The notes under the pieces: generated by a model
Databases searched by the model: none
What the model was told of the DNA's origin: nothing
Seen by the model: the letters and a program-made list of their open reading frames with translations, nothing else
In this document: positions 1-64,000 of the stretch, piece by piece
Position numbering within the stretch: position 1 is the stretch's first letter
Layout: each line of letters starts with the position of its first letter
NCBI GenBank assembly: GCA_016871755.1
Contig: VHCJ01000004.1
Span: 124,001-188,000, forward strand
Reading direction: 5' to 3'
Length of the DNA: 64,000 nt
Source of the DNA: Verrucomicrobiota bacterium
GTDB taxonomy: Bacteria > Verrucomicrobiota > Verrucomicrobiia > Opitutales > Opitutaceae
Program-made: the position numbers and the translations under genes

Positions 1-24
1 ACGACGGAGCAACCAGCCGAGTTT

Positions 25-71
25 GTCGCCGGATCGTAACGTTTGTGCCGGGACGGTGCCGGCCGCGTAAC
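25..71 (+). promoter_or_regulatory. Pho-box-like 11-bp repeats upstream of TonB receptor
   Basis: Pentamers of the GTNNC type start at 25 (GTCGC), 36 (GTAAC), 45 (GTGCC), 56 (GTGCC) and 67 (GTAAC). The steps 25-36, 45-56 and 56-67 are exactly 11 bp; 36-45 is 9. PhoB-type regulators bind direct repeats spaced 11 bp, and the same pattern, cleaner, occurs before the porin at 5157. I infer a PhoB-like operator about 65 bp before the receptor start. The GTGCC members are poor matches, so chance cannot be excluded. Confidence 0.42.
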
Positions 72-134
72 GTGTTCGCGAACCGGTTGAATTCGGTTTG
101 TCTGCGGATTTGACCGCCGACGAACTCCGGGCCC

Positions 135-3101
135 ATGCCGCTGCGCTGGTCCCGATTCTTCCGACTCTTGGTTTCTCTGCTCTTCCTTGCTGCACTCGCC
201 GGAGTCTCCGGTGCGTGGGCGCAGGACGCTGCCGCAAATGGTCGGATCGCGGGCAAGATCCTCAACGCCAGCACCGGCATGTCGGTGCCGAGTGCGACGG
301 TGACGGTCGCGGGGACAGGTCTCAGTGCGACGACGGCCCTCGACGGTTCGTACGTGCTCGATGACGTCCCGGCCGGAACGCAGGATGTATCAGTGACTCG
401 CGACGGCTACCAAACCGCGAACGTCACCGGGGTGGTGGTCACGGCTGGAGAAACGGCCCGCATTGATGCGCCCCTCAACCCCGTCGCCGAGCAGATCATC
501 ACCATGGAGGCCTTCTCCGTCGCGGCGGCGGTCGTGCAGCAGTCGGGCCTGGGTCTCCTCCTGACCCGTCAGAAGGCCGTGGCGGTGAGTGACGCGATCG
601 CCTCCGACGAGATCAGCCGCCTCGCGGTGGGCAATGCCGCAGAGGCGCTTGGCAAGACTCCCGGGACCTCGGTGGTGGACGGAAAGTACGTCGTGATCCG
701 CGGCCTGGGTGACCGGTACACGAACACGCAGATGAACGGCACCTCGGTCCCGAGCGCGGACCCGGACCGTCGGGCGGTGCAGTTGGATCAATTTCCCAGC
801 GACGTGATCGACAGCATCACCACGCTCAAGTCGTTCACGCCGGACCAGCCGGGGGCCTTCTCCGGTGGCAGCGTCAACATCAAAACGAAGTCTTTCCCGG
901 AGGAGTTCTTCCTCACGCTGTCCGCGAAGACGGCCTTCACCACCACCGTGACCGGCGAACCGATCCTCGGGGTGCCGGGCGGCGGCAAGGGTTGGCAGGG
1001 GCGCGACGACGGCACCCGGGGGCTTTCGTCGGCCGTGCCGAATCCGATGCCGCCCTCCCTCACGACCACCACGGCGCAACTCGCGGCGCGGACCGGGAAC
1101 TTCGGTCCGGCGGAGCAACTCGACGCCCTCTCGAAGGGCTTTCACAACGCCACGTTCTTCCCCCGCAGCCGGAAGGCCCGGCCGGACTCGGGCTTCGGCG
1201 TGGCGATTGGGGACAGCATCTCGCTCGAGAACGGACAAACTTACGGTTACGTCGCGAGCCTCTCCTACGAGCGCTCGACGCAACACTACACGGACGGCAT
1301 CACGGGCCGCTACGCGCAGGGCAGCGTCAACCCGGCGAGCCCAAGCTTCGTCGACATCAGCCGCGTCTTCACGACGGACGTCTCGGCCTATAACTTCGCC
1401 GCGGCTTACCGTCAGTTCCCGAACGTTCCCGGAGGAAAGCCGGCGTTCGGCGTCACCCAGAGCTCGGAGAACGTCGACTGGGGGTCGTATCTTCAACTCT
1501 CTTGGCGTCCCCGCTACAATCACGAGTTCGTTGCGACCTTCTTCCACAACCAGTCCGCGGAGGATCGCGTGCAGCGCGGCGTCGGTGAGGCGGTGCGCTC
1601 CGATTCCGGCGGCGAGTTCCGCGAGAACTACGACCTGCTCTATACGGAGCGAGGCGTCACCTCGTTCCAGCTCTCCGGCAAGAGCAACCTCGAGTCGTGG
1701 AACGACGCCACCCTGGAGTGGCGGGCGTCGCTCAGCCGCAGCACGCAGGACCAGCCCGACTACCGCAATTTCGAATTCAAGTGGAGCTTCACCCTGCAGG
1801 AGTTCGATCCCTCGGGGATCACGAACAGTCGCTACTTCCGCGAACTGCAGGAGGAGTCCCGCGACGTCGCGGTGGATTTCACCCGTCCGTTCGCCCTCGC
1901 CGGCGGGCGCAGCTTCACGCTGAAGACCGGATTGGCGCACACGGACGGTGACCGCACGAACCGCGAGCGCGCGTTTTCGATCGAGGGCGCAAATACCCGC
2001 ACGCGTGCCTCGATCGAGGCATACCCGAACCCGGTGGGCATCACCGCCCGCACGCCGAACAGCGTCGCTTTTGGCACGGTGATGCGGGAAATCCCGGCGA
2101 ACCTGAACTACGACGGCGAGCAGACCTTCACCGCTGGCTATGTGATGGGTGACTACCAGTGGAGTTCCGCGTGGCGCGCCATCGGCGGCCTGCGCTACGA
2201 GCGCACGGAGCTGAGCACCCGGCCCCTGCCGGTCCCGGGAGTGACGGTGCGCCGCGGGGAGATCCGGCAGTCGGACGCGCTGCCCGCCGTCGCGCTGGTC
2301 TGGACGCCCCGCGAGCGTCAGAACATCCGGGCCTCGTACGGCCGGACCCTCGCGCGCCCCACCTTCCGTGAACTCGCGGACGTCGTGAACTACGAAGCTT
2401 TCACCGATGAATTCATCGGCGGCAACCCGGACCTTGAGCTGACGATGATCGACAACCTTGACCTCCGTTGGGAACGCTTTCCCCGCGGTGGCGAAGTGCT
2501 GGCGGCGAGCCTCTTCTGCAAACGGCTGCAGAACCCGATTGAGCAGATCTTCGCGGATGGGCGCATCTTTCCGAACAACGTGGAGACCGGCACGGTCTAC
2601 GGCGTCGAGCTGGAGGCCCGCCGCAAGCTCGATGTTCTCAATGCACGTCTTGAGAACGTGACGGTCGGTTTCAACGCCTCGCTGATTGCCTCGGAGGTGA
2701 AGATCTCGCCCCGCGAGCTGAAGCTGATCCGGGCGGTCTTTCCGCAGGCGAAGGACACCCGGGCGCTGTTCGGCCAGTCGCCGTACCTCGTGAATCTCGA
2801 CGTGTCGTGGGCCGTCCCGGCGTGGGGATCGACCTTCACCGGCATTTACGGTGTGTCGGGAGAGCGACTCGACCTCGTCACCACCGGGGCGCTTCCCGAT
2901 GTCTTTGAGCAACCGGCCCCGGCCGTCGACTTCGTCTGGTCCCAGCGGCTCAGCCGCCGCTTCAAGCTCAAGGTGACGGCTAAGAACCTCCTCGATCCGG
3001 CGCGGGAGAAGACGCTGGAGCATGCGGGGGTGATCTACCGTTACCAGAGCTTCCACCGCGGGCGCACCTTCAGCGCCGGCGTCACCTACGAATTCAACTG
3101 A
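135..3101 (+). CDS. TonB-dependent outer-membrane receptor with N-terminal carboxypeptidase-like domain
   Basis: A 988-residue outer-membrane active transporter. Residues 1-29 are a signal peptide (hydrophobic run LLVSLLFLAALAGVSGAWA ending AWAQ). Residues about 35-115 form a carboxypeptidase-regulatory-like beta-sandwich (GRIAGKI, SGA/SATV style repeats, DVPAG). A TonB-box-like stretch (ITMEAFSV) is followed by a plug domain with the typical VVDGKYVVIRGLGDRY segment, then a 22-strand type barrel ending in an aromatic-rich C terminus (VTYEFN). The substrate is not visible from sequence. It sits 37 bp before a secreted beta-helix-like gene and upstream of a phosphate porin and pst genes, with 11-bp repeats in front, so phosphate or phosphoester uptake is the contextual guess. 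ATG 135 is chosen because the signal peptide starts there. Confidence 0.9.
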   Translation: MPLRWSRFFRLLVSLLFLAALAGVSGAWAQDAAANGRIAGKILNASTGMSVPSATVTVAGTGLSATTALDGSYVLDDVPAGTQDVSVTRDGYQTANVTGVVVTAGETARIDAPLNPVAEQIITMEAFSVAAAVVQQSGLGLLLTRQKAVAVSDAIASDEISRLAVGNAAEALGKTPGTSVVDGKYVVIRGLGDRYTNTQMNGTSVPSADPDRRAVQLDQFPSDVIDSITTLKSFTPDQPGAFSGGSVNIKTKSFPEEFFLTLSAKTAFTTTVTGEPILGVPGGGKGWQGRDDGTRGLSSAVPNPMPPSLTTTTAQLAARTGNFGPAEQLDALSKGFHNATFFPRSRKARPDSGFGVAIGDSISLENGQTYGYVASLSYERSTQHYTDGITGRYAQGSVNPASPSFVDISRVFTTDVSAYNFAAAYRQFPNVPGGKPAFGVTQSSENVDWGSYLQLSWRPRYNHEFVATFFHNQSAEDRVQRGVGEAVRSDSGGEFRENYDLLYTERGVTSFQLSGKSNLESWNDATLEWRASLSRSTQDQPDYRNFEFKWSFTLQEFDPSGITNSRYFRELQEESRDVAVDFTRPFALAGGRSFTLKTGLAHTDGDRTNRERAFSIEGANTRTRASIEAYPNPVGITARTPNSVAFGTVMREIPANLNYDGEQTFTAGYVMGDYQWSSAWRAIGGLRYERTELSTRPLPVPGVTVRRGEIRQSDALPAVALVWTPRERQNIRASYGRTLARPTFRELADVVNYEAFTDEFIGGNPDLELTMIDNLDLRWERFPRGGEVLAASLFCKRLQNPIEQIFADGRIFPNNVETGTVYGVELEARRKLDVLNARLENVTVGFNASLIASEVKISPRELKLIRAVFPQAKDTRALFGQSPYLVNLDVSWAVPAWGSTFTGIYGVSGERLDLVTTGALPDVFEQPAPAVDFVWSQRLSRRFKLKVTAKNLLDPAREKTLEHAGVIYRYQSFHRGRTFSAGVTYEFN

Positions 3102-3138
3102 TTCTCCGTCTGGCACTCCACCATCGAAAGATAAATCC

Positions 3139-4941
3139 ATGAAGCTCGCTCCCCGAATCCTCGCCGCGGTCGCCGCGGCGTTCGTGCTCGCCATCTCGGC
3201 GCACGCGCAGAACGTGATCGTGCCACGCACGATCACCACGAACACCACGTGGACCAAGAACAACACGTACTTCCTTGAAGGCTACGTGTTTGTGACGAAC
3301 AACGCCACCCTGACCATCCAGCCTGGTACGGTGGTCAAGGGCCGCGTCTCGAGCGGCGCTACAGCGGCGGCGCTGGTGATCACCCGCGGGTCGAAGATCG
3401 TCGCGGACGGCACCAAGGAAGAGCCGATCGTCTTCACGTCCGAGCTGGATCAGCTCAACGGCAACCTCGGCCCGCAGGATGTGGGTCTGTGGGGCGGACT
3501 GATCGTTCTGGGTAACGCCTCGATCAACTCCCGCGCCAACAACCAGCCGGCCGGTTCCCCCGCCCAGGACCAGGTCGAGGGCTTGTCGGTGACCGGACCG
3601 GAGGTCGAGTACGCCACCTTTGGCGGAACGAATGACGCCGACAACTCCGGTGTTCTCCGCTACGTCTCGCTCCGTCATGGCGGCGCGCGCATCGGCGGCG
3701 ACAATGAGATCAATGGCATCACGCTTGGTGGTGTTGGTTCGGGCACCGTCATGGAGTACGTGGAAGTGTTCGCGAACAAGGACGACAGCTTCGAGTGGTT
3801 CGGCGGCACGGTGAACGCCCGCTACCTCGTCTCGGCGTTCGGCAACGACGACAGCTTCGACGTTGACCAGGGCTTCCGCGGCACACTGCAGTTCCTGTTC
3901 TCGATCCAGACCGACATCACGGCGGACCGCGGCGACAAGGGTCTTGAACTCGACGGCGCGACGGCTCCGCTCGACGCGACGCCGCGCGGCCGCGTGACCA
4001 TCGCGAACGGCACCTTCATCGGCATCGGGCCTTCCGGCGGCAGCAACACTGCGGCCAACATCCGCGATGCGGTCGAGGCGACCCTGGTGAACAACGTCTT
4101 CGTCAACTTTGCCAAGGCGATCGACATCGAGGACGATGTCCGCGGCCCCATCGGCACTCCGGTCCTTCCGGCTCCGGTCATCTCCAACAACGTGTGGTTC
4201 AGCCATGTCGCGGCCAACAACACCCCGGCCGGCCTCAACGCCCGTCCCACCGGCGCGATCAATGCGAGCACGTACTTCTCCGACGCAGCGCTGGACAACC
4301 AGATCGTGAATCCGAACCTGCGCTCGATCTCCTACACCAACAACCGGCTGCTCGACCCGCGTCCCGCCACCGGCAGCGCCGCGCTCTCGGGCGCGGCCAC
4401 GGTTTCGGGCTCCGGCCTGACGCAGGTGTCCTACAAGGGCGCCTTCGGCACCACGAACTGGGCGGCGGGCTGGACGAAGCTGTGGACCGACGGCTACTTC
4501 GACCTCGCAAGCGCGGGAACCACGGATGTCGCCGTGATCCCGGACTCGACCTCGAAGTTCGTGAACATCGCGACGCGTGGCTTTGTGAGCTCGGCCTCCG
4601 GTCAGGAACTGATCGCCGGCTTCGTGGTGCGGGGCAACCAAGCCCAAACCGTCCTGATCCGCGTCGCTGGTCCCGGACTCGCCCAATTCGGCGTTGCCGG
4701 CACGCTCGCCGATCCGGTGCTGGAGCTCTATAAGGAGACGACCAAGATCGGCGAGAACGATGACTGGTCCGGCCAGCAGAGCGTCAACCTCGCCGCCCAG
4801 GTCGGGGCCTTCGCCCTCACTGTGGGCAGCCGTGACGCGGTGCTCGTGACCAACCTCCAACCGGGCGGTTACACCGTCCAGGCGAAGGGCAAGGCCGGAG
4901 CCTCCGGATCCGTGCTGCTTGAGGTCTACGAAGTGGACTAA
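3139..4941 (+). CDS. Secreted beta-helix-like protein, partner of the TonB receptor
   Basis: A 600-residue exported protein of unknown biochemical function. Residues 1-23 are a signal peptide (AAVAAAFVLAISAHAQ). Residues about 30-450 are rich in short beta repeats (ATLTIQPGTVVKG, ITRGSKIVADGT, GVLRYVSLRHGG, GTVMEYVEVFANKDDSFEWFGG) of the sort seen in right-handed parallel beta-helix proteins often encoded beside TonB receptors. The last 130 residues (FVNIATRGFVSSASGQ, TVLIRVAGPGLAQFGV, DPVLELY, NDDWSG) are a separate domain that I recognise as common at the C terminus of exported proteins in Opitutus-like bacteria. It is 37 bp after the receptor, so probably co-transcribed, and a terminator-like hairpin follows. 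A role as surface ligand-binding partner is inference. Confidence 0.75.
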   Translation: MKLAPRILAAVAAAFVLAISAHAQNVIVPRTITTNTTWTKNNTYFLEGYVFVTNNATLTIQPGTVVKGRVSSGATAAALVITRGSKIVADGTKEEPIVFTSELDQLNGNLGPQDVGLWGGLIVLGNASINSRANNQPAGSPAQDQVEGLSVTGPEVEYATFGGTNDADNSGVLRYVSLRHGGARIGGDNEINGITLGGVGSGTVMEYVEVFANKDDSFEWFGGTVNARYLVSAFGNDDSFDVDQGFRGTLQFLFSIQTDITADRGDKGLELDGATAPLDATPRGRVTIANGTFIGIGPSGGSNTAANIRDAVEATLVNNVFVNFAKAIDIEDDVRGPIGTPVLPAPVISNNVWFSHVAANNTPAGLNARPTGAINASTYFSDAALDNQIVNPNLRSISYTNNRLLDPRPATGSAALSGAATVSGSGLTQVSYKGAFGTTNWAAGWTKLWTDGYFDLASAGTTDVAVIPDSTSKFVNIATRGFVSSASGQELIAGFVVRGNQAQTVLIRVAGPGLAQFGVAGTLADPVLELYKETTKIGENDDWSGQQSVNLAAQVGAFALTVGSRDAVLVTNLQPGGYTVQAKGKAGASGSVLLEVYEVD

Positions 4942-4963
4942 GGATTGACAGTTGTTTTGCAAG

Positions 4964-5000
4964 AAGGCCCCGGAGGCGTGGAATGCGACTCCGGGGCCTT
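4964..5000 (+). terminator. Hairpin terminator after the receptor/beta-helix pair
   Basis: A perfect 12-bp inverted repeat, AAGGCCCCGGAG at 4964-4975 and CTCCGGGGCCTT at 4989-5000, encloses a 13-nt loop. It begins 22 bp after the stop at 4941. The following bases (GCTTATAAG) give only a weak U tract, so it may be an attenuator or an RNA-stabilising stem rather than a strong intrinsic terminator. Confidence 0.65.
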
Positions 5001-5054
5001 GCTTATAAGCTGCCGATTATGAATGCGTTGCGCGGACGACGGAGGAGCAGGCGT

Positions 5055-5092
5055 TTTACCCGCTTGTCACACGTCCGTCACCGGTTTGTAAC
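5055..5092 (+). promoter_or_regulatory. Pho box: direct repeats at exact 11-bp spacing
   Basis: GTCAC at 5066, GTCAC at 5077 and GTAAC at 5088 are spaced exactly 11 bp, with a weaker TTTAC at 5055 in the same register. In the longer view the units read TTGTCAC, CCGTCAC and TTGTAAC, close to the E. coli half-site CTGTCAT. This is the known architecture of PhoB binding sites. It lies 65 bp before the porin start at 5157, and the porin is followed by the pst-phoU genes. Confidence 0.65.
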
Positions 5093-5124
5093 CTTCGGCC
5101 CCCAAGGTCGTGCATGTCGGTTTC

Positions 5125-5138
5125 GTTACGTTCGTAAC
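5125..5138. promoter_or_regulatory. Palindrome GTTACGTTCGTAAC before the porin gene
   Basis: GTTACG at 5125-5130 and CGTAAC at 5133-5138 are perfect inverted repeats around TT. The site lies 18 bp before the porin ATG and 33 bp after the Pho box, where a core promoter or 5' leader would be. It could be a second operator or part of the promoter. The motif CGTAACG also occurs at 35-41 and 66-72, before the TonB receptor. Confidence 0.3.
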
Positions 5139-5156
5139 ACTCCCATCCACGACTCG

Positions 5157-6410
5157 ATGTTCACCCTCATCCGTTCGCTCGCCTTGGCGGGCTTGCTCTG
5201 CTCCACGATCACGCTGGTCCATGCTCAGGACAGCGGGGCGCTGATCATGGCCCTTGTGCGCAAGGGAATCCTGACGGATCAGGAGGCGGAGGACATCCGG
5301 GCGGAGTTGCTGCGCGAAGCGGCGGTGGTTCCGGCTCCGGCTTTCGCGGGCGGAAAGACCACTCAGCGGCTGAGCGTTGGGCTGCGCCTGCAGGCCCAGT
5401 ATGCTTACCTCGACACCGATCTGGTGGGCGGCCTGGCGGATCCGGCGGCGACGAACCACGCGTTCCTGCGCCGGGTCTACTTCACGCTGAAGGCGGGCTT
5501 GGTGGGCGATTGGGCGGCCGTGATGACGTACGATTTCGCGTCGGGCGGCTATGACGAAGCGATCCTCGAGTGGAAGCCGAAGCCCGATGTGACCTTCAAC
5601 TTCGGTCTCCGCAAGGTGAGCACGGCCTTTGAAGAGCGCTCTACCAGCGGCAATCTGCGCTCCTTGGAGCGTTCGTCGGTCACGCGCTACTTCGTCGAGT
5701 CCAACAACGGTCGCCGTCTGGCGGCCGCGGGCTACCGCATCGGGGCGTTTGTGGACGGCCGCCTTGGAAACTCAGGCTTCTTCTACAACGCCGCCATCAC
5801 GAATCCGGAAAAAGTGGACACCTTCTCGGGAGCGTCCTCGGCGGGCGATGCGACCAACAACCGTCCGGCGCTGTGGGTGGGCGTGGGTTACGGAAAGACG
5901 GTGCCGGGATTCGCGTGGACCACCGGTGTGAGCGCGGGGCAGGTGCCGGATCAGGGAGGGTGGGGAACCACCAACTTCGGCCGCGGTCATGATCTCTCGC
6001 TTTACTCCGCCTTCTTCGAGGTGACCGCGGAGCGGTACACCCTGATGGCGGAATTCCTGCAGGCGGAGGTGGATCGGGGCGTGTCCGCGACGCGGGATGC
6101 GAGGCCGCGCGGCTATTTCATCCAACCTTCCTTTTTCGTGAACGAGACGCTGGAGGTGGTGGCACGTTACGCGTCGCTCAACACCGATGGACGGGGCGTG
6201 ACCTTGGGCGACGTGATTCGCTCGGCGCCCTCTGGCGGAACGATGAACCGCAGCGCCGAGTGGTACGCGGGGTTCAACCTCTATCTCAAAGGAAATGATC
6301 TCAAGTACCAGCTTGGCCTCGTGTCCGCCAAGACGAAGGATCCGTTGACCGGCGGGCCCGCGGAGGCCAAGACCGCCGGTGTGCGCTCCCAACTCCAAAT
6401 CCAGTTCTAG
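5157..6410 (+). CDS. Phosphate-selective porin, OprO/OprP family
   Basis: A 417-residue outer-membrane trimeric porin of the OprO/P type, which passes phosphate or polyphosphate. The signal peptide is FTLIRSLALAGLLCSTITLVHAQ. The short helical segment after it (ALIMALVRKGILTDQEAEDIRAEL) is typical of this family, and the rest is amphipathic strands (FLRRVYFTLKAGLVGDWAAV, WYAGFNLYLKG), ending in aromatic IQF. I chose ATG 5157 because an upstream in-frame start would put about 58 non-signal residues before the leader and run through the Pho box. It lies 42 bp before pstS. The family assignment is secure; ion preference is inferred from neighbours. Confidence 0.88.
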   Translation: MFTLIRSLALAGLLCSTITLVHAQDSGALIMALVRKGILTDQEAEDIRAELLREAAVVPAPAFAGGKTTQRLSVGLRLQAQYAYLDTDLVGGLADPAATNHAFLRRVYFTLKAGLVGDWAAVMTYDFASGGYDEAILEWKPKPDVTFNFGLRKVSTAFEERSTSGNLRSLERSSVTRYFVESNNGRRLAAAGYRIGAFVDGRLGNSGFFYNAAITNPEKVDTFSGASSAGDATNNRPALWVGVGYGKTVPGFAWTTGVSAGQVPDQGGWGTTNFGRGHDLSLYSAFFEVTAERYTLMAEFLQAEVDRGVSATRDARPRGYFIQPSFFVNETLEVVARYASLNTDGRGVTLGDVIRSAPSGGTMNRSAEWYAGFNLYLKGNDLKYQLGLVSAKTKDPLTGGPAEAKTAGVRSQLQIQF

Positions 6411-6452
6411 CCCCGTCCGCCCCGCTTCATCCCGCCTCAACGCAACTCCCTC

Positions 6453-7262
6453 ATGAAACTCACCCCCACCCTTCTTCTCGGCGCGCTCGCCCTCTCGTTG
6501 CCACTCGCGGCCCAGCGTCTGGTTATCAAGGGCTCGGATACTCTCGGCGCCAAGCTGATCCCGCAGATCGCTGAGGAGTACCGGGCCCGGCACCCCGGCG
6601 TGTCCTTTGAGATCGCCGCCGAGGGCTCCACGACCGGCATCGCCGCGATCACCGACGGTACGGCGCAGATCGGCATGTCGTCGCGCCGCGCCCGCCCCAC
6701 CGAAGTGTCGGCCGCGCAGGCCAAGGGCGTCGTTCTCAAGCCCACCATCGTGGTCTATGACGGGATGGCGGTGGTCGTCCACGCCGACAATCCGGTCAAG
6801 GCGCTGACCAAGCGTCAGGTCGAGCAGATCTTCACCGGTGCGGTCACGGATTGGTCGGGGGTCGGTGGCAAACCGGGGCCCATCTCGGTCTACACGCGCA
6901 ACACTTCGTCGGGCACCTACTCCGACTGGAAGGAACTGGCGATGAACAAGAAGGACTACGCCAAGTCCTCCCAGAAACTGGCCGGCAACGAACAGATCGT
7001 CGCCGAGGTTGCCCGCAATCCGAATGGAATTGGCTATGTCGGCCTCGCTTACCTGTCAGCCCCGGGGATCCATACGGCGTCAATCGACGGCCAGACGCCA
7101 AGTGAGGAGGCGATCCGTTCCCATAAGTATCCCTATGCGCGCCCGACGTTCTTTTACACCAACGGCGAGCCGGCGGGTGAGGCCGCGCGCTTCATTGACT
7201 TCGTGCTCGGACCCGAAGGCCAGATCATCGCCCGCAAGGTCGGCTTTGTGACCCGCAACTGA
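6453..7262 (+). CDS. pstS: Phosphate ABC transporter periplasmic binding protein PstS
   Basis: A 269-residue phosphate-binding protein that delivers phosphate to PstCA. A signal peptide (LLLGALALSLPLAAQ) without a lipobox cysteine indicates a soluble periplasmic form. The opening strand VIKGSDTLGAKLIPQ, the segment AAEGSTTGIAAITDGTAQIGMSSR and the later RNTSSGTYSDWKELAM supply the Ser/Thr/Asp/Arg phosphate cage seen in PstS proteins. Further family signatures are YDGMAVVVHADNPV and EQIFTGAVTDWS. Length is short but normal for the PstS class of this group. pstC follows after 38 bp. The Pho box before the porin probably controls it, since no separate box is visible in the 42-bp gap upstream. 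Confidence 0.93.
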   Translation: MKLTPTLLLGALALSLPLAAQRLVIKGSDTLGAKLIPQIAEEYRARHPGVSFEIAAEGSTTGIAAITDGTAQIGMSSRRARPTEVSAAQAKGVVLKPTIVVYDGMAVVVHADNPVKALTKRQVEQIFTGAVTDWSGVGGKPGPISVYTRNTSSGTYSDWKELAMNKKDYAKSSQKLAGNEQIVAEVARNPNGIGYVGLAYLSAPGIHTASIDGQTPSEEAIRSHKYPYARPTFFYTNGEPAGEAARFIDFVLGPEGQIIARKVGFVTRN

Positions 7263-7300
7263 CGCCTCGCTCGAGCTGTCGCGACTGATCCTCCCTCCGC

Positions 7301-8893
7301 ATGGCCGAATCCACTCCAGCGCCGGATTTCCCGGTCACGAAGCGACGCCTGCGCTTCTTCGGGCTGACCTCCGACGAACTGGTGCAGTTGTTCTTCCGGG
7401 GTAACGCCATGGTGTCGGTCCTGGTCCTTGCGCTGATCACGCTGTTCCTTTTCAAGGAGGGTCTGGCGTTCTTCGGCCAGAACCAGCGCAATCTCGAGGT
7501 CTACCGGCGGGCCGGACTGGACTACGTCGACCAATTGCGGCAGCAGGAGCAGGACCACACCGCGTTGAACCGCTATCTGCTGGAGGTACGGATGAAGGCG
7601 GTGGCGGATCTCGCCGGTCCGCAGGGGCTGTCGGTTGAGGCGGTCAACCAGCGACTGGAGGCCTTTGACCAGTACTCGATCCGGTTCGACGACGCGATTG
7701 CGCCGCTGCGGGGGCTGGTCTCGGAGCTTTCCGAGACGGCATCTGCGATCAAGACGAAGTTCTACATCAACGAGGACAAGCGGACGGAGCAGCGGCAACT
7801 GCGGGCGGCCGGGCGGGCGGATGAGGCGGCGCGGGTTGCGGTGGAGGAGGTGGACTTTGCCCGCGAGATTGAACCGATCCTTGCCTCCCGGGAAGTGTAC
7901 CTTGAGATCAACCGGGGCCTCTCCCGCGAGTTGCAGGAGATTGCGGTGTTGGCGCGCGCCGTTCCCGGGGTGCCGGCGGAGCGGATGGAGCGCTTTGCGG
8001 GATGGGTGGTGCAGTATGTCGCGGGCTTCCCCGCGATCGAGCAGCGCCTTGCCACGTGGGATCATCGGGAGCCGGTTTCACTGCTGCGCTCCTTCTCCGC
8101 GTTCATCTTTGGGCGGCAGTGGCTGACGGCGAGTTTCTGGCAGGACTGGTACGGAGTCCTGCCCCTGTTCGTTGGCAGCCTGATGGTATCGCTGATCGCG
8201 CTGTCGCTTGCGGTGCCGCTGGGCGTCGGAGCAGCGATCTATGTCAACCAGATTGCATCCCCGGCGGAACAGAGGATCATCAAGCCCTGCATCGAGTTCA
8301 TCGCGGCCTTTCCCTCCGTGGTGCTGGGATTCTTCGGCATCGCCGTGCTCGGCGAGTTCCTGCGCTCGGTGTCGGGGGCAGCCTGGCTCGATTGGGTGCC
8401 CGGATTCCCGCTGGCGGAGCGCCTCAATGCGCTCACGGCGGGCTGCCTGCTGGGGTTGATCGCGGTTCCCACCATCTTCACGCTGGCGGAGGATGCGTTG
8501 CAGAACGTACCCCGGTCGTTCAAGGAGGCCTCGTTCGCCCTCGGGGCCACGCGTCTGCAGACGATCGTGAGGGTCATCATTCCCACGGCGCTCTCGGGCA
8601 TCATTTCCGCCGTGCTTCTCGGGCTGGGTCGGGTGATCGGGGAGACCATGGTCGTCCTCCTGTGCGCCGGGAACCGGATCGAGATCCCGGACTTCACGGC
8701 TGGGTTGGCGGCGTTTTTCCAGCCGGTGCACTCCATGACCGGAATCATTGCGCAGGAGATGGGCGAGGTGGTGCGCGGCGAGATTCATTACCGTGCGCTC
8801 TTCGTCGTGGGCATCGTGCTCTTCTTCCTCTCGCTCACGATCAACTTCACCGCGCAGAAAGTCCTGCGTCGCTACCGTCAGCATCCGATCTGA
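7301..8893 (+). CDS. pstC: Phosphate ABC transporter permease PstC with large periplasmic insertion
   Basis: Inner-membrane permease subunit of the PstSCAB phosphate importer, 530 residues compared with about 320 in E. coli. TM1 is at 35-55. Residues about 56-280 are a hydrophilic, largely helical insertion absent from short PstC proteins. The permease core follows from residue 287, with the EAA loop EASFALGATRLQTIVRVIIP near 410 that docks on PstB. FGIAVLGEF and GETMVVLLCAG are family-typical helices. The insertion may contact PstS or the cell envelope, which is inference. pstA starts 4 bp after the stop, implying translational coupling. Confidence 0.93.
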   Translation: MAESTPAPDFPVTKRRLRFFGLTSDELVQLFFRGNAMVSVLVLALITLFLFKEGLAFFGQNQRNLEVYRRAGLDYVDQLRQQEQDHTALNRYLLEVRMKAVADLAGPQGLSVEAVNQRLEAFDQYSIRFDDAIAPLRGLVSELSETASAIKTKFYINEDKRTEQRQLRAAGRADEAARVAVEEVDFAREIEPILASREVYLEINRGLSRELQEIAVLARAVPGVPAERMERFAGWVVQYVAGFPAIEQRLATWDHREPVSLLRSFSAFIFGRQWLTASFWQDWYGVLPLFVGSLMVSLIALSLAVPLGVGAAIYVNQIASPAEQRIIKPCIEFIAAFPSVVLGFFGIAVLGEFLRSVSGAAWLDWVPGFPLAERLNALTAGCLLGLIAVPTIFTLAEDALQNVPRSFKEASFALGATRLQTIVRVIIPTALSGIISAVLLGLGRVIGETMVVLLCAGNRIEIPDFTAGLAAFFQPVHSMTGIIAQEMGEVVRGEIHYRALFVVGIVLFFLSLTINFTAQKVLRRYRQHPI

Positions 8894-8897
8894 GGCG

Positions 8898-9968
8898 ATG
8901 AGCCACGCGAACCACCATCCCTTTCGGGCCAAACCCAGCCTCGGCCGAACCTTCGAGGCCGGCGTCTTCTGGGTGCTGCGCTCCACCGCTTACATCATCC
9001 TGCTCTGCGGCGGTTTTGTCTTCGGGGACATTGTGCTCAAGGGCTCCTCCACCGTTTTCCGCACGGAGTTCCCCTTCGTGAACACCACGTTCCTCACCGA
9101 GGCGCCGGAGTCGCTGTATGTGTTTGAGCATGACGGCGTGAAGCGGGAAATGGGAGACCGCGAATTCCGTGCCTTCCGCGGGGCCGAGGCGCGCAAGGCC
9201 GAAGCGGCCGGGAAGCCGGCCCCGGAGATCAAGGCGACGAGCTATGTCTACTCCGCCGGCGGCATCTATCCCTGCATCGTGGGAACCGTGCTGCTGGTGG
9301 TGGGATCGATGTCGATCGCCCTCGCGCTAGGCGTGGCGAGCGCGATCTTTCTCAACGAGTATGCCCGCCAGGGTCGCTTCATCCGGGTTGTGCGCCTGAC
9401 GATCCTCAACCTCGCGGGCGTCCCGTCGATCGTGTTCGGGCTCTTCGGCATGGGCCTGTTCGTCATCTTTCTCGACTGGAACGTCTCCCTGCTGGCGGGC
9501 TGGTTCACGCTCGCCCTGATGGTCCTGCCCGTGGTCATTACCGCTTCGGAGGAGTCACTCAAGGCGGTGCCCCAGGGCTTCCGCGAAGCGTCGCTCGCGC
9601 TGGGAGCAACCAAGTGGCAGACGATCCGGAAGGCGGTGCTGCCGTTCGCGCTCCCCGGCATCCTCACGTCCTCGATCCTCGGGATCGCGCGGGTCGCCGG
9701 TGAGACCGCGCCGATCATGTTCACGGCGGCGTTCGTGGTGCGGGACAAGCTTCCGTGGCAGGATCTGGAGCGGGCCTCGGACTTCTTCTTCCAAGGCGTG
9801 ATGGCGCTTCCGTACCATATCTACGTCGTCAGTTCCAAGATTCCCCAGAACGAGTACACCGAGCGCGTGCAGTACGGTACGGCCTTCGTCTTCCTTCTGA
9901 TCGTCGCCGCCATCGCCACCACCTCGATTGTGCTTCGCGCCCGGTTGCGCCGTCGCTACCGCTGGTAA
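8898..9968 (+). CDS. pstA: Phosphate ABC transporter permease PstA
   Basis: Second membrane subunit of the phosphate importer, 356 residues. TM1 lies at about 26-46, followed by an extended periplasmic loop to about residue 115 (includes [20 protein letters not shown]), then five more membrane helices. The EAA coupling loop is [23 protein letters not shown] 8898 is chosen because it lies just after the pstC stop at 8893 and gives a normal N terminus; an earlier in-frame ATG at 8748 lies inside pstC. The C terminus (RLRRRYRW) is cytoplasmic. pstB follows in 23 bp. Confidence 0.93.
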
Positions 9969-9991
9969 CCGCCGTCCGTCCTCCCTCTCTC

Positions 9992-10810
9992 ATGGCCTCA
10001 CCGCTTCCTCCGCCCCCGATCGGCTCCTCCGACCGCCGTCCTCCGGCGTCCTCGAAGCCCATGATCGAGATCGGCAACCTCGACTTTCACTACGGCCCGA
10101 GCCAGGCGCTCCACGACATCACGCTGAACATCGCCGAGCGCGAGGTCACCGCCTTCATCGGTCCATCGGGGTGCGGCAAGTCGACGCTGCTGCGGTGCCT
10201 GAACCGGATGAACGACCTGATTGACGGGGCGCGGATTTCCCGCGGGGCGATCCGGATTCGCGGGGTGGACATCCACCAGCGCGATGTCGAAGTGATGGAG
10301 CTGCGGAAGCGGGTCGGGATGGTGTTCCAGAAGTCCAATCCGTTTCCCAAGTCCATCTACGAAAACGTGGTGTACGGTCTGCGCCTTCAGGGCGTGCGGG
10401 ACAAGACCCGGCTGGATGAGGCGGTCGAGACCTCGCTGCGCGGCGCCGCTCTCTGGGATGAGGTCAAGGATCGGCTCCACGCCTCGGGCCTCAGCCTCTC
10501 GGGCGGCCAGCAGCAGCGGCTCTGCATCGCCCGGACGATTGCGATCGAACCGGAGGTGATCCTGATGGATGAGCCCTGTTCGGCGCTCGATCCGATCGCC
10601 ACCGCAAAGGTTGAGGAATTGATCCACCAGTTGAAGCTCCGGTACACGATCGTGATCGTGACGCACAATATGCAGCAGGCGGCACGCTGCTCCGACCGGA
10701 CGGCCTTCTTTTATCTGGGGAAACTGATCGAGTTCGCCCCGACCCGCGAAATCTTCATGACGCCGTCGAATCCCCAGACCGAGGCGTATGTTTCGGGTCG
10801 CTTTGGTTGA
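9992..10810 (+). CDS. pstB: Phosphate ABC transporter ATP-binding protein PstB
   Basis: ATPase that powers PstSCA, 272 residues. Walker [10 protein letters not shown], the PstB-specific CLNRMNDLI and [18 protein letters not shown], signature LSGGQQQR, Walker [14 protein letters not shown] and the H-loop VTHNM are all present. ATG 9992 is the first start after pstA; it adds a proline-rich 23-residue leader, so ATG 10061 ([12 protein letters not shown]) may be the true start. phoU follows after 32 bp. Confidence 0.95.
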
Positions 10811-10842
10811 TCTCCGGCCTGTAATTCGCTCATTCCCTCCGC

Positions 10843-11568
10843 ATGAAACGATTCTTCGACTCCGAACTCGAGCTGTTCCGCTCGAAGCTGATCCTGATGG
10901 GGGAGAGCTCGGTCCGGCAGGCTCGGGACGCGATGAAGTCGCTGGTCGAGGGCGACGTTTCCCTTGCGCAGCGGGTGATTGCCGCTGACGACGAGTTGGA
11001 CCGGCTGGAGATCGAGATCGACGATGAGGCGGTGCGCTACATGACCCTCCGCTCTCCGGTGGCGACGGAGTTGCGGCTGGTGATCGTCGGAATGAAGGCG
11101 TCACATGACCTTGAGCGGGTGGGGGACGAAGCGACGAACATCGCCAAGCGCGTCGTGCGACTGGCCGCGGAGCCGCAGCTGAAGCCCTACGTTGACCTTC
11201 CCCGCATGGCGGGCATCGCATTGGAGATGCTGCGGGACGCGCTCGATTGCTTCCTCGACGGTGATGCGGAAAAGGCGCTCGCGGTCTGCCGGCGGGATGC
11301 CGAGGTGGATGCCATCAACCATCAGTTGTACCGCGAATTGACCAGCTTCATGATCGAGAAGCCCGGGACGATCAGCCGCGCGCTCGAGCTGATGTTCATT
11401 TCGAAGTCGATCGAGCGCATCGCGGACCATGCGACGAACATCGCGGAGGAGATGGTGTACCTCGTCCGGGGTAAGGACATCCGCCACACCGATGAGGTGA
11501 AGCGGTCGGGCGGTGCCGCCGCCTTGGCTGGGCCGTCGGACGCCGCCGGGTCAGACACCCGGCGTTGA
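10843..11568 (+). CDS. phoU: Phosphate signalling protein PhoU
   Basis: A 241-residue all-helical cytoplasmic protein made of two PhoU repeats. It normally links the Pst transporter to the PhoR/PhoB two-component system and represses the Pho regulon in high phosphate. The metal-cluster motif E/DxxxD is seen in both halves: DLERVGDEATNIAKR near residue 90 and SIERIADHATNIAEE near 190. It closes the pst operon in the usual order. No phoB or phoR is in the window. The final 18 bp overlap the 3' end of the convergent MFS gene; the last 25 residues are low-complexity. Confidence 0.93.
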   Translation: MKRFFDSELELFRSKLILMGESSVRQARDAMKSLVEGDVSLAQRVIAADDELDRLEIEIDDEAVRYMTLRSPVATELRLVIVGMKASHDLERVGDEATNIAKRVVRLAAEPQLKPYVDLPRMAGIALEMLRDALDCFLDGDAEKALAVCRRDAEVDAINHQLYRELTSFMIEKPGTISRALELMFISKSIERIADHATNIAEEMVYLVRGKDIRHTDEVKRSGGAAALAGPSDAAGSDTRR

Positions 11569-12768
11569 GAGGCGCGCTCGCCTCTCCATCTGGAACGCGA
11601 GGGCGATGAGGCCGGCCCCGGCGATCGCGATCCAGAGATTGACCTCGAACAGCATCCGAAGTCCCCGGGTGGCGAGTTGGCCGGCGACCACGTTGCCGAG
11701 AATGGAGAAGGCTCCGGGAACGACCATCACGTAGAGTCCCTGCACCGAGCTGCGGAAGGTATCGCCCGCGAGGGTGTTCAGGTACATCGCGGGAACGATG
11801 AAGGCTCCGAGCACGGTGAGGCCGTGGCTGAGTTGCAGGACGATCGCCCAGAACGGTGACGGCAGGTAGGCGAGGATCGCGAGGCGGAGGGCGCAGGCGA
11901 GGGCTCCGACGGCGAGGATCTTCGGCAGGGAGAGGTGGTTTCGGAAGCGGTCGAAAAGGATCAGATAGCCGAGTTCAAGCACCACCCCAAGGCTGGCGAT
12001 CAAGCCGACCCAACGGGGTGCAAAACCCACGACCTCGGTGAGGTACAGGGGATAGAAGCTGTAGTACGCGGCGTTCGTGAAGAGGATCAACCCGGTCCCG
12101 AGGCAGAAGAGGAATACCGGCGGCCGGAGGAGGAGGCGCGCGGCGTCGATCGTGGGCAGTCGCCCCCCTCCCGCGGTGGGGGGCAGGGTCCGGGGAAGGC
12201 GGCGGGCGTTGAGGAAGCCGAGCGCGGCGGTCACCACCGCAACACCGATCACCGGTTGGGGCATCCCGGCGGTGGCCGCAAGGAAGACCAAGGCGCTGGT
12301 GCACAGGAACCCGATGCTGCCCCAGATCCGGACCGAGGGGTAGGTGAGCGGGCGGGCCGCCGGGCGCCGCTGCAGCGTGAAGAAAAGACCGTCGGCGAGC
12401 GCACCCTGCGGCTGGTTGGAGGAGCTGCTCAACGCCACCGCCAGGAGGCAGGCGGTGAAGCCGCTGGCCATCCCCAGGCCCGACATGGCGAGGAGGTTCC
12501 CGAGGAAGAGAGCCATCACCAGCGGGCTCATGACGCGGAAGCGGTCGGCCAGCAGCGTGAGGATCGGGGGCATCAGGATCGCCCCGGCCTGCGCCAGCGC
12601 AAAGATGGTGCCGATGCTGTCCGGGCTCAGTCCCTTGGCGTCCCGCAGGAAAACCGGGAGGTACGGACCGGTGGCCCCAAACATGCCGTGCACAAGGAAG
12701 TAGTGCGTGCGCAGGCGGAGGAGTTCCGCGGCGGTGCCGGGCGCATCGGCGGAGGCGGTGTGGCTCAT
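11551..12768 (-). CDS. Major facilitator superfamily transporter
   Basis: A 405-residue inner-membrane secondary transporter with about 12 hydrophobic helices. The N-terminal LRTHYFLVHGMFGATGPYLPVFLRDAKGLS, with a Gly-Pro-Tyr turn after the first helix, resembles the LacY/HcaT/NupG-like branch of the MFS (MFS_1_like). A charged loop follows helix 2-3 (LADRFR) and a central loop near residue 195 is rich in Arg/Pro. The substrate cannot be named. ATG 12768 is chosen because the hydrophobic domain starts about 20 residues later; the earlier start at 12900 would add 44 Arg-rich residues. The 3' end overlaps phoU tail to tail. Confidence 0.85.
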   Translation of the reverse strand: MSHTASADAPGTAAELLRLRTHYFLVHGMFGATGPYLPVFLRDAKGLSPDSIGTIFALAQAGAILMPPILTLLADRFRVMSPLVMALFLGNLLAMSGLGMASGFTACLLAVALSSSSNQPQGALADGLFFTLQRRPAARPLTYPSVRIWGSIGFLCTSALVFLAATAGMPQPVIGVAVVTAALGFLNARRLPRTLPPTAGGGRLPTIDAARLLLRPPVFLFCLGTGLILFTNAAYYSFYPLYLTEVVGFAPRWVGLIASLGVVLELGYLILFDRFRNHLSLPKILAVGALACALRLAILAYLPSPFWAIVLQLSHGLTVLGAFIVPAMYLNTLAGDTFRSSVQGLYVMVVPGAFSILGNVVAGQLATRGLRMLFEVNLWIAIAGAGLIALAFQMERRARLSTPGV

Positions 12769-12862
12769 CGGGACTTCGGAGCGGCCGCCAATGCGAGGAG
12801 AATGTCCGCCGGCGGGAGAGGCTCGAACTCGATCGCGTGTCGTAAGCCGAACTCGGTTTGGC

Positions 12863-14197
12863 TCACGGCCGGGACGGCCGAACGGCGAGCGCGTGCTCAA
12901 AGACCCAGTCGGCGACGTTTCGGCCCAGTTCCTCCCCGCCGATGCTGGCTGACCGGGTGTGGATACCGCCGAAGACGCGGCTCATGCTCACTTCCCGGGA
13001 GGCGTCGGAGAGCTTCGTGAAGTGGCGGATGACTCCGGGTACGCCTTTCGCGGTGGCGTCGAAGGGCACGGCATCGGTTCCCAAGACGCGCGCAAGGAGG
13101 CGCGCCGCCGCCCCGGCGTAGGAACTGTGCCCGGCGACGTAGTCCGGATGTGGCGGCGTGATCATCGCGGGCAGGAAATCAGGCTTGGGTCGGTGGTGCG
13201 GATTCACCGCCGCCGTCAGTTCGCGAATCGCCGTCTCAGGGCGCCATGTCCGGTAATGGTACTTGGTGTCCCAGCAGGCGATGGCCGCATCGGCGGTGGC
13301 GAAGTTGAGCAGTGCGAAGAGGCGTGCTGATTCGCTGAGGGACAGCGCGGCCTGGCGGGTGAGCGTCTGGGCGATGAGGTTCCATTGACCGGCTGGGCTG
13401 ACGGTGCCGGGGCCTCCGGACCAGAAGATCGAGGTGAGCGTCTGATCGTCGGTGCGGTCGGCGCCCTCGCGGGCGCCCACGCGCGCGACCTCAGCCAACT
13501 CCTCCGCGTGTTGGCGGGAATCGACGGCCGTCGGGGGTGGGGACCGAAACTGACTGGCGGATTGCAGGACGAACGGAGTGACTTCGACGAATTGTGGGAA
13601 GGCCGCTGGTCGGAAGTCGGGCGGGGCCTCGCGCCACTTGCCGGGTTCCTTGCTGGAGAAGGACCCTCGCGCTGGCTCGCTCCATCCGGTCTTGGCTCGA
13701 ACGGCAAGCACGCGTTCGGCTGCGGCGCGCCCGTCGGCGAGGCCGCGATCGCGCCCCTCGCCAGCAGGAAGGGCGCCGAGGGCGCGTTCCAGGGCAAGGT
13801 CGACGCTCCGGAGATCGGTGGAGGGGCCCCACAGCGCACGCAGCACGGTGTGGGCGGCTCCCGCCGCGGCGGCCTCGGGCAGGGCCCCGGCGGGGGCGGG
13901 TGGCGCCGGCTGCCAGGGGGCGGACGTTCCGGTGATGCCGACGATGGCGTCGTGCACGGCGGCGTGGAACGTCGCGAGATGAAACGCGGCGATCTGGACG
14001 GGATAACGCGCGATCCGGGTGGCGTTCAGAGCCTCTGTATTCCACTGGAGCACGGCGTTGTCGCCAGGGGCGGCGACGGTCTTCCCGGCCGCGGCGAAAA
14101 GCAGCAACCCGAGCAGGCATCGGCCGGCAACTGACGCCACGCGGAGGTGCAGTCTCGCGCGTGACGAAAAGGACGCAGGAAACGTGGCGTCGCGCAT
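12863..14197 (-). CDS. Exported vanadium-haloperoxidase/PAP2-like phosphatase
   Basis: A 444-residue exported protein of the PAP2/vanadium-dependent haloperoxidase superfamily. A signal-like hydrophobic stretch (AGRCLLGLLLFAAAGKTVAA) precedes a helical N-terminal half (QIAAFHLATFHAAVHDAIVGI). The catalytic face is at the C-terminal end: HYRTWRPETAIREL, PHPDYVAGHSSYAGAAA (conserved GHS) and SRVFGGIHTRSASIGG (Arg and the His that holds vanadate or attacks phosphate). Vanadate and phosphate bind the same fold, so it could be an acid phosphatase; a gene next to the pst locus would fit, but no Pho box is visible. Start 14197 gives the signal peptide near the N terminus. Confidence 0.8.
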   Translation of the reverse strand: MRDATFPASFSSRARLHLRVASVAGRCLLGLLLFAAAGKTVAAPGDNAVLQWNTEALNATRIARYPVQIAAFHLATFHAAVHDAIVGITGTSAPWQPAPPAPAGALPEAAAAGAAHTVLRALWGPSTDLRSVDLALERALGALPAGEGRDRGLADGRAAAERVLAVRAKTGWSEPARGSFSSKEPGKWREAPPDFRPAAFPQFVEVTPFVLQSASQFRSPPPTAVDSRQHAEELAEVARVGAREGADRTDDQTLTSIFWSGGPGTVSPAGQWNLIAQTLTRQAALSLSESARLFALLNFATADAAIACWDTKYHYRTWRPETAIRELTAAVNPHHRPKPDFLPAMITPPHPDYVAGHSSYAGAAARLLARVLGTDAVPFDATAKGVPGVIRHFTKLSDASREVSMSRVFGGIHTRSASIGGEELGRNVADWVFEHALAVRPSRP

Positions 14198-14476
14198 GGA
14201 AGGGAGTTTAAGGAGTGGCTCAGTGCTGTCGACCGGAAACCCGCCCGCGTGGAGCGCACGGGGCCTCGCTGCCGGGCGCCGCGCGCGGGTCCGCCGAGGG
14301 ATCGGATTCACCCGTGGCGTTCGGGACCGGCATGGTCGGCGTCGTTGTCACTGACGAAGGTTGCAAGGCGGAAGTCGGGTCTGGTCGCTGCACCTTCACG
14401 AGCACGTCGCAGCCGGAGGCTTCCGGAGTTGCCGTGCAGGGAGCGATCTGCTGTTCTCCCTCACCTGCCTTCCAAG

Positions 14477-15655
14477 ATGTCACCTGCCGTCATTGTCGGA
14501 GCCGCCCGCACACCGATCGGGGCTTTTCAGGGAGCCTTTGCCGAGTTGCCCGCATGGCGGCTGGGGGCGGCGGCGCTGACCGGGGCGCTGGCCCGGGGCG
14601 GTCTCGCCGCGGCTGAGGTGACGGATGTGGTGCTCGGCAATGTGTTGTCCGCCGGGCAGGGCCAGGCCCCGGCGCGGCGGGCCGTGCTCGCCGCGAATCT
14701 GGCCGCGTCCGTGCGGGCGACGACCGTCCACAAGGTGTGCGGCTCGGGCTTGCAGGCGGTGATGCAATCCGCCCACGCGCTGGGGGCGGGCCTGGGTGCG
14801 TTGTACCTTGCGGGCGGCATGGAGAGCATGACCCAGGCTCCGTACCTGCTTGCGAAGGCCCGGAGCGGATACCGGCTTGGGCACGGGCAACTTCTGGACT
14901 CGGTGCTGACGGACGGTCTCTGGGATCCGCATGGCGACCAGCACATGGGCAGTTGCGCGGAGGCCTGTGCGGTCAAGTACGGATTTTCGCGGGCTGAGCA
15001 GGACGCGTATGCGGCGGAGTCGTTTCGCCGTGCCCTGCGGGCGCAGGAAGCGGGGGCGTTTGCCGAGGAGATCGTGGCGGTGGACGTGCCGGCGGCCAAG
15101 GGGGCGACCGTGAAGGTGGCGGTCGACGAAGGCCCGGCGCGGGTGAATTTTGACCGCATGCCGACGCTGCGCCCGGCGTTCAGCAAGGACGGGACGATCA
15201 CGGCGGCCAACGCGTCCTCGATCAACGACGGCGCGGCGGTGCTGGCGGTGGCGCGGGAGGACACGGCGGCGGCGCGCGGGTGGCGTCCGGTGGCGCGGAT
15301 CACCGGGATGGGGATCCATGCTCAGGAGCCGCTCTGGTTCACCACTGCTCCGGTCGAGGCGGCGCGCCGGGCGATGGCGGCCGCGGGCTGGGGCCCGAAT
15401 GACGTCGATCTTTGGGAGGTGAATGAGGCGTTTGCAGTCGTTCCCCTCGCGTTCATGCGGGAACTCGGGATCGGCGCGGAACGCGTGAACGTGGACGGAG
15501 GAGCCATCGCCCTGGGGCATCCCATCGGCGCCTCGGGTGCCCGCATCGTGGTCACGCTGCTCGGAGCGCTGCAGCGCCGGGGCCTGCGGCGCGGGGTGGC
15601 GGCGATCTGCATCGGCGGTGGCGAGGGTCTTGCCCTCTGCGTCGAACGGATGTAG
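14477..15655 (+). CDS. atoB: Acetyl-CoA C-acetyltransferase (thiolase)
   Basis: A 392-residue thiolase that interconverts acetoacetyl-CoA plus CoA with two acetyl-CoA in the cytoplasm. The opening [18 protein letters not shown], nucleophile Cys88 in [13 protein letters not shown], the [10 protein letters not shown] segment, His in [17 protein letters not shown] and the second active Cys in [12 protein letters not shown] are all intact. ATG 14477 gives a standard N terminus. With the CoA-transferase and 3-hydroxybutyrate dehydrogenase downstream it forms a ketone-body degradation operon. A biosynthetic role toward polyhydroxybutyrate is possible but no phaB or phaC is in view. Confidence 0.92.
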
Positions 15656-15674
15656 CCGGAGGCAGTCTTTCCCC

Positions 15675-17045
15675 GTGAACAAGGTTTACCCCAATGCAGG
15701 CGCCGCCCTCGCCGGGCTGGTGCGGGACGGACAGACCATTGCCGCCGGAGGTTTCGGCCTGTGCGGCATCCCGGAGAATCTCATCGCGGCGCTCCGCGAC
15801 TCGGGGGCGCGGGCGCTCACGATCGTGGGCAATAATGCGGGCGTGGATGATTTTGGCATGGGGCTGCTGCTGCGCACCCGGCAGGTCGCGAAGGTGGTGG
15901 CGTCCTACGTCGGCGAGAATCGCGAGTTCGAGCGTCAGGTCCTCGCCGGCGAACTCCAACTGGAACTGGTCCCGCAAGGCACCCTGGCCGAGCGCCTCCG
16001 GGCCGGCGGCGCAGGGATTCCCGGGTTTTACACCCGGACGGGCGTCGGGACGCAACTCACCGAGCGACGCGAGACTAAGGTGTTCGATGGCAAGACGTAC
16101 GTCCTCGAACCGGCGATTCGCGCTGACGTGGCTTTGGTGAAGGCGTGGAAGGGCGACACGGCCGGCAACCTCGTCTTTCGGAAGACGGCGCGGAATTTCA
16201 ATCCAATGGTGGCGACCTGCGCCCGGATCTGCGTGGCCGAGGTGGAGGAATTGGTCCCGGCCGGTGCGCTCGGTCCGGACGAGATCCACACACCGGGGAT
16301 CTACGTGGACCGCATCGTGCAGGGTGAGCGCTACGAGAAACGAATCGAGTTCCGGACCGTGCGGGGCGCGGCGGCCTCGCGCAAGGAGAGCCCGCTGCGC
16401 GAACTCATCGCCCGTCGCGCCGCCCGGGAGCTCCGCGACGGCTTCTACGTCAACCTCGGCATTGGCATCCCCACGCTCGTGGCGAACTTCATCCCGGCCG
16501 GCATGGACGTGACCCTGCAGTCGGAGAATGGCCTGCTCGGCATCGGACCCTTTCCGGACGAGAGCGAGGTGGATGCCGACTTGGTCAACGCGGGCAAGCA
16601 GACCATCTCCACCCTGCCGGGTTCGGCGTTCTTCTCCAGCAGCGACTCGTTCGCGATGATCCGCGGCGGACACCTCGATCTTTCGATCCTTGGGGCGCTC
16701 GAGGTGGCGGCGAACGGGGACATCGCGAACTGGATGGTGCCGGGCAAGATGGTCAAGGGTCCCGGGGGAGCGATGGATCTCGTCGCCGGCGTGTCCCGCG
16801 TGGTCGCGGTGCTGGAGCACACGGCAAAGGACGGGGCCCCGAAGATCCTTCCGGCGTGCACGCTCCCGATCACCGGCCAGGGCGTGGTCAGTCTCATCAT
16901 CACCGAATTGGCGGTGTTCGAGGTGGTCCCGGGTAGCGGGCTCCGTCTCATTGAATTGCAGGGCGGGGCGACGGTCGAGGAGGTGCGGGCCAAGACAGGC
17001 GCACCGTTCGTCGTCGCGCTGGCTCAGGGAGGAACCGCCCCGTGA
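15675..17045 (+). CDS. 3-oxoacid CoA-transferase, fused alpha and beta subunits
   Basis: A 456-residue SCOT-type enzyme that moves CoA from succinyl-CoA to acetoacetate. Most bacteria encode it as two genes (scoA and scoB); here residues 1-225 are the alpha domain ([27 protein letters not shown]) and 235-456 the beta domain ([19 protein letters not shown]) in one chain, as in animal mitochondria. The catalytic glutamate is E284 in [11 protein letters not shown]. The start is GTG 15675, 19 bp after the thiolase stop; the frame upstream of it is inside the thiolase. The 3' end overlaps the next gene by GTGA. Confidence 0.92.
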
Positions 17046-17839
17046 GTGCGGCGCCGATGTTGCAGGGGCGGACGGCGCTGGTCACCGGTTCGACCAGCGG
17101 GATCGGGCGGGGCATCGCCCACGCGCTCGCCCGGGCGGGGGCGGATGTCATGGTGCACGGGTTGGGTGATGCGGACCGGATCGCCGCGGACTGCGCGGCA
17201 CTGGCGGCTGAGACCGGGCGTCGCATTGCCTGGGACCCCGCGGACCTGACCCGCGAGGGTGGGGTGGAGCGACTCGTGGCGACGACCGCCGAGCGGCTCG
17301 GCGAGGTGGACATCCTCGTCAACAACGCCGGCATCCAGCACGTGTCGCCGGTGGAGGATTTTCCTCCGGAGCGTTGGGACGCCATCCGGACCTTGATTCT
17401 GGACGCAAGCTTCCACGCCGTCCGCCTGACCGTGCCTGGCATGAAGCGGCGCAACTGGGGCCGCATCCTCAATCTCGTCTCGGTGCACGGTCTCGTCGCG
17501 TCTCCCTTCAAGACCGCATACGTGGCGGCGAAGCACGCCCAGGTGGGCTTGACCAAGAGCGTCGCCCTCGAACTCGCGGAGACGGGTGTGACCTGTAACG
17601 CGATCTGCCCGGGCTATGTCCGCACGGCACTGGTTGAGGGACAAATCGCCGACCAGGCGCGGGCGCACGGACTGCCCGCCGAGCGGGTGATCCGCGAGGT
17701 GATCCTCGCGGCGCAGCCGAGCAAGCGCTTCGTCGAGATCGAGGAGATTGCCGCGCTGGCCGTCTTTCTCTGTGGCGAGGCGGCGCGTTCAATCACGGGA
17801 GCGTCGATCCCGATCGACGGCGGCTGGACGAGCCGTTAG
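17042..17839 (+). CDS. bdhA: 3-hydroxybutyrate dehydrogenase
   Basis: A 265-residue short-chain dehydrogenase that oxidises 3-hydroxybutyrate to acetoacetate with NAD. The cofactor motif TGSTSGIG is at 15-22, NNAG at 94-97, and the catalytic set is Ser147 in LVSVHG with Tyr160 and Lys164 in AYVAAKH. The segment [18 protein letters not shown] and the end [10 protein letters not shown] are characteristic of the BdhA subfamily. The GTG start overlaps the preceding stop by 4 nt, so translation is coupled. The 3' end overlaps the P450 gene tail to tail by 4 bp. Confidence 0.92.
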
Positions 17840-19005
17840 CCGCCGATGGCCCCGCGCGGGTGGAGTCGTACGGTCAGCGACGCGAAGCCGACGGTCCGCT
17901 GATACGTCTGCTCACGCTCGACGTGTGCCTCGCTGGCGAGCACCTCGATACGCTCGATCTGATCGCAGAGTTGACGGAGGAGGGTCCGGGCGATGAGACG
18001 GGCATGGTGGGCCCCGATGCAGGTGTGTGGACCACTGCCGAACGCGATGTGGGGGTTCGGCTTCCGATCCAGTCGCAACTCGTCAGGCTGGTCGAAGACC
18101 GTCTCGTCGCGGTTCGCGGATGCCCAGCACAGCGCCACGCGCTCGTCGGCTGGGACGGTGTGACCCCGGACCTCGGTCTGCTCCGGGCAGACGCGCGCCG
18201 TGATGGTCAGCGGTGAGAGCAGGCGGAAGAATTCCTCGACCGCCGACGCGTGCAAACCGGGCTCGGCGCGGAGCCGTGCGAAGGTGTCCGGGTCGACGGC
18301 GAGGTGGTGAATCAGGGAGGCGACGGTCTGGATGATGGTGTCGCGCCCGCCCGCGAAGGTGAGATTGACGAAGCCGACTTGTTCCTCGCGCGTGAGCTTG
18401 CGTCCGCGGAATTCGGCGCGATGGAGCGCGCTGTAGAAGTCCTCCCCGGGATGCTCCAGCGCGCGGTCCAACTGGCGGTGAATGTAGCGTTCGAGCATCT
18501 GGCCCTTGGCCTCACCGTTGGGACCATCGCGGAACACGTGGATGCCCCAGCTGATCCACTCCTCGGCGTCCGACTGCGGCACGTTGAGCAGATGAGCGAG
18601 AGCGCGGGACTGGAGGGGCAGGGCGAACTGGCGGACGATTTCGATTTGCGACTGGCCGGCGGCGTCCGAAAGCAGTCCACGGATCAGCCCTTCCACCTCG
18701 CGAATCATCTCGGGCTCCTTCGGTCGCCGGAAGTACGGATCGATGATGCGGCGGTAATCGCCGTGATCGGGCGGGTTCGTCTCCACGGGCAACTGACGAA
18801 CCGAACGTACGTCTTCCTCGGAGGGAATCGGCACGCGGAACGGGGCGTCAGAGGAAAAGCGGGCCCAGTCGGCGGCCGCTGCGCGGACGTCACGGTGCCG
18901 GAGCAGCAGCGGGACCTCCTTTCCTTGGAACTTCGAGACCAGCACGCCGTCAGCCGTGCGTTTCTCGCGGAAAGGGTCGGTCGAATGGAAGGGGCAGGAA
19001 CTCAT
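17836..19005 (-). CDS. Cytochrome P450 monooxygenase
   Basis: A 389-residue soluble bacterial P450. Heme-thiolate Cys329 lies in AFGSGPHTCIGAHHARL, matching FGxGxHxCxG. The I-helix oxygen-activation motif AGGRDT is at 218-223, and the K-helix ExxR is E258-R261 (EEFFR). NPPDHGDYRRIIDPYF is the usual C-helix region. The substrate is unknown, and no ferredoxin or reductase partner lies nearby. ATG 19005 gives a normal N terminus; an upstream start would add 81 unrelated Arg-rich residues. It follows the methyltransferase at 28 bp and is probably the last gene of that operon. Confidence 0.92.
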   Translation of the reverse strand: MSSCPFHSTDPFREKRTADGVLVSKFQGKEVPLLLRHRDVRAAAADWARFSSDAPFRVPIPSEEDVRSVRQLPVETNPPDHGDYRRIIDPYFRRPKEPEMIREVEGLIRGLLSDAAGQSQIEIVRQFALPLQSRALAHLLNVPQSDAEEWISWGIHVFRDGPNGEAKGQMLERYIHRQLDRALEHPGEDFYSALHRAEFRGRKLTREEQVGFVNLTFAGGRDTIIQTVASLIHHLAVDPDTFARLRAEPGLHASAVEEFFRLLSPLTITARVCPEQTEVRGHTVPADERVALCWASANRDETVFDQPDELRLDRKPNPHIAFGSGPHTCIGAHHARLIARTLLRQLCDQIERIEVLASEAHVEREQTYQRTVGFASLTVRLHPRGAIGG

Positions 19006-19033
19006 GGATGAAAGGAGGGAGTGACTCCGAGGA

Positions 19034-19984
19034 TCACGCGCGAACGATCGTCGGAGTCGCGAGCGGTTTCCGGGCGCAGGGCATGGCGGACGTACCGTAG
19101 AGCAGGTCGACCAGACGTCGGAAGCCGGGAAAGCGAAGGGCCCCACGCAGCAGGCGGCGGCGGCGGTCGCTGCCGGCGCTCTTGAGGATCTTGAAGCGCA
19201 GCACGCCCCGGTAGCGCACGCGCTCCGGGACGAGCCCGGCGTCGGCATACAGGCGATTCAGGGTGGCGGGCGAGAAGAGGCTGACGTGGATCTCGGGCAT
19301 GCAGTAGCTGAAATCCAAGCCCTTCCATCGGGCCATGGGGCTGGCAAGGTTGCCAGTGGTGAGCAGCAGGAACCCCCCGGGTTTGAGGAGGCGGGCCAGG
19401 AGGCGGAGCACGGGGGCGGGGTGAGCGATGTGCTCGAGGACCTCGATGGCCGAAATGAGGTCGAAGGTGCCGTCAGGCAGCGCCGCAAGTTCGCCTGGTG
19501 CGAGAATCTGGAAGCCGTCCTCCCGGCGCAGTCGATCACTGTAGCTGCCTACGTCGCTGCCGACCAGTTCGAGGGGCCGCGGCCCGGTTGCCGAATCGAC
19601 GGTGCGCTGGTCGCGCAGGAACTTCAGGAGCCCCCCGGCACCGCAACCGAAATCGAGCCAGCGGACCGGACCTGTTCCCGGCGGAGCGTCGCTCCGGGAC
19701 AGGTGACACGTGGCGAGGCGGAGCAGGTCGTTGAACTCGTGAATCCGGTCGGTCCGCGCGTAGTGCTCATACTCGGCGCGGTAGTTCACGGTGGGGTCGA
19801 CTCCCCGGCCGTCGTAGTACGCGTCGTCGTAGACCGAGTCGGGCGTGACCGGCTCGACGAAGAGGAAACCGCAAGCCGCGCAGCGGAAATAGTGAAACGG
19901 CTCGGGCGCGGAAGGCCTTCGGCGGGAGCCCTCCAGTCGGGATCGAGGTTGCCCGCAAGCGCGGCAGGCGGGGGTGGCGCTCAC
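19034..19984 (-). CDS. Class I SAM-dependent methyltransferase with N-terminal cysteine cluster
   Basis: A 316-residue protein. Residues 8-38 hold two CxxC pairs (CRACGQ and CAACGF) of a putative zinc ribbon, followed by YDDAYYDGRG. This layout is typical of methyltransferases acting on sugars or on glycan-lipid intermediates. The SAM-binding motif is WLDFGCGAGGLLKFLR near residue 112, with FDLISAIEVLEHIAHP as motif post-II. A basic C-terminal tail (RFKILKSAGSDRRRRLLRGALR) follows. The start at 19984 overlaps the upstream YfhO-like gene by 4 nt. Substrate is unknown; the context of large membrane glycosyltransferase-like proteins suggests glycan or glycolipid modification. Confidence 0.82.
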   Translation of the reverse strand: MSATPACRACGQPRSRLEGSRRRPSAPEPFHYFRCAACGFLFVEPVTPDSVYDDAYYDGRGVDPTVNYRAEYEHYARTDRIHEFNDLLRLATCHLSRSDAPPGTGPVRWLDFGCGAGGLLKFLRDQRTVDSATGPRPLELVGSDVGSYSDRLRREDGFQILAPGELAALPDGTFDLISAIEVLEHIAHPAPVLRLLARLLKPGGFLLLTTGNLASPMARWKGLDFSYCMPEIHVSLFSPATLNRLYADAGLVPERVRYRGVLRFKILKSAGSDRRRRLLRGALRFPGFRRLVDLLYGTSAMPCARKPLATPTIVRA

Positions 19985-22900
19985 GGTGCGGGCGCGGAGT
20001 CGCGCCTCCGCGCGTGGACGACGAAAAGCACGATCAAGGCCACTAAGCCGATCACGCTGCCCGCGAGGGCCCAGCGCAGGCGCGGTGGGTCGTAGCGGAA
20101 CTCGACGCGGTAATCACCGGGCGCCGGGAGCCAGACTCCCTTGAAGGCGTGGTTCACGCGGAGCACTTGGGCAGGCTGTCCGTTGAGCGTGACGCGGAAG
20201 TCGTCGGGCACCCAGGTCTCGTGCAGGGCCACGAGGCCGCGTTGCGGCGCGGCAATGCTGAAGGCCGTTGCGTTCGTGGTCAGGCGGTAATCGCGGGCGG
20301 GGACCGCGGGTTCGCCGGACGGCGGCGGAAAGTCCGGCAAGGCATCCGTGGCGGCGACCGCGGCAAACGGGCGGCCGTCGCCGTGGAGCACGCGCTTCGC
20401 CAGTGCGGCGACCTGATCGTAGCGCTCGACGCCCGAGACCCAGAAGGCGCGGGGCCACACCTCGTTGCTCCGGTAGACATCTAGGTCGGCGAGCGTGACG
20501 ACTTCCAGTTTGCGCTCCCAGGGTCCGGGACTCCCGTGGTGGTTGAAGTAGTACTTCAGTCCGAGGAAGTCGTAGGCCGGCTTCTGCTCCAGGAAGGTTT
20601 CGGAACGAACCATCAGGCGCCAATCATTGATGCGGTCGATGCCAAGGGCGGTGGTGAGTTCCCGGTACCAAGGATTGACGAGTGCGTCGGGGCCGCTGAT
20701 GCCCTCGAGCCCGTAGGTGGCGCTCCAGCCGGCGACGAAGTTGCCGTCGGTCCCGGCGACCCGGAAAGGGGCCTTCCGGTCCTCGCGCACCGCCTCGATG
20801 GCGGCGGAGCGGCCGAAGAAGGACGCACGCTCGGTGGGGTTGAAAACGTACGCGTCGAAAGCGGTGGGAACGTGCTGTCCGTGACGCCAGAGCAGGATCA
20901 CCGCGACGAGCGCCAGCGCGCTGCCGGTCAGCACGGTGAGCCGTCCTGCGGTGAGGGCACGCCGGAGGACAATCGCTCCGACCAGCAGGGCGCCGGGCAG
21001 CAGTACGGCGCTTGCCCAGACGAAGCGGCTCACCGGCAGGTGCTGATCCCACTTGAGCGGCGAGAAGACGGCGTCCCACCCGAGGAGTGGCTTGTGGACG
21101 GTCTGCGTCATCGCGAGCCAGAGGGCGAGGAGCAGTCCGAGACCGAGGGCGAATGCCTGGAGATCTCCCCGGCCGTGGGGGCCGCGCAGCGCGCGGCTGG
21201 CGGCTGCCCACCCGGCGGCGGCCAGCGGAGCGGCGAGAATGATGGCGATGAGCGAGAAGCAGTTGTCGATGTGCGCGACGTTGCCGAGGAATGGGACGCG
21301 CATGATGAGGGCGGGTGGGACCACTCCGAACGCAGTGGCCAAGGCGATGGCGAACGCCACGACCAGCACGATCAGGGTGCGGCTCTGCGCCTCGCGTCGC
21401 CACGTGACGCCGAGGAAAAGCAGACCTCCGAGGAAGACAAAATTGGCTGACGGATTGGATACGCCCTCCCCGGATTGGATCGGCCGATAGAAGATTTCGT
21501 CGAGGAGACCGATGAGGAAGCTGGGATGAATCTGGTAGGCGCTGGGCTGGTTGTAGCCGCTGTAGGAGAAGCGCAAGGCGTGCAGCAGGCTGGTCCAGAG
21601 CGGAGCCGTGAGACAGACGAACGCCACCCCGGCAAGGACCGTCCAGCCAGTCGACACCCACCGTGTCCGCCACGACGCGCGCGGGGAACTGAGCAGCGCA
21701 GCGAGGCCGGTGGCGTTCAGGGCGAGCAGCAGCATGTACGCCTCCTTTACGGTGCCGCTGGTCAGGAGCAGGAAGTTGGCGCCGACGAGCATCGCGAGCC
21801 CGCGGGCTTGATTGGAGCGCCCGAGATCCGCCTCCAGTGTCAGCCACGCGACAAGCACCCAAGGCGCGTAGCCGAACGAGAAGAACGCCGGATGGTTGAT
21901 GCGGCAGATGAAGAAACCGATGAACGCGCCCGAGAACGCCACGGCAGCCGCGGCCGGCCACGACCGGAGCGGCAGCCACGCAATCAAGCCGAGGCCGAAG
22001 CAGAGGAGGAACTTCACCCCCAGGAACTTCAGGTCCCAGGCCCATGCATCCGCACCCGCCAGCACGACCAGAAACTGCAGGGGATCTCCGACCATCGACT
22101 GGCCCTGCCCGACCAGAAGCGTGCCGCCGGAGTTCGTTCGGTTCCACAGGGGCAGCTCACCCTCCGCCCACGCCCGGGCTTGGACGAATGACATGGGCAG
22201 GTGCTGGAACATCATTGCCCCGACGTCGGCCTGCCGGGCGTCCTCCAGGCGGGCGTCGGTCTGGCCTGGCAGGGTCGGAATCGCGTCGTACAGCAGCCGC
22301 GCGCCATAGTTGGGAGAGACGATGCTCTGGCCAAGAAAGACGACGGGGTAGCTGCTGAGCACGGTGGCCAGCGCAGCGACGGCCGCGAGGCTCCGCACCG
22401 GGTGCAGTCGGCAGGCGCGCGCAAGGGAGGGGGCGACCCGGGGCCACGCGAGGGTCGCCGTCAGGATCGCCACCGCACATCCGAGCACGGTCCAGACCAT
22501 GGGGATCAATCCACCCCGCCAGGACGAGAGGTGGACCTCCGGGAGCACGAGTGGGCTGGGGAAGGCGAGCCAGACGCTCGGGTCAGCTGCGGCCGGCACC
22601 GTTGTGAAGGTCACTCCCGCCGGGGAGTGTTCGGTGCTGGCAATCTCGTTCGCCGGTTCCCAGGCCGCCAGCGGTGGCAGGGGGATCTCGCGCTTCCGCT
22701 GATCCAGCAAACGTACCCGCTCAAGGGTGAAGCGGAGGGCCACGGACGCGGGATCAAAGCGGACTCCGCGGTACGATCCAGGTGGCAGCGCAAAGCGGAG
22801 AACTTCCGCATTTCCCGACCCCACCAGCAGGGCCGATGCCCGATGCTCTTCGTTCAGGCCCAGCCCGAGATCATAGTAGAGCTGACTCGTCCCTTGAGCC

Positions 22901-23034
22901 GAAGCCCGGGCGGTGATTTCCAGGGTGTAGGCCGTGACATCCGGGCCGGTCCGGGCAAGCCAGGGTACGCTGAAGACGGCACCGAGCACGAGTGCCGCCA
23001 GCCACATCCGAGGATCGATCAGACGACGAAGCAT
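19981..23034 (-). CDS. Large polytopic membrane protein, YfhO-like
   Basis: A 1017-residue inner-membrane protein with roughly 12-14 hydrophobic helices and a large C-terminal extracytoplasmic domain. After TM1, residues 30-170 form a beta-rich periplasmic domain. Later segments such as FQHLPMSFVQARAWAEGELPLWN, the run of helices around 340-680 and the C-terminal YDFLGLKYYFNHH, ARDYRLTTNATAFSIAAP and DDFRVTLNGQPAQVLRVNHAFKGVWLPAG-like region match the YfhO family, whose members in Gram-positives add sugars to lipoteichoic acid. It therefore probably uses a polyprenyl-phosphate sugar donor in the GT-C manner, which is inference. It starts 3 bp after the upstream gene's stop and overlaps the next by 4 nt. 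Confidence 0.78.
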   Translation of the reverse strand: MLRRLIDPRMWLAALVLGAVFSVPWLARTGPDVTAYTLEITARASAQGTSQLYYDLGLGLNEEHRASALLVGSGNAEVLRFALPPGSYRGVRFDPASVALRFTLERVRLLDQRKREIPLPPLAAWEPANEIASTEHSPAGVTFTTVPAAADPSVWLAFPSPLVLPEVHLSSWRGGLIPMVWTVLGCAVAILTATLAWPRVAPSLARACRLHPVRSLAAVAALATVLSSYPVVFLGQSIVSPNYGARLLYDAIPTLPGQTDARLEDARQADVGAMMFQHLPMSFVQARAWAEGELPLWNRTNSGGTLLVGQGQSMVGDPLQFLVVLAGADAWAWDLKFLGVKFLLCFGLGLIAWLPLRSWPAAAAVAFSGAFIGFFICRINHPAFFSFGYAPWVLVAWLTLEADLGRSNQARGLAMLVGANFLLLTSGTVKEAYMLLLALNATGLAALLSSPRASWRTRWVSTGWTVLAGVAFVCLTAPLWTSLLHALRFSYSGYNQPSAYQIHPSFLIGLLDEIFYRPIQSGEGVSNPSANFVFLGGLLFLGVTWRREAQSRTLIVLVVAFAIALATAFGVVPPALIMRVPFLGNVAHIDNCFSLIAIILAAPLAAAGWAAASRALRGPHGRGDLQAFALGLGLLLALWLAMTQTVHKPLLGWDAVFSPLKWDQHLPVSRFVWASAVLLPGALLVGAIVLRRALTAGRLTVLTGSALALVAVILLWRHGQHVPTAFDAYVFNPTERASFFGRSAAIEAVREDRKAPFRVAGTDGNFVAGWSATYGLEGISGPDALVNPWYRELTTALGIDRINDWRLMVRSETFLEQKPAYDFLGLKYYFNHHGSPGPWERKLEVVTLADLDVYRSNEVWPRAFWVSGVERYDQVAALAKRVLHGDGRPFAAVAATDALPDFPPPSGEPAVPARDYRLTTNATAFSIAAPQRGLVALHETWVPDDFRVTLNGQPAQVLRVNHAFKGVWLPAPGDYRVEFRYDPPRLRWALAGSVIGLVALIVLFVVHARRRDSAPAP

Positions 23035-23037
23035 CGC

Positions 23038-24954
23038 TCAGGTGTGGCTGACTTTTTCCAGCGAGGCAATGGGCCGGATCGCCCACGGGAGCAACGCGAG
23101 GAACAGGAAACCGGACACCCATGTGAGCAGGGGTGCATGGGCCGCGAGGCGCCAGACCCAGTACGAACCCGTCGCCATCGGTACCGGGGCGCTGAAGGCG
23201 ATCCAGCCGACGGGATCGTGATCAGAGGCGACCACCCGGAAGGGCTCATTCGGGGTGGCGACGTAGGCCGCGCGCCAACGGTCGCCGGGGACCTTCGTCG
23301 GCCGGATGCTGGCGAGGTGGCGGGATCGGTCGGCCGACCACAGGTCGAGCGCGACCTTCCGGCCCGGCGAGTCGCCGGCCATCTCGAACTTCAGGTGGCC
23401 CAGTCCAGATGGGGTGATCGGCTCGCTGGTCCATTCCCGCATCGGGTCGTCGGGTCCTGAAGCCGTGTACGAGCCCCAGATCGGGGCGAAGACCAAACCT
23501 GGAGTTGCGGGCGATGCTCCGGCAGCAGAAAAACCGTGCGACTCCGCTGGAGTGAGGGGGAGGAACCGCCGCACACTGACGGGCAGGAGGTCGGTCAGTT
23601 CGCGATGACTCATGCGTGACTCGAGCACGTCGGCGCTGGGATAGGGGATGTAGGGCTCCTGCAGCCACTGACGGTCACCCGTGCCCAGGTAGAGCCGGGT
23701 GTTGCGCGTGGCGGCCTCGAACCATGCGCCGACGGCGGGGAGGTCGCCGGTGATGACCCGGCGGGCGTGGATCGTGAGACCCGCGCCCACGCCGACGAGC
23801 CAGACGACGAGAACGACGGGAAGGAGAAGTCGGATGGCGAGGCGACGGTCCGGAGCCGGGACACGCGGGGAAACGACCAGCAGGAGAATCGCGAGGTTCA
23901 CGAGCAACCCGAAGGTATGGGTGTCGAAGTACCGCGACGCCGGCCACGCGCCGCCCGCCCCGCGGGCGTACGCGGCGGCGAGGAATTGGAGCACGACCCA
24001 GCCGCCCGCGGCGGCGAGGACCACCGCGCGGCGATCCGCGAAGGCAGGCGAACGCGCGAACGCGAGATTGCAGCAGAGCCACAGCCACGGCGCGTACGTG
24101 AGGAGCGCGAACGGCGCCCAGAACGTGACCGGCCACTGCAGCGCCCGCCACAGCGAAAGCGCGAAGTCATGGACCGACTGCGCCCGCAGCGCGTCATGGC
24201 CGGCAAAGTGGACATTGAGGAGAACACCGCCGATCACAGTGGCGATGCCGGCCAGGAGGGTCGGCCAGTTCTCCCGGACCGCGCTTCGGAGCGGTCGATT
24301 GAAGGCGAGCACGGCGACGAGTGTGACGGCGGCCGCGGCGGGGCCGGAGGCCATGCTGAAGAGTGCCAGCGCAAGGCAGGAGATCCCGAGGATCCAGCCC
24401 GGTGAACCAGCGGCGCAGCGCAAGGTCCGGTCCATCCCGACCAAGGACAGGCCGAGGAGGAAGTACTGCTGCGAGTGGAATCCCCCCAGAGTATTCTGCC
24501 ACGCGTGGGGCGGGGCGAACGTCGCCACCAACGCGGCCACCCAGAGCAGGCGCGACCAGCGGCTGGAGAGCATGGGTTGAAGCCAGGCCCAGAGTCCGAC
24601 GGCGATCAGGCTGTGCAGGACGCCGTTGAAGAGCATCTGCATGCGGGCATCCCACTGACCGTTGAGCCCGACCAGCAGGAGCGCCCAGAGCTTGGTCAGC
24701 GCGATCCGGTGTTCATTATGCGGGGTGAACAGGTCGGCGAACGTGAGGCTGCCCTGTTGCCACGGGAGCAGGAGGTGCAGGCCCTCCGCGTCCCACTGAT
24801 CCCAGTTCGGCAGGTCGGTCGCGAACCGCTCCGAGACCCAGAGCTTGATGCTGACAAGAAAGACGAACAGCAGGCCGAAGGCGAGGCGACGTAGCCAGCG
24901 GCCAGCGCCGTCCGGCGCGGCAGCGACGGCGGGAGACGAGGCATCAGCGCGCAT
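23038..24954 (-). CDS. Polytopic membrane protein, candidate GT-C glycosyltransferase
   Basis: A 638-residue membrane protein with about 10 predicted helices. A short cytoplasmic N terminus is followed by TM1 and an acidic first periplasmic loop (NWDQWDAEGLHLL) and FTPHNEHRIALTKL; acid residues in this position are the catalytic hallmark of GT-C enzymes, and this pair recurs in uncharacterised bacterial members. Helices end near residue 400, then a beta-rich domain of about 190 residues precedes a last TM. The specific sugar is unknown. ATG 24954 overlaps the upstream methyltransferase by 11 bp; ATG 24969 is an alternative. Confidence 0.6.
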   Translation of the reverse strand: MRADASSPAVAAAPDGAGRWLRRLAFGLLFVFLVSIKLWVSERFATDLPNWDQWDAEGLHLLLPWQQGSLTFADLFTPHNEHRIALTKLWALLLVGLNGQWDARMQMLFNGVLHSLIAVGLWAWLQPMLSSRWSRLLWVAALVATFAPPHAWQNTLGGFHSQQYFLLGLSLVGMDRTLRCAAGSPGWILGISCLALALFSMASGPAAAAVTLVAVLAFNRPLRSAVRENWPTLLAGIATVIGGVLLNVHFAGHDALRAQSVHDFALSLWRALQWPVTFWAPFALLTYAPWLWLCCNLAFARSPAFADRRAVVLAAAGGWVVLQFLAAAYARGAGGAWPASRYFDTHTFGLLVNLAILLLVVSPRVPAPDRRLAIRLLLPVVLVVWLVGVGAGLTIHARRVITGDLPAVGAWFEAATRNTRLYLGTGDRQWLQEPYIPYPSADVLESRMSHRELTDLLPVSVRRFLPLTPAESHGFSAAGASPATPGLVFAPIWGSYTASGPDDPMREWTSEPITPSGLGHLKFEMAGDSPGRKVALDLWSADRSRHLASIRPTKVPGDRWRAAYVATPNEPFRVVASDHDPVGWIAFSAPVPMATGSYWVWRLAAHAPLLTWVSGFLFLALLPWAIRPIASLEKVSHT

Positions 24955-25930
24955 GGCGGGCGACGGCATACAGGTGGTAATGGAGGGGCGTGCCCTCCGC
25001 GGTGCGCAGCGGGTGCTCCGAGTAGACCCCGACCTCAACTTCCCGATAGTGGTCCTGCAGCAGGGCGCCGAGGCTGGCGCGCGTGAAGAAGTTGCAGTGG
25101 TCCGCCTCCAACATGTGCCATGGCACCACGCGGTGCGCGCTCAGGTAGGCCAGCAACTCGGCGTTGGGCACCGAGATCATGAGGGCCTGCGGGGCCACCC
25201 GGGCGGCGTCTTGGACGAAGGCTCCGGGCTCGCGCACATGCTCAAGGACCTCGATGGCCATCGCGGCGTCGAAGGCGGCGTCCGGGAACGGCAGGCGCGC
25301 GCCGTCGATCTGGGTGTGCGGCAATCCGGCGGCGGCCAGGGCCGCGCAATCCCCCGCCTTCATCTCGGCGCCATGCCAGTCGAATCCCCGGGACCGCAGT
25401 TGGCCCCCGTACCACCCCAGACCGCAGCCGATGTCCACGATCCGTCGCGGCGGAGGCCCGAGATGCCGCACGAGCAACTCGAGCATCTCCGGACTTCCCG
25501 TGGGATGCGACGGCCCGGACGTGTAGACGTGCTCGCGGTGGTTGATGGGCGGAAAGTCGTGGCGAAGAAGGACGCCGAACGGACCCTTGCGGTGGTCCGT
25601 GGCGATCAGGCGGATTGGTCGCTCAAGCTGAGCCGCGACGTCGGTGCCCTGCCGGATGCGGACGGTGAGGGTGGCCTCGGTTCCGAAGGGTCCGACCGAG
25701 GAGTGTCCGAGCAGGGAGAATCCGGACCGGGCGTCCTCCGGCCAGCCGCAGGCAAGGTTAACATCCGGGCGAACGAAGCGCAGCCCCGTCGCGCCGACGG
25801 GGTGCCCGTCGAGAAAGACCTCGACCCGCTGCTCCGGGCCGGCCGGGGCGGGATCGGCCCAGCCCTCCACCTGCAGGCAGAGCGGATCGCAGATCGCGCC
25901 GGCGGCGGGTTGATCGACGAAGAGGAGCAT
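24944..25930 (-). CDS. SAM-dependent methyltransferase with N-terminal beta-sandwich domain
   Basis: A 328-residue cytoplasmic protein. Residues 1-110 are a beta-rich module (LCLQVEGWADP, RVEVFLDGHPVGATG, ATLTVRIRQGTD) that resembles immunoglobulin-like domains fused to polysaccharide enzymes. Residues 145-320 are a class I methyltransferase with motif I RIVDIGCGLGWYGGQL, acidic EMKAGD, and FDAAMAIEVLEHVREPGAFVQ. A mobile NFFTRASLGALLQ follows. It opens the methyltransferase-membrane-YfhO-methyltransferase run and starts 94 bp after the MacB-like permease. The acceptor is unknown. Confidence 0.78.
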   Translation of the reverse strand: MLLFVDQPAAGAICDPLCLQVEGWADPAPAGPEQRVEVFLDGHPVGATGLRFVRPDVNLACGWPEDARSGFSLLGHSSVGPFGTEATLTVRIRQGTDVAAQLERPIRLIATDHRKGPFGVLLRHDFPPINHREHVYTSGPSHPTGSPEMLELLVRHLGPPPRRIVDIGCGLGWYGGQLRSRGFDWHGAEMKAGDCAALAAAGLPHTQIDGARLPFPDAAFDAAMAIEVLEHVREPGAFVQDAARVAPQALMISVPNAELLAYLSAHRVVPWHMLEADHCNFFTRASLGALLQDHYREVEVGVYSEHPLRTAEGTPLHYHLYAVARHAR

Positions 25931-26024
25931 GCGATGTTCTCGCGCAATCCCGAGGGGTCGCCCAGACGAAAATGACGCGGGCGGGTACGGTCGGGGTCGG
26001 GCCTGGCCGGGGCGGGGCGGGGCT

Positions 26025-27233
26025 CTACTCGAAACGCAGGGCGTCGATGGGATCGAGGAGCGATGCTTTGTGGGCCGGATAGAACCCGAAGACGATGCCG
26101 ATCACGGCGGAGACAACCACCGCCACGACCACGGCGGTGGTCGAAACGAGCACGGGCCAGCCGAGCTGGCTGGAGACAATCTCGGATGAACCGATGCCGA
26201 GGGCGACGCCAAGAACGCCGCCGAGGATGCTCAGGACCATCGCTTCGATAAGAAACTGCATGCGCACGTCGCGGTCGTGCGCTCCGATGGCGAGGCGGAT
26301 GCCGATCTCGCGCGTGCGCTCGGTGACGCTGACCAGCATAATGTTCATGATGCCGATGCCGCCCACGATGAGGGAAATTCCGGCAATCGCGCCCAGCAGG
26401 GCGGTCATGGTGCGGGACGTCGCGGTCGCCGCATCCGCGAGTTCCATCTGGTTGCGGACGGTGAAGTCGGGTTCGCCTCCGCCGCGCCGTTGCTGGAGCA
26501 GGTCGGTGATGTCCTGCTGGATGCGGGAGATCGACTCGGGGGTCTGCGCCTGGATCAGGATGCCGCTGAGGTTCTGGCGCCGGGAGACGCGACGCATGGC
26601 GCTCGTCAGCGGCACGATGACCACGTCATCCTGGTCGGAGCCGAAGAAATTGAAGCCCTTGGGCTTGAGGACGCCGACCACCTTGAAGGGCAGGTTGCGG
26701 ATGCGGATGGTCTGCCCGATCGGATCGACATCCGGGAAGAGGTTGCTGACCACGGTTTGACCGATGACGGCGACCTTGGCCGTGCTCCGCTCGTCGGCGA
26801 GGGTGAACATGGCGCCGGCGGCGAGTTCCCAGTCGCGGATGCCGAGGTAGCCGGGCGATTCGCCGAGCACGGAGGTGTTCCAGTTCAGCCCGTTGGCGAG
26901 GACCTGCTGACGGTCGCGGACTTCACCGCTGACCGCGACCGCGCCGACGACCTCGCGCTCGATGGCTTGGGCGTCCTCCAGCGTGAGCGTGCTGCTTGAT
27001 CCCCAGCCCCCGCGCATGCCCCCGGTGGTGGCACTGCCGGGAAAGACGGAGATCACGTTGCGCCCGAGGCTGGCGATTTGTCCCTCGACGAGGGATTTCG
27101 CGCCGTTGCCGATGCTCACCATCGCGATGACGGCGGCGACGCCAATGATGATGCCGAGGGCGGTGAGCACCGAACGGAGCTTGTTGCGGCGCAGGGCGCG
27201 AAGCGCGATGACAGTGGTGGCGGTGAGGCGCAT
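26025..27233 (-). CDS. MacB-type ABC transporter permease
   Basis: A 402-residue permease of the MacB/LolE superfamily. Its topology is one TM (SVLTALGIIIGVAAVIAMVSIGNGA), a periplasmic MacB-like domain of about 220 residues, then three TMs near the C terminus (GISLIVGGIGIMNIMLVSVTERT and IRLAIGA are signatures). Such proteins use mechanotransmission to expel peptides, macrolides or lipoproteins with an adaptor and outer-membrane channel. ATG 27233 begins MRLTATTVIALRALRRNK, the normal cytoplasmic start. The ATPase gene ends 7 bp upstream. Confidence 0.92.
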   Translation of the reverse strand: MRLTATTVIALRALRRNKLRSVLTALGIIIGVAAVIAMVSIGNGAKSLVEGQIASLGRNVISVFPGSATTGGMRGGWGSSSTLTLEDAQAIEREVVGAVAVSGEVRDRQQVLANGLNWNTSVLGESPGYLGIRDWELAAGAMFTLADERSTAKVAVIGQTVVSNLFPDVDPIGQTIRIRNLPFKVVGVLKPKGFNFFGSDQDDVVIVPLTSAMRRVSRRQNLSGILIQAQTPESISRIQQDITDLLQQRRGGGEPDFTVRNQMELADAATATSRTMTALLGAIAGISLIVGGIGIMNIMLVSVTERTREIGIRLAIGAHDRDVRMQFLIEAMVLSILGGVLGVALGIGSSEIVSSQLGWPVLVSTTAVVVAVVVSAVIGIVFGFYPAHKASLLDPIDALRFE

Positions 27234-27240
27234 GGCGGGA

Positions 27241-28008
27241 TCAGGCGGAGGCGATGAGCTTGGCGGCGGCTTCGGCTTCGCGCAGGCGCTGCATCTCCAC
27301 CTCGGCAACGAGGCGGTCCGGCACCGCCTCGTCGCGGGCGATCCGCCCGTCGCGGACGATCAGGTTGCGCCGGCAGAAGCGGGCGATGTCGAGTTCGTGG
27401 GTGACCATCATGATCGTGATCCCCTCGTTATTGAGGCGCTGGAACACGCCCATCACCTCCACGGAAGTCCGGCTGTCGAGATTCCCAGTCGGCTCGTCCG
27501 CCAGGAGCACCTGTGGTTGGTTGACGAGGGCGCGCGCGATGGCGACGCGTTGCTGCTGCCCGCCCGAAAGCTGGTTCGGCAGGTGCTCGGCCCGATCCGA
27601 GAGCCCGACGATCTCAAGGGCGCGCAGGGCGCGACGACGGCGTTCGGCGGAGGAGAGACGCTCCACGCTGTAGAGCATCGGCAACTCGACGTTCTCGAGC
27701 GCGGTCGTCCGCGACAGCAGGTTGAACCCTTGGAAGACAAAGCCGAGCTTGCGGTTGCGGAGGTCGGCCCGCTCGTTGCGGTCGAGGCCCGACGTGTCCA
27801 CCCCGTCGAGCAGGTAGCGTCCGCTCGTCGGGCGATCCAAGCAGCCGAGGACGTTCATCAGCGTCGACTTGCCCGAGCCCGACGATCCCATGATCGCGAC
27901 GAATTCCCCGTGCTGCACCGTGAGGCTGATGCCGCGGACGGCGTGGACCTCCACCTCCCCGTTCGAGTAGGTCTTGGTGACGTTTTCCAGTTGGACGACC
28001 GGCGTCAT
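27241..28008 (-). CDS. MacB-type ABC transporter ATP-binding protein
   Basis: A 255-residue ATPase of the LolD/MacB type that drives the adjacent permease. Walker A GSSGSGKST, Q-loop GFVFQGFNLL, signature LSGGQQQR, Walker B VLLADEPTGNLDS and H-loop MMVTHE are intact. In E. coli MacB the ATPase and permease are fused; here they are separate genes 7 bp apart. ATG 28008 starts MTPVVQLENVTKTYSNG; it lies 19 bp after the adaptor stop. The last 25 residues are an amphipathic extension. Confidence 0.93.
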   Translation of the reverse strand: MTPVVQLENVTKTYSNGEVEVHAVRGISLTVQHGEFVAIMGSSGSGKSTLMNVLGCLDRPTSGRYLLDGVDTSGLDRNERADLRNRKLGFVFQGFNLLSRTTALENVELPMLYSVERLSSAERRRRALRALEIVGLSDRAEHLPNQLSGGQQQRVAIARALVNQPQVLLADEPTGNLDSRTSVEVMGVFQRLNNEGITIMMVTHELDIARFCRRNLIVRDGRIARDEAVPDRLVAEVEMQRLREAEAAAKLIASA

Positions 28009-28027
28009 GGCGGCGGAGGCTGGCGGC

Positions 28028-29509
28028 TCAGAACGGACGACGCCCGCCGCTGAACGGATTGCGGGCCGGCTGGTTGGCCGCGTTGCCTTCCGGAGCGGCG
28101 AAGCTGGAGATGAGGACGTCGCCCTCGGCGAGGCCCTCGATGACCTCCGTGAAGGAACCATCGGTGATGCCGAGCTTCACACTGACGGGCTCTGCGAGCG
28201 GCTTGGCGGGGGTTCCGGCCAGCTTGTAGACGGTTCGGGTCGTGACCGTGCCTGCGGCCCCGGCTCCGCCGTTGCCGCCGCGACCGCCCATGAAACGTTC
28301 GGGCAACTCGATGCCCCGCTCTCGGGCGAGCGCCTGCAGGCGGGTGAGCGCTTCCGGGGCGGGCGGGCCAGAGCGGAAGTCGACGCCGGCGTCGGCCATG
28401 AGCTGACGGAACTGCTCGCGCCGGTCGCCTCCAGGCCGGGACTCGCCGCCCGACTTGCCAGCACCCGCGCTGGCGCCGCCGCCGGCTGCGGCTCCTCCAG
28501 CCGCCGGAGCGGAAGAGGTGCCGGTCGCGCCGACGGCGGGGGCGGGGGCGCCCGTGGCCGCAGGTTTTGGTATTTGGTACGCCTCCGGGATCCGCGCGCG
28601 GAGCGCGGCGTTGGGGATGCGGAGCGCCCCGCCGCGCCGCGCGATGACGATCGATACGTTCGCGGTCATGCCGGGCTTGAGCCGGAGATCATCGTTGCGG
28701 ACGTTGATGATCGTGGCGTAGGTCACGACGTTCTGAGTGGTGGTCGGCAGATTGCGGAGCTGTTCCACCTTGCCGCGGAACTGGCGGTTGGGGAAGGCGT
28801 CGACGGTGAAGGTTACGTCCTGGCCGACTTCCACGCTGCCGATGTCGGCCTCGGCGACTGCGGCCTTGATCTGCATCTGGGCGAGGTCGTTTACGAGGGT
28901 GAACAGGGTGGGGGCGTTGAAACTGGCCGCGACGGTCTTGCCGACCTCCGCGACCCGATCGATCACGATCCCGTCGATGGGGGCGTAGATCGTGCAGCGC
29001 GAGAGATCTGTCCGGGCGTTCTCGACGCTCGCAGTCTGGATCAGCAACTGGGCGCTGGTCTGTTCAAACTGTGCTTCGGACTGATCCAGTTCCTGCTGTG
29101 AGACGAGATTCCGCCCGAAGAGCGTCCGCGCCCGCTCGACGTTCAGCTTTGAGAGCGTGTGATTGGCGCGCGTGTTCGCCAGCTGGGCCTCGGCCTGCCG
29201 CAGCCGCGAGTCGTAGGTCGCAGTGTCGAGCCGGGCCAGCACGTCGCCCCGCTTGACGCGGCTGTTGAAGTCGACGGCGACCTCGATGATTTGTCCCGAG
29301 ATCTGGGAACTGACCTCCGTCGTGACCACCGGTTGCAGGTCGCCGGTCGAGGTCACAGCTTGCACGATGTCGCCGCGGCCGACGGTGGCGGTGAGGATGT
29401 CCGGCAGTTTCTCTCCCCCGCGGTTCCAGTACCAATAAGCGCCTCCGCCGAGGAGGAGGAGTGGGACGAGGATGAGGAGGAGACTGCTGACGCCGCGGGA
29501 TTTGGCCAT
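28028..29509 (-). CDS. MacA/HlyD-type periplasmic adaptor with low-complexity insertion
   Basis: A 493-residue membrane-fusion protein that bridges the MacB-like pump to an outer-membrane channel. TM anchor LLLILVPLLLLGGGAYWYW is at 9-28; lipoyl halves lie around 45-95 and 170-200 (VEVAVDFNSRVKRGD style, TIYAPIDGIVIDR); a helical hairpin is at 100-170 and beta-barrel at 205-290. Residues about 315-420 are an Ala/Gly/Pro-rich insertion containing a helical segment (REQFRQLMADAGVDFR) between barrel and membrane-proximal domain; ordinary MacA lacks it. No outer-membrane factor is in the operon. It faces the M14 peptidase gene divergently. Confidence 0.9.
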   Translation of the reverse strand: MAKSRGVSSLLLILVPLLLLGGGAYWYWNRGGEKLPDILTATVGRGDIVQAVTSTGDLQPVVTTEVSSQISGQIIEVAVDFNSRVKRGDVLARLDTATYDSRLRQAEAQLANTRANHTLSKLNVERARTLFGRNLVSQQELDQSEAQFEQTSAQLLIQTASVENARTDLSRCTIYAPIDGIVIDRVAEVGKTVAASFNAPTLFTLVNDLAQMQIKAAVAEADIGSVEVGQDVTFTVDAFPNRQFRGKVEQLRNLPTTTQNVVTYATIINVRNDDLRLKPGMTANVSIVIARRGGALRIPNAALRARIPEAYQIPKPAATGAPAPAVGATGTSSAPAAGGAAAGGGASAGAGKSGGESRPGGDRREQFRQLMADAGVDFRSGPPAPEALTRLQALARERGIELPERFMGGRGGNGGAGAAGTVTTRTVYKLAGTPAKPLAEPVSVKLGITDGSFTEVIEGLAEGDVLISSFAAPEGNAANQPARNPFSGGRRPF

Positions 29510-29669
29510 GACGGGAAGGAGGGCAAGCGCAGGAACCCGCGCCGCCGGAAAGGCGCCGCTCGCCGCGCTGCGGATGAGACGCTAGTCGCCAAACGCCGGT
29601 TACCAACGCTTTTTTCCGGCGGAATTGCCGTTGCTGTCGCGAGCCCTCGAACGTAGAGACGCACATCGC

Positions 29670-32547
29670 ATGCGACTGCCTATCCCTTTCTTGGCCCTGT
29701 TCGGACTTCTTGCCGCAGTGCCTTACGTCTCGGCGCAGGCACCGGTGCCGGACCGTCCGCCGGAGTCCGTCGCTTTCGACTTCTACGCCCGCGGCCCCTG
29801 GCGGACCGACGTCGTGCGACCGGCGACGGTGCTGGGCTACGAGCCGGGTGACTTTCACACGTCCTACGAGGCGTACGAGCGCGTGGTCCGCGACATGGCG
29901 AAGGGAACGGACCGGCTGCGGAGCTTTCGCATCGGTACGACCCCGGAACGGCGGGCGATGCACCTGCACGCCGTGAGCGCGCCGGCGAACCTCGCCCGCC
30001 TCGACGAAATCAAGGCCGCGATCAGGCGGCTTGCGGATCCGCGAGCGGCGATGTCGGACACCGAACGTGAACAACTGATTGCCCGGACCCCGGTGATCGT
30101 GTGGCTCTCCACCACGATCCACGGCGACGAGTCGGCGGGATTCGAAGCCGGCTTGCACGTGCTGTATCAGCTCTTGGGCAGCGACGATCCTTCGATCCGC
30201 AGCGTGCTGGAGAACGTGGTGGTTCTCTTGAATCCCTGTCAGAATCCGGACGGTCATGCACGCTTCGTGGTGTGGTACAACGCGCACGGACGGGGCTGGG
30301 CTGAGCCGTTTGCATGGGAGAAGGAGAACCCGTGGAACGTCTCCGGACGGCTCAACCACGCCTACTTCGATCTGAATCGCGACCTCTTGGTCCTCTCGCA
30401 ACCTGAGTCGCGGGCCGCCGCGGCCGCCCTGCTCGAATGGCAACCGCAGGTGGTGGCGGACCTGCACGGGGAGACACCCTCGTACTTCTTCCCGCCAGCG
30501 GCCCTGCCGATTAACCCGAATCTGCCCCGGGCCCAGCTGGAGCACTGGTTGGACGTGTTCGGCCGAGGCAATGCGGCCGCCTTCGACCGGCAGGGCTGGA
30601 TGTACTTCGTGCGCGACACGTTCGACGTGTTCTACCCGGGCTACTGGGATTCGTGGCCGTCGTTGCACGGCGCGACCGGCATGACGTACGAAACGGAGGG
30701 CGGAGGAAAGCGCGGGCTGCGCACGCGGCGGGAGGACGGTACGCTGATTACGCTCCGGGAGTCCATCGCGATGCACGTGACCGCAAGCTTGGCCACGCTT
30801 GAGACCGCGGCTCGCCACCGTGCCGAACGGCTGCGCGATTTCCGCGAGTTCTTCGTCAGCTCGCTGCGCGCCGGTGGCGAGGGGCCCGTGCGGCGGTTTC
30901 TCTTTCCGCCGGAGTCCGATCCGGTGCGGCTGGCGCCTGATGGACGTGCTGACGCGGAACGGGATCGAGGTTGGCCGCCTCGCTGCGGAGGCCACGGTGA
31001 CCGATCTCCATTCCCACGCCGGCGTCCACCTTCCGTCCCGGACCTTCCCGGCGGGCACTCTGACTGTGGATCTCGCGCAGCCCCGTGGTCGCATGGCGCG
31101 GGCGCTGTTGGAGCGCGACTCCGCACAGGATGAGAGCTTTCTGGAGCGCCAGGAGCGCAAGCGGGTCCGCAACGAGACGCGCGGCGAGAACGCGACGAAG
31201 GATGACTACGATTTCTATGACTTCACGGCGTGGTCCCTTCCGCTCGCGTTCGGAGTCGAGGCCTATTGGACCTCGGACGTCGGCGCCGCGGCTTCGTTGG
31301 TCAAAGGAGCATGGACCGCGGAGCGTCCGGCGCCACCCGCGCGGGCGACCTCGGCCTACGTTTTTTCGCCCGAGAGTGAGTCGGGCTATCGTCTTGCCTT
31401 CTCGCTCCTCGCGGACGGCTTCCGAGTCGCGGCCGCCACGCGTACCCTGCGGGCGGCGCAACGCACCTGGCCGCGCGGCACGTTCGTGGTGCGGGTGGAA
31501 CGCAACGCGGCCGCCCTGCACGAGCGGATCGCGGTGCTTTCCCGAGAGACCGGTACAGCGGTGGTGGCGGTGAACACGGCGTTCAACGACGAAGGCACCA
31601 CCGGAATTGGGTCGGGGTCAGTGGTGGCCCTGAAGCGGCCGCAGCTGCTGTTGGTTACGGGTGAACCGACGCGGCCGGCTAGTTACGGTTCGCTGCGGTC
31701 GTTGATCGAGGACGTGTACGGTTTCGACGTGGTGCCGGTCTCCATCACGGCGCTGGCGGACCTGCCACTCTCCGACTTTCATGCGGTGATCCTGCCCGAC
31801 GGGTCTCCTTCCGAATACCGGAAGCAAATCGGTGAAGATGGGGTTGCGCGCCTCAAGACATGGATCGAGGCGGGCGGCACGCTGGTGGCGATCGGCGATG
31901 CGGCCCGCTTTGTCATCGACGCCGACGCCGGGCTTACGACGGCCTCGGTCGTCGGCGAGGAGACCGAGGGCGGATCGAAGCAAGCGGAGCGACAGGCGTC
32001 AGCCGCGCCGGCGGCTTCCCCGTCCGAAGCCCCGTCGCCTGGCTCGAACACGTCGACCTCCCGTCCCAGCCCGACAGCGACGGAGGCGGCGGCGGTCTCA
32101 ACGTCTGATCGCGCCGAACCCGCGCCGGTCGGCGCCGTGGAGGCGGGCGAGGGTAAACCGCAGCGCCCCCTCGCCATACCGGGTGCGATCCTGCGCGCCG
32201 AGGTCGATCGTTTTCACTTTCTCACCTTCGGAGTCGAGCGGGACACGCTGCCGCTGCTGGTGGAAGGTGACCTTTTCCTGCACCCAAGTACCTCGGGCAC
32301 GAACGTCCTGCGCTTTCCGGAGGCGGCTGACGAGCCCCTGCGTCTGGCGGGCTTCACGTGGAAGGACAACACCGAGCCGCTGATCCGCGGCACGGCGGCG
32401 GTGATCGAGGAGCCAGTCGGTGCCGGTCGGGTGGTGCTGATGACCCACGAGCCGGGCGTCCGTCTCCTGTGGCACGCGAGCACCCAAGTGCTCATGAACG
32501 CGCTCCTTTACGGTCCGGCGCTGGGGCATGCGGCCACGGGGGAATAG
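29670..32547 (+). pseudogene. M14-family zinc carboxypeptidase-like gene with one internal frameshift
   Basis: Two overlapping frames encode one protein. Frame 1 (29670 to about 30935) has a signal peptide (FLALFGLLAAVPYVSAQ) and an M14 catalytic domain: zinc ligands in TTIHGDESAGFEA (HxxE) and DLHGETPSY (His), with LNPCQNPDGHARFV and MTYETEGG. The protein then breaks after RRFLFPPESDPVRLA. Frame 2 continues from LMDVLTRNGIEVGRLAA near 30937 to the stop at 32547 with a C-terminal glutamine-amidotransferase-like Rossmann domain (VTGEPTRPASYGSLRSLIEDVYGF, ILPDGSPSEY). A 1-base insertion or 2-base deletion within GGCGCCTG at 30932-30939 explains it. Joined, it would be about 958 residues. Sequencing error, real decay or programmed shift cannot be told apart here. 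Confidence 0.72.
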
Positions 32548-32571
32548 CCGTGCCAGAGGTCTTCGCCTTGT

Positions 32572-33060
32572 TCAGCCCTTCGCGGCCGCGAAGGTCTGGC
32601 GCAGGGCTCCGGCGACGTTCGGGGGCACGAAGTGCGCGACGTCGCCACCGTAGCGGGCGACCTGCTTGACCAAGGTGGAACTGCAGTAGCTGAACTGCTC
32701 GTTCGGCATCACGAACAAGGTTTCGATGGCCGGCTCAAGATGCCGGTTCATCAGAGCCATGTTGAACTCGAACTCAAAGTCGGAGAGCGCGCGCAGGCCG
32801 CGGATGATGGCGTCGGCTCCCTGGACACGGGCAAACTCCATCAGCAACCCGCCAAAGGAGGTCACGGCGACATTGGGGAGATCGGCGAGGTTTGGGCGGA
32901 TCATCGCCATGCGCTCCTCGACGCCGAAGACCGGGCCCTTCCCCGGATTCACCGCCACGGCGACGGTTACGCGATCGAAGAGACGGGCCGCGCGTCGCAG
33001 GACATCGAGATGACCGTAAGTGATGGGGTCGAACGTGCCGGGGTAGATGCAGTGGCGCAT
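32572..33060 (-). CDS. coaD: Phosphopantetheine adenylyltransferase
   Basis: A 162-residue cytoplasmic enzyme that adenylates 4'-phosphopantetheine to dephospho-CoA. The nucleotidyltransferase motif [10 protein letters not shown] is at 8-17, and the later signatures [17 protein letters not shown] and [16 protein letters not shown] are family-typical. Length matches CoaD exactly. Start ATG 33060 is fixed by the conserved YPGTFDP opening; any upstream frame is low-complexity. It is convergent with the broken peptidase and stands alone on its strand. Confidence 0.97.
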
Positions 33061-33241
33061 GACTCGGTGTCTGATGACGGCTGGGGGGTGAGTGGACGGG
33101 CGGCTTGCGGCGGACGGAACGCCGGGGAGAGCGGCGGAAGCCGCGGTCGCGCGGCGAGAAAGGGAACGTTCAGGGGGAAGGCGGTGGGAGGCGGCGACGG
33201 GCTTCAGCAAGGCCGCTGGACCACGGCCGCCGGAGCGGCGG

Positions 33242-34215
<974 letters not shown>

Positions 34216-34219
<4 letters not shown>

Positions 34220-35241
34220 GAGCGCACCTCCGCGGCGACGGGAAGATCGCGCCAGCGATGGCAGGCGACTTCATGTCCGGACGACACCACGCCCAGCGTG
34301 GGTTGGCTCGCGCACGCGTCGATCCGGTGCGGACAGCGGTTCTGGAAACGGCAGCCCGGGGGAAGGTCGGCCAGCCCCGGCACCATGCCCTCGATGACGC
34401 TGAGTCGGCTCTTCCGCGGGGTGCTCAGCCGGGGAATGGATTGCAGCAGACCGCGGGTGTAGGGATGGGAGGGAGAGCGGAAAATCCGGTCGACGGGTCC
34501 GGACTCGGCGACGCGTCCGCCGTACATCACGACGACGTCGTCGCACATCTCCGCGATGACGCCGAGATCGTGGGTGATGAGGACAATCGCCATGCCGAGA
34601 TCCCGCTGGAGCGCGCGCATCAGGTCGAGGATCTGCGCTTGGATCGTGACGTCGAGCGCCGTGGTCGGTTCGTCGGCGATGACGAGGGAGGGAGAGCAGG
34701 CGAGCGCCATCGCGATCACCACGCGCTGCCGCATTCCGCCGGAGAGTTGATGCGGGTACTCGGAGACCCGGATCTCGGGGGAGGGGATTCCGACCTTGGT
34801 GAGCATCTCGACTGACAGTCGCAAGGCCTCGCTCCGGTCGCGGTTGCGGTGGAGCAGGAATACTTCGCTGAGCTGGCGACCGATAGAGTGGACGGGGTTC
34901 AGGGCCGTCATCGGCTCCTGAAAGATCATCCCGATCTTGCCGCCGCGGATGCGCCGCATCGCCTCAATCGGGATGGCAGCGATGTCCTCGCCCTCGAAGA
35001 TGATCTGACCGGCACGGATGCGCCCCATGGGCTGCGGGAGCAGTCGCATGATGGAGAGCGCGGTGACGCTCTTGCCGCAGCCGGACTCCCCGACCACGCC
35101 GAGGGTGCGGCCGCGGCGCACCTGCAGGCTGACGCCGTCGACGGCCGTGAGCGTGCCAGCATCCGTGTCGAACGTCGTGACGAGGTTGCGGACGTCGAGG
35201 ATGACGTCGGCGGGCGGGGATGATGGGGCGGCGGCGCTCAC
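34216..35241 (-). CDS. Oligopeptide ABC transporter ATP-binding protein (OppD/DppD type)
   Basis: A 341-residue ATPase. Walker [11 protein letters not shown]-loop [12 protein letters not shown], signature [16 protein letters not shown], Walker [15 protein letters not shown]-loop LITHDLGV and the oligopeptide C-terminal extension [15 protein letters not shown], where clustered cysteines bind an iron-sulfur centre in some Dpp/Opp proteins. It starts 13 bp after the binding-protein stop. With the OppF-like protein it should form the heterodimeric motor of this importer. Confidence 0.93.
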
Positions 35242-35254
35242 GCGGGAAGCGGAC

Positions 35255-37291
35255 TCAGCGGCCGAACGGGTCGAACGTCAGTTCCTGGGCCGGGAACGTC
35301 TTGCCGGAGCGACGCGCCTCCTCGGTCTCGCGGCGCGCGTCCTCGTCGATCCAGCTGAGGAAGAATTCATCGGCCGTGCGGCTCTTGGCGACGTTGAAGC
35401 CCTGCGGCCAGCGGACATGGCGGGCGTAGCCAACGCGATAGAACGGCAGCGCCCAGCCGTTCACCCACGAGGCCTGATCGTAAATGATCTCCTCGATCTG
35501 GACCGCGATCCGCTTGATCTCCTCCATGGTCTCCGCCTGGTCATACGCCTCGATCAGTCGGTCGAGTTCCGGCACGAACGTCATCGTCATGTTGTTCGTC
35601 TGCACACGCACCTTGCCGGGTTTCGGGTTCGGCGTGCCCTCCGAGGCTTTGTTCACCGGCTTGCCGGCTGCATCGAGGTAGGCGTCCTCGTAGGCGTTCG
35701 AGCCGTGATAGATTTCCCAGTAGCGGGGAAAGGGCTCCACCGACCGCGCGAGCGCCACGAGCGTGATGTCGTGATTCTTCTCCTGCACCTTCTTCCAGCC
35801 GGTCGTCGAGTCCAAGACCTCGAGGCGCAGTTCGAGGCCGGCCTTCAGCGCCTCCTGCTTGAGAATCGGAAGCAGATCGCGGAGGTCCGGGCGACCCATG
35901 GTCAGCGTGAACGAAAGTCGGGCTCCCGCGGCGTTGGTGAGCACGCCGTCCGCGCCCTGCGTGGTGAATCCGGCTTTGGCGAAGTGCTCCCGGGCCCGCT
36001 CCGGATCGAAACGACGGTAGGTCAGGGTCGGATGGACGCGGAAAGGATAGCCATCCGAGCGCGTCTCCAAGCGCACCGCGTCGCCCCGGAAGAACTGGGC
36101 GCACACGAGGTCGAAGTTGGTCGCGTAATGAATGCCCAGTCGCACGTCCTTTTGGTCGAGGCCCGGTTTGTGCGAGTTGATCCAGAGTCCCCAGTCCGGG
36201 CGCGGGATCCGGTTGAAGAACTTGGTCCGGACGAGCATGCCCGACTTCACGGCAGGGTGCTCGCTGGAGATGGTCTCGTACCAGAATTTCGGGAGGGAGA
36301 GCGGAAACATGTCGAGGTCACCGCGGGCGAAGGCCTCGGCGGCCTTGTCCGGATCGCGGATCACGTCGAGGCGGAACTTGTCGGGATTGAAGCGGCCGCG
36401 GAAGAAGCGCTTGTCCCGCGCCCACCAGTCGGTCAGGCGGGTGAAGGTGACGGAGCGGCCCTTGTCGACGTCCCGATCCAGCAGCGTGTACGCGCCCGTC
36501 GTTGGCAGCGTCCGCCACTGGTACCGCTCCAGCCAGCCGGGGCCGAAGTCCTTGAAGGCGTGCCGGGGATAGGGCGCGAACTGGCTGATCTGTTCATCGA
36601 GCCCGGGACGCCGCTGCGGGGCGGTCAGGGCAAAGGTGTACCGATCGTAAACCGTCAGGCGCTCATACCGGGTGCTGTAGAAGTTGTTGTACCAAGGCTC
36701 GCCGAGGTGCGGGCTGCGCATGAGGTAGAACGTGAAGACAATGTCATCGGTCGTGACTGGCTGCCCGTCGGACCAGCGAGCGTCCGGGTCGAGTCGGTAG
36801 TAGACGGTGCGGGCGGCGTCATCGACGGCCCACTCGCGGGCGAGGCCGGGGATCATGCGCCCGGCGACGTTCGGGTGGTCGTGGAGAATGTAGACTGAAA
36901 CGTAGTCGAGCAGGTAGGGTCGGATGCCGCCGGTGGCGTCCGGACCGATCGTTCGCAGCGTCCGGGGGAAGTCCTGAATGTAGTAGCGGAAGGTGCCTCC
37001 CTTGCGGGCCGCGGGGTCGGCGAACTCGGGTAGGTCCGAGCCGTCCTGCCAAGGCAGGCCGGCGGGAAGGTCGCTCAGCGGGCGTTGCTGGTAGAAGCCG
37101 GGCTGCTCGGTCAGGGTCCGGGCCAGATCGGCCTCCATATCGGGGAGGGTCGCCGTCTTCGCTCCCGCCGCTACGGGCTGGTCGCCCGGCGCCTTCGGGC
37201 CGCAGCCGGCAAGGAGCAGGAGGGCGCACGCGGCTCCCATTGCGAGGCATGCACGGGGAAGGAGGGGGAGGCGTTCGGGTCGGGGGGTCAT
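35255..37291 (-). CDS. Oligopeptide-binding lipoprotein, YejA-like (SBP family 5)
   Basis: A 678-residue periplasmic lipoprotein. The lipobox LLLLAGC places the acylated Cys at residue 30. Family-5 features are GGTFRYYIQDFPRTLRTIGPDATG, LAREWAVDDAARTVYYRLDPDARWSDGQPVTTDDIVFTF-type segments (ARWSDGQPVTTDDIVFTFYL seen), and a long second lobe. At 678 residues it is longer than OppA or DppA and matches the YejA class, which in E. coli imports microcin C and related peptides. It begins 4 bp after the YejE-like permease stop. The natural substrate here is unknown. Confidence 0.88.
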   Translation of the reverse strand: MTPRPERLPLLPRACLAMGAACALLLLAGCGPKAPGDQPVAAGAKTATLPDMEADLARTLTEQPGFYQQRPLSDLPAGLPWQDGSDLPEFADPAARKGGTFRYYIQDFPRTLRTIGPDATGGIRPYLLDYVSVYILHDHPNVAGRMIPGLAREWAVDDAARTVYYRLDPDARWSDGQPVTTDDIVFTFYLMRSPHLGEPWYNNFYSTRYERLTVYDRYTFALTAPQRRPGLDEQISQFAPYPRHAFKDFGPGWLERYQWRTLPTTGAYTLLDRDVDKGRSVTFTRLTDWWARDKRFFRGRFNPDKFRLDVIRDPDKAAEAFARGDLDMFPLSLPKFWYETISSEHPAVKSGMLVRTKFFNRIPRPDWGLWINSHKPGLDQKDVRLGIHYATNFDLVCAQFFRGDAVRLETRSDGYPFRVHPTLTYRRFDPERAREHFAKAGFTTQGADGVLTNAAGARLSFTLTMGRPDLRDLLPILKQEALKAGLELRLEVLDSTTGWKKVQEKNHDITLVALARSVEPFPRYWEIYHGSNAYEDAYLDAAGKPVNKASEGTPNPKPGKVRVQTNNMTMTFVPELDRLIEAYDQAETMEEIKRIAVQIEEIIYDQASWVNGWALPFYRVGYARHVRWPQGFNVAKSRTADEFFLSWIDEDARRETEEARRSGKTFPAQELTFDPFGR

Positions 37292-37295
37292 GGCC

Positions 37296-38366
37296 TTACT
37301 GATACGTGGTGAATTTCTTTGGATCGAACGCCTCGCGCACCGCCTCGCCGATGAAGGTCACGAGCACCAGCACCACCACGAGGGCGGAGAAGGAGGAGGC
37401 GACGATCCAGGGCGCATTGAGGTTGGAGGTGCCCTGACGGAGCAGTTCGCCCCAGCTCGGTGTGGGGGGAGGCAGCCCGAAGCCGAGGAAGTCGAGCGCG
37501 GTGAGGGAGCTGATCGCGCCGGCGACCGTGAAGGGCACGAACGTCACGATCGTCGACAGCGTGTTCGGGAGGATGTGGTTGAAGATGATGCGGTGCGTCG
37601 GCGCACCGAGGACCTGCGCGGCGTGGACGTAGTCGCGCGCCTTTTCCCGGTACGTCGCCGACCGCATGTAGTAGGTCATGCCCGTCCACGAGAAGAGCAC
37701 GACGATCGCGAGCAGGATGCCGAGACTCATGCCGACGCCGGCTGGCACGACCGATGCGACGATGATGACGACGAAGAGGAAGGGAACGTTGGACCAGATC
37801 TCAATCAGGCGCTGGACGAAGAGGTCGAACCAGCCGCCGAAGTACCCCATGAGGCATCCGAGGGTGATGCCGATCAGGTAGGTCAGCACGATGAAGCACC
37901 CGGCGAAAATCAGCGCATTGCGGAATCCGTAGAGTAGGCGGGCGAGGATGTCGCGGTTGATCTGGTCGGTGCCGAGGAAGTGGCGCTTCGACCAGTCCGG
38001 GGGCCGCGGCTTGAAGGTCCCGTTGCGGTAGCAGTTCTCGACCGGGCTGAAGGGAACCGGGGGAAGGAGCACCCAGTTGTTGGTGCCGGCGAACTGGGTC
38101 CTCAGGTCGCGGTAGTTGACCTCGTACTCGTACGGGAGTCCAAAGTCCCGCCCGGGATGGATCGCCCCGTACGTCGGGAAGTACCACCGTCCTTCGTAGC
38201 GCACGACCAGCGCGCGGTGATTCACCAGCACCTCCGCGATGGCGGAGAGCCCGATCAGTCCGCAGAGGATGAGGAATGAGACATAGCCGCGCCGGATCTG
38301 CCGGAAGCGCAGGAGCTTCTTCCGGGTCAGGGGGTTCAGTCGCAGGCGCGGGAACGCGAAACGCAT
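37296..38366 (-). CDS. Oligopeptide ABC permease, YejE/OppC type
   Basis: A 356-residue inner-membrane permease. The cytoplasmic start PLTRKKLLRFRQIRRGYVSFLI leads to TM1, followed by a roughly 100-residue periplasmic loop (YEGRWYFPTYGAIHPGRDFGLPYEYEVNYRDL) characteristic of YejE rather than OppC. The segment SKRHFLGTDQINRDILARLLYGFR and the coupling loop VHAAQVLGAPTHRIIFNHILP are intact, as is FLGFGLPPPTPSWGELL. It sits between the YejB-like permease (18 bp upstream) and the binding protein. Confidence 0.93.
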   Translation of the reverse strand: MRFAFPRLRLNPLTRKKLLRFRQIRRGYVSFLILCGLIGLSAIAEVLVNHRALVVRYEGRWYFPTYGAIHPGRDFGLPYEYEVNYRDLRTQFAGTNNWVLLPPVPFSPVENCYRNGTFKPRPPDWSKRHFLGTDQINRDILARLLYGFRNALIFAGCFIVLTYLIGITLGCLMGYFGGWFDLFVQRLIEIWSNVPFLFVVIIVASVVPAGVGMSLGILLAIVVLFSWTGMTYYMRSATYREKARDYVHAAQVLGAPTHRIIFNHILPNTLSTIVTFVPFTVAGAISSLTALDFLGFGLPPPTPSWGELLRQGTSNLNAPWIVASSFSALVVVLVLVTFIGEAVREAFDPKKFTTYQ

Positions 38367-38384
38367 GGCGGGGCCGGAGTCCGA

Positions 38385-39401
38385 CTACTTGAACCGCACG
38401 CGCGGGTCGACCAGCGCCACGAGGATATCCGAGAGGATGTTGCCAAGGAGCAGCAGCAGGGAGGAGATCAGGAGCACACCCATGACCGTGGGGTAGTCGC
38501 GGTCCACGACGCTCGTGTAGCCGAGGAGCCCCATGCCGTTGATGTCGAAAATGAACTCGATGAGGAACGAGCCGGAGACGAGGAGGGTGAAGTTGTGCCC
38601 GAAGTGGGTGGCGATCGGAATCAGCGAATTGCGCAGCGCGTGTCGGACGACGGCGGTGCGGAACGACACGCCCTTGGCCACGGCCGTGCGCACGAAGTCG
38701 GCCGCGAGGTTGTCCATCAGGTGGTTCTTCATCAGCAGCGTGACGAGGGCGAAGCTGCCGACCGTGTAGCAGACGAGGGGCAGGGCCGCATGGTGGGCAA
38801 AGTCGACCAACTTGCCTCCCCAGGAGAGATCCGCGAAATCCCGGCCGACGAATCCGCCCATCGGGAACCAACCGCGGCGGGCGGCGAGGTACACCACGAC
38901 AATCGCGCCGAGCGCGTAGCCCGGGATCGCGTAGCCCGTGAAAACGATGGCCGACGTGATGTTGTCCAGCGCCGTCCGATGCTTGATCGCCTTTAGCACG
39001 CCCAGCGGGATGCAGACCGTGTAGACGAGGAAGAGCGTGATCAGTCCGTAGGTCAGGGAAACCGGCAGGCGAGCGAGGATGATGTCGAGCACGGGCTCGT
39101 TGAAGCGGTAGGACATGCCCAAGTCACCTCGCAGCACCTTGCCGAGCCAAGTCACATAGGCCGTCAGCGGCGGCTGATCGAATCCGTAGTACGCCTTGAG
39201 CTGCGCCATCTGCTCCTCGGAAATCGCACCGGCACCGGCATCGGCACCACCGCCCAACGCATTTTCGGCGGTCTTCGCCTCCATGATCGCCCGCTCAATC
39301 GGCCCCCCGGGCACCACGCGGGTAATCAGGAACACGATCAGGGTGATTCCCAAGAGGGTTGGGGGAATCAGAACGAGGCGGCGTGCAAAATAGTCCCGCA
39401 T
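38385..39401 (-). CDS. Oligopeptide ABC permease, YejB/OppB type
   Basis: A 338-residue permease and first gene of the importer operon. The N-terminal MRDYFARRLVLIPPTLLGITLIVFLITRVVPGGPIE-type segment (ITRVVPGGPIERAI) is the YejB/OppB signature, followed by a periplasmic loop rich in Ala/Gly (LGGGADAGAGAISEEQM), GDLGMSYRFNEPVLDII and the coupling loop DFVRTAVAKGVSFRTAVVRHALRNS. I chose ATG 39401; a start at 39455 would add 18 Arg/Ser residues. The 365-bp gap upstream should contain its promoter, though I see none clearly. Confidence 0.92.
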   Translation of the reverse strand: MRDYFARRLVLIPPTLLGITLIVFLITRVVPGGPIERAIMEAKTAENALGGGADAGAGAISEEQMAQLKAYYGFDQPPLTAYVTWLGKVLRGDLGMSYRFNEPVLDIILARLPVSLTYGLITLFLVYTVCIPLGVLKAIKHRTALDNITSAIVFTGYAIPGYALGAIVVVYLAARRGWFPMGGFVGRDFADLSWGGKLVDFAHHAALPLVCYTVGSFALVTLLMKNHLMDNLAADFVRTAVAKGVSFRTAVVRHALRNSLIPIATHFGHNFTLLVSGSFLIEFIFDINGMGLLGYTSVVDRDYPTVMGVLLISSLLLLLGNILSDILVALVDPRVRFK

Positions 39402-39766
39402 GCGGGGTGATTCGAAGGGGTCTGTTAACCGGGACCAAGAACGAGGCCTTCGCAAGACATTGTCACGCGAAAGCCAGCGCCGCCATCCGTTTGCTTGAGG
39501 GAGCGGATCAGCATCCCTAGGCGAATTGCGCGCTTCGCGGGAGCGATCGGGACGCCGCGCATGCGGGCTTCCCGGTCCACGGTCAGCCCGTCGCCTTGGC
39601 GCGTGCGTCGCCGCTCGGGCTCATTGCGGTCCGGTTACGCGCGGTGGACGGTCGGGCGTAACGCCGGTACCCTCCGTCCCCGGGGCACCGCGCGTCTGCC
39701 TTGGGGCGGCCGCGTGGGCTCGCCTTTTGCGTTTACTTCCGAAAACCAGATAACTTACAAAGACCT
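39402..39766. other. 365-bp divergent intergenic region
   Basis: This gap lies between the divergent YejB-like (-) and ACP-dehydratase (+) genes and should hold both promoters. The last 45 bp before 39767 are unusually AT-rich for the window (TTGCGTTTAC, GAAAACCAGATAACTT). TTGCGT at 39727 and TAACTT at 39751 are 18 bp apart but are weak -35/-10 matches. I see no convincing small gene, repeat or RNA structure in it. Confidence 0.4.
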
Positions 39767-40762
39767 ATGATGTCCGATGTCCCCCCGAGCAATGAGGCGG
39801 CTCCGAACCGAGCGGAAGTGCCACCCAAGCCGTTCTCCCCCGAGGACGAGGTTGCCATGCGGGAGTCGCTCAAACGTTGCTCGGCGGCCACGGTCGAGGC
39901 AGCGGTGCAGTTCCGCCGGACCCGGGATGTGGCCCTGCTGCCGACCATTGTCCTGGGCGTGATCGAACGCTTCGTGGAGTTGGAGCTGCGTCCGAAGCTG
40001 CGCGAGGGCGACGACGATCTCCGCTTGGTCGAAGACCTCGGAGTCGACTCGCTCACGATGATGGAGACCGTGATGCTCGTGGAGGAGGTGCTGCAGATGC
40101 AGACCAATAACGACGAATTGCGCAACCTGCGCACCGTCGGCGACGTGAAGACCTTCATTGATTGCAAGGTGCGTGGCCTGCCCCTGCCGAAACCAACGCG
40201 GTTCCTTCCGGTCGAGCAGGTGGCGGCGGTGATGCCGATCCAGCCGCCGTTCCTCTTCATCAACGAGGCGCAGATCGGATCGGCCGGCGCGCAGGGCAAG
40301 TACAAGATCACCGGTCAGGAATTTTTCCTCCAGGGGCATTTCAAGGACAACCCGGTCCTCCCGGCCTCGATCATGCTCGAGGCGCTGGGGCAACTCGCGG
40401 TGCTGTTTCTCCTTGAGGGCGCGCACGCGGAGCCCGGGAAGCGGGTCGATCCGTCGCGCATCCTATTCACGAGTTGTGAAGGCGTCCGGTGCCATCGCAT
40501 CTGCCGTCCGGGCGACACGCTCACGCTCAGCGTGCGACCGCGGCGGGTGAAGATGCCGCTGGCGACGTTCGAAGGCTCCATCCGCGTCGGTCAGGACAAG
40601 GCCGCGGTCGCGGAGGAGGTCACGCTCACGTTTGCCTACGCCGACGGGGCGACCCAGACGGTCGGTGCGAGAGACAACGCGGCCGCCGGCGCGCCGTCAC
40701 ACCCCCGCGACGCCGCCGGAGGGCAGCCTCCGCTGGCGGCGGCAGCGGTCTCGGCGTCCTAG
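39767..40762 (+). CDS. Fused acyl carrier protein and FabZ-like 3-hydroxyacyl dehydratase
   Basis: A 331-residue two-domain protein. Residues about 55-135 are an acyl carrier domain with the phosphopantetheine serine S95 in EDLGVDSLTMMETVM. Residues about 150-300 are a hotdog-fold dehydratase of the FabA/FabZ type: catalytic His191 in FFLQGHFKDNPVLPAS and Glu205 in IMLEALGQLA match the family's H and E/D. The 25-residue C-terminal tail is low-complexity. Tethering the carrier to the dehydratase suggests a dedicated fatty-acyl or polyene pathway separate from housekeeping FAS. Two adjacent ATGs (39767 and 39770) are possible. The ketosynthase follows after 111 bp. Confidence 0.82.
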   Translation: MMSDVPPSNEAAPNRAEVPPKPFSPEDEVAMRESLKRCSAATVEAAVQFRRTRDVALLPTIVLGVIERFVELELRPKLREGDDDLRLVEDLGVDSLTMMETVMLVEEVLQMQTNNDELRNLRTVGDVKTFIDCKVRGLPLPKPTRFLPVEQVAAVMPIQPPFLFINEAQIGSAGAQGKYKITGQEFFLQGHFKDNPVLPASIMLEALGQLAVLFLLEGAHAEPGKRVDPSRILFTSCEGVRCHRICRPGDTLTLSVRPRRVKMPLATFEGSIRVGQDKAAVAEEVTLTFAYADGATQTVGARDNAAAGAPSHPRDAAGGQPPLAAAAVSAS

Positions 40763-40873
40763 GTTCTGGTGGGGCGGGCGGGGATCTCGGTTCCCGCGTT
40801 GACCCCGCAGGACGCAGCATCAGGATTGGGGTTTTCCCGGCACCTGATTCCGCCCGGTGCCGTTCTGACAACC

Positions 40874-42133
40874 ATGGCTCGGATTTTCGTCACCGGCGTC
40901 GGCTTCATTACCAGCATCGGCAACGACCGCGAGGCGGTCTCCCGCAGTCTGCGCGAGTTGCGGCACGGCATGGTGCGCTACCCGCCGTTCGACAAGCCGG
41001 AGGTCCCGGTCAAGGTCGCGGCCCCGGTGCGCGGCTTCGGGGTGGACTCCCCGGATCCCGAGGACTGGACCTACCCGTCGGAGTACCGACTGAAACGGGA
41101 GGTTCTGCGGAGCCTCTGTCCGAACGCGCTCTTTGCTTATTGCGCGATGCAGCAGGCGATCCGCGATGCGCGCCTCGGGGATACCGACATCTCCAATCAG
41201 GACACCGGGCTCTATGCCGCGTCGGGCGGGTCGCCCACGATCCTGGGCCGGTTGCTGAATCAAATGTACCAGCAGGGAGTGATGCGGTGTCCGCCGCTGG
41301 GCATCGTGGCCTCGATCGCCGGCACGGTGCAGTTCAACCTCGTCGCTCACTTCAAGATCAAGGGAGTGTCCTGCGGCTTGTCGTCGGCGTGTGCATCATC
41401 CTCCCACGCCCTCGGGTTCGCTTTCGACGATCTGGTTCTCGGACGACAGAAGCGGATGTTCGTGGTGGGCGCGGAGGACGGCAACGTGGATACGATTCTC
41501 CCGTTCGCGGGCATGCGGGCGCTGTCGCTCAATCCGGATCCGGACACGGCGTCCCGGCCCTTCGACGTGGCGCGGGATGGCTTCGTGGGAACCGGGGGGG
41601 CGACGGTCCTCGTGCTGGAGACGGAAGCGGAGGTGGAGCGCCGCGGCGTCGTGCCCTACTGCGAGGTCGCGGGATGGGGGCAGGCGTCGGACGGGTACAA
41701 CGTCGCCATCTCCCATCCGGAGGGGCACGGTCTGCGCCTCGCGATCGAGCGGTCGCTGCGGGCGGCGGGCATCGCATCGACGGAGGTGGATTACGTGAAC
41801 GCGCATGCCACGTCGACGCCGATCGGGGATATCTCGGAGGTGCGGGCGCTGCGCGCGGTTTTCGGCAGCGACATCGGCCGGGTGGCGGTGAGTTCGACGA
41901 AGGCGCTGACGGGTCACGGACTCTCCCTTGCGGGCGCGATGGAGACCGGATTCTGCGCCCTCGCGCTGCGGGAGGGATTCCTCCCCGGCTCCGCGCACCT
42001 CTCGAACCCGGATCCGGCGTGTGCCGGCATGAACATCCCCCGTCAGACCGTCGCCGCTGAACCGCGGGTCGTGTTGAACAACAGCAGCGGATTCGGCGGT
42101 GCCAACGTCTGTCTCGTGCTCCGTCGTGCCTAG
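40874..42133 (+). CDS. Beta-ketoacyl-ACP synthase (KAS I/II type)
   Basis: A 419-residue condensing enzyme that extends acyl chains on an acyl carrier protein. The catalytic triad is complete: Cys173 in GLSSACASSSHAL, His311 in VNAHATSTPIGD and His348 in TKALTGHGLSLAG. The C-terminal NNSSGFGGANVCLV is the usual glycine-rich end. It differs from housekeeping FabF in insertions around 105-150 (TGLYAASGGSPTILGRLLNQMYQ), pointing to a specialised chain. No chain-length-factor partner is adjacent. ATG 40874 is the standard MARIFVTGVGF start. The downstream SDR overlaps its 3' end. Confidence 0.9.
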   Translation: MARIFVTGVGFITSIGNDREAVSRSLRELRHGMVRYPPFDKPEVPVKVAAPVRGFGVDSPDPEDWTYPSEYRLKREVLRSLCPNALFAYCAMQQAIRDARLGDTDISNQDTGLYAASGGSPTILGRLLNQMYQQGVMRCPPLGIVASIAGTVQFNLVAHFKIKGVSCGLSSACASSSHALGFAFDDLVLGRQKRMFVVGAEDGNVDTILPFAGMRALSLNPDPDTASRPFDVARDGFVGTGGATVLVLETEAEVERRGVVPYCEVAGWGQASDGYNVAISHPEGHGLRLAIERSLRAAGIASTEVDYVNAHATSTPIGDISEVRALRAVFGSDIGRVAVSSTKALTGHGLSLAGAMETGFCALALREGFLPGSAHLSNPDPACAGMNIPRQTVAAEPRVVLNNSSGFGGANVCLVLRRA

Positions 42134-42983
42134 CCTCACACCCGTTGCGGAGACCCGGAGCGCGCTGGAACGGCGCACGGCGTGGGTGTCGGGCGCGAGC
42201 AGCGGCCTCGGCCACGCCGTCGTGGCGCTTCTGCTCGCGGAGGGCTACGACGTCTGGGGCACCGCGCGCGACCTCGGCCGGCTGTCCAGTTGGTCCGGCG
42301 ATCCACGCTTCCATGCGGTCGCGCTCGACCTGCGGGATCCGGCGGGGGCGGAGGCCGCTTTCCTCGCCGCGCAGCGCGCCGCCGGCGGGGCGTTCACGGT
42401 CTGCGTGCAGAACGCCGGCTTCGGCGAATTCGGCGCATTCGCGGCGGCGGATGCGGGCGTCTGGGAGGACGCCGTGGCCGCCCTGTTGCTCAGCACGGCC
42501 CGCCTCAGCCGACTCGCGGTGCAGGGGTTCGCCACGCGTCCGCCCGGCCGCGGCACCTTGGTGCACGTCTCCTCGCTGGCGGTGGAATTTCCCTTGCCGC
42601 TGATGAGCGGCTACAACGTGGCGAAGGCCGGCCTCTCGGCTCTGAGCGAGAGTTTGATCGTTGAATGCCGCGGGACGGCCGTCACGGTGATTGATTTCCG
42701 GCCCGGCGACACCCGCACCCCGTTCAACCAAGCCATGCGAGCCACCGCTGCCCTCGACCACGCGCGCGAACAACGGATTTGGGCACGGCTGGAGCGCAAC
42801 CTTGCGGAGGGACCGTCGCCGGAGACCGTGGCCCATGATCTCATCCGCGCGCTGCGGCGCGGCCGCTCCGGCGTGGTGCGAAGCGGTTCCTTCTTCCAGG
42901 CGCGGCTCGGGCCGCTCCTCGCCCGCCTCGCCCCGGGCGGGCTGCGCCGTTGGGTGCTCGCGCAGTATTTCGGGGTCCATTGA
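42126..42983 (+). CDS. Short-chain dehydrogenase/reductase, candidate 3-ketoacyl reductase
   Basis: A 285-residue classical SDR. NAD(P)-binding GASSGLGHAV, the NAGFGEFGAF segment, Ser in VSSLAVEFPLPL and the YNVAKAG Tyr-Lys pair give an intact active site. With ACP, dehydratase and ketosynthase upstream, the missing step of an elongation cycle is 3-keto reduction, so this is the likely ketoreductase; a sugar or lipid SDR is also possible. I chose GTG 42126 (8-nt overlap with the ketosynthase) because an ATG at 42099 would overlap by 35 nt. The stop at 42983 overlaps the next start. Confidence 0.78.
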   Translation: MPSLTPVAETRSALERRTAWVSGASSGLGHAVVALLLAEGYDVWGTARDLGRLSSWSGDPRFHAVALDLRDPAGAEAAFLAAQRAAGGAFTVCVQNAGFGEFGAFAAADAGVWEDAVAALLLSTARLSRLAVQGFATRPPGRGTLVHVSSLAVEFPLPLMSGYNVAKAGLSALSESLIVECRGTAVTVIDFRPGDTRTPFNQAMRATAALDHAREQRIWARLERNLAEGPSPETVAHDLIRALRRGRSGVVRSGSFFQARLGPLLARLAPGGLRRWVLAQYFGVH

Positions 42984-44215
42984 GCGTGGAGCAGGTCCGC
43001 ATCCTCGTCCTCACCTCGAGCACCGGCGGTGGTCACGACGCCCGCGCCGAGGCCTTCGCGGATTGGTGCTTCCAACTCTACCGCCACGGCGTGGACGTCC
43101 GCATCGAACAGATGCTCGAGCGCTCCTCCGTCGTGAACCGCGGCGGCGTGCATCTCTACAACTGGATCCAGCGCCGGGTGCCCTTCCTGCACGGGATCTA
43201 CTACGCGATCGTGGAGCTGCTGGCCGTGCTCAACCGCCGCACGGTCTCCCTCGGCCGCGGGTATTACGTCGACGCGCTCCGCGAGTACCGCCCGCACCTC
43301 ATTCTCAGCGTGCACGACTGCCTGAACCGCGGGTACTTTCCGCTCGCGCGGCGCATCCTCGCGCCTGACCGCGTACGTTGCGTGACGTACTGCGGCGAGT
43401 TCTCCGGCGGCTGGGGCTATTCCGTCAATTGGATCGAGCCGACGGTTGACCGCTATTACTCGCGCACGCCGACCGCCCGCGACTTCGCGGTGCGCAAGGG
43501 CATTCCGGCGGACCGCTGCCTCGTGCGGGGTCACCTGATGGCGCCCCGCGCGCACCGCGAGGTGTTCGACGCCGCCGGTGTCGCGCGCTTCCGTGAGCAG
43601 GATCTTGGACTGAAGGCGGACCGCCTCACGGTCTTCCTCGCGACTGGCGGCAACGGCGCGAACAACCACTTCGCCCTGCTGCCCGCGCTGATCAAGCACT
43701 CCGACCGTGTGCAGGCGATCGTGATCTGCGGGCGCGACAAGGACACCCACCACGCGCTGGTGCGGTGGCGGGCGCAGCATCCGGAGCTCCGTCTCTACAT
43801 CGAGGGCTACTCCGACCAGGTCCACCGCCTCATGCAGGCGAGCGACGTGATCGTCACTCGCGGCGGCACCACTACCTGCGCGAAGGCGCTGCACTTCCGG
43901 TGCCCGATCATCTTCAATGCCTTCGGTGGCATCATGCCGCAGGAGCGCCTGACGTGGAAGTTCTTCCGTAACGGGGCGCAGTCGGCCAAGATCGAGCAGG
44001 CGGGGGACTTCGCCGACTTGCTGTCGGGCTGGGTCCGCGCGCCGGAGCGTTTCGACGCCTACCGTCGGGCTTTCCTAAGCCTGCGCTACGCGGAGGACCC
44101 CACGCTGTTGATCGACGAGATCGTGCAACTGGCGGCGGACGCCGCGAACCTGTCGCTGCGACGCTGGCCCTTTGAAGCGCTCGAGCCTGGCCCCGCTGGA
44201 GGATCGAGACCGTGA
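42980..44215 (+). CDS. MGDG-synthase/MurG-like glycosyltransferase
   Basis: An approximately 411-residue GT-B enzyme. The N terminus VRILVLTSSTGGGHDARAEAFADW is the monogalactosyldiacylglycerol-synthase type signature (SxGGGH), and the C-terminal half has the GT28 donor-binding features (LTVFLATGGNGANNH, QASDVIVTRGGTTTCAKAL, PIIFNAFGGIMPQE). Such enzymes transfer sugar from a nucleotide donor to a lipid acceptor at the inner membrane. Here that suggests glycosylation of the lipid made by the preceding acyl enzymes, which is inference. The start is TTG 42980 (overlapping the SDR stop) or GTG 42986. A GTGA overlap joins it to the next gene. Confidence 0.85.
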   Translation: MSVEQVRILVLTSSTGGGHDARAEAFADWCFQLYRHGVDVRIEQMLERSSVVNRGGVHLYNWIQRRVPFLHGIYYAIVELLAVLNRRTVSLGRGYYVDALREYRPHLILSVHDCLNRGYFPLARRILAPDRVRCVTYCGEFSGGWGYSVNWIEPTVDRYYSRTPTARDFAVRKGIPADRCLVRGHLMAPRAHREVFDAAGVARFREQDLGLKADRLTVFLATGGNGANNHFALLPALIKHSDRVQAIVICGRDKDTHHALVRWRAQHPELRLYIEGYSDQVHRLMQASDVIVTRGGTTTCAKALHFRCPIIFNAFGGIMPQERLTWKFFRNGAQSAKIEQAGDFADLLSGWVRAPERFDAYRRAFLSLRYAEDPTLLIDEIVQLAADAANLSLRRWPFEALEPGPAGGSRP

Positions 44216-45429
44216 GCGCGTCCTCGCCGACCGTGGCCTACCTGTTCACCACGTTCCCGAAGGTCTCGGAGACGTTTCTGCAGCGGGAGGTGCGGGCGAT
44301 GCTCGGGCAGGGAGTCGACGTGCGGTTGTTTTCGCTCTGGGGCGGCGGCGGGACGTTCGCCGGCGTGCCGGTGGCGACGTTTTCCAAATGGCGGCTGCTG
44401 GGACTCCTCGGGATCATCCCGTGGGCGGCGGTGGTCCACCCGCGCGTATTCTGGCGCCTCGTGGCGGGCGTGTTGACGCGGCGAAGCGGTTCCGCGTTGA
44501 CCCTCTTGGAGAACTTTCTCGGTGCGGGCTTTGCGGGGGTCCACTACCGCGGGTTCCGCCGGGCCGGAGTCCAGTGGATCCACGCGGTGTGGGGCGGCGG
44601 TCCGGCGACCGCAGCGTGGATTCTGCATCGCCTCAACGGCCATCCCTACAGCGTCGGGGTGCACGCCTACGACTCTATTCAGGACGGCGGCGATCCGTGG
44701 CTGCCGGAGAAAGTGGCGGCGGCGCGATTCGTCCACACCTCGACGGCCATGGCGGCGACGGAACTGCAGCGCCGCGGGCTGGGGCGGGGGAAGGTGCTCG
44801 TGATTCGGAGGGGGCTCGACGCTTTTCCCGCGCTGCGTCCGCTCCGCGATCGGCGCGAGCCCCTTCGCATCCTCTGTGTGGCCCGACTCGTGGAAAAAAA
44901 GGGTCTCCTGCGGCAGGTCGCCGTCTACCGTCACCTCAAAGGGCAATCCTTCTCCTTCACCGTGCGAATCGTCGGTGAGGGGCCGTTGCGAGCGGCACTG
45001 GACCGAAAGATCGACGAAGATGGCCTTCGTGATCGCGTGCAGTTGCTCGGGCAGCTTCCTTCCTCCGAGGTCTGGCGCCAACTGGAGTGGGCGGACGTGC
45101 TGGTGCACACCGGCGTGGTTGCGGCCAGCGGCGATCGCGACGGCCTGCCGAACGTCATCCCGGAGGCGATGAGTGCGGGCGTACTCGTGGTCACCACGCC
45201 GGAGGCCGGCCCGCAGGAGGCGGTGACCGAGGGACGGTCCGGCTTCGTGGCGCCGCTGGACGAGCCGGCGCGCTGGGAGGCGGCGTTGCGTCGCATCGTC
45301 ACGGACGATGCGCTCGCGGAGGCCGTGCGCCGCGAAGCCCGGCGATGGACGGAGGAAAACTACGACGCGCAGCGCAACGCGGCGGTGCTGGCCGCGGCCT
45401 TCCGGTCGGGCGGGAGGCAGGAGCCATGA
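44212..45429 (+). CDS. GT4-family glycosyltransferase
   Basis: A 405-residue GT-B glycosyltransferase. TVAYLFTTFPKVSETFLQREVRAML is the opening of the GT4 colanic-acid/exopolysaccharide type. The donor domain holds LRILCVARLVEKKGL, VRIVGEGPLR, VQLLGQLPSSEVW, and DGLPNVIPEAMSAGVLVVTTPEAGPQEAV with the conserved E of the EX7E motif. GTG 44212 overlaps the upstream stop by 4 nt and the next gene's ATG overlaps its own stop, so these form a tight operon. Sugar specificity is unknown. Confidence 0.92.
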   Translation: MSASSPTVAYLFTTFPKVSETFLQREVRAMLGQGVDVRLFSLWGGGGTFAGVPVATFSKWRLLGLLGIIPWAAVVHPRVFWRLVAGVLTRRSGSALTLLENFLGAGFAGVHYRGFRRAGVQWIHAVWGGGPATAAWILHRLNGHPYSVGVHAYDSIQDGGDPWLPEKVAAARFVHTSTAMAATELQRRGLGRGKVLVIRRGLDAFPALRPLRDRREPLRILCVARLVEKKGLLRQVAVYRHLKGQSFSFTVRIVGEGPLRAALDRKIDEDGLRDRVQLLGQLPSSEVWRQLEWADVLVHTGVVAASGDRDGLPNVIPEAMSAGVLVVTTPEAGPQEAVTEGRSGFVAPLDEPARWEAALRRIVTDDALAEAVRREARRWTEENYDAQRNAAVLAAAFRSGGRQEP

Positions 45430-46472
45430 TCTTCCTCGATGTCACCCAGGCGTCGCGGTCGCCGCATTTCTCCGGACTGAATCGCGTTTCCGCGTGTTTG
45501 CGTTCGGCGGGCTCGGACGTCGTCACACCCATCCGCTGGCGGGAGTGGTCCGGGGAACTCGGTCCGGGGGACTGTTTCCTGACCAGCGAGCTCTTCTCGG
45601 ACGAGGAGCGTCCGGGGATCCGCACTTGGCTCGCGCGCCGGGGCGGTCGCGCCGTCGCCGTCTTTCACGATGCGATTCCGCTGCGGCAGCCGCAAATCGC
45701 GTGGGCTCGCAGCGTCGGGCGTCACGCGGCGTACGTGAAACTCCTGGCGGAGTTCGACGACGTGCTGGCGGTGTCGGCGGACAGCGCGCGGGACCTCGAT
45801 GAACTCTGGCGCTGGCAGGGCGTGGTCCCGCGGGCGAGGATCGGCGTGATCACCCTCGGAGCCGACGGATTGGGTCAGCCGCGCGGGGTTCCGCCCGCGA
45901 CGATGCCGCCACGCAACGTGGTCGCCGTCGGCATCCTTGAGCCCCGCAAGAACCAGACCGTCCTGCTTGATGCCGCGGAGCGGCTTTGGCGTCGCGGTCG
46001 GCTGTTTCGGATCGTGGTCGTGGGCCGGGTAAACCCTCACTTCGGGGGGCCGATCGCCCGGCGCGTGGCGGCGCTGGGCCGACGTTATCCCGGCCTCGTG
46101 GTGCATGAGGCGCGTCTCGACGATGTGCGTCTTGCGGAGCGGCTCGATGGTGCTCGATGCACCGCGTTTCCCAGTCTCGCGGAAGGGTGCGGGCTGCCTG
46201 TCCTTGAGTCCCTGTGGGCCGGACGACCCTGTCTCTGCGGGGACGTCGCTGCGATCCGGGAGAGCGCGGTCGGGGGCGGTTGCGAGGTGCTGCTCCCGCA
46301 TGACGTGGCGGCGTGGGAGCAGGCGCTTGAGCGCATGCTCTTTGATGACGCGCATTGGCGCATGCGGATGCGCGAGGCGACGGAGCGGCGGCTACCGCGT
46401 TGGAGCGGTACGATCGCGTCCGTGCTGCAGGCGTGCCGCGGGCACCGGGTGGCCGCGGGCACGGGTGTCTAG
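45426..46472 (+). CDS. GT4-family glycosyltransferase (paralogue of 47709-48911)
   Basis: A 348-residue GT-B enzyme. N-terminal MIFLDVTQASRSPHFSGLNRVSACL and FHDAIPLRQPQIA, then VVAVGILEPRKNQTVLLDAAERL and CTAFPSLAEGCGLPVLESLWAGRPCLCG in the donor domain. The same pattern (VDLSHTS..TGVQRV, FHDAIALRLPEL, LSVGSIEGRKNH, FTVYPSLMEGFGLPVLESVG) occurs in the protein at 47709-48911 on the other strand, so the two are paralogues. The ATG overlaps the previous stop (ATGA). The 3' end shares CTAG with the convergent alpha-oxoamine synthase gene. Confidence 0.9.
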   Translation: MIFLDVTQASRSPHFSGLNRVSACLRSAGSDVVTPIRWREWSGELGPGDCFLTSELFSDEERPGIRTWLARRGGRAVAVFHDAIPLRQPQIAWARSVGRHAAYVKLLAEFDDVLAVSADSARDLDELWRWQGVVPRARIGVITLGADGLGQPRGVPPATMPPRNVVAVGILEPRKNQTVLLDAAERLWRRGRLFRIVVVGRVNPHFGGPIARRVAALGRRYPGLVVHEARLDDVRLAERLDGARCTAFPSLAEGCGLPVLESLWAGRPCLCGDVAAIRESAVGGGCEVLLPHDVAAWEQALERMLFDDAHWRMRMREATERRLPRWSGTIASVLQACRGHRVAAGTGV

Positions 46473-47665
46473 AGCGACTTGACCGCGTGGGCCATCGCCT
46501 CGCCGATGCGATCGATTTCCTCGTCTGTGTGCATCGCTGACACTGCGGTGCGGATGAGGTCCTTGCCCGGTGGCACGGCGGGAGCGATGGACATCACCGT
46601 GAAGATGCCGCGATCCAGCAGGGCGCGCCAGAACCGATAGGCGTTCTCCCGGGAGCCGAGGACGATCGGAACCGCCGGGGTCTGGGTCTCCCACGTGTCG
46701 AGTCCCAGTGACTTCAAGATCGCGAGGTAGCGCCGGGTGTTGCGCCAGAGTCGTTCCAAGTGCTCGGGCTCCGACTGCATCAACTGCAGCGCGGCGAGGG
46801 CCGCACCGGCCTGGCTCGGGGCGATCGCGGCCGAGAAGATCGTCTGCTTCGAATGCGTGCGCAGGTACTCGATGGTTTCCCGCGAGCCGGCGACGAAGCC
46901 GCCCGTGCTCGCCAGCGATTTCGACAGGCTGCCGCAGAGCACGTCGATCTTGTCGCTCAGGCCGAAATGATCCGCCGTACCCCGGCCCTGCCGCCCGAGC
47001 ACGCCGAATCCGTGCGCGTCGTCGAGCACCGTGAAGCAACCATACTCCCCGGCGATCTCCGTGAGCTCCGGGAGGCGGGCGATGTGTCCCTCCATCGAAT
47101 ACACTCCCTCGATGATGAGCAGCTTGGCCGCGTCGGCGCCGGCAGTCTGGAGCAACTGGCGCAGGTCGTCCGGGTTGTTGTGGGAAAATCGCTCGACGGT
47201 GGCGTGCGACAGGCGGATGCCATCCCAGAGGCAGGAGTGCAGGTTTTTGTCCGCGAGGACGAGGTCGCCCTTCTGCGCAAAGCCGGCGACGCTGGCCATC
47301 ACGGAGAGGTAGCCGGCGGAGTGCACGTGACAGGCCTCGCGCCCGAGAAACCCGGCCAGCGCGTCCTCAAGCTCAAGGTGGTAGGCGCGGGAGCCGTTGG
47401 ACGGCCGTGCACCGGTCGTGCTGGTGCCCCAGCGCCGGACTGCGGCCTGCGCCGCCTCGATCACCTTGGGGTGGAAGGAGAACCCGAGGTAATCATTGCT
47501 CGAGAGCATGATCATCTCTTTCCCGTCCAACCTCACGCGCGTCCCCGCCTGCTCCTCCATGGCGTGGTAGTAGGGGGCGTACTTCAGGCGCATCTTCGTC
47601 GCATAGTCAATGCGACACCGCTCCAGCAGCGGCTTCGAAGCCCGGTTGAAAAAGGGGAACGCCAT
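46469..47665 (-). CDS. PLP-dependent alpha-oxoamine synthase
   Basis: A 398-residue fold-I PLP enzyme of the KBL/AONS/serine palmitoyltransferase group, which condenses an acyl thioester with an amino acid and releases CO2. LSSNDYLGFSFHP and GTSTTGARPSNGSRAYHLELE are the glycine-acceptor region, DDAHGFGVLGRQGRG binds PLP, and Schiff-base Lys249 lies in CGSLSKSLASTGG. No other biotin or threonine-catabolism gene is nearby, while an ACP, ketosynthase and lipid glycosyltransferase are, so a long-chain base or sphingolipid-type product is an attractive inference. BioF remains possible. ATG 47665 gives a normal start; it is last of a - strand operon. Confidence 0.85.
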   Translation of the reverse strand: MAFPFFNRASKPLLERCRIDYATKMRLKYAPYYHAMEEQAGTRVRLDGKEMIMLSSNDYLGFSFHPKVIEAAQAAVRRWGTSTTGARPSNGSRAYHLELEDALAGFLGREACHVHSAGYLSVMASVAGFAQKGDLVLADKNLHSCLWDGIRLSHATVERFSHNNPDDLRQLLQTAGADAAKLLIIEGVYSMEGHIARLPELTEIAGEYGCFTVLDDAHGFGVLGRQGRGTADHFGLSDKIDVLCGSLSKSLASTGGFVAGSRETIEYLRTHSKQTIFSAAIAPSQAGAALAALQLMQSEPEHLERLWRNTRRYLAILKSLGLDTWETQTPAVPIVLGSRENAYRFWRALLDRGIFTVMSIAPAVPPGKDLIRTAVSAMHTDEEIDRIGEAMAHAVKSL

Positions 47666-47708
47666 GAGACGGCAACGCTGCCCCGACCGCCGGCGGAGGC
47701 AACTGGTT

Positions 47709-48911
47709 TCAGCGCGGGCCTCCCGGCCGCCCGCGAAGCTCGCGCATCCAGTCGAGCAATTCGGTGGCGTGTGCGCTCCATCCGCGAGCCGGACGAGCAA
47801 GGGCCGCCTCCGCGAGCGCCTGTCGCCGGCCGGGCTGGGTCAGGAGGGTGCGCAAGGCGTCCGCCATAGAAGGCGCATCGACGTGTTCCAGCGTGAAGCA
47901 TCCGCCGCCGCGGGCGGCCTCGCCCAGCGCGCCACGTCCCGAGCATACGCACGGTTTCCCGTACCCCACGCTTTCGAGCACAGGCAGGCCGAAGCCTTCC
48001 ATCAGCGAGGGATAAACCGTGAACGCGCACTCATGGTAGGCCGCATTCAGCGCCCGCTCATCGAGGGGACCGTCATAGCGGAGCGCCCGCCCCCGTTGCT
48101 GCAGGCGACGAATTTCCGTGAGCACCGTTTTGCCAGTCTCCGCCTGCGCGAACCCGACGAGCCGGAGCTCGAACGCCACCCCCTCCGCCCAAAGGACCTC
48201 GGCCGCCTCGAGGAGCGACCGGTGATTCTTGCGACCCTCGATGCTCCCCACGGAGAGGACCACGGGGACCCGCGTCGTCCGGGCAAGGACACGGTCGCGC
48301 GCGGGCGGATCCGCCGCCAGGGGAATCGTCGCGACCGGGGGCGGAGTCGGGACGCGGAGCCAGCGCCACCAGTCGACCAGCGCATCGTGCGAGTCGCGGG
48401 ACACGGCGGCGACGCCGTCGAACGCGAGCAGTTGTTGAAGGTAGAGCGGGAAGCGCGCCACCGTGTTCCGCGGCGAGAGCTCCGGCAGACGAAGGGCGAT
48501 CGCGTCGTGGAACAGGGCCACCTTGGGCCCCTTCACCGCGGACAGCAAGCGAGGCAGAGCCTGTCCGACCGCCGCGGAAAAGATCTCAGGCACGATCAGC
48601 TGGGCGTCCGTCGGCAGCGCGGGCGGGGCCGCGCCCCGCAGGCGCTCGGACCAGCCGCGGAGACGAAGGCCGAGCGGCCACGATGCACCGCGGGCGCGTC
48701 CGGGATCGTCGTTGGCCAGCGCCGTCGTCTCACGCTCCCCGAGGACCCGCCAGCGTCGACCGAAGGGATCCCATGTGATCGCCTGCGTTCGCTCCGGTCC
48801 GGTCAGCCCCGACACCGCGCGGGTCAGGGAGCGACAGACCCGCTGCACGCCGGTCCGGGCCCGCGTGTGGCTGGTGTGGCTGAGGTCAACAAGCGTCAAC
48901 GGGCTTTCCAC
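47709..48911 (-). CDS. GT4-family glycosyltransferase (paralogue of 45426-46472)
   Basis: A 400-residue GT-B enzyme with N-terminal LTLVDLSHTSHTRARTGVQRVCRSL and donor domain LSVGSIEGRKNHRSLLEAAEVLW and YPSLMEGFGLPVLESVGYGKPCVC. The likely start is GTG 48911 (VESPLTLVDL): it overlaps the upstream gene stop by 16 nt, and further upstream the frame runs through that gene's coding region with Arg/Gly-rich, non-homologous sequence. It is 43 bp before the alpha-oxoamine synthase start. The paralogy with 45426-46472 suggests they add similar sugars. Confidence 0.87.
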   Translation of the reverse strand: MESPLTLVDLSHTSHTRARTGVQRVCRSLTRAVSGLTGPERTQAITWDPFGRRWRVLGERETTALANDDPGRARGASWPLGLRLRGWSERLRGAAPPALPTDAQLIVPEIFSAAVGQALPRLLSAVKGPKVALFHDAIALRLPELSPRNTVARFPLYLQQLLAFDGVAAVSRDSHDALVDWWRWLRVPTPPPVATIPLAADPPARDRVLARTTRVPVVLSVGSIEGRKNHRSLLEAAEVLWAEGVAFELRLVGFAQAETGKTVLTEIRRLQQRGRALRYDGPLDERALNAAYHECAFTVYPSLMEGFGLPVLESVGYGKPCVCSGRGALGEAARGGGCFTLEHVDAPSMADALRTLLTQPGRRQALAEAALARPARGWSAHATELLDWMRELRGRPGGPR

Positions 48912-50518
48912 GGAATCTTCTCCTGCAGTGCCAGCGTCTCCAAGCGGCGCCGGTATAGCGTGCCGACGGCGAGGGGCGAGAAGCGTTCCTCGATCCGGCG
49001 CCGAGCCGCCGCTCCGATCTGTTCCCGCAGCGCGTGGTCCTCCACCACGCGACACATCTGGCGCGCGGCAGCGGCGAGGTCGGGTTCCGCCCACCGCTGG
49101 CCGCGGCGGTAGGGGCCGTGATCTTCCGTGAGTTCCACCTCCACCGCCGGCACGGGAAGGGCGGTGGACGCATCCGCGAATTCCGTGGTGGCGGACCAGT
49201 CCGTCGTGATGACCGGCTTGCCCAGATACATGGCCTCGGCGACCGCCAGACCGAAACCCTCGGCGCGATGGAGGCTGACGTAGCAGTCGCACGCCGCCTG
49301 CAGCGCGGTCAGGTCCGTGCGATCCAAGGCCCGTGCGATGAGGTGTGAGGCGGGCAGGGTGGTCAGGCGGTCGCGGAGTTGCTCCAGCTCGTCGGGATTA
49401 CCCTCGGCGGAGTGGACCTTGACCACCAGCCCGGCACCACGGTCGGCGAGGCCGCTCATGCGGAACGCCTCAATCGCCGCCTGCGGGTTCTTGCGGGCCG
49501 AATAGCTGTTCAGGTCGTAGAGGACGAGGAACAGGAATCCGTTGAGCGGCAGTCCCAGTCGGGAGCGGAGCGTGGCGGTGGGATCCTCTGGACGCGCGAA
49601 TGCGACCGCGTGGGGCATGGTCAGCACGGGCAGGGGCGACTTGGCCGCGATCGCGCGCCGGGCGAACTCGCTGGGGCACCAGATCTCATCGAAGCAGCCG
49701 AAAGCGGGCAGCCACGCATCGGGGAACTCCGGCAACTCCCATGCCCAATATCCGATCAGGTAGCGTCCCGAACGGAAGGCCCTGCCGTGGTGGTGCTCAA
49801 GGTCGCGGCTCGCGGGAGGATCCACGTGGACGACCGTCACCGGGTGTTCGGGATCAGTCCGGAGACGGGAGGCAAGGGTCTGGTCGTGGCGGGGATTCTT
49901 GCACGGCAGACGCAGGTCGATGGGCGTCACGGCAAGGCCGGCCGCATCGGCCGCTCGCACCATGCACCGCGCGCTCTCGCCGATGCCGAGGTGCGCGGTG
50001 ACGAAGCCCGCGACGTTCAAGCCGAAAGCCAATCGCTCGCGGACGAAGGAGCCATCGAGGCGGAGATCGCCCGGCGTGAAGTCGTAGAGGGTGCGCCCGG
50101 CGCCGTCCGCGATGCGGAGGAGACGGAGGCGTCGGTTGCGTTCCTGCCGTCGGTACGGCTGGAGGGCGGCAAGTCCGGTGACCCGGCCCAACCACGCGAG
50201 GGCATTCGGCCGAGTCACCCCGAGCAGAGTGAGGGACAGTTCCACCCCGTCCGCATGGTCGCGGGAGAGGGGGAGGGAGAGCGCCCAAGGTCCTGCGTTC
50301 CGGATCGCCAGCCGTCGGGCGTGCCCGGCGGCGCGGATGCGCAGGCCGAGGGAGGCGGGCGAGCCGTCACCGGCAAGGAGAGTGCCCTCGAGTTGCAGCG
50401 AGTCGACGCCGCGGAGCGGCGGGATGCGGATCGTGGCCGCTTCCCGCACCCACGCGCCGGGGCCCCCGTCAAAGAAGAGACCGGCCGAGCGGCGAGAGGG
50501 GCGGGCGGGGAGAAACAT
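48896..50518 (-). CDS. Glycosyltransferase with N-terminal beta-rich domain
   Basis: A 540-residue protein. Residues 1-110 are beta-rich and hydrophobic-alternating (ATIRIPPLRG, SLQLEGTLLAG, LGLRIRAAG), probably a carbohydrate- or membrane-proximal module. From about residue 165 it is a GT4-type GT-B enzyme: FGLNVAGFVTAHLGIGESARCMVRAADAAG, RYLIGYWAWELPEFPDAW, CPSEFARRAI, LVLYDLNSYSARKNPQAAIEAFRMSG, VSLHRAEGFGLAVAEAMYLGKPVITT. This matches a group that often sits in LPS/exopolysaccharide loci. I chose ATG 50518; upstream in-frame sequence to 50701 is Arg-rich. The 3' end overlaps the next gene. Confidence 0.85.
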   Translation of the reverse strand: MFLPARPSRRSAGLFFDGGPGAWVREAATIRIPPLRGVDSLQLEGTLLAGDGSPASLGLRIRAAGHARRLAIRNAGPWALSLPLSRDHADGVELSLTLLGVTRPNALAWLGRVTGLAALQPYRRQERNRRLRLLRIADGAGRTLYDFTPGDLRLDGSFVRERLAFGLNVAGFVTAHLGIGESARCMVRAADAAGLAVTPIDLRLPCKNPRHDQTLASRLRTDPEHPVTVVHVDPPASRDLEHHHGRAFRSGRYLIGYWAWELPEFPDAWLPAFGCFDEIWCPSEFARRAIAAKSPLPVLTMPHAVAFARPEDPTATLRSRLGLPLNGFLFLVLYDLNSYSARKNPQAAIEAFRMSGLADRGAGLVVKVHSAEGNPDELEQLRDRLTTLPASHLIARALDRTDLTALQAACDCYVSLHRAEGFGLAVAEAMYLGKPVITTDWSATTEFADASTALPVPAVEVELTEDHGPYRRGQRWAEPDLAAAARQMCRVVEDHALREQIGAAARRRIEERFSPLAVGTLYRRRLETLALQEKIPWKAR

Positions 50519-50755
50519 GGTCCGGGAAATCGCGACGGGAAACTCGCCGACGCTGGTCGCCCGGTCGCCGCGTGGCAAAGCTTTCCGCCGATCGGAGCCC
50601 TCAGGCGAGGCCGTCCGAGTTTCCACCGCCGCCCTTCGCGCACGCGCGCCCGACCCCGGCGCATGTCGCCGCGGTCGACTGCCCATACGGGCGACCCGCA
50701 CCCAAGGGCGCGGGCTCGGGCGGACGCGTCCCCGGAGGCGAATGCGCCCCCGGCA

Positions 50756-51763
50756 TCAGGGTGTGGACGGCGCGCGCTTCGCCCGACCTCGCCACACCAG
50801 CAGCGTGAGGCCGCCGACGAGGCTGCAGGCGAGGGTCGTGACCCACACAGCGGTCGCAAGGAGCAGAGCCGGCTCGCGGGTGGCCCCGGAGGCGGAGACG
50901 AGGCCCAGCGCTCCCAGCGTGGCGAGAAGCGTGCCCTCGCGGACGCCGTGCCCGCCGATGCTGATCGGAAGGACGGTCACAACATAGGCCGCCGCAGCCG
51001 CCACGCTGCACTCCAGGAACGGCAGGGGGAGTCCGACTGCCTTGGCGAGCAGCGAGATTGACACGAAGTCGACCCCCCAGATCACCACGCTCCAAAAGAG
51101 GGCCAGACCATGGCGGAGCGGCTGCGTGAGGGTGCGTTCGCGGAGCATCGCGAGGATGGCGATGCGATCCCGACCGACGCGGCGCTGCAGAGGCTCGGGC
51201 CAGCGGTGAGCCGGCCAGGCGAGTCCAATGGACAGCGGGACGGCGAGGGCGGCGATGCCAAGGAGTGCAAGCGCGGAGAGCGACTCGACGCCGCGGTCCC
51301 GAGCCGGGTCCGGTCCAAGCGCCACGAGGAAACCCGCACAGAGCCCGAACAGGACGAGCAAACCCATGACGCGATCCATCGCGAGGCTGCCGAGCGCGGC
51401 GGCCTTGTGGTGGGGAAAGTCGCGAACCGCGTAGAACGCACGCGCCGCATCGCCTCCGACCCCGCCGATGAGCAGCGAATTGTAGAAGCCGCCGATCCAC
51501 GAGACCGCTTGGGTCCAACCGTGGCGGGCCTCCAGCCCCTGCGCGCGAAGCAAGAGGTGCCAGCGCAGTCCGTGGAGTGGATAGGCAATGGCGGCGAAGA
51601 GCACGCCCGCGATCGCCAGGTCCCAACGCACCGGGGCCGGCAGGCGGGAGAGTTCACGCCAGTCAATCAGCACAAGGAAGAGCACCACCAGACCCGCGGA
51701 AAAGACGGTGCGCAGGGCGCGACCCAGCGGGCCGTTGAGGAAAGTGAGCAAGGGACGGAACAC
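50756..51763 (-). CDS. Flippase-like integral membrane protein (LPG_synthase_TM/UPF0104)
   Basis: A 335-residue membrane protein with about 8 helices. Family signatures are YPLHGLRWHLLLRAQ, the SLLIGGVGGDAARAFYAVR region (conserved GGxGGDxxRA), ALGSLAMDRVMGLLVLF and LPISIGGHGVREGTLL. The family includes AglD-type and the transmembrane half of MprF, which flip or handle lipid-linked substrates. It opens the - strand glycosyltransferase operon, 237 bp upstream of the next start, and faces the + strand methyltransferase. A role in lipid export across the inner membrane is inference. Confidence 0.85.
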   Translation of the reverse strand: MFRPLLTFLNGPLGRALRTVFSAGLVVLFLVLIDWRELSRLPAPVRWDLAIAGVLFAAIAYPLHGLRWHLLLRAQGLEARHGWTQAVSWIGGFYNSLLIGGVGGDAARAFYAVRDFPHHKAAALGSLAMDRVMGLLVLFGLCAGFLVALGPDPARDRGVESLSALALLGIAALAVPLSIGLAWPAHRWPEPLQRRVGRDRIAILAMLRERTLTQPLRHGLALFWSVVIWGVDFVSISLLAKAVGLPLPFLECSVAAAAAYVVTVLPISIGGHGVREGTLLATLGALGLVSASGATREPALLLATAVWVTTLACSLVGGLTLLVWRGRAKRAPSTP

Positions 51764-51864
51764 GTTCGGGACGGAGGCCGCTTCGAGTCAGGATGCAGTG
51801 GTCCCGAACGTGCCGGCAATGGTTAATCTTGCCGTCACGGCGGGGGCGCGGGCATCGTCGCCGG

Positions 51865-52611
51865 ATGCAGATCGAGGAGTACCGGCGCTTGGCGGAGGTC
51901 GAAGACCGCCATTGTTATTTCCGTTCGCTGCATGCGCACGTGGCGCGGGAATTGCGGAGCCGTCACGCGGTCGACGCCGACGTGGAGGCCATTGATGCCG
52001 GTTGCGGGACGGGTGGCTTCATCGGTCGGATGAAGCGGACGCTCCCGTCGTGGCACTGGTCGGGCATCGATTTCATGCCGCTCGCCTGTGAACTCGCTCG
52101 CCGACGCGTTCCGCAAGCGACGATCCGGGAGGCTTCCGTCACGGAACTTCCGTTTGCCGATGCCTCCTTCGCGGTGGTCACGGCGCTGGATGTAATCACG
52201 CAGGTCCCGTATCCCGGAGCAGCGGCTCAAGCTTTTGCTGAACTCCGCCGCGTGCTCAAACCGGGCGGTACCGTGGTGATCAACGCCGCGGCCTACCGTT
52301 GGCTCTGGTCCTACCACGACGAGGCCTGCCAGACGCAGCACCGCTTCGCGGCCGCGGAACTGCTGGAACTGGCGCGGGTGGCCGGTCTGGTCCCGGTGCG
52401 GCTTACCCACTGGAACGCGCTGACGCTCCCGCTGGTCGTGGTCCGGCGGAAGCTTCTCGCCCGGCCGGCCTCGGGGAGCGACGTGCAACCGCTCCCGTGG
52501 GTGCTCGATCGAGCCGTGGGAGCCGTGATGGCGCTGGAGCATGCTTGGCTTCGACTTGGCGGCAACTGGCGCTGGGGATCATCGCTGCTCTTGGTGGCCA
52601 CGCGTCCCTGA
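51865..52611 (+). CDS. Class I SAM-dependent methyltransferase
   Basis: A 248-residue methyltransferase. HCYFRSLHAHVARELR precedes motif I AIDAGCGTGGFIGRM, followed by the acidic GIDFMPLACELARRR, VTELPFADASFAVVTALDVITQVPYPG and LRRVLKPGGTVVINAAAYRWLWSYHDEACQTQHRF, the last part resembling the ubiE/sugar-methyltransferase class. ATG 51865 gives the natural IEEYRRLAEVEDRHCYF start; the frame back to 51793 is unrelated. It opens the + strand block with the large membrane protein 272 bp downstream. The acceptor is unknown. Confidence 0.85.
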   Translation: MQIEEYRRLAEVEDRHCYFRSLHAHVARELRSRHAVDADVEAIDAGCGTGGFIGRMKRTLPSWHWSGIDFMPLACELARRRVPQATIREASVTELPFADASFAVVTALDVITQVPYPGAAAQAFAELRRVLKPGGTVVINAAAYRWLWSYHDEACQTQHRFAAAELLELARVAGLVPVRLTHWNALTLPLVVVRRKLLARPASGSDVQPLPWVLDRAVGAVMALEHAWLRLGGNWRWGSSLLLVATRP

Positions 52612-52883
52612 GCGGTTCCCGAGGCAGGTTGGCGTGTCGCGGGCTGACTGCGGCAGTCGCATGCGGCGCGGATGCTTGGGCACAAACGATGTCCGCGCGG
52701 GTCGCGGGGCTGCCCGCGCTTCGGGTCCGCGGGGGCAACTGCGGAGGTCACGGCCGATGGACGAGGGGACAGCGAAGGACGCTGCAGACGGCGATCATCC
52801 GACTCGGTCAGAGGGTCTTCCGACGCGGCAGTTTCCGCTTTCATCGGCCCGGCGGATCGGGCACGTTCAACGAGGACCCCTCC
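52612..52883. other. 272-bp intergenic region before the large membrane gene
   Basis: The gap lies between the methyltransferase stop and the ATG at 52884. The same reading frame as the downstream gene is open all the way through, but its translation here is Arg/Gly-rich with no recognisable domain and no hydrophobic start, so I treat it as non-coding. I see no hairpin or repeat of note. Confidence 0.4.
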
Positions 52884-55088
52884 ATGACTTTTTTCGCGGC
52901 CGCGTTTGCGCTCGTCCTCAGCGTGCTCTTGTGGGGCCTCGGATTCGCTTGGCTGGCGACGCCGCGGCGCTGGCGGATGCTTTGGCCCTTGTTCATCGCT
53001 CCCTGCGGCGTGGCCCTGCAGATGGGCGTGGTTTGGGTCGGCGTCCACACGCCACTGGCGGGAACCGACGCCTATGCGCCGGCGGCGTGGTCCGTGCCGC
53101 TGCTCCTCCTCGCGCTGGCGGTGTGGCGCGGCGGGCGCGCGGGCTGGACGTCACTCCGGCGGTACTCCGGTGTCGCGGCCGTGATGCTGGCCACGCTGCT
53201 GCTTCTGGCGGACGCGATGTCGTCGGCGTCACGACGATTGACCTCCTTCTCGCTGGGAAGCTGCGATGCGGCCGACTATGCGGCGGGTGCGCGGGTGCTG
53301 AAGGAGTTCGCCGCCAGTGATCGGGGCGGATTCCTCGGGCTGACCGAGGTGGTGCGAATCATGTCGGTCGACAACTTTGTCGACTATTGGATCCGGCTCA
53401 ATCACTTCGCTCCCTCCGCCCTCGCGGCGTTGAGCGGATCGTTACTCGGCTACGAGCCGTACCAGATCATTTCCCTGCTCGGCGGCGTGCTCCTGGTGCT
53501 CGGCGTCCCGATGGCATTCCTGATGGCGCGATCGGCTCTCCGCATGCGTCAGGCCGGCGCGCTCGCCGTCGCCGGGGTGTACGGCTTCTCTCCGCTTTTG
53601 TGGTATGCCGTCGCGCACGTCGCGCTGAGTCAACTGGTGGCGGCGATCGCGCTCGCGCTCATCACCTGGAGCGGCGTGATGTTGTGGCGAGGGACGGTCG
53701 GTTGGAGGCGCGCGGTGATGTTCGCACCCCTTTTGGCGACCGGCTACGCTCTGGTGCTCGGGGCCTACAACTTCATGATCGTGTTCTGCCTCCTGCCGGT
53801 GGCGGCCTATGCGGTCGGTTGGACGATCTGGTCCGGGCGCTATGCGCGCATCCTGCGCTGGTTTGCCGCGATGGCGGCGCCGCTCGCGCTCGCGGCCGCA
53901 CTCATGCCCGAGCGCGTCGCCGGTCTCGTTGAGCGCTTCCTGCTGTTGCGGCAGTACGACTTTGGCTGGAGGATCCCGGCACTCTCGCCGGAAGGCTGGA
54001 TGGGCATGGTGGGCGGAGTGCTCCTGCAGGGCTATGCGCCGTGGGTCCGCTGGACCCTTTCCGTGTTCGTGGTGCTGGCTTTCCTTCTCGCGGTGGTGGC
54101 GGCGTTTCGGCGTCGGCGGGATACGGGCTTCCTCGCGCTCTGCCTCACGGTCCCGGTTCTCGCCGGTTACGTGATCCTGCTGCTGCAGGCGCGGAGCCAG
54201 GGAACCAACGCCAGCTACGATGCCTACAAGCTCCTCGCGGCCTTTTACCCCGTAGTGCTGCCCGGCCTCGGGCTCGCGTTGGCGACGCTCACGCCAAAGG
54301 TCTCGCTTCGGTCGGGGCTTCTCGCCGTCTTCGCTCTGGGTCTCCTCGGTGCGAACGTCGTCGGCTCTTGGCGCTTTGCCGAGCGACTCCGCAATCCTCC
54401 CTACCTCGTGGATCGCGGCCTCGCGGCCCTTCAGTTGGTGGAGCAGCGGCCTGAGGTCACCTCGATCAATCTTCGCATCAATGACTTCTGGATGCGGTTC
54501 TGGGCCCACTCGTTTCTCCTCCGCAAACCTCACTACTTTCCCTCCCACACCTACGAAGCGCGGTTGAACACGGAATTGCGCGGAGAGTGGGACCTGATCG
54601 GTGGGCTGATCACCATCACCCTTCCGCCGGGCGAAGTTCCCGTGCCTTCCGAACGGCCGTTTTCCCTCATCCCGCAGCAAAGCGACTTCGCCATCCGGGC
54701 GCGGATCGGCGAGGGCTGGTACGAGCGGGAGCAGATTCCGCGCGCCAACACCCGCTGGCGCTGGACCACGGGAGACGCGGAACTCGTGATCGATAATCTA
54801 CAATCCCGGCCGCTCGACATCGGCTTCCGGTTCCAAGCTCGCAGCCTCGTTTCGCGTGAACTCGAAGTGTGGGTCGACGGCCGGCGGCGTCGGACGGCGC
54901 AAATCGGCACCGACTTGGCCTGGATCGAGGTCCCCTCGGTGCGGATCGCGCCCGGAACGACCACCGTGGAACTGCGTTCCCCCACGGCGCCGACCTTCGC
55001 CGGACCGAACGACCGGCGCCCGCTCGGCTTCGCCGCCTATGGGATCGAGGTGAAAGTCTTGCGTGACCCCGATCCGGGGGGCGAATAA
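52884..55088 (+). CDS. Large polytopic membrane protein, possible GT-C-like glycosyltransferase
   Basis: A 734-residue inner-membrane protein. Hydrophobic helices run from residue 1 to about 465 (for example FALVLSVLLWGLGFAWLA, ALAVAGVYGFSPLLWYAVAHVAL, FVVLALAF-like stretches), probably 12 or so, with a loop near 120-170 (SCDAADYAAGARVLKEFAASDRGG) holding acidic residues and a C-terminal beta-rich domain of about 240 residues (WVDGRRRRTAQIGTDLAWIEVPSVRI). The layout is that of bacterial GT-C or O-antigen-type membrane proteins, but I recognise no signature motif. ATG 52884 is the first start of the hydrophobic N terminus. TAATG joins it to the epimerase gene. Confidence 0.65.
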   Translation: MTFFAAAFALVLSVLLWGLGFAWLATPRRWRMLWPLFIAPCGVALQMGVVWVGVHTPLAGTDAYAPAAWSVPLLLLALAVWRGGRAGWTSLRRYSGVAAVMLATLLLLADAMSSASRRLTSFSLGSCDAADYAAGARVLKEFAASDRGGFLGLTEVVRIMSVDNFVDYWIRLNHFAPSALAALSGSLLGYEPYQIISLLGGVLLVLGVPMAFLMARSALRMRQAGALAVAGVYGFSPLLWYAVAHVALSQLVAAIALALITWSGVMLWRGTVGWRRAVMFAPLLATGYALVLGAYNFMIVFCLLPVAAYAVGWTIWSGRYARILRWFAAMAAPLALAAALMPERVAGLVERFLLLRQYDFGWRIPALSPEGWMGMVGGVLLQGYAPWVRWTLSVFVVLAFLLAVVAAFRRRRDTGFLALCLTVPVLAGYVILLLQARSQGTNASYDAYKLLAAFYPVVLPGLGLALATLTPKVSLRSGLLAVFALGLLGANVVGSWRFAERLRNPPYLVDRGLAALQLVEQRPEVTSINLRINDFWMRFWAHSFLLRKPHYFPSHTYEARLNTELRGEWDLIGGLITITLPPGEVPVPSERPFSLIPQQSDFAIRARIGEGWYEREQIPRANTRWRWTTGDAELVIDNLQSRPLDIGFRFQARSLVSRELEVWVDGRRRRTAQIGTDLAWIEVPSVRIAPGTTTVELRSPTAPTFAGPNDRRPLGFAAYGIEVKVLRDPDPGGE

Positions 55089-56113
55089 TGAGGTCCATGC
55101 CGCCAGCGAAGCCGAGCCACTCCGCCGCAGTCGATCGCGCCTTCCGGGGGCGGCATGCGCTCATCACGGGCGGTTTGGGCTTTATTGGGTCGAACCTTGC
55201 CCGGCGATTGGTGCGGGCGGGCGCCAAGGTCACGGTGGTGGATTCCCTCATCCCGGAGTACGGGGGCAATCTGCGGAATCTCGCCGGACTCGAACGCCAC
55301 GTCCAGGTCAACGTGTCGGATGTCCGGGACCGTCACTCCCTGCCGGTGTTCGTGCGGGGCAAGGATTACCTTTTCAACTTGGCCGGGCAGACGAGTCACA
55401 TGGACTCGATGGTGGACCCGGAGACGGACCTTGAGATCAATGCCCGGGCCCAATTATCCATCCTCGAGGCCTGTCGTCGGCACGCTCCCGGCATCCGCGT
55501 TGTGTTTGCGAGCACCCGGCAGCTGTATGGCCGGCCGGACTTTCTACCCGTGACGGAGGAGCATCCGCTGCGTCCGGTTGACGTCAACGGCATCAACAAG
55601 CTCGCCGGCGAGCAGTATCACCTCCTGTACCATCACGTGCACGGGATCCGGAGCACCGTGCTCCGTCTCACCAACACGATCGGGCCGCGGATGCGCATCA
55701 AGGATGCGCGGCAGACCTTCCTCGGCGTGTGGATCCGGGCGTTGCTGGAGGACCGGCCGCTGGAGGTCTGGGGTGGCGAGCAACTCCGCGACTTCACCTA
55801 CGTGGATGATTGCGTGGATGCGCTCCTGCGGGCCGGCGCGGCCGAGTCGGCGGCCGGGGAGGTTTTCAACCTCGGCGGACCGCCGCCGGTGTCGCTGCGG
55901 GAACTGGCGGCGATGCTGGTTGAGGTGAACGGGGGCGGTCGATTCGAGATTCGGGCGTTCCCCGCGGAGCGCCGGAAGATTGACATTGGCGGCTTCCATG
56001 CCGACTGGGGGAAGATCGAGCGGGTGCTGGGTTGGCGGCCGAGGACGAGCCTCCGCGTGGCGCTCCGGCGGACGCTTGCGTATTACCGGCGCGAGCGGGC
56101 ACACTACCTTTGA
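55088..56113 (+). CDS. NAD-dependent sugar-nucleotide epimerase/dehydratase
   Basis: A 341-residue extended SDR. The NAD motif ITGGLGFIGSNLARR, DSL after beta-2, NLAGQTSHMDSM, FASTRQLYGRP, LRLTNTIGPRMRIKD and FTYVDDCVDALLRA are typical of GalE/WbpP-like enzymes that act on nucleotide sugars. The usual YxxxK is altered: the lysine is K171 in DVNGINKLAGEQYHLLYH, with Asn167 where Tyr should be. Some epimerase-like groups show this NGINK form, but the chemistry may differ from GalE. It overlaps the preceding stop by 1 nt and is followed within 7 bp by GT2. Confidence 0.88.
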   Translation: MRSMPPAKPSHSAAVDRAFRGRHALITGGLGFIGSNLARRLVRAGAKVTVVDSLIPEYGGNLRNLAGLERHVQVNVSDVRDRHSLPVFVRGKDYLFNLAGQTSHMDSMVDPETDLEINARAQLSILEACRRHAPGIRVVFASTRQLYGRPDFLPVTEEHPLRPVDVNGINKLAGEQYHLLYHHVHGIRSTVLRLTNTIGPRMRIKDARQTFLGVWIRALLEDRPLEVWGGEQLRDFTYVDDCVDALLRAGAAESAAGEVFNLGGPPPVSLRELAAMLVEVNGGGRFEIRAFPAERRKIDIGGFHADWGKIERVLGWRPRTSLRVALRRTLAYYRRERAHYL

Positions 56114-56120
56114 ACCGGCG

Positions 56121-57059
56121 ATGACTGAGTGCGCCCTGAGTTTCGTCATTCCGCTCTACAACAGCGCCGAAACGATCGGACCGCTGGTGCGGGCGATCGC
56201 GTCTCTGAACGTGCCGGGCGGCCACGAGATCATTCTGGTGAATGACGGCAGCCGGGATGCGACCACGGAAATCTGCCGGCAACTGCTTCGGGAACTCGCC
56301 GTGCCGGTGCTTCTGGTCGAGCACGCCCGCAACTATGGCGAGCACAACGCCGTTCTCACCGGCTGGCGGCACGCCCGCGGTGCCCACATCGTCAATCTGG
56401 ACGACGATGGCCAGAACCCCCCTGAGGAAGCGCTCCGCCTCTGGCGGAAAGCGGTGGACGACGGCTTGGACGTCGTCTTCGGCGACTACGCGGACAAACG
56501 GCATGCGCTCTGGCGCAATTGGGGCAGTGCCTTCACGAACCGGCTCACGGACTGGGCGCTGGACAAGCCCCGCGGGCTTTACCTCTCGAGTTTCCGGTGC
56601 GTCAGCGCGTTCGCGGCCCGGGCGGTCGCGGCGAATCACGGACCGTTTCCCTACTTGGACGGCCTTCTCCTGCAGGTCACGCAGCGCGTCGGTTCGCTGC
56701 CCGTGGAGCATCGCGACCGGCAATCCGGACGCAGCGGCTACACGCTCCGCCGACTGTTCCGACTCTGGCTCAGCACGCTGGTCAATTTCTCGGTCCTGCC
56801 TCTCCGGATCGCGACCCTGATGGGGCTCTTGCTGGCGGCGGCGGGCTTCGTGGCGCTCGCCGTGGTGCTTTCGTGGTGGTGGCGCGGGACTGGACCGGCC
56901 TTCGGCTGGGGATCGCTCATGGGGGCGTTCCTCGTCTTCTCGGGCGTGCAGATGGTGATGCTCGGCGTGATCGGTGAGTACCTCGGCCGCATGTTCATCA
57001 CCGTCAACCAGCGGCCCCAGGCGCTGGTGCGGGAAGTGATCCGCGGAGGCGCCAGCTGA
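56121..57059 (+). CDS. GT2 glycosyltransferase, polyprenyl-phosphate type (ArnC/GtrB-like)
   Basis: A 312-residue enzyme. The GT-A domain has SFVIPLYNSAETIGPLV, ILVNDGSRDATTE, RNYGEHNAVLTGWRHARGAHIVNLDDDGQNPPE (metal-binding DDD), and the acceptor region LDKPRGLYLSSFRCVSA. Two C-terminal TM helices (IATLMGLLLAAAGFVALAVVLS and MGAFLVFSGVQMVMLGVIGEYL) mark the DPM1/ArnC/GtrB group that loads a sugar onto undecaprenyl phosphate for use outside by GT-C enzymes. The neighbouring GT-C-like membrane proteins could be its users. ATG 56121 is the only sensible start. It is the last gene of the block. Confidence 0.92.
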   Translation: MTECALSFVIPLYNSAETIGPLVRAIASLNVPGGHEIILVNDGSRDATTEICRQLLRELAVPVLLVEHARNYGEHNAVLTGWRHARGAHIVNLDDDGQNPPEEALRLWRKAVDDGLDVVFGDYADKRHALWRNWGSAFTNRLTDWALDKPRGLYLSSFRCVSAFAARAVAANHGPFPYLDGLLLQVTQRVGSLPVEHRDRQSGRSGYTLRRLFRLWLSTLVNFSVLPLRIATLMGLLLAAAGFVALAVVLSWWWRGTGPAFGWGSLMGAFLVFSGVQMVMLGVIGEYLGRMFITVNQRPQALVREVIRGGAS

Positions 57060-57087
57060 GCCGCCGGTCCGCGCGGCGCCCTGACGC

Positions 57088-57735
57088 TCAGAGTGGCTGG
57101 CGGGATTCGATCAGACCGATCTCCAGTGCGTAACGGGTGAGGCTCGCGACATCGTGCAGGTCGAGTTTCCGCATCAGATTCGTGCGGTGATTGTCGACGG
57201 TCTTCACGCTGATGCTGAGCTTCGCCGCGATCTCCTTGGTGCTGTAGCTCTCGGCGACCAATTGGAGGATTTCCCGTTCGCGGTCCGTGAGGAAGTCGCT
57301 CGACGCGCTGGCGGACGGATTGGCAACCACGTTCCGGAGCAGGCCCGCGACGGCCGGACCGAAATAAGTGCCCCCGGTGGCGACGGTTTCCAGACCCTTG
57401 CGGAATTCGATCAAACCGGCGGTCTTCTCGACGAAGCCACGGGCGCCCGCCTCCAGCATCTCCCGAACAAGCATCGGGTTTTCGTGACCGGAGAAGACGA
57501 GGACCCGCAGATTGCGCAACTGCTTCGACAGACGACGGAGGAGGTCCACACCGTTCAAGCCGGGCAGCTTCGCGTCGAGAACGATGACATCCGGGGAGCG
57601 CTCGAGGCACATCGCGTAGGCGCTCTGCCCATTGCCGGTCTCGCCGACGAGTTGGTACTTCGGGTCGGTGCGGAGAATCTCGGCCAACATCTCGCGGATG
57701 GCGGTTTGATCTTCGACGATGACGAGCCGTTTCAT
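57088..57735 (-). CDS. NarL/LuxR-family response regulator
   Basis: A 215-residue two-component regulator. The receiver has the acidic pair VEDQ, phospho-acceptor Asp54 in VIVLDAKLPGLNG, Ser82 in VLVFSG and Lys104 in GFVEKTAG. The C-terminal LuxR helix-turn-helix is LTDREREILQLVAESYSTKEIAAKLSISVKTVDNHRTNLMRKL. No histidine kinase is adjacent. A palindrome lies 44 bp upstream of the start and could be an autoregulatory site. It is convergent with the GT2 gene at 57059. Confidence 0.93.
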   Translation of the reverse strand: MKRLVIVEDQTAIREMLAEILRTDPKYQLVGETGNGQSAYAMCLERSPDVIVLDAKLPGLNGVDLLRRLSKQLRNLRVLVFSGHENPMLVREMLEAGARGFVEKTAGLIEFRKGLETVATGGTYFGPAVAGLLRNVVANPSASASSDFLTDREREILQLVAESYSTKEIAAKLSISVKTVDNHRTNLMRKLDLHDVASLTRYALEIGLIESRQPL

Positions 57736-57778
57736 GGCGGGTTTGAGGGCGGGCTCCCTTCCCGAAGATCGGCTAGGG

Positions 57779-57794
57779 TAAACACCGCTGTTTA
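57779..57794. promoter_or_regulatory. Inverted repeat TAAACA-CCGC-TGTTTA upstream of the response regulator
   Basis: TAAACA at 57779-57784 and TGTTTA at 57789-57794 are perfect inverted repeats with a 4-bp spacer, in a locally AT-rich patch 44 bp before the response-regulator start at 57735. The position fits an operator for this regulator or for another dimeric factor. Confidence 0.35.
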
Positions 57795-57985
57795 GGCAAG
57801 GTAACGGCGTGGCCTGCCTCGCGCTGGGGGATTAACAAAGGTTTTACCCCGCAGTCGCTCCGCCGCGTACCCGCCGTCGGCGCGGCTCGACGATCGACTG
57901 CCGAACCTGGGTTCGGGTTCGGCGGCACGTCTGGAGCGCCTGACCGCGAGCGCGCGGCGCCTGGCTCGCCGGAGCGAGATGGAGG

Positions 57986-58060
57986 TGGTGGGCTGACTGG
58001 GATTCGAACCCAGAACCAACGACTTAAAAGGACGCTGCTCTACCGTTGAGCTATCAGCCC
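57986..58060 (-). tRNA. tRNA-Lys (anticodon UUU)
   Basis: The gene reads on the - strand from 58060 (GGGCTGA) to 57986 and includes an encoded CCA at 57988-57986. It folds as a 7-bp acceptor stem (GGGCTGA/TCAGCCC), 4-bp D stem (GCTC/GAGC, short 7-nt loop), anticodon loop CTTTTAA giving UUU, and 5-bp T stem (CTGGG/CCCAG) with loop TTCGAAT. The discriminator is A. The anticodon stem GCGTC/GTCGT has a U-U mismatch at 30-40 and a G-U at 27-43, which is unusual; the anticodon loop itself is standard. Confidence 0.93.
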
Positions 58061-58315
58061 GGAAGTCCGGTTGGGCCGGCCCGTGGACCACTCGGCCCGG
58101 CGATTCGCGGCGGAGTGCCGCGAGACCGGGAGAGGTTTCCCGGCGCCGAATCAACTGATCCCTGAAAGAAAGAGTGTCGGCAGCGGGAAACGGTCGGGCA
58201 AGCAGAAAGCGGGGCGTGCCCGGGTTGGATTAGGCTGGCGCCTTCCGGACGCGAGGTTCCAAATCCGACGCCAACTCGGCGCAACGGCGCACGGGGGCAA
58301 CGCTTTACTTTCGTG

Positions 58316-58340
58316 GGAACAATCGGCGACGAAACCCGTC
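58316..58340 (+). promoter_or_regulatory. Candidate ECF-sigma-type promoter of the rpoE-like gene
   Basis: GGAAC at 58316-58320 and CGTC at 58337-58340 are separated by 16 bp. GGAAC-N16-CGTC is the classic form of promoters read by ECF sigma factors, and many such genes activate themselves. The -10 element ends 17 bp before the ATG at 58358, so the leader would be very short. Confidence 0.42.
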
Positions 58341-58357
58341 ATAACGCGGCTGAGCGT

Positions 58358-58960
58358 ATGACCAGCAAAGCGCAGGACGTTGCCCTGGATCGTGATTTGA
58401 TTGTCCGATTCAAATCGGGGGATCAGTCGGCCTTCGACGAAATGGTGCGGCGTCACTGGGATCGCATCTACGCCATGGTGCTGCAATTGCTTCGCAATCC
58501 CCAGGATGCCGAGGAAGTGACACAGGACGCGTTCATCCGGGCGCATCGCGGGTTGGCGAACTTTCGCGGGGACTCGGCCTTTTCGACATGGCTCTACCAG
58601 ATCGCGACAAACCTGGCGCGCAATCGGTACTGGTACTGGTGGCGCCGGAAGCGCGACCAGACGATCTCCTTCGATCAGCCGGTCGGGGAGGACGGGTCGA
58701 CGACGCTGTCCGAGGTTTTCGCCGGTGAGCAGGAGTCTCCGGACGACCTGACGGTGACGCAGGAGTTGGTCGACCGGATCGCGGTCGGCATGGAGAAGCT
58801 CTCGGCCAAGCACCGCGAGATCTTGGTGCTGCGCAACGTCAAGAACCTCTCGTACGAGGAGATCTCAGCCATCCTTGGAATTTCGGTGGGGACCGTGAAG
58901 AGCCGCATTGCCCGGGCGCGGGAGAGCCTGCGCGAAAAGATTGGAGAAAAGTCGAAATGA
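58358..58960 (+). CDS. RNA polymerase ECF sigma factor (RpoE-like)
   Basis: A 200-residue group IV sigma factor. Region 2 lies at about 20-95 (FDEMVRRHWDRIYAMVLQLLRNPQDAEEVTQDAFIRAHRGLANFRGDSAFSTW in part; DAEEVTQDAF is the core) and includes the -10 recognition helix with basic NRYWYWWRRKR after it. Region 4 is at 140-195: LSAKHREILVLRNVKNLSYEEISAILGISVGTVKSRIARARE. ATG 58358 is preferred over an upstream start at 58313 since the latter would run through the candidate promoter. An ATGA overlap joins it to the anti-sigma gene, the usual arrangement. Confidence 0.9.
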   Translation: MTSKAQDVALDRDLIVRFKSGDQSAFDEMVRRHWDRIYAMVLQLLRNPQDAEEVTQDAFIRAHRGLANFRGDSAFSTWLYQIATNLARNRYWYWWRRKRDQTISFDQPVGEDGSTTLSEVFAGEQESPDDLTVTQELVDRIAVGMEKLSAKHREILVLRNVKNLSYEEISAILGISVGTVKSRIARARESLREKIGEKSK

Positions 58961-59670
58961 ATGAGTCGCGATTCGTCAAACTGCTGAACCTGTACGTGGA
59001 CCACGAGCTCACGGCGGGGGAGGCGGCGGAGTTGGAGGCCGAGCTGCAGCGGAACCCCGGGCGGCGTCGTTTGCTGCGGGAGTACCAGCAACTGCAGCGG
59101 GGCTGTGAGCGGTTGCTGGAGGTAGATCGGGCGTTGGCCCCCCGCACCGCGGAAGCCGTGCGCGCGCTCCGCCACCGTCGCAGCGGGGAATCGCGGTGGA
59201 CCGCCGTGTCGCGCCGCTGGTCTTGGTTCGCGGGTGTCGGCGCCGCCACGGCGGCCGCCGCCGTGGCCGTCATCGTCGTGCTCCGCCCGGAACCACCCGG
59301 ATCGGCCGTGCCCGCAACGGCGTCGGTCGTGGCGCAGAGCACCGTCGCCGCCGGCACTGGCACGCCTGCACCGCTCGAAATGCTCGACGTCACCGTGCCG
59401 GCGGTCTCCGAGCGGCGCGGCCTGCGCATGCGCTCGCTGTGGACGACGGCGTCGACGGAGCGCGAAGCGACGGCGGGGTTCACCCACGTGGCCGCTTCGG
59501 ATCTCTCCTGGCTCAACGACGTGCGTCTTCCGGCGGTCGGCGCTCCGCGGCCGGAGGACCTGCTCTTCCGCGAGACCGCACGCCCGTTGCGTCCGCTCGA
59601 ACAAATCCCGCCGAGCCAGCGTCCGTTGCAGGCGACGCTTGAGATGACGGCGTTCCAGTTCCAGCGGTAG
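58957..59670 (+). CDS. Putative membrane anti-sigma factor
   Basis: A 237-residue protein encoded in the same operon as the ECF sigma, overlapping by 4 nt. The N-terminal 60 residues (SRFVKLLNLYVDHELTAGEAAELEAEL, then QQLQRGCERLL) resemble the zf-HC2/anti-sigma helical domain, but I do not see the full HxxxCxxC zinc motif. A single TM helix is at about 89-109 (SWFAGVGAATAAAAVAVIVVL). The 130-residue extracytoplasmic tail is of low complexity near the membrane. Role as an anti-sigma for the adjacent sigma factor is inferred from position and layout, so the signal is unknown. Confidence 0.65.
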   Translation: MNESRFVKLLNLYVDHELTAGEAAELEAELQRNPGRRRLLREYQQLQRGCERLLEVDRALAPRTAEAVRALRHRRSGESRWTAVSRRWSWFAGVGAATAAAAVAVIVVLRPEPPGSAVPATASVVAQSTVAAGTGTPAPLEMLDVTVPAVSERRGLRMRSLWTTASTEREATAGFTHVAASDLSWLNDVRLPAVGAPRPEDLLFRETARPLRPLEQIPPSQRPLQATLEMTAFQFQR

Positions 59671-59854
59671 CCCGGGTTGCGGGTCGGCGCGAATCAGCGC
59701 ATCGTTTTGCCCGTTGTGCGTCGCGAAGGCGTTGGCGCAGTGCCACCCTCGCTCCTTTCGCTGGGTTCCTCCGTCCGCGGAGAAGGTCGCCGCGGCAGCG
59801 CCACGCTCCTCCCACGGCGAGCGCGGCCGTCCTGGGGTCCAAACGGTTCAAACC

Positions 59855-60478
59855 TCAGGCGAGTGCGCTCTTTATCAACTGCTCGGTGGTGGCTCCCGCC
59901 CCAAGGGCGAGGGCCGCGCGCCGGACGGCTTCGTCGGCGTCCGCCGCCTTGTAGCCCAGCGCCACGAGGGCCTTGACGGCGTCGGCGCTGCGGCCTGAGC
60001 CAGAAGGAGGAGCGGCGTCGCGGCCGACGGCGGCATCTCCGGCGGGAGAAGAGATTCCCGTGCCGGTCGGGCCGGGGCCAATCTTGCCGCGCAGTTCGAC
60101 GATGAGGCGCTCCGCCGTCTTCTTGCCGATCCCCGGACTCTTCGCGAGCAGCGCGAGGTCTCCGGAGCGGATCGCGCTCTCCAGTGAGGCGACGGACAGC
60201 TTGCTCATGATCGACGTCGCCAGCTTGGGCCCCACGCCGCTGACATGATCGATGAGCAAGCGGAAGAAGTCCCGGTCCTCGAGCGTCGCAAATCCGTAGA
60301 GCGTCTGCGCGTCTTCGCGGTAAACGACATGGGTGTGGAGCTTGACGGTGGCTCCGATGGCCGGAAGGCGCTCGGCAGTCGTCACCGGAATGTGGACCTC
60401 GTAGCCGAGTCCGTTCAACTCGATGACCGCCGAGAGGGGCGTGGCGGCGGCCAGGACACCCTGGATCGACGTGATCAT
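59855..60478 (-). CDS. ruvA: Holliday junction branch migration protein RuvA
   Basis: A 207-residue DNA-binding subunit of RuvAB. The N-terminal OB fold begins MITSIQGVLAAATPLSAVIELNGLGYEVHIP, followed by VYREDAQTLYGFATLEDRDFFRLLI; the two helix-hairpin-helix motifs are HVSGVGPKLATSIMS and KSPGIGKKTAERLIVEL; the C-terminal domain III is DAVKALVALGYKAADADEAVRRA. ATG 60478 overlaps dapB by 4 nt. The linker before domain III is long and Gly/Pro-rich. ruvB is not in the window. Confidence 0.96.
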   Translation of the reverse strand: MITSIQGVLAAATPLSAVIELNGLGYEVHIPVTTAERLPAIGATVKLHTHVVYREDAQTLYGFATLEDRDFFRLLIDHVSGVGPKLATSIMSKLSVASLESAIRSGDLALLAKSPGIGKKTAERLIVELRGKIGPGPTGTGISSPAGDAAVGRDAAPPSGSGRSADAVKALVALGYKAADADEAVRRAALALGAGATTEQLIKSALA

Positions 60479-61212
60479 GACGACCGCAGGCCGAGGACAT
60501 CCTGCATGTCGTGCAGACCGGCCGGCCGGTCGGAGATCCACTCGGCCGCGCGGATCGCTCCACGCGCGAAGATGCTGCGGTCAGACGCCTTGTGCGTGAG
60601 TTCCAACCGCTCGCCCACGCCTGCGAAGAGCACGGTGTGGTCTCCGGCCACGTCTCCGCCGCGGAGGGCATGCACGCCAACCTCCCCTGCGCTGCGTTCG
60701 CCCACAATGCCCGACCGACCATGGCGCAGCGCGGACTCGTCGAGCCGACGCTCCTCCAAGATGATCTCAAGCAGGCGCGCGGCGGTCCCCGACGGAGCGT
60801 CCTTCTTGAACCGATGGTGCATCTCCACCACCTCGCAGTCGTAGTCCGAGCCCAGCACCGCAGCGGCCCGCTGCGTCAGGGCGAACAGCAGATTCACCCC
60901 CACGGAATAGTTTCCAGCCCAGACGCACGGTGCTTGGGAGGCCAGCGCGGCGAGCTCGCGCTTCTCCGCTGCGGAATGCCCGGTGGTGCCGATCACCAGT
61001 GGTCGGCGATGACGTACGGCCAACTCCAGCACCGCCCGGGTCGTCTGATGAAACGAGAAATCGATCACCACGTCGCCGGCGGCAAACGCGTCCGAAAGCG
61101 TGTCGCCGGCATCGACGCGGGCTGCGATCCGGTGACCGGCCGCCTCGGCGGCCGACGCGATGGCAAGTCCCATCCGCCCCTTGGCGCCGACGATGCTGAG
61201 GGAGAGGCCCAT
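60475..61212 (-). CDS. dapB: 4-hydroxy-tetrahydrodipicolinate reductase
   Basis: A 245-residue cytoplasmic NAD(P)H-dependent enzyme of lysine and diaminopimelate synthesis. The cofactor site is SIVGAKGRMGLAIASAA, VVIDFSFHQTT and VIGTTGHSAAE follow, and the catalytic His/Lys region is EVVEMHHRFKKDAPSGTA. Length matches DapB. Start ATG 61212 lies 4 bp after the dapA stop. It is translationally coupled to ruvA at its 3' end. Confidence 0.96.
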   Translation of the reverse strand: MGLSLSIVGAKGRMGLAIASAAEAAGHRIAARVDAGDTLSDAFAAGDVVIDFSFHQTTRAVLELAVRHRRPLVIGTTGHSAAEKRELAALASQAPCVWAGNYSVGVNLLFALTQRAAAVLGSDYDCEVVEMHHRFKKDAPSGTAARLLEIILEERRLDESALRHGRSGIVGERSAGEVGVHALRGGDVAGDHTVLFAGVGERLELTHKASDRSIFARGAIRAAEWISDRPAGLHDMQDVLGLRSS

Positions 61213-61216
61213 GGAC

Positions 61217-62104
61217 TCAGGCTCGCAGGTCCGACAGCGCGTGGGCGAGCACCTTTTCGGTCGCGGGCAGCAGCGGGCTGAGCGGCGGGCGCACCTCGGC
61301 GGATGCGATCCGTCCGGTCGCGGCCAGGGCATGCTTCACCGGTACGGGGTTGGGCTCGAGGAACAGCGCCTTGAAGACCGGGAAGAGTCGACGATGCAGT
61401 TTCCCGGCGGCGGCAAAGTCGTTGGCCTGCGCCAGTCGCGTCAGGCGGCTCACCTCGCGCGGGAGCAGGTTCGACGCCACGCTGATCACGCCCTCGGCCC
61501 CCACCGACATGAACGGGACCGTCAGCGCATCGTCGCCACTCAGGACGGTGAGATCCCGGCCCATGGCCTGCTTAAGCAAGTCGACTCGCTCGACAGAGCC
61601 GCCTGCTTCCTTGATCCACCGCACGTGCCGGTAGCGATGGGCGAGGCGCTCGACCACCCCCACACTGATCTCGATCCCGCAGCGGCCCGGAATGGAGTAG
61701 AGGATGATCGGGCGGTCCGTGGCGTCAGCGATGGCGCAAAAGTGTTGAAACAAACCCTCTTGACTCGGCTTGTTGTAGTACGGCGCGACCACCAGCATGG
61801 CGTCGGCTCCTGCCTCGTGGGACAACCGAGTCAGATCGACCGCCTCCCGCGTGGCGTTGGAGCCGGTGCCAGCGATCACCGGGACCCGACCCCGCGCGGC
61901 TGCAATTACGCTGCGAATAACATCAAGGTGCTCCTCGTGATCGAGGGTGGGGGATTCTCCCGTGGTGCCGACCGGGACAAGGCCGTCGATTCCGGACTTA
62001 ATCTGAAACTCCACGAGCCGTTTAAGGTCTTCATGGCTGACCTTTTGATCCTGGAACGGCGTGATGAGCGCGGTGATGGCGCCGGTAAGGGGGCGGAGCT
62101 TCAT
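61217..62104 (-). CDS. dapA: 4-hydroxy-tetrahydrodipicolinate synthase
   Basis: A 295-residue TIM-barrel aldolase that condenses pyruvate with aspartate semialdehyde at the entry to the diaminopimelate branch. The substrate loop is GTTGESPTLDHEEH, Tyr136 lies in ILYSIPGRCGIE, and the Schiff-base Lys165 in WIKEAGGS. VAPYYNKPSQEGLFQHF is the family signature. An SD-like GGAAAGG precedes the start at 62104. It is first of dapA-dapB-ruvA and is divergent from the pilT-like gene by 71 bp. Confidence 0.96.
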   Translation of the reverse strand: MKLRPLTGAITALITPFQDQKVSHEDLKRLVEFQIKSGIDGLVPVGTTGESPTLDHEEHLDVIRSVIAAARGRVPVIAGTGSNATREAVDLTRLSHEAGADAMLVVAPYYNKPSQEGLFQHFCAIADATDRPIILYSIPGRCGIEISVGVVERLAHRYRHVRWIKEAGGSVERVDLLKQAMGRDLTVLSGDDALTVPFMSVGAEGVISVASNLLPREVSRLTRLAQANDFAAAGKLHRRLFPVFKALFLEPNPVPVKHALAATGRIASAEVRPPLSPLLPATEKVLAHALSDLRA

Positions 62105-62175
62105 GGGAGGGAAACCTTTCCAGCAAACCAGATTACCCCGGAGGGATCGCAACGTTATTTTCCGGTGACCCCCTC

Positions 62176-63264
62176 ATGAGTACCCATCTCGATTTGATTC
62201 AGGACCTGCTGCGGCTGGCCGTGGAGAGCGGCGCCTCCGATATTGTGATCAAGGAGGGCAAGCCTGGCTTTGTGCGCCTTTCCGGGCGTCTCAAGCCGGT
62301 CGATATGGACATGATCGACGAGTCTGAGATCCGCGCGTTCATCGATGAAGTCATTCCCCCGGCGTTCCGGCGCGGCTGGGAGCAGGACGGTCAGGTTGAT
62401 TTCTCGTATGTCGCCGAGGATATCGGTCGCTTCCGCGTCAACGCCTTCCGTCAGCACGGGCAGGCGAGCGTGGTGTTCCGGTACGTCAAGAATCGGGTGC
62501 CCTCGCTGGAGGAGTTGAACCTGCAGGCCGATCCCCTCCTGCGCCTTGCGCAGGCCTCGGATGGAATCGTGCTGATCTGCGGTTCCACCGGCTCGGGCAA
62601 GAGCTCGACGATGGCCGCGCTGTTGAACTGGATCAATCGGAGCCAGGATCGTCACGTCATCACGATCGAGGATCCCATCGAGTACACGTTCCAGGACGAC
62701 AAGTCGGTTTTTCAGCAGCGCGAGATCGGCCTCGACGTCCCGGACTTTCATTCCGCGGTGCGCTCGGAGCTCCGCCAGAATCCCGATGTGATCCTCATCG
62801 GCGAAATGCGCGATCGTGAGACCTTCGAGACGGCCATGAGCGCCGCCGAGACGGGTCACTTGGTGTTTTCCACGCTGCACGCGGGTTCGACCTCGCAGGC
62901 GCTCACCCGCCTCTTCGAATTCTTCCCGCCGGAGCAGCAGTTGCAGGCGCGCCGGCAGATCGCCGGTTCCATGCGCGGCTTCATCTGCCAGAAGCTGATC
63001 CCCGCCCTCCAAGGCGGCGGTCGTCTGCCGGCGAACGAAATCCTCCACGTCGACGCCACCGTCCGAAGCCTGCTGCTGGAGGGCCAGTTCGAGCGCATCC
63101 AGAGCCTGCTCGACAGTGGCAACGAAACCGGGACTCTCGCCTTCAATCGCGACCTGCTCCGGCTCGTGCGCGCGGGCAAGATCTCCAAGGCCGACGCCCT
63201 TCGCTTCTCCCCGAATCCCCAGCAGCTCGACATGAACATGAAGGGGATCTTCATCAAGGTCTGA
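62176..63264 (+). CDS. PilT/PilU-family type IV pilus retraction ATPase
   Basis: A 362-residue hexameric ATPase that retracts type IV pili or powers related machines. Walker A GSTGSGKSS is at 136-144; the Asp box ITIEDPIEY, Walker B NPDVILIGEMRD and His box TGHLVFSTLHAG follow; the Asn/Pro-rich LFEFFPPEQQLQARRQIA is standard. No other pilus genes are adjacent. PilT versus PilU cannot be settled here. It begins with a conserved N-terminal domain (LLRLAVESGASDIVIKEG). A hairpin follows its stop. Confidence 0.93.
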   Translation: MSTHLDLIQDLLRLAVESGASDIVIKEGKPGFVRLSGRLKPVDMDMIDESEIRAFIDEVIPPAFRRGWEQDGQVDFSYVAEDIGRFRVNAFRQHGQASVVFRYVKNRVPSLEELNLQADPLLRLAQASDGIVLICGSTGSGKSSTMAALLNWINRSQDRHVITIEDPIEYTFQDDKSVFQQREIGLDVPDFHSAVRSELRQNPDVILIGEMRDRETFETAMSAAETGHLVFSTLHAGSTSQALTRLFEFFPPEQQLQARRQIAGSMRGFICQKLIPALQGGGRLPANEILHVDATVRSLLLEGQFERIQSLLDSGNETGTLAFNRDLLRLVRAGKISKADALRFSPNPQQLDMNMKGIFIKV

Positions 63265-63278
63265 GCGCGGTGCGGGGT

Positions 63279-63299
63279 GGGCGGCGCTTGGCGCCGCCC
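63279..63299 (+). terminator. Strong GC hairpin after the PilT-like gene
   Basis: GGGCGGCGC at 63279-63287 and GCGCCGCCC at 63291-63299 are perfect inverted repeats with a TTG loop, 14 bp after the stop at 63264. No T tract follows, so termination would be Rho-dependent or the stem may only stabilise the mRNA end. Confidence 0.5.
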
Positions 63300-63504
63300 C
63301 CACGGAGCTGGGCCGGAAATGCGTTTCGGTGCGGACGCCGCTCCGAAGCGCGCCGCGCGAGGGTGAGGGTGGCGGACGGGTGAGCTGCGGGGTCGCTGGG
63401 AGCAAGGCGTCGCGCCGTTAGCCGGAGCGGGCGAGCGCCGCCCATTTTTGCGCAACCGACTCTCGCCTTTAGCGATGGAAGGTGTTGGTCTGCGGATTCC
63501 TGCC

Positions 63505-64000
63505 ATGCCCGAAACCGCCGCCAAGCGCCCGACGATTCTGGTCATCGACGATGACGCGGAGATCCGCTACTCGCTCGCGCGGGTGCTCTCGTCGCGGGGG
63601 TGGCAGGTGAGCGAGGCGGCCAGCGGCGAGTTGGGGATCGCCGCGGTGAAGAAGTCGCCCCCGGACGTCGTGTTCCTCGATGTCCGGATGGGGGGTATGA
63701 GCGGACTGGAGGCGCTCCAGCACATCCGGTCCGCGCACCCGCGGCAGTTGGTCATCCTGATGACCGCATTCGGCACGGCGCAGACGGCGATCGAGGCGAT
63801 GAAGTACGGCGCCTTCGATTACATCATGAAGCCCTTCGACCCGCAGAAGGTGCTGACCCTCGTCGACAACGCGCTGCAGGCCGGGGCGGACATGCGCGCG
63901 GCCGTCGACTACAAGCCGAGCCTGAACAGCGAGGACTATAAGGAGGGAATCGTCGGCGCCTCCCCTGTCATGCAGGATGTGTTCAAGGTGATCGGGCAGG
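63505..64000 (+). CDS. NtrC-family sigma-54 response regulator, truncated by window edge
   Basis: The first 165 residues of a receiver-AAA-HTH regulator. The receiver has the acidic pocket VIDDD, phospho-acceptor Asp59 in VVFLDVRMGG, Thr in LMTAFG and Lys109 in IMKPFD. The linker leads into EGIVGASPVMQDVFKVIGQ, the start of the sigma-54 AAA domain. The frame is open to the last base, so the AAA and DNA-binding parts lie beyond the window. The start is uncertain: ATG 63505 (MPETAAKRPT) is preferred; ATG 63475 is in frame and adds 10 residues. Confidence 0.88.
   Translation, partial: MPETAAKRPTILVIDDDAEIRYSLARVLSSRGWQVSEAASGELGIAAVKKSPPDVVFLDVRMGGMSGLEALQHIRSAHPRQLVILMTAFGTAQTAIEAMKYGAFDYIMKPFDPQKVLTLVDNALQAGADMRAAVDYKPSLNSEDYKEGIVGASPVMQDVFKVIGQ

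Follow-up and report, generated by a model that had tools for sequence, protein, structure and literature searches.

Results

The locus occupies part of a window of 64,000 nucleotides (the whole stretch of Opitutaceae DNA that was analysed), and comprises two convergent operons. Encoded on the plus strand are an ACP fused to a FabA/FabZ-like hotdog domain (ACP-hotdog, 39767–40762; assigned from Pfam PP-binding and FabA-like matches, NCBIfam, a PDB alignment, residue counts and a structural model), a FabB/FabF-like ketosynthase (KS, 40874–42133; N- and C-terminal Pfam ketoacyl-synt matches, NCBIfam, active-site residues), a short-chain dehydrogenase (SDR, 42099–42983; Pfam adh_short, NCBIfam, active-site residues), a GT28 glycosyltransferase similar to MGDG synthase and diglucosyldiacylglycerol synthase (42986–44215; Pfam Glyco_tran_28_C, NCBIfam, synteny), an EpsE/WcaL-like glycosyltransferase (GT4a, 44212–45429; Pfam Glycos_transf_1, NCBIfam, status as a conserved partner) and a further glycosyltransferase (GT4b, 45426–46472; Pfam Glycos_transf_1). 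The gaps between these genes, in order, are 111, -35, 2, -4 and -4 bp. The minus strand encodes an α-oxoamine synthase (AOS, 46469–47665; Pfam Aminotran_1_2, NCBIfam, trees), a glycosyltransferase (GT4c, 47709–48911; Pfam Glycos_transf_1) and two accessory proteins, i.e., another glycosyltransferase (GT4d, 48896–50518, with an uncertain start that may lie further upstream, as far as 50626; Pfam Glycos_transf_1) and a flippase-like membrane protein (50756–51763; Pfam LPG_synthase_TM, NCBIfam).

The original prediction had placed the meeting point of the operons at 46469–46472, where the GT4b and AOS genes do indeed overlap by 4 bp, stop to stop; its order of plus-strand genes, with an MGDG-like glycosyltransferase and two GT4s following the first three, agrees with the gene calls and Pfam matches. 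A chance origin is excluded, the genes being open, contiguous and kept in relatives. Genes for a methyltransferase, an epimerase and a GT2 lie downstream, and the surroundings are rich in GT4 genes.

The ACP-hotdog family was present in 103 of 105 relatives carrying an AOS of the window type (counting the top-listed hotdog match per genome, with scores down to 138 bits, and AOS matches of the window clade only; weaker and second matches were omitted). Genomes with the hotdog numbered 114, some having the ACP and hotdog as separate genes. At the 48 of 80 loci analysed for gene content (the other 32 have less than 9 kb downstream), the ACP-hotdog gene was always followed by KS and GT28 (48/48), with an AOS at 30 of them and none within 10 kb at 18. 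The ACP-hotdog and AOS genes were no more than 15 kb apart in 44 genomes, convergently in 43 of these, and far apart in 7 of the 51 genomes that have both on one contig; in G056 and G020, the ACP-hotdog and KS genes are also separate from the AOS. The genome G041 has a run of eight genes, including AOS, on one strand, while in G220 the AOS, ACP-hotdog and KS genes abut on the same strand with gaps of less than 20 bp. For other orders of the class (14 of the 15 close matches, all except G182), at least one partner gene occurred near the AOS in 9 of 14 regions, in varied arrangements, and none beside it in the other 5; nor was there a partner beside the AOS in any of four further Opitutales regions. 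KS, SDR and GT28 were absent beside the ACP-hotdog or AOS in some farther families (L091, L094–L097, L099).

The activities are also combined naturally in a KS-ACP-DH-AOS fusion, found in four Opitutaceae (three of them, all except G049, were inspected further) and in each case less than 100 bp from a homologue of the ceramide synthase YghO. The fused AOS is a different one: it does not fall within the SPT group, and the bioF model gives it its highest score, so that the fusion supports the combination of activities rather than the identity of the AOS at our locus.

These results bear on whether the two operons simply have separate, neighbouring functions, the ACP-hotdog, KS and SDR providing an acyl group for a glycolipid or surface glycan via the plus-strand glycosyltransferases, and the AOS operon serving another glycan. 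Their opposite strands in the source genome, the relatives in which the genes lie apart and the many glycosyltransferases nearby would all suit such an arrangement, but it fits poorly with the near-complete co-occurrence, the single-strand arrangements, the regrouping of the genes in other orders and the natural fusion, and we consider it unlikely. Co-conservation, linkage and same-strand runs support instead the original prediction of one dedicated lipid pathway uniting both strands, for which synteny in relatives had been proposed as the check.

The GT28 protein scored 29.4 against PF04101 (gathering score 22), and its similarity to MGDG synthase and diglucosyldiacylglycerol synthase is weak (45 bits, under the equivalog cut-offs). 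GT4c is the usual neighbour of the AOS in Opitutaceae, being present at 28 of the 48 loci. The flippase and GT4d were rejected as core genes, occurring in 1/40 and 7/40 relative regions, respectively; the minus-strand operon of flippase, two glycosyltransferases and AOS thus contains the genes predicted, but two of them do not belong to the conserved set. A related question is whether the locus provides a lipid anchor or acyl decoration for an exopolysaccharide or LPS-like glycan, to which the AOS would contribute an amino-ketone building block. Although the GT4-rich surroundings, and the methyltransferase, epimerase and GT2 genes downstream, are what might be expected in that case, the neighbouring glycan genes differ among relatives while ACP-hotdog, KS, GT28, GT4a and AOS persist, and we regard this explanation as quite improbable.

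An SPT-type AOS with a dedicated ACP is also what a rearranged version of the canonical bacterial ceramide pathway (SPT, bCerS and CerR) would contain, as in proteobacteria. However, a search for bCerS (YghO-type) homologues gave no match in the source genome, and 9 strong plus 4 weak matches among 141 genomes. Eight of the nine relatives with strong matches also carry the window-type AOS. The bCerS gene lies less than 100 bp from another AOS in G067, G045, G049, G052 and G082, and about 6 kb from one in G017, while in G206 both bCerS and CerR lie beside an AOS that is 41% identical. A search of the source genome with CerR yielded one weak, partial match (44.6 bits over 98 residues, 5–102), typical of the shared Rossmann fold, and Pfam scans found no N-acylating acyltransferase among a handful of neighbour genes. 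Because bCerS is absent from the source genome and is paired with other AOSs elsewhere, we reject membership of the ceramide pathway, and a rearranged form of it appears quite improbable.

In trees with midpoint rooting only, the AOS formed its own deep clade (support 100/100), placed with SPTs and away from both KBL and BioF; the separation from KBL was seen in all three trees. The joining of E. coli-type SPTs to the window clade in the first tree was flagged as a possible long-branch effect; when the three E. coli-type SPT sequences were removed the clade still joined the Sphingobacterium SPT (98/91), and when BioF was removed a split (99/95) still divided the SPTs and the AOS clade from the fused AOSs, KBL and the Thermus enzyme. 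The PLP lysine, the aspartate and the stacking histidine were invariant in 54/54 AOS sequences (two of them identical), as was the SPT-type Asn of the NG motif. The closest solved relative was the Sphingobacterium SPT, at 318 bits; E. coli BioF reached 161 bits and a Thermus KBL/BioF 274. The AOS scored under all of the NCBIfam SPT cut-offs (NF047600, 381 versus 640; NF047599, 351 versus 500; NF047603, 266 versus 670). An identity as the biotin enzyme BioF or the threonine-breakdown enzyme KBL, both of the same superfamily, is almost certainly wrong and was rejected: the AOS score with the bioF model (335 bits) is under the cut-off of 426, bioB is absent from the source genome and 9/9 congeners although all ten have the AOS, and the trees place it elsewhere, so that the clading with BioF against which the prediction was to be checked did not appear. 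In its proposed role, the AOS would condense serine with an acyl thioester.

In the ACP-hotdog protein, the ACP spans approximately residues 55–136, with the attachment site at Ser95, and the hotdog domain residues 148–290. Alignment with PDB structures placed Ile158 at the position of the catalytic His of FabZ, with Glu205 retained. Among 109 distinct homologues, this position was not His in 101 and His in 8, whereas the catalytic Glu was present in all 109. (The residue counts for ACP-hotdog, KS and SDR are for distinct sequences only, an earlier set with repeated genomes having been set aside.) The protein scored 54 with the FabZ model TIGR01750, below its cut-off of 155. In an AlphaFold model (mean pLDDT 67; 51–67 across five models), the helical N-terminal half was good and the hotdog poor, and a PDB fold search using this model returned nothing at E ≤ 0.001, although FabZs and ACPs ranked top. 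The term "FabZ-type dehydratase" used in the original prediction therefore fits the fold family of this domain but not its active site, and an elongation cycle with such a dehydratase is not supported. We doubt that the domain has functional FabZ activity, and do not dismiss this entirely only because an anammox FabZ with Gln at the His position was crystallised with its ACP. The domain has lost the dehydratase His in this lineage, and probably has an acyl-binding or docking role.

The KS active site (Cys173, His311 and Lys343) was invariant in 103/103 distinct homologues, and a second active-site His is present in the window sequence. We rejected the possibility that it is a housekeeping ketosynthase, because two proteins encoded elsewhere in the genome exceed the FabF cut-off (614 and 502 bits, versus 311 for KS). 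The aryl polyene pathway has paired ketosynthases; the module described here holds one only, according to Pfam. The Ser159-Tyr172-Lys176 triad of the SDR was kept in 66/66 distinct homologues. The SDR had been put forward as a possible ketoreductase but is not clearly of the FabG type, and we propose that it reduces either the ketone formed by the AOS or a 3-oxoacyl-ACP.

Discussion

On balance, we favour the view that the genes form a conserved module whose product is a glycosylated lipid built on a sphingoid-type (amino-alcohol) backbone. The pathway would be related to the PKS-AOS sphinganine pathway, but with discrete enzymes, and would feed glycosyltransferases. We infer the substrate, step order, product, amino acid, hotdog role and N-acylation as follows. 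The dedicated, hotdog-fused ACP would receive a fatty acyl chain, which KS would lengthen by decarboxylative condensation. The AOS would then join the acyl-ACP to an amino acid (serine being the likeliest), giving a 3-oxo long-chain base, and the SDR would reduce the ketone, either on this base or earlier, on the 3-oxoacyl-ACP. GT28 would attach the first sugar, with more being added by GT4a and GT4b (and GT4c), while the amine may be acylated by an unrecognised enzyme or left free.

The gene set is kept across one Verrucomicrobiota class, and its most likely product is a sphingolipid relative bearing sugars, made by a previously undescribed route; a literature search, mostly without subscription journals, found no published description of the module. 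More tentatively, and with the odds perhaps slightly against it, this could be a third bacterial route to sphingoid lipids within that class, in which a type II KS and carrier feed an SPT-like synthase, the head group comes from MGDG-type glycosyltransferases, and none of the known ceramide synthases is involved; the hotdog domain would have changed from a dehydratase to an acyl-binding chaperone.

Sphingolipids are rare among studied bacteria, and PMC11334938 reports SPT-like genes across many phyla. The module is a concrete, conserved gene set that offers a test of sphingoid glycolipid production in Opitutaceae, and may explain how bacteria lacking bCerS could make sphingoid glycolipids.

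Several known systems invite comparison. With MGDG synthase and diglucosyldiacylglycerol synthase (PDB 4wyi, 9wde), the GT28 of the locus has its family and fold in common. The anammox-specific FabZ and its ACP (PDB 7qv0, 8ayb) similarly combine a FabZ-like hotdog with replacement of the catalytic His (Gln there, Ile here, by alignment), but there the two are separate proteins in an anammox lipid context, whereas in the Verrucomicrobiota locus they are fused. An SPT with a dedicated ACP is known in proteobacteria, as described in PMC9386255, and the aasR-cerR-acpR-spt-bcerS locus (L112 in E. coli BL21) resembles ours in having both an SPT-type AOS and a dedicated ACP; unlike it, the source genome has no bCerS homologue and a weak, partial CerR match, with KS, SDR and GT28 being found instead. 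Finally, the PKS-AOS pair SgaAB of Pseudomonas fluorescens MYb115 makes sphinganines (PMC12134224), and its description resembles our locus in that ketosynthase chain building coupled to an AOS replaces an SPT fed with acyl-CoA. SgaA is, by the same account, a monomodular PKS, whereas KS and ACP-hotdog are discrete proteins and Pfam finds no type I PKS polypeptide at the locus. Further differences from SgaAB are the grouping of the AOS with SPTs and the inclusion of glycosyltransferases in the module.

Organization and conservation of the locus

At 39767-46472 on the plus strand lie, in this order, genes for an ACP fused to a FabA/FabZ-like hotdog domain (ACP-hotdog), a ketosynthase (KS), a short-chain dehydrogenase (SDR), an MGDG-synthase-like glycosyltransferase (GT28) and two GT4 glycosyltransferases (GT4a, GT4b), with spacings of 111, -35, 2, -4 and -4 bp. 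GT4b overlaps end to end by 4 bp with the gene for an alpha-oxoamine synthase (AOS), which is close-packed on the minus strand with two further GT4 genes (GT4c, GT4d); on the same strand, 237 bp separate GT4d from a flippase-like gene upstream of it. The window also contains an oligopeptide ABC transporter upstream of ACP-hotdog and two long open frames with no Pfam match at E 0.001 (52884-55088 and 59694-60770), of which the former looks, from its sequence, like a large membrane protein. About 2.3 kb beyond the window end, the plus strand carries another KS gene in a row with those for a small ACP and an FAD-dependent amine-oxidase-like protein (L144:4267-7317, i.e., G000:C4:190267-193317); this KS scores 311 bits against the FabF model, similar to the cluster KS. 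The window's own genome (G000) is 3.67 Mb, of Opitutaceae type and 97.4% complete, and the closest named loci come from Opitutaceae metagenome genomes.

The locus is a genuine conserved lipid module. Among 141 relatives, the ACP-hotdog family (hotdog row of at least 138 bits) was present in 114 and the window's AOS in 105, with both in 103 and neither in 25 (Fisher p = 5e-17, uncorrected for kinship). The two genes were at most 15 kb apart in 44 of these 103 genomes (43 convergent, like the window, and one same-strand), distant on one contig in 7, and on separate contigs in 52, drafts in which distance is mostly unreadable. In 67 of 78 genomes no more than 15 kb separated GT28 from ACP-hotdog, and the two shared a strand every time. 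At E 1e-120, AOS had 23 matches across 194 phylum-sampled genomes, all from the window's class.

Gene counts were taken from the 48 of 80 named loci with at least 9 kb downstream: KS and GT28 were present in all 48, GT4a and GT4b in 39 each, SDR in 34, AOS in 30 and GT4c in 28, no AOS being found within 10 kb in 18. In several farther families (L091, L094-L097, L099) just ACP-hotdog, GT4a and AOS are still together. These reduced sets, with the 18 loci lacking a nearby AOS, oppose the idea of a fixed unit. In the relatives' regions L074-L109, ACP-hotdog is often preceded by a GT4 in divergent orientation (in 17) and a 4HBT thioesterase (in 13), where the window has the oligopeptide ABC transporter.

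The original prediction had joined the two strands into one pathway by inference, and rearranged loci now back this. One strand in G041 carries ACP-hotdog, KS, SDR, GT28, GT4a, GT4b, a GT2 and AOS, and G220, which belongs to a different order, has consecutive genes for AOS, ACP-hotdog and KS with gaps of less than 20 bp. Other-order AOS regions of the class had at least one partner in 9 of 14 cases and none in 5; in L228 all five (ACP-hotdog, KS, SDR, GT28, GT4a) lie near AOS. Four further Opitutales AOS regions (L240-L243) had no partner.

The AOS is related to serine palmitoyltransferases

The best solved relative of AOS was Sphingobacterium serine palmitoyltransferase (SPT; 318 bits), compared with 274 for Thermus KBL/BioF, 239 for Sphingomonas SPT, 210 for cysteate acyltransferase and 161 for E. 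coli BioF. In a midpoint-rooted tree, AOS formed a single clade (54 rows, support 100/100) that joined both SPT types (59 rows, 99/95), with E. coli KBL and Opitutales paralogues in a separate group (17 rows, 100/100). Long branches were flagged; two rebuilds without the flagged rows retained the AOS-SPT grouping. By residue counts in the clade rows, the catalytic Lys, Asp and His are all invariant, as is the NG-motif Asn, common among the references to SPTs only; the SPT HAS motif reads HSC or HSS. AOS fell under every SPT family cut-off. No bioB was found in G000 or its 9 congeners, all 10 of which carry AOS.

We rejected the canonical ceramide pathway for this locus: an E. coli BL21 YghO (bacterial ceramide synthase, bCerS) query had no match in G000, and the homologues checked elsewhere stand with other AOSs. 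The 141 relatives gave 9 strong and 4 weak YghO matches, 8 of the 9 strong ones in genomes with the window's AOS. In the cases checked, the homologue adjoins a different AOS in G067 and four genomes encoding a fusion protein, and is ~6 kb from one in G017. This puts the window's AOS alongside the ceramide-pathway enzyme, as an additional one. A query with the ceramide-pathway reductase CerR matched in G000 over just 98 residues. A canonical ceramide locus occurs in L245 (G206, another order of the class), as a row of a 41%-identical AOS and bCerS and CerR homologues.

The fusion (G052, G045) is a single protein of ~1320-1370 residues with the domain order KS-ACP-DH-AOS, the AOS being C-terminal. 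Its dehydratase domain (DH) is of PKS type and weak, scoring under the Pfam cut-off in G052 and over it in G045. Proteins of G049 and G082 match the fusion along its length (59-60%). It lies less than 100 bp from the YghO homologue in all four genomes, and an SDR adjoins it in G052 and G045; these regions (L246-L249) are candidate polyketide ceramide loci. In the three of four fusions inspected, KS retains its Cys, ACP its Ser, the dehydratase its His motif and AOS its Lys. Because the fused AOS lies outside the window's clade and scores highest with the bioF model, the fusion backs the combination of activities through convergence, not descent.

The hotdog domain lacks the catalytic histidine

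Ile158 of the hotdog domain aligns with the catalytic His of solved FabZs. Among 109 distinct homologues this position is Ile in 63, Val in 27, His in 8, Met in 4, Gln in 4, Tyr in 2 and Thr in 1, while Glu205 and ACP Ser95 are kept in all 109. Gln also occupies it in two other-order proteins. Identity is kept at 60-90% with conserved loss of the base, suggesting that the domain is more likely reused than decaying. Its inactivity falls short of proven, because an anammox FabZ likewise with Gln there by alignment was, as the title of PDB entry 7qv0 has it, trapped in complex with its own ACP. Cys246 (protein 39767-40762) is also present in 109 of 109 homologues; by alignment, solved FabZs have no Cys in that stretch.

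A proposed pathway and its precedents

Gene identities, residues and linkage are observed in the module; the substrates, order of steps and product are inferred, as is any acylation of the amine. An acyl chain would be loaded onto the dedicated ACP and extended there by KS; AOS would condense it with an amino acid, SDR would reduce the ketone, and GT28, then the GT4s, would glycosylate. We lean modestly towards a sphingoid glycolipid as the product.

Bacterial sphingoid-base synthesis is known. A proteobacterial SPT is described with a dedicated ACP (PMC9386255), and SPT and CerR are modelled as cytoplasmic and periplasmic, respectively (PMC11087976; PMC11324152). Deletions showed that sphinganine production requires SgaAB, a PKS plus an AOS (PMC12134224). 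A Black Sea survey reports Spt-like proteins in 22 Verrucomicrobiota genomes, and many Spt-like genes of that survey had neither bCerS nor CerR close by (PMC11334938). The carrier fusion is unusual, and the module has glycosyltransferases of its own; the parts are familiar, unlike their combination and class-wide spread.
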